Assembly (NCBI GenBank): GCA_019694215.1
Contig: JAIBCK010000027.1
Coordinates: forward strand, 1 to 36,916
Origin: Thermoflexales bacterium
GTDB taxonomy: Bacteria; Chloroflexota; Anaerolineae; J036; Brachytrichaceae
Reading direction: 5' to 3'
DNA: 36,916 bases
Within the stretch, counting starts at the first letter, position 1; the number at the start of each line of letters is the position of its first letter. This document shows positions 1 to 36,916 of this stretch, in pieces. Both the position numbers and the translations under genes were made by a program. Under the pieces are notes generated by a model. It saw only the letters and a list, made by a program, of their open reading frames with translations, had not been told where the DNA came from and did not search any database.

Positions 1-75
1 TGGAAGCGCACCCGCGGCCAGCTTCGGGCGGCCTGGTTGCGCGTGCGCGTGCTCGGTCGGATGAAGCGGCGGTGA
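1..75 (+). CDS. C-terminal tail of an unidentified gene (partial)
   Basis: Frame 1 is open from the window edge to a TGA at 73-75 and encodes 24 residues, rich in Arg and Lys and ending MKRR. The other two forward frames give no better reading. A basic C-terminus is compatible with many proteins, for instance a membrane-associated enzyme, but nothing here identifies the family. The gene would be followed directly by the repeat element that starts near 97. Confidence 0.35.
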   Translation, partial: WKRTRGQLRAAWLRVRVLGRMKRR

Positions 76-96
76 TGGGGTCTCGTCCTTCTTGCT

Positions 97-1130
97 ACGT
101 CATGCGTCATCTGTAGTGCGTCATGCGTAATGCGTCATGCGTTAGGGATGTCTGCATGGCCGCGGTCTGCCGTCCTTGCAAACAGAAGAACGAAGGGGCG
201 AAGGCGCAACGAGAGAACAACCGTCGCATATTCGATCCGTAGGGGCGAAGCGATCGCCACAGAGCCTGGGCCGGTCAAGAGAAGCGGCGATTGCTTCGCC
301 CGCCCCGTGCCCGGCTGTGCGTCCTACGCCCCCGCGGTCCGCCGTCCTTGCAAACAGAAGAACGAAGGGGCGAAGGCGCGACGAGAGAACAACCGTCGCA
401 TATTCGATCCGTAGGGGCGAAGCGATCGCCACAGAGCCTGGGCCGGTCAAGAGAAGCGGCGATTGCTTCGCCCGCCCCGCGCCCGGACGTGCGTCCTACG
501 CCGCCGCCGTCCGACGACCTTGCAAACAGAAGAACGAAGGGACGAAGGCGCAACGAGAGAACAACCGTCGCATATTCGATCCGTAGGGGCGAAGCGATCG
601 CCACAGAGCCTGGGCCGGTCAAGAGAAGCGGCGACTGCTTCGCCCGCCCCGCGCCCGGACGTGCGTCCTACGCCGCCGCCGTCCGCCGTCCTTGCAAACA
701 GAAGAACGAAGGGACGAAGGCGCGACGAGAGAACAACCGTCGCATATTCGATCCGTGGGGGCGAAGCGATCGCCACAGAGCCAAGGCCAGGCAAGAGAAG
801 CGGCGATTGCTTCGCCCGCCCCGCGCCCGGACGTGCGTCCAACGCCGCCGCCGTCCGCCGTCCTTGCAAACAGAAGAACGAAGGGGCGAAGGCGCAACGA
901 GAGAACAACCGTTGCATATTCGATCCGTAGGGGCGAAGCGATCGCCGTGAAGCCTGGGCCGGTCAAGAGAAAGGGCGATTGCTTCGCCCGCCCCACGCCC
1001 GGCTGTGCGTCTTGCGCCGCCGCCGTCCGCCGTCCTTGCAAACTTCGATTGCCTTCGTTTCTTCGTTCTTCTGTGAACTGATGCCGCCGACCCGCAGACA
1101 CCCGCAACGCATGACGGATGACGCATGACG
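97..1130. repeat. Composite inverted-repeat element E1 (contains the 172-bp tandem array)
   Basis: The element is bounded by nested inverted repeats. The outer pair is CGTCATGCGTT at 133-143 and its exact reverse complement at 1106-1116, with further GCGTCAT-like heptamers at 97-128 and 1117-1130. The inner pair is ACAGAAGAACGAAG at 182-195 and its exact reverse complement at 1061-1074. Between the inner repeats lie five tandem 172-bp units. The right arm (1061-1116), read in reverse, matches 1997-2052 of element E2 in length (56 nt) and largely in sequence. The left arm likewise resembles the reverse of E2's right arm. No transposase or credible gene lies inside, so this looks like a non-autonomous element or repeat cluster. 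It fills the whole gap between the partial gene at 1-75 and the phosphatase gene. Confidence 0.8.
174..1033. repeat. Five tandem copies of a 172-bp unit
   Basis: The junction string CCTTGCAAAC recurs at 174, 346, 518, 690, 862 and (start of a sixth, diverged copy) 1034, a spacing of exactly 172 bp each time. Units differ by a few substitutions without indels. Each contains an imperfect palindrome: GGCGAAGCGATCGCC (244-258 in unit 1), 27 nt of loop, then GGCGATTGCTTCGCC (286-300). The left arm contains GCGATCGC, the octamer known as HIP1 in cyanobacteria. Because 172 is not a multiple of 3, any reading frame changes from unit to unit. The open frames across the array on both strands are therefore not evidence of coding. 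Confidence 0.9.
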
Positions 1131-1180
1131 CAAACTGACGTCCCAAAGACAAACGTACATACCACACCCGCGACCTGCGG

Positions 1181-1186
1181 TCTAAT
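1181..1186 (+). promoter_or_regulatory. -10-like hexamer of a probably leaderless promoter
   Basis: TCTAAT ends 8 nt before the ATG at 1195, so transcription would begin at or next to the A of the start codon. No Shine-Dalgarno sequence precedes the gene and no clear -35 box is visible. The same arrangement recurs at other genes in the window. Confidence 0.5.
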
Positions 1187-1194
1187 AGCCCGCC

Positions 1195-1968
1195 ATGCGA
1201 CTCTACTTCGTCCGCCACGGACAATCCACCAACAACTTGCTTTTTGATCAGACCGGCCAATACGACGGCCGCGTGAGCGACCCGGAGTTGACCGAGACCG
1301 GCCAGGCGCAGGCGAAGGCAGTCGCCGCCTGGTTGCGCGATGGAGACCGCGGCGCGGACCGCGTCTCGACGACGCGCAACGCGGACATGCCGATGCCCAC
1401 GAATGAGAAACGGCCCGGTGGTGTGGGTGCCTTTGGCGTCACGCACCTGTACACCAGCCTCATGACACGCGCCATGGCGACGGCCGACGCAATCAGCGCG
1501 GCGCTGGGCCTGCGCCCGGTCGGGCTGGTCGACGCCTTCGAGATGGGCGGCCTGTATCTGATGAACGCCGAGACGGGCGTGCAGCAGCCGGAGCCGGGCA
1601 AGGGCCGCACCGCCATCACCGCGCGCTTCCCGCGCATGGTGCTCCCTGCGAGCGTGGGCGAGGAAGGCTGGCACGCCGGGCGACCGTACGAGGTGCCGGC
1701 GGATCGCCCCGCCCGCGCGCGGCGCGTGTTGGACAGCCTGCTCGCGGCGCATCCCGAGGGTGACTGCGTGGTGCTGGTCAGCCACGGCGAGTTCTTCAAG
1801 CACTTTCTGGCTGCGACGCTGAACGCACCGACGTTCGAGCAGGCCTGGATCGCAATGAACAACTGCGCGGTGGCGCGCTTCGATTTCCTGGGCGATCGCC
1901 ACGCGCCGTTCGTGGATGTCGGGTTCATCAACCGCGCGCACTTCATGCCGGCCCACCTGTTGACGTAG
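1195..1968 (+). CDS. Histidine phosphatase family protein (phosphoglycerate mutase-like)
   Basis: This 257-residue protein belongs to the histidine phosphatase superfamily, which transfers phosphate through a phosphohistidine. It opens with the family motif VRHGQST: R7 and H8 are the expected phosphate-binding Arg and nucleophilic His. R92 (in TSLMTRAMATA), E116 (FEMGG) and H197 (LVSHGEF) fit the other conserved pocket positions. Residues about 50-80 look like an insertion relative to small members of the family. Substrate cannot be read from sequence; it may be a cofactor-dependent mutase, a sugar phosphatase or another phosphatase. The ATG at 1195 is supported by the start of the RHG domain five residues on and by the hexamer just upstream. 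The gene stands alone between two inverted copies of a repeat element. Confidence 0.85.
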   Translation: MRLYFVRHGQSTNNLLFDQTGQYDGRVSDPELTETGQAQAKAVAAWLRDGDRGADRVSTTRNADMPMPTNEKRPGGVGAFGVTHLYTSLMTRAMATADAISAALGLRPVGLVDAFEMGGLYLMNAETGVQQPEPGKGRTAITARFPRMVLPASVGEEGWHAGRPYEVPADRPARARRVLDSLLAAHPEGDCVVLVSHGEFFKHFLAATLNAPTFEQAWIAMNNCAVARFDFLGDRHAPFVDVGFINRAHFMPAHLLT

Positions 1969-1988
1969 GGCGGCTCGGCGGACATCGT

Positions 1989-2213
1989 GCGTCCTGCGTC
2001 ATGCGTTGGCGGTGTCTGCGTCGCGACGATCTCGGTTCACAGAAGAACGAAGCGACGGAGGACATCAAAGGTGTGATTGCCGTTCGTTCCGTGAGTTGCC
2101 GGCATACAGAAGGCTACCGTTTCCCGTCCCTTCGTTCTTCTGTTTACGAGGACGACAGCCGGCGGAACGCAGGCCGCAGCCATGCAGAGTCCCCAAACGC
2201 ATGACGCATGACG
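1989..2213. repeat. Composite inverted-repeat element E2, inverted relative to E1
   Basis: The same nested arms as E1 are present: CGTCATGCGTT at 1997-2007 with its complement at 2196-2206, and ACAGAAGAACGAAG at 2039-2052 with its exact complement at 2130-2143. The left arm 1997-2052 has the same length as E1's right arm read in reverse (56 nt) and is largely identical. E2 lacks the 172-bp tandem units; its 77-nt core (2053-2129) is unrelated to them. The element lies between the convergent phosphatase and dgkA genes, and its 14-bp stem could act as a transcription barrier for both. Confidence 0.8.
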
Positions 2214-2220
2214 TACCCCC

Positions 2221-2589
2221 TCAGCCGCCCAACAGCCGTGGCAGGAAGATGGCCACACCGACAGCGACGGCGCCGAGGGCCACGACCAGGACGGCGGCCG
2301 CCGCGCAGTCCTTGGCCACCTTGGCCAACGCATGAAAGTCAGGCGAAACGTGATCGACCACCGCTTCGAGCGCGGTGTTGACCAGCTCGGCCTGGAAGAC
2401 CACCGCCACCGTCAACGCAATGACCGCCCACTCGGTCCATGACAGACGAAACATCAGTCCGGCCAGCACGACGAGCGCGGTGACCGCGGCATGCACACGA
2501 AAATTGCGCTGCGTGCGAAAGGCGTGCTTCACGCCCTGCCAGGCAAACCGAAACGAGGCCAGGATCGACGGGGACTTGGGCATGGCCAT
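2221..2589 (-). CDS. dgkA: DgkA-family lipid kinase (diacylglycerol or undecaprenol kinase)
   Basis: A 122-residue integral membrane protein of the prokaryotic diacylglycerol kinase family, which phosphorylates a lipid alcohol with ATP at the inner face of the membrane. In Gram-positive-type members the substrate is undecaprenol, feeding cell-wall lipid carrier recycling. Three hydrophobic helices are visible (about 33-50, 54-70, 97-117). The signature is intact: E68, N71 and E75 in AELVNTALEA, and the later AKVAKDCAAAAV. Length matches the family (about 120). The ATG at 2589 overlaps the TGA of the upstream methyltransferase by one base (TGATG). A GTG three bases earlier is an alternative start. 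Translation is thus probably coupled to the two genes upstream. Confidence 0.9.
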   Translation of the reverse strand: MAMPKSPSILASFRFAWQGVKHAFRTQRNFRVHAAVTALVVLAGLMFRLSWTEWAVIALTVAVVFQAELVNTALEAVVDHVSPDFHALAKVAKDCAAAAVLVVALGAVAVGVAIFLPRLLGG

Positions 2590-3818
2590 CACGGTACCCG
2601 CAGGATCAACCCCTTGAGGTATTCCGACTCTGGGAAGGTCAACGCGACCGGATGATCGCTCGACTGGGTCAGGCGCTCGACAACCTGGGCATCGCGGCCG
2701 GATTCAAGCGCGGCGCTGAACAGGATCTTCTGAAACAGCGCCGCATCCACGACGCCCGAACACGAGAACGTCGCCAGGACACCCCCCGGCGCCACGAGCG
2801 CCAGCGCGATCCGGTTGAGGTCCTTGTAGGCGCGGGCGGCGCGCTCCACCTGCCCGGGATGATGGGCGAACTTGGGCGGGTCCACGATGACGACATCGAA
2901 GCGGCGGCCCTCGGCGCGCCAGGCCCGCAGGCGCTCAAAGGCGTCGGCTTCGACCGAGGTCGCGCGCGCCTCGAAGCCGTTCAACGCCATCGTCCGCTCC
3001 GCAAGCCGCAGCGCCTCAGCCGAGGAGTCCAGATTGATCACCGACGCGGCACCGGCGGCCAGCGCATGCGCGGCAAAGCCACCGCTGAAGGCAAATGCGT
3101 TGAGCACCGTCGCACCCCGGCAATAGGCGGCCACCCGGGCGCGGTTCTCGCGCTGGTCGAGGTAGTAGCCCGTCTTCTGCCCGCTGCGCAGGTCGACCTC
3201 GAAACGCAGCCCGCCCTCGCGGAAGACGACCGGCCCCTCGGGCGCCGCGCCGCGCACAACGGCGAATGCCGGTCCCGGCTTCGCATCCGGCCGCTCGTGG
3301 CGCATGCGGTCATCGTCCTCGCGCTCGATCACACACGCCGGGTGCAGGGCGTCCTGAAGGGCATCCAGCGCCGGCCCGCGCCACTGTGTCGCAGCCAACG
3401 TTGACAGTTGCATCACCAGATGGCCAGCGTAGTCGTCGACGACCAGGCCCGGCAAGCCGTCGCTCTCGCCAAAGACCAGGCGGCGCGCGTCCGTATCACG
3501 CAGGTTGGGATCCGCCGTTCGCTGAGCGATGGCCGCCCGCACCCGCGCCTGCCACAGCCCGGGCCAGTCAGCGGCCGCGGCGCCCTCATCCGCCGACCAG
3601 GTGAGGAGGCGGATGGCGATCTGAGCCTGCTGGTTGATCACACCGCGCGCCAGCCACACGCCGTGGTTGTCGGTGACGTCCACGAGCTCGCCGTCCTTTG
3701 GCCGGCCCAGGATCTCCTTGATCGCGCTGGCGAACAGGCGCGGATGGCGCTGGCGGACGGAGCGGTCGCGGCCGCTGCGGACCACGACCTGCGCCAGCGC
3801 GCTCGCGGGCGCGCTCAC
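2589..3818 (-). CDS. RlmI-like SAM-dependent rRNA methyltransferase
   Basis: A 409-residue protein with an N-terminal PUA-type RNA-binding domain (about 8-75) and a C-terminal class I methyltransferase domain. It resembles RlmI, which makes 5-methylcytosine in 23S rRNA. Visible motifs are KTGYYLDQREN (215-225), the SAM-binding loop LNAFAFSGGFAA (239-250), DPPKF (313-317) and FSCSG (351-355), whose Cys is in the place of the catalytic one. Length fits RlmI (about 400). The GTG start at 3818 overlaps the TGA of the caspase-like gene by 4 bp (GTGA), which argues for this start and for translational coupling. The target base is inferred from the family only. Confidence 0.88.
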   Translation of the reverse strand: MSAPASALAQVVVRSGRDRSVRQRHPRLFASAIKEILGRPKDGELVDVTDNHGVWLARGVINQQAQIAIRLLTWSADEGAAAADWPGLWQARVRAAIAQRTADPNLRDTDARRLVFGESDGLPGLVVDDYAGHLVMQLSTLAATQWRGPALDALQDALHPACVIEREDDDRMRHERPDAKPGPAFAVVRGAAPEGPVVFREGGLRFEVDLRSGQKTGYYLDQRENRARVAAYCRGATVLNAFAFSGGFAAHALAAGAASVINLDSSAEALRLAERTMALNGFEARATSVEADAFERLRAWRAEGRRFDVVIVDPPKFAHHPGQVERAARAYKDLNRIALALVAPGGVLATFSCSGVVDAALFQKILFSAALESGRDAQVVERLTQSSDHPVALTFPESEYLKGLILRVP

Positions 3819-4648
3819 GCCAGCACCCCCCGTCGACGGTGGGCGGCGTCCGTCTCGAGCTGTGGGATCTGCCGAAAGCCGGCCGCCTTCAGCCGGGCGC
3901 GCACCGCATCGCGCAGCGCCGTGCGGGTCTGGCCGGGTCCGCCCTCGCGCAGCGCGCGCAGGAAGTGATACGTGAAGGCGCCGTTCGCGCGCCCGTCAAA
4001 GGTCGCGTCGGCGCTGGTCTGATCGGCCCGGCAGCCCGTCCACAGCACCTGGTTGGCCGGCTGGCGGACGCGCTCGGGCGGGCGATCCAGCGCACGATCG
4101 GGTTCCGGCGCGGCGTACCACGGCGGCGGCAGCCAGCGCGGGCGGGGTTGGAAGGGCGAGAGCAGCAGGTTGGGGTCCACGCCCTTCAACCCGGTCCCGC
4201 TGTGGCAGGTGTCCATGAACACCTCCAGCGTGACCGTCTCGGGGAGTGCGGAAAACAACGTTCTCAGTTCATCGTCGGTGATGATCGTGTCCGGCTTCCA
4301 GCCCTCGCTGGCGGCGGCCAGGTCGTGGGGGCAGAAGGCCTCGTCGAGCCGGTCGCGCTCGTCGCCGTCCAGGTCGCGCACCTGCGTGCCGTGCGAGGAG
4401 AACGTGAAGACCAGCTCGCTCACCTCGCCCTTGAGGGCGGCCTTCACCAGGTGCTGGAGCTGACCCAGGATGGCCTTGCGGGTGGCCGCGCGGTCGCACA
4501 GCACCGTGACCGCCTCCGGCGCAAAGCCGAGGCTGCCCGTGAGCAGCGCCGCCATGTCATGGGCGTCGTTGACGCATCCCTGCAGCGTTGCAGTGGGCAG
4601 GTGTTTGAAGACGTTGATGCCGACGCACAGCGCGCGACGGTGAGCCAT
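3815..4648 (-). CDS. Caspase-family (metacaspase-like) peptidase
   Basis: A 277-residue single-domain member of the C14 caspase clan, closest in look to type I metacaspases. The first strand is RRALCVGIN (4-12), followed by LQGCVNDAHDM (22-32), typical of metacaspases. The catalytic pair is visible: H86 in FSSHGTQ and C148 in DTCHSGT. The acidic DLDGDERDRLDE loop (92-103) is also usual in this family. Metacaspases cleave after Arg or Lys, but no substrate can be named. There is no signal peptide, death-type adaptor or NTPase domain, so it appears to be a free-standing cytoplasmic protease. It is first in the operon with the rRNA methyltransferase and dgkA, and is divergent from the XPB operon. 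An SD-like GGAGG lies about 7 nt before the ATG. Confidence 0.87.
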   Translation of the reverse strand: MAHRRALCVGINVFKHLPTATLQGCVNDAHDMAALLTGSLGFAPEAVTVLCDRAATRKAILGQLQHLVKAALKGEVSELVFTFSSHGTQVRDLDGDERDRLDEAFCPHDLAAASEGWKPDTIITDDELRTLFSALPETVTLEVFMDTCHSGTGLKGVDPNLLLSPFQPRPRWLPPPWYAAPEPDRALDRPPERVRQPANQVLWTGCRADQTSADATFDGRANGAFTYHFLRALREGGPGQTRTALRDAVRARLKAAGFRQIPQLETDAAHRRRGVLA

Positions 4649-4720
4649 GGGGGAACCTCCGGGCGCCTATCGTACTCGCATCGGGCGATGCCACCGCCGG
4701 CCCGAGAAGGGGTCCCAGAC

Positions 4721-4749
4721 TGGACGAACGACCGCGCTTGTGTTCTAAT
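4721..4749 (+). promoter_or_regulatory. Putative promoter of the XPB operon
   Basis: TGGACG (4721-4726, 4 of 6 to the -35 consensus), a 17-nt spacer and TCTAAT (4744-4749). The -10 ends 11 nt before the ATG at 4761, predicting an untranslated leader of only about 4-6 nt with no ribosome binding site. It shares a 112-bp divergent intergenic region with the caspase-like gene. Confidence 0.5.
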
Positions 4750-4760
4750 CCCCTTTTGTC

Positions 4761-6599
4761 ATGGTTGGCTACCGGCCAGAAAACCCGATCATCGTCCAGA
4801 GCGACCGCACCGTCCTTCTGGAGGTCGACAACCCCACCTACGCCGAGGCGCGCGACGCCCTGGCCCGCTTTGCCGAGCTGGAAAAGAGCCCGGAATACGT
4901 CCACACCTACCGGATTTCGCCGCTCTCGCTGTGGAATGCGGCGGCCGCCGGGCTGACGGCGACGGCGCTGCTGGCCGACCTCGAGCGCTACTCGAAATAC
5001 CCCCTCCCGGACAACGTCAAGATCGACATCCAGGAGTCGATCAGCCGCTACGGCCGTGTGCGCATCGAGCTGGCCGAGGGGCGCATGCTGGTGATTTCCT
5101 CCGACGCCCCGCTGATGGAGGAGCTCTCGCGCCACAAGCTCTTCGCCCCGTTTATTCGCGCCCGGCTCGGCCCGGCGGTATTCGAGATCGATCCCGTCCA
5201 CCGCGGCCAGGTCAAGCGCGCGCTGGTTCAGATCGGCTATCCGGCCGAGGACCTGGCCGGCTACTCTGCCGGTCAAGCGCTCGATATTCATCTGCGGCCG
5301 CTCACCGCGCAAGGCCTGCCCTTCGACCTGCGCGACTATCAGCGCGAGGCCGCCGACGTGTTCTGGGCCGATGGCTCGGCGGCCGGCGGCAGCGGCGTCA
5401 TCGTGCTGCCGTGCGGGGCGGGCAAGACGCTGGTCGGCATCGCGGCGATGGCCAAGGCTGGCTGCGCGACGCTGATCCTGTGCCCAAACACCGTCGCGGT
5501 GCGGCAGTGGATCCGCGAGCTGCTCGACAAGACAAATCTGACCGAGGAGCAGGTGGGTGAATACACCGGACTGAAGAAGGAGATCCGGCCGGTGACCGTG
5601 ACGACCTACCAGTTGCTCACCTTCCGGCCGCGCAAGGGCAAGGCCGTGGTCGCCGATGGCGTGCCCGTCGAGGCCGATCCGCCCCCCGCGCCGCGCGGGC
5701 GTGGTCGCCAGCAACCCATCGACCTGAGCGACTACCCACACATGCGGCTGATGACGACGTTGGACTGGGGGCTGATCGTGTATGACGAGGCCCACCTCCT
5801 GCCCGCGCCGATCTTCCGCATGACGGCCGAAATTCAGGCGCGGCGACGGCTGGGGCTGACCGCCACCCTCGTCCGCGAGGACGGCCATGAGGGCGATGTC
5901 TTCGCCCTGGTCGGCCCGAAGAAGTATGACGTGCCGTGGAAGGACCTCGAGCGGCAGGGCTGGATCGCGACGGCCGAGTGCCACGAGATCCGCATCGCGC
6001 TGGATGACGAGGACCGCATGGAGTATGCCGTGACCGGGCAGGGCGAGAAACACCGCTTCGCCTCGGTCAACCGCAAGAAGCTCGGCATCCTGTCGATGCT
6101 GGTGAGCAAGCACCGCGAGGACTCGACGCTGGTGATTGGCCAGTTTCTCGATCAACTCGACGCCATTGCACAACGCTTGAATGCGCCATTGATCACCGGC
6201 GAGACGCCGATTCGGGTGCGCGAGAAGCTCTACCAGCAGTTCCGCGATGGCGAGATCCGGCTGCTGCTGCTCTCGCGGGTGGGCAACTTCTCGGTCGATT
6301 TGCCGGACGCCAACGTGCTGATCCAGGTCAGCGGCATGTATGGCTCGCGCCAGGAGGAGGCCCAGCGCCTCGGCCGCGTGCTGCGCCCGAAAGCCAACGG
6401 CCTGCTGGCGCACTTCTACACGCTGGTCACGCGCGACACGCTGGATCAGGAATACGCCGCAAAACGGCAGCTCTTCCTCACTGAGCAGGGCTATCACTAC
6501 GACATCCTGTACGAAGAGGAAGTGCCCGCCTTCCAGCCCGCCGTCCTGGCGACCACCGCCAGCCCGGTCCGCCGCTCGGTGCGCGGCTATCTGAACTGA
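4761..6599 (+). CDS. XPB/Rad25-type superfamily 2 DNA helicase
   Basis: A 612-residue 3'-5' DNA helicase of the XPB family. Bacterial XPB, described in mycobacteria, is thought to act in DNA repair or transcription-linked unwinding. Residues about 8-105 form the helicase-associated domain (PF13625-like) that begins bacterial XPBs. The core has Walker A PCGAGKT (K222), the DEAH box (342-345), LTAT (366-369), the XPB-specific RED motif (372-374) and motif VI QRLGRVLRP (536-544). A Pro- and Arg-rich insertion (about 291-322) separates motif Ib from DEAH and is unusual. The gene is first in a four-gene unit; the next ATG follows the stop by one base. XPB endonuclease partners such as Bax1 are not seen in this window. 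Confidence 0.93.
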   Translation: MVGYRPENPIIVQSDRTVLLEVDNPTYAEARDALARFAELEKSPEYVHTYRISPLSLWNAAAAGLTATALLADLERYSKYPLPDNVKIDIQESISRYGRVRIELAEGRMLVISSDAPLMEELSRHKLFAPFIRARLGPAVFEIDPVHRGQVKRALVQIGYPAEDLAGYSAGQALDIHLRPLTAQGLPFDLRDYQREAADVFWADGSAAGGSGVIVLPCGAGKTLVGIAAMAKAGCATLILCPNTVAVRQWIRELLDKTNLTEEQVGEYTGLKKEIRPVTVTTYQLLTFRPRKGKAVVADGVPVEADPPPAPRGRGRQQPIDLSDYPHMRLMTTLDWGLIVYDEAHLLPAPIFRMTAEIQARRRLGLTATLVREDGHEGDVFALVGPKKYDVPWKDLERQGWIATAECHEIRIALDDEDRMEYAVTGQGEKHRFASVNRKKLGILSMLVSKHREDSTLVIGQFLDQLDAIAQRLNAPLITGETPIRVREKLYQQFRDGEIRLLLLSRVGNFSVDLPDANVLIQVSGMYGSRQEEAQRLGRVLRPKANGLLAHFYTLVTRDTLDQEYAAKRQLFLTEQGYHYDILYEEEVPAFQPAVLATTASPVRRSVRGYLN

Positions 6600-6600
6600 G

Positions 6601-8604
6601 ATGCCCCCTCGCAAGCGCGCCTCCGCCGAGCCGGCCCCTGCGCCCCGCGTCGCAAGCGGCGGCATTGAAGCCCGTCGGCGCTTCCGCGCGCTGATCATGC
6701 AGTCGGATTGGACCTTTGCCCTGATCGTCCTCAGCCAGACCGAGCAGCTCGAGCCGATTCTGGATGCTGACTTCTCCATTGCACAACTGCGCGAGATCGG
6801 ACGCAACCGCGGCATCGTGATGAGCGGCCCCTCCAAGGCGGCGATGGCGCAGCAGCTGGCGCGCGGGTTGGCCACCGCCAGCGCGGAGGCCTTGCGCGAC
6901 CCCGAGCGCTATCTCGACGGCCTGCGCCCGGTCGAGGCCGATTTCGTCCGCCGCGCGCTGACCGCCTACGGCCTGGTCCTGCCGCTGCCCCGCAGTGCCA
7001 TCGAGCGGCTGTGGCAGGCGACCCCCGGGCGCGATGTCACGGTCAGCGAGTTGCAGCAGGCGCTGCACCGGCAGGCCTTGCTCTTCCCGGCCCGCATCCC
7101 GGATTTTGGCGGCCTGCGGGACATCTTCTATGGCTGGCGTCAGTTGGGCGTAGCCGGACTGGAGCCGGTGCTGCGCTGGGATTTCCCGGCCCGGACGCCG
7201 CGCGGGGCCGGGCGAGGCAACGCGCGCGTCTTCCTGGCCGATTTCGAGCAGGTTATCGCCGCGGTGCAGGCCACCCCGCTCAGGCGCCGCGCGCGTCGGG
7301 CGCCGCATCGCGACGCCGCCAGCCAGCCTTTTCTGCGCAACCACGAGCATGACGCCGCGGATGCCGAGGCCGTGCTGGGCACACGGTCCGGGTGGGCGCC
7401 CGATCCGCGCACCGGCATCCAGGTCGTGCCCGATGATGTCATCGACGCTCCCACGGCCGCGCGCCTGAGCGCACAGACCGGCCTGTCTGAGCGTCATGCG
7501 TTGGTTCTGGCGACACTCGCCGCCGGCCAGTGTCTGCTGACCGATCCCGTGCCCTCCAAACCCGGCGCGCCGCTCAGCGTGCGTATGGACGCCCTGGAGC
7601 TGTGGTTGAGTTTGTCCAACGAAGAAAAGCTTCTCGAAGCCTGGCACTGCTGGACGCGCACGCTGGCCTTTGGCCTGGAGGCCTCCCTGGCCGGCGTCCC
7701 GGTGTATCGCGCGGTGGGGGTGTCTGACCTGTCACCGAGCCTGATCGGCACGGCCTGGTGCGAGATGCGCCAGTATTTCGTGCGCATCCTGCGCGGGCTT
7801 CCCGTCGATGCCTGGGTGGCGTGGCCGGCCCTGCGTGAGGCCATGCGCCAGCTGCATCCGCACAGCGCCAATACCATCGCACAACGTCACATGCTGTGGT
7901 TCGGAAAATCGGCAAATCGCCAGCCGCCGCCGGACAACGAGGCCAACTGGAACGCCACCGAGGGCGCCATTTTCGCCGCGATGGCGTGCGAGGTGCTGAC
8001 GGCGTTTGGCGCGCTCGATGTCGTGGTCGAGGAGGGCGCACTGACCGCGCTACGGGTGACGTCGACCGGGCACTGGCTGTTCGAGCGGCTGGGGGAGCGG
8101 GGCATCGCGTTGCCCGCCGAGGCGCGCCCGGCCGAGCGCCCACGCGAGCCAGTGCGCTGGCTGGATGACAACACCTGTCGGCTGCCGCCCGCCCCGGACC
8201 GCGGCGACTACATGGCCTTCGCGCGCGTGTTCGGCGAGCCCGGGCGTGCGCCCTTCACGTACCACATCACCGCCGCCAGCATGGAGCGCGCGCTGCGCAA
8301 CGGGATCACGCCGGTCCAGGCCGCAGAACACTTTGAGGCGTTGGGCGCGCCATTACCCGCCTCCATCCGCACGCGCTTCGAGGCCATGGCCGGTCGCTTC
8401 GGGCGTGTCCGCGCCTACGAGTCGGTCTGCGCGCTCACGCTCGGCGACGACGTGGCGCTGCGCGAGCTGCTCGCCGCCACCTCGCTGCGCGATGCCGTCG
8501 TCCACACGCTCTCGCCGCGCGTCGTCATCGTGCGGGCCGACCGGGTTGATGCGCTGATGAAGGAGATGGTCGAGAAGGGCTTCATGCCGGGGGTGCGGGG
8601 ATGA
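6601..8604 (+). CDS. Helicase-associated protein, first XPB partner
   Basis: A 667-residue soluble protein without a signal peptide or catalytic motif that I recognise. Its last 130 residues (536-667) match the helicase-associated domain (PF13625 type) also found at the N-terminus of XPB: FTYHITAASMERAL, the helix-turn segment GITPVQAAEHFEALG, then LPASI. The rest appears mainly helical and may contain winged-helix segments. Actinobacteria carry a comparable large protein beside their XPB gene, so a role as helicase partner or DNA-binding subunit is a reasonable inference. The ATG lies 1 bp after the XPB stop; the gene's own TGA overlaps the next ATG (ATGA). The N-terminus is basic and low-complexity (PPRKRASAEPAPAP). 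Confidence 0.8.
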   Translation: MPPRKRASAEPAPAPRVASGGIEARRRFRALIMQSDWTFALIVLSQTEQLEPILDADFSIAQLREIGRNRGIVMSGPSKAAMAQQLARGLATASAEALRDPERYLDGLRPVEADFVRRALTAYGLVLPLPRSAIERLWQATPGRDVTVSELQQALHRQALLFPARIPDFGGLRDIFYGWRQLGVAGLEPVLRWDFPARTPRGAGRGNARVFLADFEQVIAAVQATPLRRRARRAPHRDAASQPFLRNHEHDAADAEAVLGTRSGWAPDPRTGIQVVPDDVIDAPTAARLSAQTGLSERHALVLATLAAGQCLLTDPVPSKPGAPLSVRMDALELWLSLSNEEKLLEAWHCWTRTLAFGLEASLAGVPVYRAVGVSDLSPSLIGTAWCEMRQYFVRILRGLPVDAWVAWPALREAMRQLHPHSANTIAQRHMLWFGKSANRQPPPDNEANWNATEGAIFAAMACEVLTAFGALDVVVEEGALTALRVTSTGHWLFERLGERGIALPAEARPAERPREPVRWLDDNTCRLPPAPDRGDYMAFARVFGEPGRAPFTYHITAASMERALRNGITPVQAAEHFEALGAPLPASIRTRFEAMAGRFGRVRAYESVCALTLGDDVALRELLAATSLRDAVVHTLSPRVVIVRADRVDALMKEMVEKGFMPGVRG

Positions 8605-10448
8605 CGACCGAGATCCGGTTGCCCGCCCGAAGCTCGGGCATTGGTGCCGAAGATTTCCAGCGCGACCTCGGCCGCTACTGGCGCCACGTCCGACGGGCGG
8701 GCGGGCTGCCGATTGCGCAGACTGGCTGGATCTACAAGACCGCCTTCAAGACGCTGCTCGCGGCGCTGAACGACACCAGTGGCCCTACCGAGGAGGCGGG
8801 GCATGGCCGCCTGCACTTCATGCGCGCCGCGCTGACCGCGCTCGGCGCGTTGAGCGTCAACGACAACGGCGACCTGACCGTGGTCGAGGGTGCCGCCTAC
8901 CTCAGCCTGCCTCTGCCCGTGCGCGTGCGCATGCTGTTTGAGCTCTGGCGCGACAGCCCGTTCTGGTATGAGCTCAACCGGATTGCCACGCCACACTTCC
9001 GCGAGGAGCGGCCACCCGAGCCACCGCCCGAGATGGCGCGGGGGCGGGCCACGGCCCTGCGCTTGCTCGGTGAGAGCGTTCGCGAAGCGGGTCGATGGGT
9101 GTCTTTTGATCGCTATGCCGATCACGTCAAGCGTGTCGACGTGGGCTTTCTGCTGCGCCGCTCGACCGACCGGCGCGGCTACGCCGGCCGTTTCCAGCAC
9201 CTGTATCACCCGCTCGGCAACACGCCGTATGTCTCAGCCAACAACGCCTATGGCATCACCTTTGAGGTGCGCGACCCGGAGAAGGCCTGGGAGCGCGTCG
9301 AGCGCTTGGCCCTGGCGGCGATGCTGGCCGGCCCGTTGCGCTGGATGGGCCTGGCCGACATCGGCACTTTGCGCGACGACAACGCCCTGCCAAACCATGC
9401 TGACGGCGTGCCCGTCGACGCCCTTCGGCTGAGCCCGGCTGGCGCGTGGCTGCTGGCAAACGGACCCGAACCCGACTTCACCGAGTCGGGCGGGCGCGTT
9501 GTTGTCCAACCTAATTTCTCGATCCTCGCCATCGAGCCGATGGCGGATGCCGTACTGATCGACCTCGATCACTTCGCCGAGACGCGCGGCGGCGACCGGG
9601 CGGCGCTGTATGAGCTCACGCGCAGCTCGGTGTATCACGGGCAGCGCGCAGGTTGGACGGCCGCCCGAATCATCGCCTTTCTCGAAGGCCATCAGGGCGC
9701 GCCGCTGCCGGTCAACGTCCGGCGCAGTCTGGAGGAGTGGCAGCAGCAGCACGAGCGTATCACTTTCGTCCGTGGTGCGCGTCTGCTGCAATATGCCGAT
9801 GACGAGGCGCGGGCCGGCGCGAGAGAGAGCCTGGGCGCGACATCGCTGCGGATGGTGAGCGACCGCTTCGACCTGGTCACGACAGCGCAACCCCTCGACA
9901 CGCTTGTGAACACGCTGCGTGAGGCGGGCTGGGTGCCCCAGGTCAGCCGCGAGCAGGAGGATGATCGTGCCGGGGTCGTGCACGTCAATGCGGACGGCAC
10001 CCTGACGCTCAACCAGCCCGTGATCAGCCTGGAGGCGCTGGCCGACCTCGATCTGCTGGCCGAGCCCGAGGGCGAAGGCTATACGCTGAGCGCCGCGCAT
10101 GTGCGGGCCGCGATGGGCCGCGGGGTGCTGGCCGAGCAGGCCGTGGCCACGCTCGCCCACCTGGCCGATGGCCCGCTGCCCGAGGGCGTGGTCGATGCCC
10201 TGCACGGCTGGACGTCGTTCTACGGCGAAGCCACGGCCCGCGAGATGATCGCGCTGACCTTCTCGCATCTCGATGTCATGGAGCACGCGCTGGCGGATCC
10301 AGAGCTGGCCCGGCTCCTGCAGGCCATCCCCGGCGCCACACTGCCCATCGTGCTCATCGAACGCCGCAATTTCGCCAGGGCCCGGGCCGCGCTCATCGCG
10401 CGGGGTCTGGCGCTGTCGGGAGATCCCGTCAAAGCGGACAACGCATGA
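8601..10448 (+). CDS. Helicase-associated protein, second XPB partner
   Basis: A 615-residue soluble protein that starts inside the stop of the previous gene (ATGA overlap). Residues about 299-375 are a clear helicase-associated domain of PF13625 type: VVVQPNFSILAIEP, DLDHFAETRGGDRAALYELT, then GWTAARIIAFLEGH and LPVNVRRSLEEW. The N-terminal 290 residues and the C-terminal 240 are not recognised. The C-terminal part appears helical and reads like a weak duplicate of such domains. Together with the preceding gene this gives XPB two different large partners rather than one. No enzymatic motif is visible. The annotation as a partner rests on domain sharing and strict operon structure, not on experiment. 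Confidence 0.8.
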   Translation: MTTEIRLPARSSGIGAEDFQRDLGRYWRHVRRAGGLPIAQTGWIYKTAFKTLLAALNDTSGPTEEAGHGRLHFMRAALTALGALSVNDNGDLTVVEGAAYLSLPLPVRVRMLFELWRDSPFWYELNRIATPHFREERPPEPPPEMARGRATALRLLGESVREAGRWVSFDRYADHVKRVDVGFLLRRSTDRRGYAGRFQHLYHPLGNTPYVSANNAYGITFEVRDPEKAWERVERLALAAMLAGPLRWMGLADIGTLRDDNALPNHADGVPVDALRLSPAGAWLLANGPEPDFTESGGRVVVQPNFSILAIEPMADAVLIDLDHFAETRGGDRAALYELTRSSVYHGQRAGWTAARIIAFLEGHQGAPLPVNVRRSLEEWQQQHERITFVRGARLLQYADDEARAGARESLGATSLRMVSDRFDLVTTAQPLDTLVNTLREAGWVPQVSREQEDDRAGVVHVNADGTLTLNQPVISLEALADLDLLAEPEGEGYTLSAAHVRAAMGRGVLAEQAVATLAHLADGPLPEGVVDALHGWTSFYGEATAREMIALTFSHLDVMEHALADPELARLLQAIPGATLPIVLIERRNFARARAALIARGLALSGDPVKADNA

Positions 10449-12052
10449 AATCAACCTCACACGCAACGCGCCGCTGGCTGACCGGGCTGGGCTGGGTGGC
10501 CGTGCTGCTGGCGCTGGCCGTCGTGGCCGCCCCGCAGCTGCTCTACCCGCTTGGCTTTGATCAGGCGGTGTATGCCGCGTGCGGCGATGTGATCCGGCGC
10601 GGGGGCGTGCCGATCAAGGACTGCTTCGAGACCAAGCAGATGGGCATCATGCTGATGTATGCGCTGGCCTACGGCGTCGCGGCCACGCCCATCGCCATCC
10701 ACGCCCTCACCCTGCTATGGACGGCCGCAACGGCCTGGTTGATCGCCCGGCTCACCGGCCGGCTGTTTGGCGGTGCGGGCGCGCAGGCCGGGGCCTGGGC
10801 GGGCATCCTGTACTGGCTGATGTATGCCGGCATCCATTACTGGTCCATGGACCAGGCCGAGACGTTCACCAACCTGTTGCTTGCGCTGGGCTGGCTGATC
10901 GTGATCGAGGCGCCGCTGGACGGCCGCGGCCGTCTCGCGCTGATCGGGGCCGGCGTCGCGGCCGGGGTGGCGATCTGGTTCAAATACGTCTTCGCGCTCA
11001 ACGGCATTGCGCTTGGGCTGGTCGTGCTGTTCCGCGCCTGGCGCGCGGGCGGGTTGCGCGGCACGGCCCGCGCCGGGCTCGCCTTTGCCGGTGGGACGTT
11101 GGGCTTGTGCGCGCTGGTGCTGGCGTATTTCGCGCTGGTCGGCGGGCTGCCCGCGCTGGAGGATCAGCTTCAGACGTTGCGCGATAACTTCCCCCTCGCC
11201 GCGCCGCTGCCGCTGCCCGGTGTGCTGGCGATGCTGGCCCGCTTCGCCGACAACGGCGCCGACCTGACCGCGCGGTTCAAGGCCACCCTGCCGGCGCGCG
11301 AATACATCCTGCTGGGGGCCGGCTTCCCGTTTGTGATCGGTCTGGCGGTGTTTGGCGCGGCACGGCACCTGCGCGCTCGCGGCCTGGCGGTGGCAGCCGG
11401 GTTGGGTCTGACCGTTGCTGCGCTGGCCGTCCTGATCTGGCAGGGCAACTACATTCAATATCACTACACCCTGCTGCTGCTGCCGGTGGCGGCCCTCGCG
11501 GGGGCGGCCTGCCTGCCCGCCTCCGGGCGTACCGCGCGGGCGTTGAGCCTCGGCGCGCGCGGGCTGGCTGTCGCGGCGTGCGCGCTGCTGATCTGGCGCA
11601 TGGTGCCCGTCATCGCGGATGCGATCTCGAACACCGTGGTGCAGGGCAAGACGCCGCATGCGCTGTATCTCGAGAGCGAACAGGCGCCCGCCGTCTCGAT
11701 GGCCGATCAGCTGACCACCATCACCCAGCCCGGCGACACGATCTCCATCATCGGGGACGCGCCCTGGGTCTACACGCTCGCCCAACGTGAGAACGCGACG
11801 CGCTTCAGTTTCGTCAACATCTGGTTGAAGAAGACGGGCAGCCTCAGCCACGAGCGCTTCGTCGCGCAGATGCGCGCCGACCTCGAGCGCCGGTCGCCCG
11901 CGCTCATCCTGTTGACGCGCGCCGACTACCCCTGGCAGGGCGTGGACTACGGGCCGGACTACAAGGCCGCCACGCCGCTGTACGACTTCGTCGAGAGCCA
12001 CTACCGCTACATCGGCGAGAACGGCCCATTCCTGTTGTTCGGGCGGAAGTAG
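10445..12052 (+). CDS. GT39-like polytopic membrane glycosyltransferase
   Basis: A 535-residue membrane protein with about ten or more hydrophobic helices and a soluble C-terminal domain (about 400-535). The first extracytoplasmic loop has GFDQAVYAACGDVI with D39 where the GT-C fold (PMT/ArnT type) keeps its catalytic Asp, followed by RGGVPIKDCFETKQMG, typical of bacterial GT39-like proteins. Such enzymes move a sugar from a polyprenyl-phosphate donor to an acceptor outside the membrane; donor and acceptor are unknown here. The ATG overlaps the stop of the helicase-associated gene (ATGA), so it is in the XPB transcription unit although no functional link is obvious. The intergenic region after it holds no clear terminator. 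Confidence 0.8.
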   Translation: MKSTSHATRRWLTGLGWVAVLLALAVVAAPQLLYPLGFDQAVYAACGDVIRRGGVPIKDCFETKQMGIMLMYALAYGVAATPIAIHALTLLWTAATAWLIARLTGRLFGGAGAQAGAWAGILYWLMYAGIHYWSMDQAETFTNLLLALGWLIVIEAPLDGRGRLALIGAGVAAGVAIWFKYVFALNGIALGLVVLFRAWRAGGLRGTARAGLAFAGGTLGLCALVLAYFALVGGLPALEDQLQTLRDNFPLAAPLPLPGVLAMLARFADNGADLTARFKATLPAREYILLGAGFPFVIGLAVFGAARHLRARGLAVAAGLGLTVAALAVLIWQGNYIQYHYTLLLLPVAALAGAACLPASGRTARALSLGARGLAVAACALLIWRMVPVIADAISNTVVQGKTPHALYLESEQAPAVSMADQLTTITQPGDTISIIGDAPWVYTLAQRENATRFSFVNIWLKKTGSLSHERFVAQMRADLERRSPALILLTRADYPWQGVDYGPDYKAATPLYDFVESHYRYIGENGPFLLFGRK

Positions 12053-12117
12053 ACGCGCCATAGGCACACCTACGCCTTTGTGCGTTGTGCGGCGGGGCGG
12101 CCATCGGCTGTTCGCAC

Positions 12118-12123
12118 TACAAT
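12118..12123 (+). promoter_or_regulatory. -10-like hexamer of a leaderless promoter
   Basis: TACAAT ends 7 nt before the GTG at 12131, so the transcript should start at the start codon. This hexamer, with the signal peptide directly after the GTG, decides the start of the carboxypeptidase gene against an in-frame ATG at 12080. Confidence 0.6.
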
Positions 12124-12130
12124 CCCCGGC

Positions 12131-14428
12131 GTGACCCGATCCCGCCTCCTGGCCCTCCTGCTCGGCCTGGCGCTTGCGCTGGGTGCCGCGCTGCGCACGC
12201 CGCTGCCCGGCGCACAGGCACTGGCCACGAACGCGGCGCCGCCGCTGGTGCGCGTGCGCGTGCGAATCCCCTCGGAGCGCGAGGCGCAGGCCCTGCTGGC
12301 CGGCGGCTGGGATGTGCTGGAGGCGCGCGCGCCCGAGGGCTTGTATGTCAACGCCGACCCCGTCGCGCTCAAGGCGCTGAGCGAGCGCGGATTTGAGTGG
12401 GCGCTCGATGCGCCCCTTCCCCCGCTCGCGCCGCGCGCGCCCGAGCTCTTCGATGGGGGCTATCACACGGTGGAGGAGCACATCGCGCACCTGCGCGCGG
12501 TCTCGGACAGCCATCCCGCGCTGACCACGGTGATCACCTACGGCGTGAGCTGGCGGCGCGAACAGAACGCCGCCGATGGCCACGATCTCTTCGCGCTCTG
12601 CGTGACGGAGAAGCGGCCCGGCGACTGCGCGCGGACGCCGGAGACGGACAAGCCGCGCTTCGTGCTGATGGCCTCGATCCATGCCCGCGAGCTCACCCCG
12701 GCGGAGGTGGCGTATCGCCTGATCGATGCCCTGGTCGACGGATATGGGCAGGACGCTGAAATCACCGCGCTGTTGCGCGACGAGGAGATTTGGATCCTGC
12801 CGGTGACCAATCCGGACGGGCGTGAGATCGTCGAAGCCGGCGGCAACGCGCCCTATCTCCAACGCAAGAATGCAAACACCAGCGCGGGCAGCTGCGCCCA
12901 GCCGCCCCAGTCGTACAGCCAGTTCGGCGTCGACCTCAACCGCAACGCCGACTGGCGCTGGGGGGTTGAGGGCGTCTCGGCGGACCCATGCTCGCCGCTG
13001 TATCTGGGTGGCGGGCCGGCCTCCGAGCCCGAAACCCGGGCGCTGATCGGGCTGTTCGAGGCGCTGTTCAAGGATCAACGCGGACCGTTGGCCGGTGACG
13101 CAGCGCCAATCACCACGACGGGGGCGCTGCTCACCCTTCACAGCTACAGCAACCTGGTCCTGCTGCCATGGGGAAACAGCGGCCCCGGCGCGCCGAACGA
13201 TGCGGGCCTGCGCGCGGCGGCGTTTCGGATGAGCTTCTTCAACGGGTATGTTGCCGGCCGGCCGCCCGAGGTGTTGTATGGCGTGTCAGGATCGACCGAC
13301 GATGCCGCTTATGGCGGGCTCGGGGTGGCGGCCTTCACCTGGGAGATGGGACAGGCCGCGGGCGCGACAACCTATCCGCATTGCGCGGGCTTTCTGCCCG
13401 CGTTTGACTGCCAGTCCGCCCGGTTCTGGCCCGAGGCACGCGCCGGCCTGCTGTATCTCGCGGCCGCGGCGCGCCAGCCGTATGCGCTGGCGCTCGGCCC
13501 GACCGTGCTGACGGCGTCGCTCGACATCACCGCCAGCGCACCCGGCGCAGTGTTCACCGTGACCGCGCGGCTGGCCGATGACGCGCTGGGCGCGGAGGTG
13601 GGTAGCGTCGGACGCCCGGCCAGCCAGCCCGTCGCCGAAGCCGAGGCGTATGTCGACCTGCCCCCGTGGCGCGGGGGGACGCCGATCGCGCTGCTCGCCC
13701 GCGATGGTGGGTTTGACCAGCCGCGCGAAGTCGTGGCCGGGGCGATCACAGCGCCCAACGATCCGGGGCTACACCTGCTCTACGTGCGCGGGCAGGACGC
13801 GAGTGGGCAGTGGGGGCCCGTCCACGCGCTGTGGCTCCCGGTGCAGGCCGACGCGGCCCCCGCCATCCCGGTCCCCCCGCCGGCGCCGGCCGGGGCGTGT
13901 CTTTCGGTGACCGTGTCGGCGACCGTGCCGGTGACCGACAGCCTGGGCGTGATGAACTGCATCCGTTTGCCGGTTCCCGATCACGTCGCGGTGGCGTCGC
14001 TGCGGGTGCGCATGGCGGTCACGCATCCCTGGGTGGGCGATCTCCGTCTGCAGGTGCGCAACCCGGAGGGTCTGGCGCTGACGCTGCTCAACCGGCCGGG
14101 GGGCGGCACGCGCCCCGCCGACCTCTTTGCCGGAGCGCCGATCCTGTTCAGCGATGCGGCGTCGGCCTCGGCGTCGGCCCTGGGGGAGGGGCTGGGGGAT
14201 GGCGTGGTGTGCGGGTCCGGCGGGCCGTGCGCGTTCACACCGGCGCCCGCGGGCGATCCGACCTCGGACCTGGGTCGGCTGGCCGATTTCTCTGGCGGGG
14301 CTGCAGATGGGGTTTGGGAGGTGTGTGCGGCCGATCACGCCCCATACTCGGCCGGCGCGCTGGTTTCGGCGACGCTGGAGATCAATTGCGGGCCGGTCCG
14401 CCTGTACCTGCCGCGCCTCGGGCGCTGA
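12131..14428 (+). CDS. Secreted M14 zinc carboxypeptidase with P-domain
   Basis: A 765-residue exported peptidase. The signal peptide is VTRSRLLALLLGLALALGAALR with likely cleavage near AQA (28-30), which only makes sense from the GTG at 12131. The M14 domain spans about 110-455. Zinc ligands are H184 and E187 in HARE and H337 in LTLHSYS. The substrate-binding pair is N270-R271 in DLNRN, with Y394 in GSTDDAAYG and the catalytic E405 in TWEMG. It should remove C-terminal residues from peptides outside the cell. Residues about 625-755 form a proprotein-convertase P-domain (HPWVGDLRLQVRNPEG, DGVWEVCAAD). The protein ends RLYLPRLGR, resembling short LP..R tails of secreted Chloroflexota proteins. 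It stands alone and has its own promoter. Confidence 0.9.
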   Translation: MTRSRLLALLLGLALALGAALRTPLPGAQALATNAAPPLVRVRVRIPSEREAQALLAGGWDVLEARAPEGLYVNADPVALKALSERGFEWALDAPLPPLAPRAPELFDGGYHTVEEHIAHLRAVSDSHPALTTVITYGVSWRREQNAADGHDLFALCVTEKRPGDCARTPETDKPRFVLMASIHARELTPAEVAYRLIDALVDGYGQDAEITALLRDEEIWILPVTNPDGREIVEAGGNAPYLQRKNANTSAGSCAQPPQSYSQFGVDLNRNADWRWGVEGVSADPCSPLYLGGGPASEPETRALIGLFEALFKDQRGPLAGDAAPITTTGALLTLHSYSNLVLLPWGNSGPGAPNDAGLRAAAFRMSFFNGYVAGRPPEVLYGVSGSTDDAAYGGLGVAAFTWEMGQAAGATTYPHCAGFLPAFDCQSARFWPEARAGLLYLAAAARQPYALALGPTVLTASLDITASAPGAVFTVTARLADDALGAEVGSVGRPASQPVAEAEAYVDLPPWRGGTPIALLARDGGFDQPREVVAGAITAPNDPGLHLLYVRGQDASGQWGPVHALWLPVQADAAPAIPVPPPAPAGACLSVTVSATVPVTDSLGVMNCIRLPVPDHVAVASLRVRMAVTHPWVGDLRLQVRNPEGLALTLLNRPGGGTRPADLFAGAPILFSDAASASASALGEGLGDGVVCGSGGPCAFTPAPAGDPTSDLGRLADFSGGAADGVWEVCAADHAPYSAGALVSATLEINCGPVRLYLPRLGR

Positions 14429-14435
14429 GCGCCCG
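14419..14435 (+). terminator. GC hairpin over the carboxypeptidase stop codon
   Basis: CGGGCGC (14419-14425) and GCGCCCG (14429-14435) form a perfect 7-bp stem whose 3-nt loop is the TGA stop codon. No T-run follows, so it is not a standard intrinsic terminator. It may protect the transcript end or be chance in GC-rich DNA. Confidence 0.25.
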
Positions 14436-14511
14436 GGCGGGCGTTGGTCGCAGCGACGTCATCGGGCCGCAGGGGTACTTCGCCGTTTTATGCGTTATGC
14501 GAGGCCCTGCC

Positions 14512-14560
14512 TCAACGCTGTGAACCCGCTTCCGTCTTCGGCCGTCCGTCATCCATCGTC
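14512..14560. repeat. Low-complexity GACGG-type repeat overlapping a gene end
   Basis: Read on the minus strand this stretch is rich in GACGG, GATGG and GAAG words and encodes DDGRPKTEAG. A similar stretch lies at about 17765-17830 in intergenic DNA beside the palindromic repeat. Just outside it, 14489-14502 (TTTATGCGTTATGC) recalls the GCGTCAT-type words of elements E1 and E2. Confidence 0.4.
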
Positions 14561-15183
14561 AGCCCGCCATCCAGATACCGTGGAAGGGTGCTGTGCGTCG
14601 GCGCGGCCTGCCGCTTCGTGCCGTACGGATATTCCTTCCGATGCTGCACCCGGTAATACGGATACAGCACGAGAGCGCTCACGGCAAGCACGGCGCTGAG
14701 AGCAACCAGCCCTTCGGAATTGGACCGGCCGCAGAATCCGCACAGGTCGAAGTAGTTCTCCACACTGCCGTAGCCAAACAGATCAAACTGCTTGAGCTCC
14801 AGGAAGCGCTGAAAGCGGGCCGCATTCATCCGGCTGAGAAAGCCGGTTGCGCCGATCTCCTTCGTCTTGCTGCAGGAGATCTTGCCCGAGTACGTCGCAA
14901 CGATCAGCGTTGTGCGCGAGACATCGGTCAGCAGCACTTGCGTCTGATCGAGCGGGCGCAGGCTGCTGCAGTCAAAGACCGCATCCGTGATGGTCACCCA
15001 CTCCTGACGCCCGGCGTCGGCGACCGGCAGGGCCGCGACCTGCGCCATCGTGAGCGACCTCGGGGAAGCGGGAAGCTTTGCAGACGTCAGAGCGCTGGTA
15101 ATCCCGAGGAAGCCGAATATCACCGCGATGATCAGCCCAAAGAGCAAAGCGGCACGTGGAAAGCGGGTGAAAAACTCGTGCAT
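14512..15183 (-). CDS. Membrane-anchored protein of unknown function with two helices
   Basis: The product has 223 residues and I do not recognise its family. Helix 1 is about 9-31 (AALLFGLIIAVIFGFLG), helix 2 about 157-177 (SEGLVALSAVLAVSALVLY). The 125 residues between them carry four Cys (C72, C104, C148, C151, the last two as CGFC), suggesting disulfides or a metal site in an extracytoplasmic domain. The tail after helix 2 is basic, and its last 15 residues (from about 209) come from a low-complexity repeat. The ATG at 15183 is preferred over an upstream in-frame start because the helix follows at once and a TATAAT lies 19 nt upstream. Base composition is slightly less GC-rich than its neighbours. 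It is divergent from the subtilase gene. Confidence 0.7.
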   Translation of the reverse strand: MHEFFTRFPRAALLFGLIIAVIFGFLGITSALTSAKLPASPRSLTMAQVAALPVADAGRQEWVTITDAVFDCSSLRPLDQTQVLLTDVSRTTLIVATYSGKISCSKTKEIGATGFLSRMNAARFQRFLELKQFDLFGYGSVENYFDLCGFCGRSNSEGLVALSAVLAVSALVLYPYYRVQHRKEYPYGTKRQAAPTHSTLPRYLDGGLTMDDGRPKTEAGSQR

Positions 15184-15202
15184 GCTTGGCCTTCGTAAAC
15201 GG

Positions 15203-15208
15203 ATTATA
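15203..15208 (-). promoter_or_regulatory. -10 hexamer for the two-helix membrane protein
   Basis: On the minus strand the sequence is a perfect TATAAT ending 19 nt before the ATG at 15183, predicting a leader of about 12 nt. No good -35 box is evident. On the plus strand a TTGACA occurs at 15228-15233 but lacks a good -10 17 nt downstream. Confidence 0.5.
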
Positions 15209-15320
15209 GTCACACGCCTTCGCCCCCTTGACAGTATCCGCAACTGCCTCCAAAGTCGGCGCACTCCCGACGCGCAAGGGGAAGACGCGCTCGGCAGGCA
15301 ACCCCCAGTATGCCGTTTTC

Positions 15321-15330
15321 AGGAGGAGGA
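15321..15330 (+). promoter_or_regulatory. Strong Shine-Dalgarno sequence deciding a GTG start
   Basis: AGGAGGAGGA ends 2 nt before the GTG at 15333, its AGGAGG core 6 nt from it. This is one of the strongest ribosome binding sites in the window and picks the GTG over the in-frame ATG at 15228. Confidence 0.75.
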
Positions 15331-15332
15331 TC

Positions 15333-17756
15333 GTGAAGCATTCGCCGTCGTACCGCCTGTCGCTTGCCGACCTCGGCCAGCGCACACCCGCCAGCTTTCC
15401 CCGTGCGCGTCTCAACCTCGCCCAGTTGCACCCCACCCTCACGCTGCGCGGGAAGCGCGTCCGCAAGGCGACCGAACTCCGGGAGCCGCGGCTGCGCTTT
15501 CTGATGAAACTGCCGGCGCACATCGAGGCCGAGACCGTCCTGCGTATCGCGCGGGCCGCCTTTGGCGCGGAATTGCCCGCCCGCCGTCAGGAGCGCCGCA
15601 TCGTCGATGAGCTGCAGGTCATCCCGATCGCCCGGCTGGAGGCGGCCGGCGCCGCGTGGTGGGCGCTCGAGCTACCGGTCACCCTGGGCGCCTTCCTGGC
15701 CGAGACGCGCTTCGATGCCCGGCAACTGAACGCCCTGGCCGCCCAGCTCAAGGCCATCGACGGCGTCCTCGATGCGGAAGCCGATGCGCCGGCCATCAAC
15801 CGCGTCGTGCCGTTGCAGGAGAAGATTCCCGGTTGTACTGTCGGACGGGCGAATGCCCCGCAGGACAACCTGTGGTCGCAGCGCCTCGTTCACCTGCTGG
15901 ATGACAGCGACACGCGCCTGATCGCGCAGAACGGCCAGGGCATCACGATCGGGATGATCGACACCGGCTACACCGACCACGTCGAGCTCGATCTGCAGAC
16001 CGCCTTCGACCTCGGTGCCTCGACCAGCGTCATCGACAACGGGGGCGGTCTCGATCCGATGGCGTCCGGGACCTCGCACGGCACGGCGACGGGCTCGCTG
16101 ATCACCAGCGCCCAGCATCCCAACGACCCCAACGACCGCGTGATCGGGATTTCCCCCGGCGCACGGGTGATCGCCGTGCGTGCGCTCGATTTCGTCATCG
16201 TCCTTCCGGTCGGCGAAACAGATCCGCTGACCGGGCAGCTGATCGAGACCTTCCTCCCCAGCAACATCGTCGGTGGGCTGCAGAAGTGCCTGGATGCCGG
16301 CTGCGATGTCATCAACATGAGCTTTGGCGGGGTCGTCTCGCAGGCAGTACGCGACCTGCTCCACGAGGCGTATGAACGCGACATCATCCTGTGCGCGGCG
16401 GCCGGCAACTGCGTGCAGGTCGTGGTCGAGCCCGCCGCGCGGCCCGAGGTGATCGCCTGCGCCGCAGTCGGGCTGGACCCCGCGACGGGCGATCCGCGGC
16501 CGTGGCCGGGCAGCTCGCACGGCCCGTTGATCGACATCAGTGCGCCGGGCGAGAACGTCTATATCGCAGACTGGGACGCCGGCACGCAGGTCGTTCGGCC
16601 GGGCGAGGGCACGTCCTTCGCCGCGCCCCATCTCTCGGCCGCCGCCGCGCTGTGGCTGCAAAAGCACGGCGCGAGCGCGTTGCGCAACCGCTACAACGGG
16701 CAGTCGCGTCTGGCTGACGTATTTCGGAGCGTTGTGCGCGCCTCGGCCACGGTGCCGGGTGGCTGGAACACCAATCAGTATGGCGCCGGCATCCTGAACC
16801 TCAAGGCGCTGCTCGATCAGCCCCTGCCCAAGCAGGCCGGGCCGAAGGGCGAGGTGGCGACGGGAGCGCCGTGCGAGGTGGCGATGGGGCTGATCGACCT
16901 GTTCCTATCCGGCGACCGGCTGCCGGTGTTGAGCGAGACCGTGCGGGTGCGCGCCGATGTCGCCACCATCGAGGTGCGTGACGACGGAGAAGCCTGGGGC
17001 GGCGCGGAGCCGTATCTGGTCGAGACCTTCTACCGCATCGACGGACGGACCGCGAAGGCGGAGCTGGTGGTGGATGCGTCAACCGTCGCGCAGGACGGCG
17101 TGCTCAACTGCACTTTCTCGATCCAACGTCGCGACCAGGCGACGTCGATCGTCAAGATCCGTCAACGCGGCCGGCACGGCAACCTGGGTGATGTCAACAT
17201 CGGCGCACTGGAGTACAACGCCTCCGGCCCGGTCACGGTCAACGTGCCCAACCGGGTGGGGCGCTGGGACACGACGGTGCGGCCGATCCCGTTGCGCATC
17301 CTGGTCAACCTGGGGGATGTGATCGTGGGCAAGGATGTGGTCGGCGTGCCCGGCTTCATCGGCGCGCTGACGCTGCTGCTGGAGGAGGACTTCTGGTCGA
17401 CGGAGATCGTCGACACTGTCAAGGAGGCACTGCGCACGCACACGCGGCGGACAATGGAGAATCTCCTGCGCGAGTTGAGCTTCTCGCTGTCGTTGTCCGA
17501 CCTGGCCCTCGACTATCCTCAGATCGACGCCGAACGCCTGTCGCTCGAAATCGAGGATCGGGTGCGGCAGAGTGTGTTTGCCAACGCAAATTGGTGGGAT
17601 GCATTCTGGGCCGGCGTCGACAGCGACGACATCCTGATCCAGGACTTCACGATGGTCAACGTGTTGCAGCTGGGCAATCCGGTGCCGATTGCGCCACCGG
17701 AGGAGAACGGCGACCACGGGCGCTGGTTGCTGCGCGGGGCGATTTCGAAGCGGTAG
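15333..17756 (+). CDS. Subtilisin-family (S8) serine peptidase, no signal peptide
   Basis: An 807-residue subtilase. The catalytic triad is complete: D210 in GMIDTGY, H249 in GTSHGTATG, S428 in GTSFAAPH, with oxyanion N359 in AAAGNC. The catalytic domain is about 200-450. The 200 residues before it resemble neither a signal peptide nor an obvious I9 propeptide. The 350 residues after it are unrecognised: beta-rich first, then helical with acidic stretches near 680-760. Lack of a signal peptide suggests a cytoplasmic protease or export by an unseen route. The GTG start follows a strong SD. The stop codon TAG (17754-17756) is itself part of a GTAGGGGCGAAGCGA repeat string, so a repeat may have supplied the present end of the gene. 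Confidence 0.88.
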   Translation: MKHSPSYRLSLADLGQRTPASFPRARLNLAQLHPTLTLRGKRVRKATELREPRLRFLMKLPAHIEAETVLRIARAAFGAELPARRQERRIVDELQVIPIARLEAAGAAWWALELPVTLGAFLAETRFDARQLNALAAQLKAIDGVLDAEADAPAINRVVPLQEKIPGCTVGRANAPQDNLWSQRLVHLLDDSDTRLIAQNGQGITIGMIDTGYTDHVELDLQTAFDLGASTSVIDNGGGLDPMASGTSHGTATGSLITSAQHPNDPNDRVIGISPGARVIAVRALDFVIVLPVGETDPLTGQLIETFLPSNIVGGLQKCLDAGCDVINMSFGGVVSQAVRDLLHEAYERDIILCAAAGNCVQVVVEPAARPEVIACAAVGLDPATGDPRPWPGSSHGPLIDISAPGENVYIADWDAGTQVVRPGEGTSFAAPHLSAAAALWLQKHGASALRNRYNGQSRLADVFRSVVRASATVPGGWNTNQYGAGILNLKALLDQPLPKQAGPKGEVATGAPCEVAMGLIDLFLSGDRLPVLSETVRVRADVATIEVRDDGEAWGGAEPYLVETFYRIDGRTAKAELVVDASTVAQDGVLNCTFSIQRRDQATSIVKIRQRGRHGNLGDVNIGALEYNASGPVTVNVPNRVGRWDTTVRPIPLRILVNLGDVIVGKDVVGVPGFIGALTLLLEEDFWSTEIVDTVKEALRTHTRRTMENLLRELSFSLSLSDLALDYPQIDAERLSLEIEDRVRQSVFANANWWDAFWAGVDSDDILIQDFTMVNVLQLGNPVPIAPPEENGDHGRWLLRGAISKR

Positions 17757-17915
17757 GGGCGAAGCGACTGCGGACGGCAGACGGCCGACGGAAGACCGAC
17801 GACGGGCGACGGAGGACCGAAGCAGGCAAGCCCGGGTTCTGTGGGGGCGAAGCGATCGCCACCGAGCCGCGGCAGGGTCCGCGTAACAGCGATTGCTTCG
17901 CCCGCCCCGCGCCCG
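17750..17915. repeat. Palindromic repeat island, relative of the 172-bp unit
   Basis: GGCGAAGCGATCGCC (17846-17860), 27 nt of loop and AGCGATTGCTTCGCC (17888-17902), followed by CGCCCCGCGCCCGG, match the palindromic half of the 172-bp unit in arms, loop length and downstream sequence. A partial left arm also sits at 17753-17767 on the stop codon of the subtilase gene. Between them is GACGG-type low-complexity DNA. The rest of the gap up to 18115 shows degraded pieces (for example GGGCGAAGCG near 18062) and no gene. Confidence 0.8.
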
Positions 17916-18079
17916 GCAACGCCATGGCGCGTGCCGAGGCGTGGGATTAAAGAACGATTGCAAACGTTGTGCACCCTGAGCGGCGGTGGGCGGCCGCAGG
18001 CAGCCCACCGAAGTCGAAGGATGCGGGCGCAACGTCGACCTTCGCGCCGGGCGCGGGGGCGGGCGAAGCGTCCGCGCCT

Positions 18080-18109
18080 TTGCCTGCTGTAAGGCAGCCG
18101 CCGCATAAT
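18080..18109 (+). promoter_or_regulatory. Putative leaderless promoter of the DUF362 gene
   Basis: TTGCCT (18080-18085, 4 of 6 to the -35 consensus), an 18-nt spacer and CATAAT (18104-18109). The hexamer ends 6 nt before the ATG at 18116. It supports that start over an in-frame ATG at 17969, which would translate repeat-derived sequence. Confidence 0.55.
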
Positions 18110-18115
18110 CGCGCC

Positions 18116-19312
18116 ATGGGCAATCACCCAATCTACTCGCGAGATGCGAGCGTGCACCTCACCACGGGCCTCAACAAGTTTGACGCCCTGCAACGGGCCA
18201 TCGACGACAGCGGCTTCCTGAACAACCTTCAAGCGGCGTGGCAGGCCAGCGGCAAAGCCAAAGGCGACTTCGTCGTCGGCATCAAGCCCAACATCATGAC
18301 CGCCGCGTTTCGAGACCCCAACTCGCCGATCTACACCGACCCTGAGCTGGTCGAGGCGCTGATCGATGCCATGCGCGACAACGGCTTCCGCCGCTTTGCC
18401 ATTGTCGAGGCCGAGAACGTCTACAACTACTCGTATCAGGGCCGCCGCGTCAAAGCCGTGGCCGAGATGGTTGGCTACGACGAGGCGCACGGCTATCAGA
18501 TCCACAGCCTGACCGAGGACAAGGTGCCGTTCGACTACGGTTTCGAGCTCGGCAAACACTTCGTCGGGCGCGCCTGGCGCGACTGCGATTACCGCATCTC
18601 CTTCGCCAAGAATAAGACGCATTGGCAGTGCTACTACACCGCCTGCATCAAGAACCTGTATGGCGCGCTGCCGATGTGGGACAAGATGAAGTGGTATCAC
18701 GGGCACACGCCCGATGGCCACAACATTGAGTTCAGCGATGCCGCCGTGCTCAGCGCCCACCACTTCCCGGCCAATTTCGGGTTCATGGATGCCTGGTGGA
18801 GCGCCGACGGGCTCACCGGCCACGTGCGCGACGGCGTCCCCAACGAGACCCGCACGATCTTCGCCAGCTCCAACATTCTTGCGTTGGACTGGGTGGCGGG
18901 CGAGAAGATGGGGCTCGACCCGATGCGCAATGCCGTGATCGCCCGCGGGGTGCGGCAGTGGGGGCGCGTCGCCATCACGCGGGTGGGAGACATGACCCCC
19001 TGGCAGCCCTGGCTCAACGTCGTGCCGGCCATGGTCGAGGGCATGGACATCGGCGAGGAGTGGTATCACATCAGCGCCTTCTTCTCGCATTCCCTGGCCG
19101 AGGCGCAGGATCCGCGCTTCAAACCGACCGACAACGGTCCCTTCTTCACCGTCATGCACGGCGTGCTTGCAAGCCTGGACGCGCTCACGACGCAGCCCGC
19201 ACCAACCGGCGAGGCGCGCCTGCACGAGATGCTGACCCGCGAGGACGACCACCCCGACGACGAATCCGCGCAGGGCGACATCGAGGTCGAGGAGGACCCC
19301 CGGCGGGAGTGA
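18116..19312 (+). CDS. DUF362 domain-containing protein
   Basis: A 398-residue cytoplasmic protein of the DUF362 family, whose biochemical role is not established. Family features are GIKPNIMTA (about 57-65), the conserved core FAKNKTHWQCYYTACIKNLY (about 163-182) and the later DWVAGEKMG. No ferredoxin-type Cys clusters are attached, unlike DUF362-ferredoxin fusions. The acidic C-terminus (DDHPDDESAQGDIEVEEDP) looks disordered. The ATG at 18116 is chosen because the family starts here and a -10 hexamer lies just before it. The stop codon abuts the stop of the convergent GT39-like gene, the two forming TGATCA with no space for a separate terminator. Confidence 0.85.
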   Translation: MGNHPIYSRDASVHLTTGLNKFDALQRAIDDSGFLNNLQAAWQASGKAKGDFVVGIKPNIMTAAFRDPNSPIYTDPELVEALIDAMRDNGFRRFAIVEAENVYNYSYQGRRVKAVAEMVGYDEAHGYQIHSLTEDKVPFDYGFELGKHFVGRAWRDCDYRISFAKNKTHWQCYYTACIKNLYGALPMWDKMKWYHGHTPDGHNIEFSDAAVLSAHHFPANFGFMDAWWSADGLTGHVRDGVPNETRTIFASSNILALDWVAGEKMGLDPMRNAVIARGVRQWGRVAITRVGDMTPWQPWLNVVPAMVEGMDIGEEWYHISAFFSHSLAEAQDPRFKPTDNGPFFTVMHGVLASLDALTTQPAPTGEARLHEMLTREDDHPDDESAQGDIEVEEDPRRE

Positions 19313-21163
19313 TCAGCGCCCGGTCGTGCTGAGCGTGCCCAACGTCAGGGAGTCACGCCCATCCGGCAGAAGCAGGCGCTGGCCGGTGGCCGGGTCATAC
19401 ACGCCTACCACCACGCGCAGCTCACCCCGGTAGTCGAGCGGCAGCGCCAGGCCGTGGTGGTCGGTGACGCGCTCGCCAACCGGTAATGTGAACAACGGAC
19501 GTAAATCATTCAGCGGCGCCGCGTCATGTTGCGCCACGACGCGGCCGTCCGGCGCGAGTGCGTGCACGAAGATCCGCCCGTTCATCGTCTGGGCCTGCAC
19601 CGCCACCCAGGTCAGGTCGACGGGCAGGATGGCCCCCACGTCCACGCTGACCGGCAACCCGGCCTGGCGCAATTCGAGCGTCCCCCAGCGCGTCTGCGAG
19701 GGCAGCTCCACCGCGCGCAGCGGCCCATTTGCGGCCCCATACAGCCCGTAAAAGACCTCCTCCTCGCCCCACTCGGCGTGGGCGGGGTAGAAGGTCGAGT
19801 CCATCCACCCGCGCAGGTCGCCGTTGTGCCCGGCCAGCCCGCGATACAGCACCAGCCAGCCACGCGGATGCGTCTTGAGCGCGGACGTAATGCGCGCCTG
19901 CCAGCGCTCGGTCGGCTCGATGACGGGATCCCAGGTCAGGGCATACGACCAGCCCGGCAGGTCGGCGCGCCCGTCCAGGCTGTAGAAGCCGGCCGGGCTG
20001 AGCACGTTGAAGAAGGCGATGTCGCTGGCCCGGCCCTGCGGGGCCAGGTGGCGGGCATAGGTCCCCGGGTCATACGGATCAAAGACCTCGAGCGTCTTTG
20101 CATACACGGAGAGTGCGTTGGGCGCAAAGAGCAGCAGGATGGCCCCCGCGGCGGCGAGCGCCAGCCCGCGCCCGCGGGCCGCCAGCGCGTCGAGCGCCCA
20201 CCCCAGCCCCAGTGCGAGAAAGGGCGCGGCCCCGATTGCCATCCGAGCATTGAGCGCCCAGCTCTTCGCGGCGACCGAGATCCCGAGCAGTGTCAGCGCG
20301 ACGCACAACGTTGGGAGCAGCATCTGTGCCGCGCGCCGCGCCTGCGGGAGCGTCGCCAGTATCCCGGCCACGAGCACGGCCGCCAGCGCCAGCACGCCCG
20401 CCCAGCCAAGCGGGCCGGCCAGGGTCAGGCCCATCACCGCCACTTCAAGGAAATACGTGAGCGGGTATTGCTGCCCGATGTTGCCGCCCTCGGCCGCGGC
20501 GCGGCCGGCCAGCTGGGGCAGGGCATAGGCCGCCCAGGGCAGGTAGGCGCAGGCGGCAAGCAGCGCCCAGATCAACAGGCGGCCGCGGTCCCGCCCGCGC
20601 GCGCGCAGCAGCGCGTAGACGCCCAGCCCCAGCAGCGCCCACACGCTGTGATACAGCGTCAGCATTGCGCCGAGCGCGCCGAGGCAGAACGCCACGCCCG
20701 CCCAGCGCCGCCCGGGTGAAAGCGCCCCCCACGCAGCCAGCAGGAGGAAGGCCGGCACCAGCGCGTACATCCGCACCACCGCGCTGTAATACACCGCCAG
20801 GGGCAGCCAGGCCATCGCCGCGGCAGCCAGGACGCCCACCCGTGGCCCGCCGCGCCCCCACGCCCGCGCCGCGACGAAACCGAGCGGGATGGCCAGCATC
20901 CCGCCCAGCACGCCCAGCAGGCGGGCGGCAAACAGCGACGGGCCGGCCAGCGCGCGCCAGGCGCCGAGTGCAAGATAGAACAACGGCGGATGCACATCCG
21001 CGGCCGTTACGGTCAGGATCTCCCCGGGCGGCAGCGCGGCATGCGCGAGCGACCAGCCCTCATCCCAGCGCGGGGGCACGCTGGCGAGGCCGGGCAGGCG
21101 CAGGGCAAAGGCCGCCGCGCCGATCAGGACGATCAGCGCGAAAGCTGAGGGACGCCGGGGCAT
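19313..21163 (-). CDS. GT39-like polytopic membrane glycosyltransferase with C-terminal beta domain
   Basis: A 616-residue membrane protein with roughly ten to twelve helices over residues 5-350. The first loop has PPRWDEGWSLAHA (D34, E35) and then DVHPPLFYLAL (56-66), the paired motifs of GT39/ArnT-like GT-C enzymes, which use polyprenyl-phosphate sugars on the outer face. The C-terminal 230 residues are soluble; the last part (about 500-600) is beta-rich with YDPATGQRLLLPDG and may be a carbohydrate-binding sandwich. It is a different subgroup from the GT39-like protein at 10445-12052. Substrates are unknown. Its start is divergent from the superoxide dismutase gene, and a TAACAT ends 6 nt before the ATG. 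Confidence 0.83.
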   Translation of the reverse strand: MPRRPSAFALIVLIGAAAFALRLPGLASVPPRWDEGWSLAHAALPPGEILTVTAADVHPPLFYLALGAWRALAGPSLFAARLLGVLGGMLAIPLGFVAARAWGRGGPRVGVLAAAAMAWLPLAVYYSAVVRMYALVPAFLLLAAWGALSPGRRWAGVAFCLGALGAMLTLYHSVWALLGLGVYALLRARGRDRGRLLIWALLAACAYLPWAAYALPQLAGRAAAEGGNIGQQYPLTYFLEVAVMGLTLAGPLGWAGVLALAAVLVAGILATLPQARRAAQMLLPTLCVALTLLGISVAAKSWALNARMAIGAAPFLALGLGWALDALAARGRGLALAAAGAILLLFAPNALSVYAKTLEVFDPYDPGTYARHLAPQGRASDIAFFNVLSPAGFYSLDGRADLPGWSYALTWDPVIEPTERWQARITSALKTHPRGWLVLYRGLAGHNGDLRGWMDSTFYPAHAEWGEEEVFYGLYGAANGPLRAVELPSQTRWGTLELRQAGLPVSVDVGAILPVDLTWVAVQAQTMNGRIFVHALAPDGRVVAQHDAAPLNDLRPLFTLPVGERVTDHHGLALPLDYRGELRVVVGVYDPATGQRLLLPDGRDSLTLGTLSTTGR

Positions 21164-21169
21164 CCGTTA

Positions 21170-21175
21170 ATGTTA
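21170..21175 (-). promoter_or_regulatory. -10-like hexamer for the GT39-like gene
   Basis: On the minus strand TAACAT ends 6 nt before the ATG at 21163, so the transcript is probably leaderless. No ribosome binding site is seen. Confidence 0.45.
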
Positions 21176-21198
21176 CCTGCCGGCGCGGCCTCGCGTTC

Positions 21199-21204
21199 TA
21201 TAAT
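21199..21204 (+). promoter_or_regulatory. -10 hexamer of the superoxide dismutase gene
   Basis: A perfect TATAAT that predicts transcription from about 21211 and a leader of about 80 nt. Unlike several neighbours, this gene has a leader and a ribosome binding site (AGGAG at 21281-21285). A convincing -35 box is lacking. Confidence 0.6.
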
Positions 21205-21292
21205 CCTGCGGCACACAGACCGGGTCAGCGCACTTTGCGCAGAACACACTTCCCGGGCGCGCTTGTCGCCCGGTGCACACAGGAGAACAGTC

Positions 21293-21898
21293 ATGCCTTT
21301 TGAACTTCCGCCTCTGCCGTACGCGTTCACCGCGCTCGAGCCGCACATCGACGCCATGACGATGGAGATTCATCACGATCGCCACCACAAGGCGTATGTC
21401 GACAACCTCAACAACGCGCTCAAGGAGCACAGCGCCCTGCAGGCGCTGTCGATCGAGCAGCTGCTCGCCAGGCTCAACGATGTGCCTGAGAGCGTCCGCA
21501 CGGCGGTGCGCAACAACGGTGGCGGGCACTTCAACCACTCGCTGTTCTGGAACCAGATGAAGACGGGCGGCAGCCCGCTCGGCGGCGCCTTCAAGGACGC
21601 ACTGGTCGCCGCCTTTGGCAGCGAGGCCGCCTTCAAGGAGCAGTTCGTCAAGGCCGGGCTCGGCCGCTTTGGCTCGGGCTGGGCGTGGCTGGTCGTGGGC
21701 AAGGATCACAAGCTCGCCATCACGTCGACGCCCAACCAGGACACGCCGGTGATGGATGGCATCCGCCCGTTGCTCGGCGTGGATGTCTGGGAGCACGCCT
21801 ACTACCTGAAGTATCAGAACAAGCGCCAGGCCTATATCGAAGCCTGGTTCAATGTCGTGGACTGGGCGGATGTCGCCGCCCGCTACGCCGCGAAGTAG
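21293..21898 (+). CDS. sodA: Superoxide dismutase, Mn-type of the Fe/Mn family
   Basis: A 201-residue enzyme that converts superoxide to oxygen and hydrogen peroxide. All four metal ligands are present: H27 in MEIHHDRHH, H82 in NHSLFW, D164 and H168 in DVWEHAYY. Gln in TPNQDTP (Q149) together with the Gly-rich GGGHFNHS is the pattern of Mn enzymes rather than Fe enzymes, which carry the active-site Gln earlier. A cambialistic enzyme is possible. No signal peptide, so cytoplasmic. The ATG at 21293 follows AGGAG by 7 nt and the family N-terminus FELPPLPYAF starts directly; in-frame codons upstream belong to the leader. It is a single gene with its own promoter and a strong terminator. Confidence 0.96.
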   Translation: MPFELPPLPYAFTALEPHIDAMTMEIHHDRHHKAYVDNLNNALKEHSALQALSIEQLLARLNDVPESVRTAVRNNGGGHFNHSLFWNQMKTGGSPLGGAFKDALVAAFGSEAAFKEQFVKAGLGRFGSGWAWLVVGKDHKLAITSTPNQDTPVMDGIRPLLGVDVWEHAYYLKYQNKRQAYIEAWFNVVDWADVAARYAAK

Positions 21899-21923
21899 AC
21901 CCGGATCGCAACCGCGTCAAGGA

Positions 21924-21961
21924 CGGGGGCATCGTGTGAGCGGTGCCCCCGCTTCGTTTTT
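21924..21961 (+). terminator. Rho-independent terminator of the superoxide dismutase gene
   Basis: CGGGGGCA (21924-21931) pairs with TGCCCCCG (21944-21951) around a 12-nt loop, followed by CTTCG and five T (21957-21961). It ends exactly at the stop of the convergent aminotransferase gene. Confidence 0.85.
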
Positions 21962-23298
21962 CAGCGCACCGTCCGGCGGAAGGGCTCCTTCTTCAGGTCG
22001 ACGACCAGCAGCCGATCAAAGGCGTCGCGCTCGATCGCCTCACGCACAACGCCCAGCGCCTCCCGGGCCGCCGCGGCCGTCCGCGCGATGTCCTCAGGGC
22101 CATGGGCGAGGGTGGCCTTGAAGCTGGTCGAGGTGTGGACGCCCCGCCGCGCCATCTCCTGGATGAACAGCGTGTTGGCCTTACGCGGATCGACGCCGGT
22201 TGGCAGGCTGAGCGCAAGGTAGGGGTTGGACCAGACGCCCTTGCACGCACCAACCAGCCCGGCGGCGTGGATGGCATCCGTGAGCGCGCGCTTGAGCGCC
22301 TCGCCGGTTTCTTTCAAGCGTTGTTCAGAGCCCCGGCGTCGCAGCTCGCGGATGGTCGTGAGCGAGGCAATCAGCCCCAGGTTGTCGCTCCAGTACGAGC
22401 TCGAGATGAACATCCGCGCGGCGGGCTCCATGATCGCGGCGCGGCCGACGACCGCACCCATTGGGTAACCGTTGGACATGGCCTTGGCCAGCACGGTCAG
22501 GTCGGGCGTGACGCCGGTCACGGCCTGCATCCCACCAATGGCCTGCCGCCACCCGCACGAGACCTCGTCGAAGATCAGCACCGCGCCGTGTTCGCGCGTC
22601 AGCGCCTGCACGCCCTCGAGAAAGCCGGGCGGGGGCAGCTCCGAGCGGCAGGGCTCCATCATCACCGCGGCCACCTGGCCGGCGTGCTGTTCGAGCAGCG
22701 CGCGCAGGCCGTCGAGGTCGCCATACGCAAACGGCCGGATGGTCGGCGCCAGCGCGGCCGGCACGCCGATGGGCTCGATGCCGGCAAACGGCCACTCCCC
22801 ACTCTCAGGGTCGGCGCCGAAGTTGACCGCCTGATACCAGTCCGCCCACCCGTGGTAGCCGCAGATCAGGATCAGGTCGCGGCCGGTCGCGCCGCGAGCG
22901 ATGCGGGCGGCGACCGCGCAGGCCTCGCCGCCGCCCTTGGTATAGCGGGCGCGCTCGGCGGAGGGGATGACCTCGCACAGCAGCTCGGCCAGCTCGATTT
23001 CGAGCGGGCTGTTCAGCGTGTAGATGCTGCCGCGCCGGATCTGTTCGATGACGGCGCCATCGACGACGTCATCGGCGTGGCCGAGGATCACCGCGCCGAC
23101 GGCATTGACCCAGTCGATGAACGCGTTCTCGTCGGCATCGACGAAGTGGGCGCCCTTTGCCCGCGACGCATACACCGGGCTGACGCCGTTGGCAAACTGA
23201 TCGGCGCGCCGGCTGATGAGCTGGGTGCGTCCGGGGATCAGCTCGCCCGCGCGGGCGTACAGCTGCTTGGATTTGGTGGTGTCGGGGAAGGGGAGCAT
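21961..23298 (-). CDS. Class III PLP-dependent aminotransferase (glutamate-1-semialdehyde aminomutase-like)
   Basis: A 445-residue fold-type I PLP enzyme. K272 in LAKAMSNGYPMG is the expected Schiff-base Lys, and D244 in LIFDEVSCGW contacts the pyridine ring. The KGGGEACAVAARIAR segment (121-135) stands where GSA aminomutase has SGTEA. The start KSKQLYARAGELIPGRTQ is like HemL. However, the variant motifs suggest a relative acting on another substrate rather than the haem-pathway enzyme, so hemL is not assigned. The ATG at 23298 is chosen because the family begins there and a TGTAAT lies 7 nt upstream; a further in-frame start at 23361 would add a Gly- and Pro-rich leader. It lies downstream of rsmG on the same strand. 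Confidence 0.85.
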   Translation of the reverse strand: MLPFPDTTKSKQLYARAGELIPGRTQLISRRADQFANGVSPVYASRAKGAHFVDADENAFIDWVNAVGAVILGHADDVVDGAVIEQIRRGSIYTLNSPLEIELAELLCEVIPSAERARYTKGGGEACAVAARIARGATGRDLILICGYHGWADWYQAVNFGADPESGEWPFAGIEPIGVPAALAPTIRPFAYGDLDGLRALLEQHAGQVAAVMMEPCRSELPPPGFLEGVQALTREHGAVLIFDEVSCGWRQAIGGMQAVTGVTPDLTVLAKAMSNGYPMGAVVGRAAIMEPAARMFISSSYWSDNLGLIASLTTIRELRRRGSEQRLKETGEALKRALTDAIHAAGLVGACKGVWSNPYLALSLPTGVDPRKANTLFIQEMARRGVHTSTSFKATLAHGPEDIARTAAAAREALGVVREAIERDAFDRLLVVDLKKEPFRRTVR

Positions 23299-23305
23299 CC
23301 CCTCG

Positions 23306-23311
23306 ATTACA
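23306..23311 (-). promoter_or_regulatory. -10-like hexamer of the aminotransferase gene
   Basis: On the minus strand TGTAAT ends 7 nt before the ATG at 23298, the same geometry as at 12118-12123. A GAGGGG directly touches the ATG but is too close to serve as a normal ribosome binding site. Confidence 0.5.
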
Positions 23312-23371
23312 CGGCCGACGGGCCCGCTTGCCGGTCCCGGGCGTATCCCGGCGCGACACACCCGCGGCGCG

Positions 23372-24139
23372 TCAGGTGAGCGGCTGCGCGCGCGGTTTGC
23401 CGCCCTGGCGCGGGTAGGGATGCGGCGTTGGCCTGGCCTTGCCCATCACGATCAACGCGCGCTGGTCGCTGAGTCCGGGCAGATGCACCGGGACGACCGC
23501 ACGCGGCGTGCCGCCCAGCATTCCGATGGCCCCGCTCGCGGCGCGCGCGTCCGCCTCGGCGTCGGCACCCTTCATCGCAATCACCGTCCCGCCCACGCGC
23601 GCGAAGGGCAGCAGGTATTCCACGAGCGTTGGCAGCGCCGCCACCGCGCGCGCAACCACGGCGTCGAAGCCGCCGCGCAGCGCCGAGTGGCCGGCCTCCT
23701 CCGCGCGGGCATGCAGGGTGCGGATCTCGCGCAGCCCGAGCGCGGCGATGACCGCATCGCAGAACCCCAGCTTCTTGGCCGTGCTGTCCATCAGCGTCAC
23801 CACCCAGCCCGGGCGGGCGATCTTGATGGCGATGCCGGGCAGGCCGGCCCCCGTGCCCACATCCAGCACCCGCGCGCCGGCGCCCAGGCCAGCCGCGTCG
23901 AGGGCGGGGACGATCGTGAGGGCATCCGCGAAGTGCCGCATCAGGATGCCGGCGTCGTCGGTGATGGCGGTCAGGTTGAAGCGCGCGTTCCACTCCAGCA
24001 GCAGGTCTCGGTAGCGGGCGAACTGCGCGGCCTGCGCGTCATCGAGCGCGACGCCGATCTCGGCGGCGATCTCGCGCAGACGGGCCGCAAAGGCCTCGGC
24101 GCTCAGGCGCTCGGTGGGGGTGGGTGCGGAATCGGTCAT
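23372..24139 (-). CDS. rsmG: 16S rRNA 7-methylguanosine-527 methyltransferase RsmG
   Basis: A 255-residue SAM-dependent methyltransferase (GidB/RsmG) that methylates N7 of G527 in the 16S rRNA decoding region. Diagnostic segments are FNLTAIT (54-60), RHFADAL (68-74), the SAM loop VLDVGTGAGLPGIA (91-104) and LMDSTAKKLGF (116-126), in the family order. Length is slightly above the usual 210-240 because of an N-terminal stretch (1-12) and a Pro-rich basic tail. Loss of RsmG in other bacteria gives low-level streptomycin resistance. It is divergent from cinA, with which it shares a 42-bp intergenic region; a TACACT lies 9 nt before its ATG. Confidence 0.93.
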   Translation of the reverse strand: MTDSAPTPTERLSAEAFAARLREIAAEIGVALDDAQAAQFARYRDLLLEWNARFNLTAITDDAGILMRHFADALTIVPALDAAGLGAGARVLDVGTGAGLPGIAIKIARPGWVVTLMDSTAKKLGFCDAVIAALGLREIRTLHARAEEAGHSALRGGFDAVVARAVAALPTLVEYLLPFARVGGTVIAMKGADAEADARAASGAIGMLGGTPRAVVPVHLPGLSDQRALIVMGKARPTPHPYPRQGGKPRAQPLT

Positions 24140-24163
24140 GCCGCGGCGAGTGTACCAAAGGTC

Positions 24164-24169
24164 TAGAAT
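24164..24169 (+). promoter_or_regulatory. -10-like hexamer of the cinA gene
   Basis: TAGAAT ends 12 nt before the ATG at 24182, predicting a leader of only about 5-6 nt. The rsmG hexamer on the opposite strand (24149-24154) is just beside it, so the two promoters overlap. Confidence 0.45.
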
Positions 24170-24181
24170 AGCCGCCTTCCC

Positions 24182-25051
24182 ATGGCCAACACTCCATCAT
24201 CCGCGTCCCCCGCAGTCAACCGTCGCGTCGAGCTCTTTGCCATCGGCAACGAACTGCTGGTGGGGCAGGTGCTGGACACCAACTCGCATTGGATCATCCA
24301 GCAGATCACCGGCCTTGGCGCGCAGGTGCGCCGGGCGCTCATGCTGCGCGATGAATATGACGAGATCGAACAGGCCCTCAAGAGCGCGCTGGCGCGGCGG
24401 CCACGGCTGATCATCACGACCGGCGGGCTCGGACCGACCGACGACGACCTGACCTTTCGCGCGGTGGCGCGCGCCTTCGGGCTCGAACAACGCGAGGACG
24501 CGGTGGCCCTGGAGATGGTTCGCCAGCGTTATGCCTATCTGGCCACCATCCGCCCCAACTTCAGCGCCGACCTGAACGAGGCCCGCCGCAAGATGGCCCT
24601 CTTCCCCGTCGGCGGGGTCCCGCTGGCCAACCCGTCCGGCGCCGCGCCCGGGCTCGCGCTGGAGCTGTCGAGCGATCCCGCGGCCCCCGTCACCCTGGTC
24701 TGTCTACCCGGCGTGCCATCCGAGATGAAGGACATCTTCACCACCTCGCTCCAACCGGTGCTGGCCCATGCCATCGGCGCGGGCGGCTACGTCGAGCACA
24801 CCATCGTCCTGGACCGCGGCGACGAATCGCGCATCGCCGATCTGCTCCAGCGCGTGCAGGGCGCCCACCCCGCCGTCTACGTCAAGTCGCGCGGGCAGAA
24901 ACTGGAGGATGGCTTGCGATTGACCGTTGTTCTGTCCTGCGGCGGCGATGACCTGCCGGCCCTGCTGGCCGAGGTCACCGCGGCGGAGGCCGAGGCCGCG
25001 CGCGGGCTGGCCGACCTGGGCTACAGCGTGCTGCGCATCGTCTCGAACTGA
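24182..25051 (+). CDS. CinA-type molybdopterin-binding domain protein (short form)
   Basis: A 289-residue protein of the competence/damage-inducible CinA family. It contains the molybdopterin-binding-like (MoaB/MogA-fold) domain, with AIGNELLVGQVLDTNS (20-35) and TTGGLGPTDDDLT (79-91), then the linking domain with LPGVPSEMKDI. In other bacteria this part has ADP-ribose or NAD-metabolite hydrolase activity. The C-terminal nicotinamide-nucleotide amidase domain of full-length CinA (about 410 residues) is absent. The protein stops cleanly after the linker, and no amidase gene follows in this window. Short forms of this kind are known, so it is not called a pseudogene. Confidence 0.88.
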   Translation: MANTPSSASPAVNRRVELFAIGNELLVGQVLDTNSHWIIQQITGLGAQVRRALMLRDEYDEIEQALKSALARRPRLIITTGGLGPTDDDLTFRAVARAFGLEQREDAVALEMVRQRYAYLATIRPNFSADLNEARRKMALFPVGGVPLANPSGAAPGLALELSSDPAAPVTLVCLPGVPSEMKDIFTTSLQPVLAHAIGAGGYVEHTIVLDRGDESRIADLLQRVQGAHPAVYVKSRGQKLEDGLRLTVVLSCGGDDLPALLAEVTAAEAEAARGLADLGYSVLRIVSN

Positions 25052-25065
25052 GCGCCTACCGAGTG

Positions 25066-25081
25066 CGCCGCGCGGCGTTTT
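25066..25081 (+). terminator. Possible weak terminator after cinA
   Basis: CGCC (25066-25069), a 4-nt loop GCGC and GGCG (25074-25077), followed by TTTT. The stem is short, so the call is tentative. Confidence 0.35.
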
Positions 25082-25091
25082 GGAAGCGTGA

Positions 25092-25108
25092 TACATTCAC
25101 AGCGGAGG
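25092..25108 (+). promoter_or_regulatory. -10-like hexamer and Shine-Dalgarno sequence
   Basis: TACATT (25092-25097) and GGAGG (25104-25108). The SD is 6 nt from the second of two adjacent ATGs (25115) and only 3 nt from the first (25112), favouring the second. Confidence 0.45.
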
Positions 25109-25114
25109 TTCATG

Positions 25115-25744
25115 ATGCCCGATCCCAAACCCAGCAATCCCATCAGCCGCTTTCTGAGCGATGAACAGGATCCCGCCATCGCCGCGCAGGTCTTTGAGAA
25201 GGCCTCGCAGCTGCTCACGAACGGCGAGGAGATCGCCTACATCGCGGTCGAGAAGCCGCTGGTATCGCTGACACCCGACAGCGTGGTGCTGACGAACAAG
25301 CGCTTCATCATCTACCGCCCCAAGCTGCTGGGGCGTGTCGACTTCGAGGACTACATCTGGCGGGACCTGCATGCCGCGCAGCTCAACGAAGGCATGATCA
25401 ACTCGCGCTTCACCGTGCAGACGCAGGCTGGCGAAACGATCATCGTCGAGCATCTCCCCAAGGCCCAGGCGCGCAAGATCTACGCCTTTGCGCAGCAGAT
25501 GGAGGAGTTCGTTCGCGAGGAGCGCCGCCTCCGTGAGATGGAGGAGAAGCGCGCGGCCGCGGGTGGCATCAACATCGCGGGCAGTGGGGCCATGGGCGCC
25601 GCCGCCGCGCCGCTCCAACCGCCGCCTCCCGCGCGCGAGGACCCCGTCCAGGTGCTGGCCAAGCTCAAGCAGATGCTCGATCAGGGCCTGATCACCGCCG
25701 ACGAGTACAACGCCAAGAAGAAGGAACTTCTGGCGAAGATGTAG
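25115..25744 (+). CDS. PH-like domain and SHOCT domain protein
   Basis: A 209-residue cytoplasmic protein. Residues about 20-135 form a bacterial PH-type domain: EEIAYIAVEKPLVSL, then SVVLTNKRFIIYRP and the WRDLHAAQLNEG strand. A charged helix (about 125-150, EEFVREERRLREMEEKR) and a Gly-, Ala- and Pro-rich linker follow. The last 35 residues are a SHOCT motif, VLAKLKQMLDQGLITADEYN ending KKELLAKM, a small oligomerisation module. Such proteins are often linked to stress or membrane quality control, but no specific role can be given. It has its own promoter and SD. The next gene follows after an 81-bp palindromic gap. Confidence 0.82.
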   Translation: MPDPKPSNPISRFLSDEQDPAIAAQVFEKASQLLTNGEEIAYIAVEKPLVSLTPDSVVLTNKRFIIYRPKLLGRVDFEDYIWRDLHAAQLNEGMINSRFTVQTQAGETIIVEHLPKAQARKIYAFAQQMEEFVREERRLREMEEKRAAAGGINIAGSGAMGAAAAPLQPPPPAREDPVQVLAKLKQMLDQGLITADEYNAKKKELLAKM

Positions 25745-25825
25745 TCGCAGAGGGTCGACCGCGGACGGCCGATCGCAGACAGCAGCCATCGGACGGCGGT
25801 CTGCGGTCCGCCGTCCCTCTCAACA
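25745..25825. repeat. Hairpin-forming GACGG-type repeat between genes
   Basis: GGACGGCGG (25791-25799) pairs exactly with CCGCCGTCC (25808-25816) over an 8-nt loop. An outer AGAGGG (25749-25754) and CCCTCT (25815-25820) are also complementary. Words such as GCGGTCTGC and CGCCGTCC also occur at the edges of the 172-bp units near 160-175, so this may be a degraded member of the same repeat population. Confidence 0.5.
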
Positions 25826-28237
25826 ATGCCCACGTTCTACGGCCGCAACGTCAACACACTCAGGATGTTCGGGCAGGCCCGCTACGGCGATTGTGCCGCG
25901 GGCCGTGTCAGTGGCGACAAGGTCTATCACGCCGCGGGCGTCGTCGTCGATCGACGCCGCAACCCGCACCCCGTCTACGTCGCGGATACCGGCAACAGCC
26001 GCATCCTCGGATTCCGCAGCTGGGACAGCCCGAGCCCGGACGTCGTCTTTGGCCAGCCCGACCTCACCTCGATGGCCGCCAACGGTGACTGCAACCTTGG
26101 GATGTACGGCCCGACCAGCGCCGCGCAGCTCTGCCTGATGGCCTTCCCGGCCGGCACTAACGTCGCCGAGCAGTGGATGTATCTGAATTTTGGCGTGGAC
26201 AGCTACGGCAACATCTACGTCCCGGACATCTACAACAACCGCGTCGTCGCCTACCGCAATCCCTTCACCCCCAACGCCGGCCCGCCGGTGGCCGTGCGCG
26301 TGTGGGGGCAGGCCGACATGGCCGCCAACGGCGTGAACCAGGGACGCGGCCCCGGCAAGCCGGATGAGCGCTCGCTCTTCCTCAGCATGGACCCGTCGGC
26401 ATACGCGTCGGCGCGCGGCCTGTGCCTGGACGGCGCCGACAACCTGTGGGTGGCGGACACGCTCAACCACCGCGTGCTGCGCTTCCCGCGCGGATCGACG
26501 ACGGCCGATCTCGTCCTCGGGCAGCCCGACTTCACGACCTGTGACGTCGCGGCCGAACACGCCCAGCAGGCCGCGCCCGACCGCATGCGCGCGCCGAGCA
26601 GCGTGCAGGTGGACGCCGACGGCACTGTCTATGTGCTCGATGAGCACAACGGCTTCTTCGGGCGGCTGCTCGTCTTCAAGGGGCCGCTGCGCAATGGCAT
26701 GCCGGCGCGGGTGATCTTCCCCAAACAGCGCCTGACCGGCGACTTCGCCAACGGCTACACCTGGGCGTATCCGGCGGGCATCACGCTCAACCCGATCAAG
26801 ACCGATGATTTCACCGACGACACCCGCACGCGCCGCTACCGCGATGGGGTGCTGTGGACGCACGACCGCAACGTCGGTGGGCATCGCATCCTGCTGCTGG
26901 ACGGCGAAGGCGAGATTCTGGTCGCGGTTGGGGCGACCGACACCGTCAGCGCCGGCTTCACCGACCAGCTCTTCTGGCGCGGGAGCCTGTCACCTGAGTC
27001 GGGCTTCAACGTCACCATGACGGGGGGCTCGATCGGCTTTGACAGCCAGCACGCGATGTACCTCGCCGACGGGGCGCGCCATCGCATCGCCCGTTATGCG
27101 CTGCCCTGGCGGCCACGCCAGACCGAGCGTGGCCTGTCCATCCCCGGCGACGCCGGCGGCAAGTTCCCGGGGACGCGCCCCAATGGCACCGGCCCCGCCA
27201 ACCTGGCCGCCGATGATGTCGGCGTCGTCGCGCGCGGCGGTCAGCTCATTGTGCGCGACTTCCAGCGCTACCTGGTGTGGAACGACTACCTGAACAAGCC
27301 GGATGGCGCACCCGCGGATCTCTTCGTTGGACAGACCGACGGCAACACGCTCAGCCAGCGCAACCTGCTCACCTCGCGGACGATGCACGGCATCGACGCC
27401 GCCAATCGCCTGTGGGCGACCGGCGAGCACAACCGGTTGATGGTCTATCAGCTGCCATTCACGGCGGCCAGCGCGCCGCTGCGCACGCTGATCCCACTCT
27501 TCTGGGCCGACAACCCGGCCGAGGAAGTGCGCTACGAGTGTCATATTGCGCTGGCCATCGACCCGCTGCTCGGGCATCTGTGGGTGTCCGATTCGATCAA
27601 CCACCGCCTGCTGCGCGTGCGCAACCCGCAGGACTGGGCCGGCAAGCTGATCGTCGATGCCGTGCTCGGTCAACCCGACAAGGTCCAGACCCAGCTCAAC
27701 CGCGGCCAGCCAAAGCCCAACGCAGCGAGCTTTGGTGCCGTCAATTGCCTGCGCTTTGACCGGGCCGGCAACCTCTTTGTCGTGGACAACACGTATGAGG
27801 GGCACCCCAACGGCCGCGTGATTGCCTTCCTGCACGACGACCTGGCCGCGATCAACACGCTTTTCCCGCCCACCCAGGCGAAGCGCGTGTATTGCGTCGA
27901 TGGCTTCGAGGCGACCCAGATCCTGCGCATTCACGCCCCGTTTGATCACCCGCACTCGCCGGTCAGCGTCGCGTTCAATTCGCGCGGCGAGATGGTGATC
28001 GGCAACGATGGCTATTACCGCGACCCGCGCCCCCGCGCGCTGCGTCAGCTCTTTCTCTACCGGCGGCCGCTGGAGAAGCAGACCCCCGACGCGATGATCG
28101 AGCTGCCGCTCGGCGCGCCGGGCGAGCTCACCTTCGACGAACAGGACAACCTCATCGTGCAGGACCACACCTGGAACAAGGTGTGGGTGATCAACTACGA
28201 CCGCGATCCGGGCTGGCTGCGCGCGTTGCCGAACTGA
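25826..28237 (+). CDS. NHL-repeat beta-propeller protein
   Basis: An 803-residue protein built of NHL-type blades. Recurrent strands are VYVADTGNSRI (50-60), IYVPDIYNNRVV (130-141), LWVADTLNHRVLRF (207-220), and later MYLADGARHRI and LWVSDSINHRLLRV. A second recurrent motif, GQPD or GQTD, appears at 76-79, at 232-235 and twice more, marking successive blades. NHL propellers bind proteins, RNA or ligands; the role here is unknown. No signal peptide follows the ATG at 25826 and no ribosome binding site precedes it, so the start is uncertain. The protein may be cytoplasmic or the true start may lie elsewhere. It ends at a bidirectional terminator shared with the convergent transporter operon. 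Confidence 0.82.
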   Translation: MPTFYGRNVNTLRMFGQARYGDCAAGRVSGDKVYHAAGVVVDRRRNPHPVYVADTGNSRILGFRSWDSPSPDVVFGQPDLTSMAANGDCNLGMYGPTSAAQLCLMAFPAGTNVAEQWMYLNFGVDSYGNIYVPDIYNNRVVAYRNPFTPNAGPPVAVRVWGQADMAANGVNQGRGPGKPDERSLFLSMDPSAYASARGLCLDGADNLWVADTLNHRVLRFPRGSTTADLVLGQPDFTTCDVAAEHAQQAAPDRMRAPSSVQVDADGTVYVLDEHNGFFGRLLVFKGPLRNGMPARVIFPKQRLTGDFANGYTWAYPAGITLNPIKTDDFTDDTRTRRYRDGVLWTHDRNVGGHRILLLDGEGEILVAVGATDTVSAGFTDQLFWRGSLSPESGFNVTMTGGSIGFDSQHAMYLADGARHRIARYALPWRPRQTERGLSIPGDAGGKFPGTRPNGTGPANLAADDVGVVARGGQLIVRDFQRYLVWNDYLNKPDGAPADLFVGQTDGNTLSQRNLLTSRTMHGIDAANRLWATGEHNRLMVYQLPFTAASAPLRTLIPLFWADNPAEEVRYECHIALAIDPLLGHLWVSDSINHRLLRVRNPQDWAGKLIVDAVLGQPDKVQTQLNRGQPKPNAASFGAVNCLRFDRAGNLFVVDNTYEGHPNGRVIAFLHDDLAAINTLFPPTQAKRVYCVDGFEATQILRIHAPFDHPHSPVSVAFNSRGEMVIGNDGYYRDPRPRALRQLFLYRRPLEKQTPDAMIELPLGAPGELTFDEQDNLIVQDHTWNKVWVINYDRDPGWLRALPN

Positions 28238-28274
28238 GCGCGTCGCACAACGGAGAAAAACGGCCCCAAAAGCA

Positions 28275-28304
28275 AGCGCCGGGAACCTTGCGGCTCCCGG
28301 CGCT
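28275..28304. terminator. Bidirectional hairpin between convergent genes
   Basis: AGCGCCGGGA (28275-28284) pairs perfectly with TCCCGGCGCT (28295-28304) over a 10-nt loop. Short A-runs at 28256-28260 and 28268-28271 give T-runs on the minus strand, so it fits the end of the transporter operon best. On the plus strand only CTGTTG follows. Confidence 0.7.
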
Positions 28305-28358
28305 CTGTTGCCTGATACGGAGGGGCCGGCCGCGTTCAGCGGTCAACCCTCCGCGGCG

Positions 28359-30281
28359 CTACTTGATCTCGTACTTCTCCGCCAGCATCGGCACGTACTT
28401 GTTCTCGGCCGTGTTGTAGAAGAAGAGCGGTGTGTAGATCCACGGGTTGTTCACCGAGCCCAGCCCGAGCGGGATGTTGTCGGCGGCGAACACGTTGTAG
28501 TGGCCCTTGGGCGGCGCCACATACGGATAGCTCGTCGCGAAGACCTTCTTGGCGTTGGTCGCCGACGGCTTGAGGATGCCATTGATCAGCTGCCAGGTCG
28601 TCGGCGAGTCGTTCTGGTTGTTCTGATAGATCGGATCGGTGAAGGGCAACCAGCCGGTCACGCGCGTCTTGGTGTCGATCGGGTCGTTGGCGTAGCGCTC
28701 CCACAGGGTCAGCACGGGCAGCTGGTCGTTGAAGATCTGCGCGACCGATGCGACATACGGCTTCTGCGCCGCCGTGTCAAAGCCATCGGCCATCTTGTCG
28801 ACCAACTCGCTCACGTTGACGTCCTTGCCATCCGCGCCCTTCTGCGTCCACGGCCAGTTGATGCCGCGCGAGCCCTCGGGCTTGGTCGGGTTGTTCTTCC
28901 CGCCGATGCCGTCGCGGATGTTGTAGTTGTAGGAGCTGTAGGGGTGCGGCGCGCCGCCCAGGATGCCGATGTCCATCGAGATCTGGAACTTGCCGGTCGG
29001 GGCGAGCGTGTTGCGCTCCGCGGAGGGATACCCGCGGATCGTCAGCAGGATGCCGAACTTCTTGAGCTGCAGGGCGACGTTCTCGGCCGAGCTGAAGAAG
29101 TCGATGAAGTCCTGCGGGACCACCATCTCGTACTCCATCTTCTTGCCCTTGTCGTCGACCCAGATGCCATCCGCGCCCTTGGTGAAGCCGATGCCCTTGA
29201 GCAGCGCCTCGGCCTTGGCGGGATCGTAGGCATAGCCGTTCAGCTTGGCCATCTGATCGGCGCTCAGCCAGCCGGGCACCCACAGGTCTGTGAAGCCGGC
29301 CATGTACTTGAGCGGCACGGCGCTCTCGCCGAGCGCGGCCTTGGCCACTTCGGCGCGGTTGATCGCGTAGGCGAAGGCCTGGCGGACTTCCTTCTTGCCC
29401 AACGGATAAACATCATTATTGAAGTACATCCCCGCGCCGTTGTTCAGGGCGATGCGGATGATCTTCATCTGGTCGCCCAGCGCCATGAAGGATTTCTCGG
29501 CCTCGGGCGGATAGGCGTTCGAGCTGTAGTCCAGCTCGCCCGACAGATACAGCGGGATCGAGTCCTTGGTCTCGCCCGCGTAGACCAGAATGCTGTCAAA
29601 GCCGATCTTGTCGGCGTTGTAGCCATTCGGGTTCTTCTTCAGCGTCAGCTGCGCTTCGGTCACGCTCTTCGGGTCAACGTTGAACGGGCCGGAGACGACG
29701 GCCTCGGTCGGGCGGAACTTGCTCAGGTCATCCAGGAAGGCCTTGACCGCGTCGCCCTTGCGGTCGACGTTGTCCTTGCGCATCTGAGCGGCCTGATCCA
29801 TGAACTTCGAGAACTGCGAGTAGGCGCGCACGTTGTTCGAGCGCAGCAGGCTGCGCAGCAGCGCCGGGCCGGGGCGGGTGATCTTGAACTCGACCGTGGT
29901 GTCGTCGACGGCGACGACGTCCGAGATCTGCGTCCAGATCGAGTCGCTCTGCGCCCAGAACACGTTGTAGGTGCCAACGATGTCCTTGGCGGTATAGGCT
30001 GCGCCATCACTCCACTTCAGGCCCTTCTTCAGGGTGATGGTCAGCGTATTCTTGACCGGAAGCGGCGTCGGAACAGGCGCCGCCGTTGGCTTGGGGACGT
30101 CCGTGGGCTTTGGCACATCCGTGGGCTTGGGCGCCGTGGTCGGGGGCACCGCCGTGGGAGGCGCCGCCGTGGGCTTGGGAGCGTCGGTGGGTTTGGGCAC
30201 GGCGGTCGGGGTGGCCGCATTGCAGGCCGCCAGCAACAGGCTGAGGGCGACCAGGGACGTAGCAATTCGAGACAGTTTCAT
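28359..30281 (-). CDS. ABC transporter family 5 solute-binding lipoprotein, apparently circularly permuted
   Basis: A 640-residue lipoprotein (signal peptide 1-19, lipobox LAAC with C20) with a Pro-Thr linker of KPTD and PTA repeats (21-76). It captures the ligand for the permeases encoded upstream. Domain order is odd. Right after the linker comes TLTITLKKGLKWSDG (79-93), which in this family normally lies about 65-70 residues into the mature domain. The core then runs normally through RQAFAYAINRAEVAKAAL (300-317) to VTGWLPFTDP and about residue 572. The last 64 residues (577-640: AKKVFATSYPYVAP, GLGSVNNPWIYTPLFFYN, YVPMLAEKYEIK) are what usually opens the domain. Joining 640 to 78 restores the consensus. 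A very strong SD (GAGGAGGAGGAT) abuts the ATG. Last gene of the operon. Confidence 0.9.
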   Translation of the reverse strand: MKLSRIATSLVALSLLLAACNAATPTAVPKPTDAPKPTAAPPTAVPPTTAPKPTDVPKPTDVPKPTAAPVPTPLPVKNTLTITLKKGLKWSDGAAYTAKDIVGTYNVFWAQSDSIWTQISDVVAVDDTTVEFKITRPGPALLRSLLRSNNVRAYSQFSKFMDQAAQMRKDNVDRKGDAVKAFLDDLSKFRPTEAVVSGPFNVDPKSVTEAQLTLKKNPNGYNADKIGFDSILVYAGETKDSIPLYLSGELDYSSNAYPPEAEKSFMALGDQMKIIRIALNNGAGMYFNNDVYPLGKKEVRQAFAYAINRAEVAKAALGESAVPLKYMAGFTDLWVPGWLSADQMAKLNGYAYDPAKAEALLKGIGFTKGADGIWVDDKGKKMEYEMVVPQDFIDFFSSAENVALQLKKFGILLTIRGYPSAERNTLAPTGKFQISMDIGILGGAPHPYSSYNYNIRDGIGGKNNPTKPEGSRGINWPWTQKGADGKDVNVSELVDKMADGFDTAAQKPYVASVAQIFNDQLPVLTLWERYANDPIDTKTRVTGWLPFTDPIYQNNQNDSPTTWQLINGILKPSATNAKKVFATSYPYVAPPKGHYNVFAADNIPLGLGSVNNPWIYTPLFFYNTAENKYVPMLAEKYEIK

Positions 30282-30331
30282 ATCCTCCTCCTCGTGGAGT
30301 GGTTGTTTGGGCCGGCACGAGGCCGACCGCG

Positions 30332-30517
30332 CTAGTGCGATGACCGTCGAATGACGATCACCAGCACGATCAAAAACAGTATACCGATGAACAGCGAAGC
30401 GATGCTGATGACGTGCTCGGCGCTTCCGGCCGGCGTGAGCGCCGCCAGGGCCGCTGACACGATCAGGATGAACACCGCGACCTGGAACCAGATCCGGCCC
30501 AGCTCCGGGCTGAGCAT
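30332..30517 (-). CDS. Small membrane protein, two helices, in the transporter operon
   Basis: A 61-residue protein, MLSPELGRIW at the start and VIRRSSH at the end, with two hydrophobic helices (about 10-27 and 33-54) joined by a short TPAGSAEH loop. The ATG is 4 nt after the TAA of the upstream permease gene and is preceded by AGGGGG, so it is well placed for translation. I do not recognise the family. Its position between a permease and the binding protein suggests an accessory of the transporter, for example a stabiliser, but this is inference. A longer reading from 30613 would overlap the permease and has no support. Confidence 0.65.
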   Translation of the reverse strand: MLSPELGRIWFQVAVFILIVSAALAALTPAGSAEHVISIASLFIGILFLIVLVIVIRRSSH

Positions 30518-30521
30518 GTCT

Positions 30522-31364
30522 TTACACCCCCTGTCGCAGACGCGGGTTGAAGACTTCCTCCAACGCGCGCATGATCCACACCAGCCCGATCTGCAGCATG
30601 ACGATGGCGCCAATCGGGGTGATCACCCCCCAGGCCGCCGACGCGGTGTAGATGGCGCCCTTGTTCTCGGCCAGGCTCAGCATCACGCCCCAGTTGGCGC
30701 TGCTGAACGGGATCAGGCCGAGGAAGACCAGGCTGGTCTGATAGTAGATGGCGAAGACGATCGTGCTGACGAGCGCGATCGCGATGAAGCTCAGCATGTT
30801 CGGCAGCATCTCGCGGAAGATGATGTGCCCCGGGCCGAGGTCGAGCATGTTTGCGGCCTCGATGTAGTCGCGCTTCTTGAGCGAGAGCACCACCGTGCGC
30901 ACCTGCCGCGCGAGCGACGGCCAGCCCATCACCGCGATGATGATCGACAGCATCCACGGCTCCTTGAGCTTGAGCAGCGTGGCCAAAATGGCCAGCAGAG
31001 GGAAGCGCGGGATGGTCAGCCACAGCTCGATGAAGGCGACCAGCAGCGCATCCGCCCGCCCGCCGAAATAGGCCGCCGTCGCGCCGATGGACACCGCGAT
31101 CAGCGTCTCCAGTATGCCGGTGATCAGCGCGATCAGCATGATGTCCTTGCCGCCTGAAAAGAGCAGCGCCAGGTTGTCCAACCCTTGAAAGTTGGTGCCC
31201 AACGGATGCTCTGCGGTTGGGCCCTCCGAGGCGTGGGCGAGGTCGGCGGTGTCGCCCACCGGGCGCAGGCCCGGGCCGATCACTGCGCTCAGCACGAGCA
31301 GGCCGACCAGGACCAGGCCGACCAGACCGAGCTTGTTGCGGGCGAAGAGGCGAAGGGTTTCCAT
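30522..31364 (-). CDS. ABC transporter permease, DppC/OppC type
   Basis: A 280-residue inner membrane subunit of a peptide/nickel-type importer (BPD_transp_1). It has the N-terminal helix of the OppC subgroup (LGLVGLVLVGLLVLSAVIGP), the ALITGILETLIAVSIG segment and the EAA loop YIEAANMLDLGPGHIIFREM (about 168-187) that contacts the ATPase. Four to five further helices follow the usual plan. The N-terminal HPLGTNFQGLDNLA corresponds to the HPLGTD..GRD motif but with Asn-Phe in place of the usual residues. An AGGAGG lies 8 nt before the ATG, and the gap to the preceding permease gene is 12 bp. Confidence 0.93.
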   Translation of the reverse strand: METLRLFARNKLGLVGLVLVGLLVLSAVIGPGLRPVGDTADLAHASEGPTAEHPLGTNFQGLDNLALLFSGGKDIMLIALITGILETLIAVSIGATAAYFGGRADALLVAFIELWLTIPRFPLLAILATLLKLKEPWMLSIIIAVMGWPSLARQVRTVVLSLKKRDYIEAANMLDLGPGHIIFREMLPNMLSFIAIALVSTIVFAIYYQTSLVFLGLIPFSSANWGVMLSLAENKGAIYTASAAWGVITPIGAIVMLQIGLVWIMRALEEVFNPRLRQGV

Positions 31365-31376
31365 GTTCAGCGCCTC

Positions 31377-32432
31377 CTAGGGACCGGTGGCCTTGATCCG
31401 CACGCGCGGGTCGAGATAGCCATACAGAAAGTCGGCGACCAGCCCGGACACGACGACGGCCGTCGTCGTCACCAGGAAGATGCCCTGCATCACCGGATAG
31501 TCGCGCGCGCCCAGCGCCTGCACCGCCTCGTAGCCCAGCCCGCGGTACTTGAAGATCTGCTCGATGATGAGCGAGCCGCCCATCGAGAAGCCGATCACGA
31601 TCGCCAGCCGGGTGAAGAGCGGCAGTGAGGCGTTTCGCCCGACATAGGCGGTCATGATGCGCGAATCGCGCAGCCCGCGCGCCTTGGCCACCGTCACGTA
31701 GTCGTCGCCCAGCGCGTTGATCGTGTTGGCCCGCATCGCCAGGATCCAGCCGCCCACCGTGGTCAGGACGTAGATCGCGGCAGGCACGCGCCAGTGCATG
31801 AAGACGTCGCTGAAGAACTCGAGCGAGAACTCGGGCTGCACGCCGGGAGAAAGCGCGCCGCGCAGCTGCGAGATCGGAATGACCTTCCACACCGCGCCGA
31901 GCATCAGCACCGCCAGCAGCGCGAGCGTGAAGGCGGGCAGGGCCTCCATCAGCGCGGCGAAGTTGGTGATCAGCAGATCGATCAGGGTGTTGCGCCGGTA
32001 GGCGGCCAGCGTGCCCAGCAGGATGCCCAACGTAAAACTGATCAGCAGCGAGCTGCCCACCGAGAAGATCGTCCACGGCAGGCGCTGCGTGATGATTTCC
32101 GCCACCGGCACCGTGCGCGCCTTGAACGAGGTGCCCAGATCACCCGTCACCAGCTTGGCCATGTAGTCGAGATACTGCTCGCCGACCGGTTTGTCGAGCG
32201 GGATGTTCATCATCATGGCGGCCTGGTTGCGCGCATCCTCGGCCGACGCGCCCGCCCGCAGCAGCTCTTCCATGTAGATGTCGATGGGGTTGCCCGGCAT
32301 CAGACGGATCAGGAAGAAGGTCAGCGTCGTCGCCAGCCAGATCGTCAACAGCGCCTTGAGCAGCCGGCCGCCGAGATAGCGCAGGGCCAGTCCGCTGCGC
32401 GATGGGGTGGATTTGATGGGGATTGCGCTCAT
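31377..32432 (-). CDS. ABC transporter permease, DppB/OppB type
   Basis: A 351-residue inner membrane subunit. The first helix segment is YLGGRLLKALLTIWLATTLT followed by FFLIRLMPGNPID, as in DppB/OppB. The periplasmic part includes GDLGTSFKARTVPVAEII, and the EAA loop is DDYVTVAKARGLRDSRIM (about 244-261). The C-terminal part with DFLYGYLDPRVRI is typical. It should pair with the next permease to form the channel. The start lies 9 bp after the stop of the zinc-ribbon protein gene, and its SD (AGAGGAA) overlaps that stop, so translation is likely coupled. Confidence 0.93.
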   Translation of the reverse strand: MSAIPIKSTPSRSGLALRYLGGRLLKALLTIWLATTLTFFLIRLMPGNPIDIYMEELLRAGASAEDARNQAAMMMNIPLDKPVGEQYLDYMAKLVTGDLGTSFKARTVPVAEIITQRLPWTIFSVGSSLLISFTLGILLGTLAAYRRNTLIDLLITNFAALMEALPAFTLALLAVLMLGAVWKVIPISQLRGALSPGVQPEFSLEFFSDVFMHWRVPAAIYVLTTVGGWILAMRANTINALGDDYVTVAKARGLRDSRIMTAYVGRNASLPLFTRLAIVIGFSMGGSLIIEQIFKYRGLGYEAVQALGARDYPVMQGIFLVTTTAVVVSGLVADFLYGYLDPRVRIKATGP

Positions 32433-32441
32433 CGTGTTCCT

Positions 32442-33710
32442 CTATGCGCCGATGTACTCGCGATACAGGTCGATGGCCCGGGAGGCCACTGCTGCCTCGA
32501 GCGGTTTGAGCTCCTGTTGCAGCCGCTCGTGATCGCGGTCCGTCCAAACCACCGGGGGTGCCGTCCGCGGCAGCGCGTTCAACACGTCCACCCGAAACTG
32601 CGTCGGTGGGAGGCTGGAGTTGGCAAAGGCGCCGGCCTTGAGGGTCACCCGTCGCAGCCGCTCGCGCTCGCGCGGGGACATTGCCTGCAGGCATGCCCGG
32701 ACCTCGTCGATGTACCCGCGCTTCTTGTCAAGTGGGTTGGCGCTGACCGCCAGGCGTTGTGCGGCGTTCAAGACCGCCACCGACGGAGCATCGTCCGCCA
32801 AGAAGTCGCTCCAGTGCTGCGCGCCAGCGACCCGCGCAGTCAAGCGATCGGCCAGGTAGGCGGCGCGCTGGGAGTCCAGGCGTGTGAGCGAGTAATACGC
32901 GTTGGCCAGGCCTTTGCTGAGCGACGCGGCAATCCTCAACGGTATCGTTGCGAGCAGCGTCAACCAGGGCATCCTGCGCCCCCCCGGCGGCGAAGCGGGC
33001 AAGATGGCGTACGAGAAGCGAAACAACAGGGTCCAGGCATTGCCCGTCACGCCGATTCGCAGCAGATCGCCGTTCTTCAGGTGCGCCAGCCCGCCGGCGA
33101 TCAACGCCACAACTTGCTGAGGCGGCGTGGTGAAGAGAAGGGGATAGCTCAGGGTGAGCAGGGGCCGGGGCGGAAAGCCGACCGGGCCGATTGACGTCTG
33201 CGCAAATGGGTTGAGCGCGATCAAATCGATTTTCCGCACGCCCATTTCGGCAGCGATGCGGTCGACCAGGCCGAACAGGGCGGGGTGCTCCGCGCGGGGC
33301 AGGGTGCCCTTTGGGACCGGATCGATGTTGATCAGCAGCCGCAGTGCGGTGGCGACCGCGGTCACCCCAAGCAGCACCGGGATGATGTAGGGCCAGAAGC
33401 GCACAACGGTAAAAAGCCCCATCCCCCCGCATGCCAGCACCGGCAGGTGGATGAGCACCGCGAACAGGATGGCGAGCGCGGCGCGCGTGTCGCGGCCCGG
33501 TCGCGCCTCGGGATGCGCCAGCACGTCGTCGCGCAGCGCCCGCGCATGCTTCTCGTTCAGGTGGGTTGCCAGGGCGTTCAACGAGCCCGGGGCCGGCGGC
33601 TTCTCGTTTGGATCGATGTTCCAGTCGCAGGCGTCGCACCACGTCACCTCGAGCGGGTGCTCGGTGAGTTTGGCCCCGCAGTTGGGGCAATGCGTGAGCG
33701 TGTCACTCAT
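32442..33710 (-). CDS. Zinc-ribbon membrane protein with degenerate M48 peptidase-like domain
   Basis: A 422-residue protein. A zinc ribbon (C8, C11, C25, C28 in HCPNCGAK and WCDACDW) opens it. Two helices follow (about 77-98 and 105-127), then a region laid out like M48 (HtpX-type) peptidases: FGLVDRIAAEMGVRKIDLIA (146-165), PLLTLSYPLLF (183-193), QVVALIAGGLAHLKNGDLL (199-217) and SQRAAYLADRL (280-290). The HExxH site is GGLAH (206-210), so the first His and catalytic Glu are lost; the downstream Glu ligand before Tyr is Ala. It is probably a pseudo-enzyme. ATGA overlap with the ATPase gene upstream and a 9-bp gap to the permease gene fix it inside the importer operon. The ATG at 33710 is chosen because of this overlap and the zinc ribbon. 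Confidence 0.78.
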   Translation of the reverse strand: MSDTLTHCPNCGAKLTEHPLEVTWCDACDWNIDPNEKPPAPGSLNALATHLNEKHARALRDDVLAHPEARPGRDTRAALAILFAVLIHLPVLACGGMGLFTVVRFWPYIIPVLLGVTAVATALRLLINIDPVPKGTLPRAEHPALFGLVDRIAAEMGVRKIDLIALNPFAQTSIGPVGFPPRPLLTLSYPLLFTTPPQQVVALIAGGLAHLKNGDLLRIGVTGNAWTLLFRFSYAILPASPPGGRRMPWLTLLATIPLRIAASLSKGLANAYYSLTRLDSQRAAYLADRLTARVAGAQHWSDFLADDAPSVAVLNAAQRLAVSANPLDKKRGYIDEVRACLQAMSPRERERLRRVTLKAGAFANSSLPPTQFRVDVLNALPRTAPPVVWTDRDHERLQQELKPLEAAVASRAIDLYREYIGA

Positions 33711-34717
33711 GACCGGGCCTCCGCCTGAGCCTGCTGGCGCAGCTGCTCGATGACCGGGTGACAGGCCACCGAGACACCCCCGCCCACCTCGACGAGCGCC
33801 GGCGACTGCGCGCTGCACCGCTCGCCCTCAAAGGCCGGGCAGCGCGGATGAAAGGCGCACCCGCCCGGCATCCTGAGCAGGCTGGGGATTTCGTCGCTGC
33901 GCAGACGGATGCGTTCCCGCCGTTGGACGCCCTCCAGCTCGGGTTCAGGGATGGCTGACAGCAGCGCGCGCGTGTAGGGATGCCGGGGATGCTCGACCAG
34001 CGCACGGGCCGGCGCAAGCTCGACCATGCGCCCGAGATACATCACCCCGATGCGCCCCTCCCACGCAAAATACTTCGCCAGCGCCAGGTCGTGGGTGATG
34101 AAGAGCACGCCCAGCCCCATCTTGTCCTTGAGCGCCGAGAGCGTATTGAGCAGCGCGATACGGATGGACATGTCCACCGACGCGACAGCCTCGTCGGCGA
34201 TGATGAAGGACGGGTTCACGGTCAGCGCGCGCGCGATGGAGACGCGCTGGCGCTGCCCGCCGCTGAGCTGGTGGGGGTATTTCTCGATCAGGTCCGCCGC
34301 CGGGGTGAGGTTGACCAGCTCGAGCAGCTCGATCGCGCGGGCGCGGGCCGCCGGGCCGCGCGCAAAGCCGTGCCGTTCGAGCGGCGCGCGCAGGATCTGC
34401 CCAACGGTGCGGGTCGAGTTGAGCGAGGCATACGGATCCTGATGGATGAGCTGCACGCCCAGCCGGAAACGCCGGTACGCATCGCCCTTGAGCGACTTGA
34501 TGTCCTGACCACGATACAGGATGCGCCCCTGGCTCACCGCGAGCAACCCGGCCACCATCTTGCCCGTCGTCGTCTTGCCGCAGCCACTCTCGCCGACCAG
34601 GCATACGACCTCGCCCGGCGCGATGTCCAGCGAGACGTCGTCCACGGCACGGATGCTCTGACGCCCCACCTCGAAGGTGCGGGTGACGTTCTGCAGGGAG
34701 ATGAGCGGCGTCGTCAT
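33707..34717 (-). CDS. ABC transporter ATPase, OppF/DppF type
   Basis: A 336-residue nucleotide-binding subunit of the peptide importer. Walker A is GESGCGKTT (42-50), the signature LSGGQ (151-155), Walker B FIIADEAVASVD with D175 and E176, and the switch His is in FITHDLAL. The usual DEPVSALD of the family reads DEAVASVD. The C-terminal oligopeptide-ATPase extension has GGCAFHPRC and later ERCSAQ and VACH, the Cys set that can hold an iron-sulfur cluster in this family. The ATG overlaps the TGA of the partner ATPase gene (ATGA), and its own TGA overlaps the next ATG in the same way. Confidence 0.94.
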   Translation of the reverse strand: MTTPLISLQNVTRTFEVGRQSIRAVDDVSLDIAPGEVVCLVGESGCGKTTTGKMVAGLLAVSQGRILYRGQDIKSLKGDAYRRFRLGVQLIHQDPYASLNSTRTVGQILRAPLERHGFARGPAARARAIELLELVNLTPAADLIEKYPHQLSGGQRQRVSIARALTVNPSFIIADEAVASVDMSIRIALLNTLSALKDKMGLGVLFITHDLALAKYFAWEGRIGVMYLGRMVELAPARALVEHPRHPYTRALLSAIPEPELEGVQRRERIRLRSDEIPSLLRMPGGCAFHPRCPAFEGERCSAQSPALVEVGGGVSVACHPVIEQLRQQAQAEARS

Positions 34718-35742
34718 CGGGTCGCCTCCGCCCGCGCAGCGCCGGCGACGTCGCGCCAGAAGTGGCAGCGCACGATGTGCCGCGCGGCGACTTCCTCCGG
34801 CGGCGGCATGTCCTGACTGCAAATGGCCTGCGCAGCCTGGCAGCGGGCGTGGAAGGCGCACCCCTTCGGCAGGTTGATCAGGTCCGGCGGCGAGCCGGGG
34901 ATCGAGGCGACCTCGGCCCGGTCGCTGTCCAACGTAGGCAGTGACCGCAGCAGCCCTCGCGTATACGGATGGTGTGGCCGATTGAAGAGCGTGCGCGTGT
35001 TGCCGATCTCGACGATGGTCCCCGCGTAGAAGGTCGCCATGCGATCCACCAGCTCGGCGGCCAGGGCCAGGTCGTGCGAGATGAAGATCATCGAGAAGTT
35101 CAACGCCTTGCGCAAATCCCGCAGCACGTCGATGACGCTGCGCTGCGTCAACACATCCAGCGCGGTGGTCGGCTCGTCGAGGATGAGCAACTGCGGTTCG
35201 AGGAGCAGGGCCAGCGCGATCAGCACGCGCTGGCGCATCCCGCCCGACAGCTCGTGGGGGTAGGCCTCCCACACCCGGCGCGGATCCAGACGCACCAGCT
35301 CGAGCAGCGACTTGCCGCGCTCGACCAGCTCGCGGCCGCGCGGTCCGCCGTGCGCGCGCGAGGTGTCATTGAACTGATCCGAGATGCGCAGGACGGGGTT
35401 GAAGGCGTTCATCGAGCCCTGGAACACCATGGCCGCCTCCTTCCAGCGGAAGCGACGCAGGCCCTCGGCGTCCAGCGCACGAACATCTATCTCGGTCGCG
35501 CTGCCATCGGCCACCGGCCGGCGATACACGATCTCACCGGCGCTGATCGTGGCATTCCCGGGCAGCAGGCGGATCAGGCTGGTGCCGACCGTGGTCTTGC
35601 CCGAGCCGCTCTCGCCGATCAGCGCCAGGGCCTCGCCCGGCAGCAGGTCGAAATTGACCGCCTGCGCGGCCTTCACCCACCCGCGCCGGGTCTGATACTC
35701 GATCGCCAGATTGCGGACGGACAGCGTGGGGTGGGAGGGCAT
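34714..35742 (-). CDS. ABC transporter ATPase, OppD/DppD type
   Basis: A 342-residue nucleotide-binding subunit. Walker A is GESGSGKTT (43-51), the Q loop VFQGSMNAFNP, the signature ELSGGMRQR (164-172), Walker B LLILDEPTTALD (D189, E190) and the switch His in FISHDLAL. The C-terminal Cys motif is KGCAFHARC, AICSQ and VRCHF. Together with the OppF-type partner it energises import. The start is 18 bp after the murQ stop; TAAGAT ends 5 nt before the ATG, so an internal promoter is possible, but the short gap also suits co-transcription with murQ. Confidence 0.94.
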   Translation of the reverse strand: MPSHPTLSVRNLAIEYQTRRGWVKAAQAVNFDLLPGEALALIGESGSGKTTVGTSLIRLLPGNATISAGEIVYRRPVADGSATEIDVRALDAEGLRRFRWKEAAMVFQGSMNAFNPVLRISDQFNDTSRAHGGPRGRELVERGKSLLELVRLDPRRVWEAYPHELSGGMRQRVLIALALLLEPQLLILDEPTTALDVLTQRSVIDVLRDLRKALNFSMIFISHDLALAAELVDRMATFYAGTIVEIGNTRTLFNRPHHPYTRGLLRSLPTLDSDRAEVASIPGSPPDLINLPKGCAFHARCQAAQAICSQDMPPPEEVAARHIVRCHFWRDVAGAARAEATR

Positions 35743-35760
35743 GTCTGATCTTATCTCGTT

Positions 35761-36684
35761 TTATGGATGTGGCCCGGGTCCCGGCGCAGACGCGCCAGTC
35801 AGGGCGCGACGCACCTGGCCACCGGCGCGCGAGAGACGGGCCTGCGCTTCCTCGCAGTCGCAGCCGGTCAGACCCGCCACGATGGCGGTCTTGGTGTTGC
35901 CGCACGCCGTCAGCAGGCGTTGGGCTTCCTCCGCGGGCAGGCCGGTCACGGCTTCGACGATGCGGCGGGCCCGGTCGCGCAGCTTGGTGTTGGACGCCTG
36001 CAGGTCGACCATGAGGTTGCCGTAGGTCTTGCCCAGCCGGATCATGGCTGTGGTCGAAATCATGTTGAGCGCCAGCTTGGTCGCCGTGCCCGCCTTCATG
36101 CGCGTCGAGCCGGTGATCACCTCCGGCCCGGTGAGCAGGCTGATTGCGATCTCGGCCGCGTCGTGCACGGGCGCGGGCGCCGCCGAGCAGCACAGGCTGC
36201 CCGTGAGCGCGCCGCGGGCGCGGGCCTCGCGCAGCGTGCCGACGACATACGGTGTGCGCGCGCTGGCGGCCACGCCGAGCACGCTGTCGAGCGCGCCTAC
36301 GTCCAACGCAGCGATGTCCGCAGCGCCCAGGGCGACGTTGTCCTCGGCGCCTTCCACGGCCTGGAACATGGCCTCGCGCCCGCCCGCGATCAGCCCGCGC
36401 ACGAGGGTGGGCGGCACGCTGAAGGTCGGCGGCATTTCACTCGCATCGACGACGGCCAGGCGACCCGACGTGCCCGCGCCGGTGTAGATCAGGCGTCCGC
36501 CGCGCTGCATCCGCGCCACCAGCCCGTCGACAAAGCGGGCCAGGTCGGGGATGGCCGCCGCGACGGCGTCCGCGACGCCCTTGTCCTCGGCGTTGATCCG
36601 GCGCAGGATCTCCAGCGTGGGCTGGGCGTCGATGTCGACGGTCTTTGCGTTGACGCCTTCGGTGAGCGGCAGCGAGGGCGTCAT
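35761..36684 (-). CDS. murQ: N-acetylmuramic acid 6-phosphate etherase MurQ
   Basis: A 307-residue SIS-domain enzyme that removes the lactyl ether from MurNAc 6-phosphate to give GlcNAc 6-phosphate and D-lactate, a central step in reusing cell-wall sugar. It starts [13 protein letters not shown] (7-19), followed by [20 protein letters not shown] (66-85). The two catalytic Glu residues, E83 (DASE) and E114 (EGAED), fall at the same numbers as in the E. coli enzyme. [17 protein letters not shown] and a C-terminal helical region complete the family pattern. The ATG overlaps the stop of anmK by 4 bp (ATGA). The Pro-rich last ten residues are a small extension. Confidence 0.96.
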
Positions 36685-36916
36685 GGCGCTTGCTGCAGGG
36701 CGGCGAAGGGGAAGCGCGCGCCGGGCGTGATATCGCCGAGGATGACCGGATGGCGCGCGCCGGTTGCGGCAGGCAGGTTGCCCGGCCGGCCGCGCCAGGT
36801 CTCGAGCGCCAGGATGGCGAAGGCGAAGGCCTCCTTGGCCAACGCAGGGATGCCAGCCTCATCCGAGCGCCGCACACGGATGCTGCGGCCGGGCGCGGCG
36901 AAGGCGTTGAGCTGCT
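36681..36916 (-). CDS. anmK: Anhydro-N-acetylmuramic acid kinase AnmK (C-terminal part, cut by window edge)
   Basis: The last 77 residues of a protein that continues beyond the right edge. [20 protein letters not shown], then [20 protein letters not shown] and PG, is the conserved C-terminus of AnmK. This kinase opens and phosphorylates 1,6-anhydro-MurNAc to MurNAc 6-phosphate, the substrate of Mur[14 protein letters not shown] is the family's adjoining active-domain segment. The TGA overlaps the murQ ATG by 4 bp, so the two consecutive steps are translationally coupled. The tail [13 protein letters not shown] is a little longer than usual. Confidence 0.9.

Follow-up and report, generated by a model that had tools for sequence, protein, structure and literature searches.

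Known natural permutants and the family 5 solute-binding proteins

OppA, DppA, and NikA belong to family 5, which ranks among the large families of solute-binding proteins (SBPs). Importers of the MppA/YejA type, which take up murein peptides, may share a role with the protein described here, namely to bring cell-wall fragments into the cell with the help of a cluster C SBP; they have the canonical order of segments, and membership of this protein in their group is not claimed. OppA, DppA, the mannoside binder TM1223, and the Vibrio chitooligosaccharide-binding protein share with it the Pfam family, the predicted fold, and the type of permease and ATPase, but they carry in front the N-terminal segment that it carries behind. 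Cluster C proteins consist of two lobes that shut around the ligand, and they dock on a pair of permeases (PMC12136057).

In other SBP classes, natural permutation is established. The closest described case is TpMglB-2 (Tp0684) of Treponema pallidum, a natural permutant of 'Type Ic / Cluster Bc' (PMC4990184). As in the protein described here, the circular permutation affects a tethered SBP of an ABC importer, and the first strands of the N lobe have moved to the C terminus (PMC4990184). TpMglB-2 still binds its ligand, and the permutation may, according to the authors, be connected with membrane tethering (PMC4990184). However, it is a sugar binder of cluster B, an SBP class that differs in fold and size; its moved part resembles the canonical counterpart poorly (13%), whereas the resemblance is clear in the present protein, and the fourth crossover that the permutation adds is a feature of TpMglB-2 itself (PMC4990184). 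Permutation relations are also described for the glycine-betaine-binding and molybdate-binding proteins, which form a CP family in CPSARST (PMC2395249). These cases were found by structural comparison of distant families with <24% identity, none of them family 5, and, unlike the present case, they involve no replacement within a subfamily in the same operon (PMC2395249). A published natural permutation in cluster C or family 5 SBPs was not found in searches of an open-access library, and the text of PMC2861598 contains neither "dislocation" nor "permutation". The preliminary description, which knew of no natural permutation in this family, hence stands for cluster C within that library, with the addition that other SBP classes do have such cases.

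Architecture of the permuted protein

The window analyzed here is a stretch of 36,916 nucleotides from a Thermoflexales bacterium (contig JAIBCK010000027.1). On its minus strand, positions 28359..30281 encode a family 5 solute-binding lipoprotein of 640 amino acids plus stop, which profile, order, and alignment tests identify as circularly permuted. The protein begins with a signal peptide (residues 1–20, 30222..30281) ending in the lipobox LAAC at residues 17–20. It is followed by a Pro/Thr-rich linker (residues 21–77, 30051..30221) that, like the signal peptide, is recognized from the sequence and runs straight into a strand of the body. The body (residues 78–574, 28560..30050) aligns with the canonical protein from the second strand of its N-terminal hairpin to its C terminus, and TLTITLKKGLKWSDG is found at residues 79–93, just after the linker. 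At the joint (residues 575–583, 28533..28559), alignment and sequence place the old C terminus next to the old N terminus. The chain ends with the displaced head (residues 584–640, 28362..28532), which by homology is the canonical mature N terminus, from PYxxPPxGHxN to LAEKYEIK. Herein, PLFFYN occupies residues 618–623 and MLAEKYEIK residues 632–640, exactly where the preliminary description had located them.

The Pfam profile SBP_bac_5 (PF00496) matches residues 77–453 with 164.9 bits (cut-off 32.4). The match begins at profile position 16, positions 1–15 being absent in front, and the equivalents of these 15 positions are found at the C terminus. In the canonical homologue P0005 (from locus L102), the match begins at profile position 1. 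Judged by its sequence, the window protein is a member of a permuted branch of SBP_bac_5/cluster C and not a standard member. Nine of the 11 further SBP_bac_5 matches in the same genome begin at profile positions 1–4. One (C167) starts at position 16, and inspection by eye revealed no displaced C-terminal segment in it; the remaining match lies in two pieces at locus C74.

Order of the segments and the joint

Each segment of the window protein is homologous to a canonical counterpart, and the segments stand in rotated order. In a phmmer comparison with TM1223 (1vr5/4pft), query residues 594–638 fall on chain residues ~21–70, and query residues 78–529 follow directly. The head alone yields just ~5.5 bits against TM1223; against close canonical relatives, most matches lie at 1e-5 to 1e-12. 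The head bears the PYxxPP...N signature of its own subfamily and is 28–43% identical to canonical members of that subfamily.

An un-permuted sequence, in which residues 577–640 were moved ahead of 78–576, was compared by blastp with the canonical L102 protein. It aligns as a single HSP of 557 columns with 427 bits and 41% identity, and the gap at the joint is one residue. The native order splits into two HSPs in swapped order, of 390 and 46.6 bits. That residue 640 placed before residue 78 restores a normal family sequence, as was proposed from the DNA at the outset, is therefore seen as a continuous alignment. The cut lies in a short turn between two adjacent β-strands near the old N terminus; most canonical proteins of the family alignment are longer by 1–3 residues in this turn. 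At the other end, canonical proteins stop at ...LDGTLRP, whereas the permuted ones continue via ...LKPSATN...F.T.YPY... into the head. The displaced segment does align to the N terminus of the family, but its extent has to be narrowed: of residues 577–640, first taken as the segment, homology is clear from about residue 584, and 575–583 form a connecting stretch.

Predicted fold

An AlphaFold2 model of residues 72–640, built with 20 sequences, has a mean pLDDT of 88.1 and a pTM of 0.84; a canonical relative, modeled with 18 sequences, reaches 91.9 and 0.89. The canonical model begins with H22–32, E38–41, E46–49, and E52–58, followed by E61–66 and H80–92. The permuted model begins at the equivalent of canonical E61–66 and ends with H533–544, E549–552, E557–560, and E563–568. 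Hence, its last four elements are the first of the canonical model, and the elements of the body keep their order. Over the last 60 residues, blocks of 10 residues average 71–95 pLDDT, with 95 at the end. From DSSP and these confidence values, we infer that the terminal strands pair. A two-lobed cluster C fold is predicted for the permuted protein, and the comparison with the family topology suggested in the preliminary description gives a confidently predicted single fold with a rotated order of elements.

In Foldseek searches, the nearest solved structures for both models are TM1223 and the Vibrio chitooligosaccharide-binding proteins. All neighbors of the permuted model belong to cluster C, the nearest being binders of chitooligosaccharides and mannosides. 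The sequential TM scores of the best matches are 0.56–0.66 for the permutant versus about 0.8 for the canonical model; a lower sequential score is expected for a permutant, but the open or closed state also affects it.

Relatives, distribution, and selection

To score the order, body and head were located one by one in every open reading frame. The head stands behind the body in the window protein and in ten further complete homologues from other assemblies (L069–L077, for which the order was computed, and L118, for which it was read off the translated frame); L029, L030, and L031 are further names for the genes L070, L072, and L076. In three additional genomes (G135, G047, and G072), truncated copies fit the permuted order: in two of these copies, signal and linker are directly followed by the body at the start, and the contigs of G072 contain the front as well as the end that bears the head. 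Outside the group of at least 50% identity, the head stands in front in all 33 scored homologues, which are 36–43% identical except for the most distant one (L028). A second head before the body was sought in the permuted reading frames; each has one head match, located C-terminally, and no homologue combines an N-terminal with a C-terminal copy.

The permuted proteins group in a single clade on the tree, with an SH-aLRT of 99 and one label change; the tree was obtained by a quick method without bootstrap from ten permuted rows, L118 having been found later and left out. The permuted order is derived, since other SBP_bac_5 proteins share the canonical one. So far, the permuted form has been found only in the class Anaerolineae (Chloroflexota). 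Among the listed homologues from a sample of the phylum outside this class, matches run to about query residue 575, i.e. they are canonical, with a few weak extensions to 582–594. Within the class, the form is present in eight of 14 genomes of family f39, in two f50 genomes, and in one each of f31, f11, and f21; four of the permuted-type genomes are Chloroflexi/Anaerolineales MAGs. The window's genome is the sole carrier in its order, and its sister genera are canonical. This patchy distribution suggests lateral transfer or repeated loss of the permuted form.

Both parts of the protein are clearly under purifying selection. Between close permuted homologues, Nei–Gojobori dN/dS values are 0.06–0.15 for the body and 0.07–0.28 for the displaced head, values that are approximate since dS is at or above 1 in several pairs. 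All ten other complete homologues have an intact reading frame. Canonical orthologues hold the equivalent position in homologous operons. A canonical orthologue was sought in 13 permuted-type genomes, and at E ≤ 1e-40 only the permuted protein matches; the window's genome otherwise holds distant relatives only. The shared operon slot and the lack of a retained canonical orthologue indicate that the permuted form replaced the ordinary protein.

Two loci among the relatives differ in what precedes the permuted body. In genome G065, a frame at L095:6572–8680 (+) carries a heme c-type domain (CSTCH; PF09098 Dehyd-heme_bind, 1.2e-8) at the boundary between Pro/Thr linker and permuted body. Here, unusually, a redox module is fused to a permuted SBP, and the CxxCH domain could be an example of module addition. 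In G315, the frame at L093:6726–8603 (−) resembles, by eye, the C terminus of another SBP ahead of the permuted domain; it runs past the contig end, and a tandem fusion and an assembly chimera are both possible.

Operon and putative ligand

The permuted SBP is partnered genetically with permeases and ATPases of the OppBCDF type. Along the minus strand, the gene order is murQ, OppD, OppF, a zinc-ribbon membrane protein, OppB, OppC, and the SBP. MurQ, the N-acetylmuramic acid 6-phosphate etherase (35761..36684), is identified by NCBIfam TIGR00274 with 349 bits (cut-off 302). The OppD/DppD-type ATPase (34714..35742) matches Pfam ABC_tran and oligo_HPY; the OppF/DppF-type ATPase (33707..34717) has 336 amino acids and starts with MTTPLIS, the longest open reading frame extending to 35272. 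The permeases are of the OppB/DppB type (31377..32432, BPD_transp_1 and BPD_transp_1_N) and the OppC/DppC type (30522..31364, BPD_transp_1 and OppC_N). Between OppF and OppB, 32442..33710 encodes an uncharacterized membrane protein with a zinc-ribbon-like N terminus (CPNC...CDAC), probably of 422 amino acids from an ATG at 33710; it is placed here by position, and no Pfam family matches it above cut-off.

In homologous operons, the neighbors include NamZ exo-muramidase, GH3 β-N-acetylhexosaminidase, AnmK, BadF-type kinases, and MurQ. From the gene neighborhood and the fold neighbors, a peptidoglycan fragment, either an amino sugar or a muropeptide, appears to be the leading candidate ligand and is, on balance, slightly favored. 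Possible gene fusions occur at two related loci. MurQ lies in the C-terminal half of a 630-residue frame at L105:3105–4994 (−) and of a 673-residue frame at L101:277–2295 (+); in the L105 frame, inspection by eye suggests a BadF-type sugar kinase in the N-terminal half, and this frame may represent a MurNAc kinase–etherase fusion beside canonical-type genes. At L101:4445–6586 (+), one 714-residue frame, possibly a fused ATPase, lies where OppD and OppF would be.

Alternative explanations

The order in the relatives, the seamless joint, the single clade, the purifying selection, and the rotated predicted fold together make the circular permutation first proposed from the DNA practically certain. 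The window comes from a 184-contig assembly, and an artefact of assembly or binning, or a gene in decay, might be considered; as the same order and the same joint recur in ten further complete homologues, each from a different assembly than the window, and all frames are intact with dN/dS well below 1, the chance of this is negligible. For the permuted family as a whole, an assembly error is refuted by the independent assemblies. It is also conceivable that the original head was lost and a head from a different SBP gene was captured at the C terminus, i.e. a fusion and not a strict permutation. The authors of the TpMglB-2 study raised this for their permutant, owing to its poor conservation (PMC4990184), and between the window protein and L090 the identity of the head (52%) is somewhat below that of the body (60%). 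The head, however, shows the PYxxPP...N signature of its own subfamily, its identity to canonical members of that subfamily is 28–43%, with the strongest matches at ~1e-12, and head and body are alike under selection, which makes capture very improbable.

A strand-swapped oligomer, in which the C-terminal head would complete the lobe of a neighboring molecule, is rated marginally lower still: swapping is in principle open to any terminal segment that hangs on a connector, but no tool result points to it, this connector is short, and the single-chain AlphaFold2 model is confident across most of the head. Overall, the best explanation is, thus, that this family 5 (cluster C) SBP is a natural circular permutant, and it is held with very high confidence. 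That the permuted protein acts as a single folded, functional importer subunit is likely, with ligand binding inferred from selection, operon position, and its being the only copy.

Origin and tethering

Tandem duplication followed by trimming is the standard model for the origin of circular permutants, and it is plausible for the permuted SBP. Remnants of a duplication, as head or body peptides, were sought in ~1.3 kb on either side of the gene and were not found, and no intermediate was seen. In the permutant, the chain opens in the turn between two neighboring β-strands near the old N terminus, a short stretch links the old ends, and the usual two-lobed clamp is the expected fold. The tether, consisting of lipobox and Pro/Thr linker, would then run through the new cut point and no longer through the old N terminus, and the ligand would be passed to the OppBCDF-type importer encoded alongside. 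The cut turn lies in the extra subdomain that OppA has in its N lobe; hence, the tether would attach there and not at the old N terminus.

The DNA of the signal peptide and Pro/Thr linker (window 30051–30281, minus strand) is 73–79% identical to that of unrelated lipoproteins of the same genome (L002, L003, and L004). This front cassette may be exchangeable, which is a weak reading because the repeats are low in complexity. Whether the permutation is adaptive is doubtful: the lipid tether would have been moved from the old N terminus to the N-lobe turn, which would have become a site for the attachment of new modules, as in L095. If so, the permuted SBP would be anchored at another point when it presents ligand to the permease.

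Implications

Together with TpMglB-2, the present protein would bring to two the SBP classes that contain a tethered permutant, so the tethering idea put forward by Brautigam and colleagues can be compared directly between them. Matched canonical and permuted pairs in otherwise similar operons offer a test of tether position in delivery to the permease, and the permuted clade supplies a natural cut site for the design of family 5 biosensors. Since Pfam-type profile searches read permuted proteins as members without an N terminus, more of them may be hidden in the family. In some Anaerolineae, the rearrangement is inherited and still selected.

Follow-up and report, generated by a model that had tools for sequence, protein, structure and literature searches.

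An open reading frame (ORF) between the oppF and oppB genes of a Thermoflexales bacterium encodes a membrane protein that, by its sequence, is a zinc-ribbon member of the M48 peptidase family whose catalytic residues have been lost. The gene (positions 32442-33710, minus strand) lies in a window of 36,916 nt, which is the whole stretch of DNA that was analysed (GCA_019694215.1, contig JAIBCK010000027.1, positions 1 to 36,916), and it appears to have joined the operon late, as an accessory gene outside the core subunits of the importer. On balance, we lean towards the view that this dead M48 protein was added to the operon and has been maintained there as a membrane protein with a putative non-proteolytic function.

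The ORF begins with ATG, encodes 422 amino acids, and is embedded in a series of genes on one strand in the order murQ, oppD, oppF, ORF, oppB, oppC, oppA. Family searches identified the neighbours as a MurNAc-6-phosphate etherase (murQ, 35761-36684) upstream of the opp genes, oppD-type (34714-35742) and oppF-type (33707-34717) ATPases, oppB-type (31377-32432) and oppC-type (30522-31364) permeases, and an SBP_bac_5 substrate-binding protein (oppA, 28359-30281), all on the minus strand. The stop codon of oppF and the start codon of the ORF overlap in the sequence ATGA (33707-33710, minus strand), and the gap between the ORF and oppB is 9 bp (32433-32441); the first-pass annotation had pointed to both features, which are read directly from the sequence. 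Such an overlap would position the ORF for translation with the operon, and the gene is presumably expressed. The GC3 of the ORF (0.85) is close to that of its operon neighbours (0.88-0.92), and the ORF thus looks like a coding gene. With regard to the importer itself, murQ heads the operon, and none of the matches listed near 12 related opp operons is murQ. This contrast hints that muropeptides or amino sugars may be what the importer carries in this species.

The layout originally proposed for the ORF protein, with an N-terminal ribbon, two helices and a degenerate M48 active site, was borne out in each of its parts. The zinc ribbon (C8-x2-C11-x13-C25-x2-C28, with the motif WCDACDWN; 33627-33689) aligns within the family, and Kyte-Doolittle peaks predict transmembrane helices at residues 77-95 and 109-127 (33330-33482), which a low-confidence fold model places at residues 75-102 and 109-127. 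In family alignments, GGLAH (residues 206-210; 33081-33095) occupies the position of the HExxH motif of relatives, and SQRAAYLAD (residues 280-288; 32847-32873) corresponds to SQRAEYLAD, so that the glutamate that serves as the third zinc ligand is replaced by Ala284. A further active-site loss, absent from the first-pass annotation, is found where relatives have the HPP motif; the ORF protein reads SSLPP there (32604-32618), with the histidine changed to leucine at position 367. These motifs are all encoded on the minus strand. The HExxH motif, the glutamate and the HPP motif hold the catalytic residues of M48 peptidases, and the alignments match them. A 13-row alignment has 25 columns that do not vary among the 12 rows besides the ORF protein, and that protein differs at nine of them (P127, A172, G188, H206, E207, W232, E284, A299 and H367), while each of the other rows changes zero to three. 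The changes in the ORF protein affect four of the five active-site columns versus five of the 20 other invariant columns (Fisher p 0.04). This alignment and the tree built from it leave out two near copies (L007 and L010), a distant homologue (L011) and a split one with masked letters (L050). Homology and the loss of catalytic residues together support the description of the ORF product as a catalytically dead, M48-like, zinc-ribbon membrane protein.

Searches of Pfam, NCBIfam and PDB sequences with the ORF protein itself returned no M48 match, and its assignment to M48 thus rests on homologues and the low-confidence fold model. A genome scan identified two Streptomyces relatives (L002 and L003; 30-32% identity, E 5e-29 and 2e-26) that align with the ORF protein over nearly its full length, and both match PF01435 above the curated cut-off (E 2.7e-14 and 1.7e-9). 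The Peptidase_M48 profile check suggested at the outset failed for the ORF protein and succeeded for its full-length Streptomyces homologues. The fold model, built on a three-row alignment, is of low confidence (pLDDT 51.8, pTM 0.52). Foldseek with this weak model ranked Ste24p first (E 0.06, prob 0.91), followed by BlaR1, BepA, a gluzincin zymogen and ZMPSTE24, and a second aligner placed the HtpX domain 3cqb first (Z 7.6, rmsd 2.7, 84 residues), a score below 8, with an unrelated chain at 7.5. That M48 structures top these lists agrees with an M48 fold for the modelled protein and does not prove it.

The ORF protein has the ribbon, the hydrophobic helices and the full-length alignment of the zinc-ribbon M48 branch, and on sequence grounds it is a member of this branch, which is patchily distributed in Chloroflexota and actinomycetes. 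Relatives were found in 15 of 400 Chloroflexota genomes at E <= 0.001 (a count that takes in the ORF's own genome and several weak matches), in 21 of 396 genomes of the same class at 1e-12 (own included) and in 24 of 394 actinomycete genomes at 1e-40. Close relatives within the class number only six others (G700, G487, G599, G517, G727 and the split G550). Seven plasmid records also carry relatives, six from Actinomycetes and one from Deinococcus; five of the matches are annotated as 'M48 family metallopeptidase', and at the other two no gene is annotated. None of 125 pattern matches in viral contigs is a relative of the ORF protein, and phage records gave no match to it. Among 49 homologue rows, own copy excluded, H206, E207, H210 and E284 are present in 45, two are dead and the site is uncovered in two; the class and actinomycete scans used a profile made mostly from live members and kept strong matches only, and 45 of 49 is thus not a prevalence. 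In a 36-row tree, composed of the 13 rows plus 17 live and six dead representatives, the ORF protein falls among the Chloroflexota members (SH-aLRT 90 and 84). In ribbon, helices, length and motif order the ORF protein matches its zinc-ribbon M48 relatives in Streptomyces and Chloroflexota, but the sampled proteins have an intact active site in those 45 rows and none was seen in an Opp operon. It resembles M48 proteins more broadly (PF01435; HtpX, Ste24/ZMPSTE24 and BepA) in having membrane helices that precede a gluzincin-like core, and differs from HtpX, Ste24 and BepA in its missing HExxH, third-ligand glutamate and HPP histidine and in its additional N-terminal zinc ribbon.

The genome that carries the ORF (96% complete) has no PF01435 match, and such a match was found in two of 26 other genomes of the family that were searched. 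The idea that the ORF protein replaces an ordinary M48 protein of the host is weak, since PF01435 is also missing from most of the family. Other genes of the window include one for a caspase-domain (Peptidase_C14) protein (3815-4648, E 3.3e-29), and a zinc carboxypeptidase (M14, 12080-14428) and a subtilase (S8, 15228-17756) that lie near each other on the plus strand. A tightly packed, single-strand group at 4761-10448 consists of an XPB/RAD25-type helicase gene and, after it, two ORFs that match Helicase_C_3.

A second group of inactive proteins belongs to one actinomycete family. Two census homologues (L106 and L107) are without HExxH, the glutamate and the HPP histidine, and when one of the two was used to search genomes of the actinomycete family that they come from, 40 matches were listed, in 32 of 150 genomes. 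Twenty of the 40 matched loci were read, and HExxH was found in the matched stretch of none; 18 aligned as dead and two were partly covered. Pairs from this dead branch that are more than 60% identical have omega values of 0.19-0.56 versus 0.07-0.12 for two live control pairs, which indicates that the dead proteins are under constraint, though a weaker one than the live proteins. In 13 of 18 fetched loci (L118, L119, L144-L149 and L151-L155), the dead gene immediately precedes lipA in the same orientation, with 25-176 nt between matched ends, and in seven of these 13 loci lipB lies within 171 nt upstream. At these actinomycete loci, the names lipA, lipB and TetR were assigned by eye from the sequences. 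The two dead-branch proteins that were run against Pfam had no match there. Titles and abstract openings listed from the open-access PMC library yielded no bacterial M48 pseudo-protease, and open-access searches on bacterial pseudo-proteases and on lipA with M48 returned nothing on the ORF protein. The actinomycete dead branch is a conserved pseudo-protease in a lipoate cluster, is under purifying selection and is apparently undescribed. Separate inactivations of the ORF protein and its dead actinomycete counterparts are possible but not established: parsimony on a quick tree counted two, but an AU test did not reject one dead clade (p 0.507), and long branches are in play.

The main rival to a maintained ORF protein is that the ORF is a decaying passenger, a captured M48 gene that was inactivated, has no function and is being lost. 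This is unlikely in our estimation, though it deserves serious attention. No branch of the 13-row tree is longer than that of the ORF protein (2.28 versus a median of 0.76), and the protein has lost five non-catalytic invariant residues in addition to those of the active site. No match to the ORF protein was found in 98 relatives' genomes besides its own, 27 of them from its own family, and the synonymous codon usage of the ORF is the least typical among the named genes scored, with one uncharacterised ORF lower. Against decay, the 422-codon frame is intact with a GC3 in keeping with a coding gene, the WCDACDWN ribbon is perfect, and 15 of the 20 other invariant columns are retained. The ORF has no orthologue close enough for a direct test of selection. 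In a simulation of neutral drift over its 422 codons (4000 runs at each of seven distances), the joint probability that four given codons would change and no stop codon would arise was at most 0.0005, which makes simple decay since inactivation unlikely and leaves relaxed selection possible. The retention of the dead actinomycete relatives, as reflected in their omega values, also counts in favour of a retained ORF protein.

A different explanation is the one put forward in the first-pass annotation, in which the ORF protein is a dedicated partner of the importer that acts as a scaffold, gate or quality-control factor. The tight fit of the gene between oppF and oppB favours this idea, and there is a precedent in YqgP of Bacillus subtilis, a membrane protease with a metal-binding cytosolic N-terminus that presents the transporter MgtE to FtsH and acts on it independently of its own protease activity (PMC7231995). 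The comparative evidence points the other way. In a sister species of the same genus (G001), oppD, oppF, oppB and oppC are 74-80% identical to those of the window, and 24 nt with no intervening gene separate the end of oppF from oppB. A homologue of the ORF was not found elsewhere in that genome either (67% complete and fragmentary). None of 12 related opp operons, consisting of that of the sister species and 11 further ones, carries a homologue, and the conserved presence in orthologous operons that marks an Opp/Dpp subunit is thus absent even within the genus. The opp order outside the genus is B-C-D-F, and the oppF/oppB junction is thus one that the operon has in common only with that of the sister species. 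There was no opp gene within three genes of 16 homologue loci, some of them on short contigs, and none at the 18 dead-branch loci of actinomycetes. The only transporter neighbour noticed was a gene for an amino-acid-type binding protein, which lies some 470 bp downstream of one homologue (L073); the neighbours of live members vary and include AllG-type, RACo-type and VTT-domain proteins, an alpha/beta hydrolase and an acyltransferase. Homologues with an intact HExxH occur outside importer operons, a pattern that the first-pass annotation had itself said would speak against its proposal, and a search of the open-access literature on importers with M48 proteins returned nothing on the ORF protein. 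A dedicated partnership with the importer is accordingly improbable. From the empty site in the sister species, the 11 further operons and the homologue loci without opp genes, the simplest reading is that this species gained the ORF, by insertion between oppF and oppB after the split from its sister, as judged from a single, incomplete sister genome; loss from the sister species in place of a gain here is possible. Finally, it is very hard to credit that the ORF protein is a still-active metallopeptidase with an unusual metal site, as H210 and D288 are retained but the first histidine, the catalytic glutamate, the third-ligand glutamate and the HPP histidine are all gone.

The ORF protein has lost the protease centre of its zinc-ribbon M48 branch, namely two of three zinc ligands, the general-base glutamate and the HPP histidine. 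If it is indeed maintained, it would most likely reside in the membrane and use its former substrate groove and its ribbon to bind other proteins, which it would leave uncut. It may serve in this way as a quality-control adaptor or a decoy, with the importer as one candidate client. The YqgP-FtsH-MgtE system offers a working analogy only, as it likewise combines a membrane protease fold, a metal-binding N-terminus and a non-proteolytic action on a transporter; YqgP is a rhomboid protease, however, from a family that is unrelated to M48, and it is itself active, unlike the ORF protein (PMC7231995). YqgP indicates that non-proteolytic roles of this kind exist in bacteria, and such a role is our best guess for the ORF protein.

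The occurrence of inactive members in the poorly described zinc-ribbon M48 branch raises a broader and more speculative idea, that this branch repeatedly yields pseudo-proteases that are retained as non-proteolytic membrane adaptors and adopted by unrelated clusters, Opp in one case and lipB-lipA in another. We hold this only tentatively and think it rather unlikely. The lipA-syntenic inactive members, which are under purifying selection, are testable pseudo-enzymes, and a conserved lipA-linked pseudo-protease is of more interest than the ORF of the window. Should the broader idea hold, the retained pseudo-proteases of this branch would be a bacterial M48 counterpart to the rhomboid pseudo-proteases.
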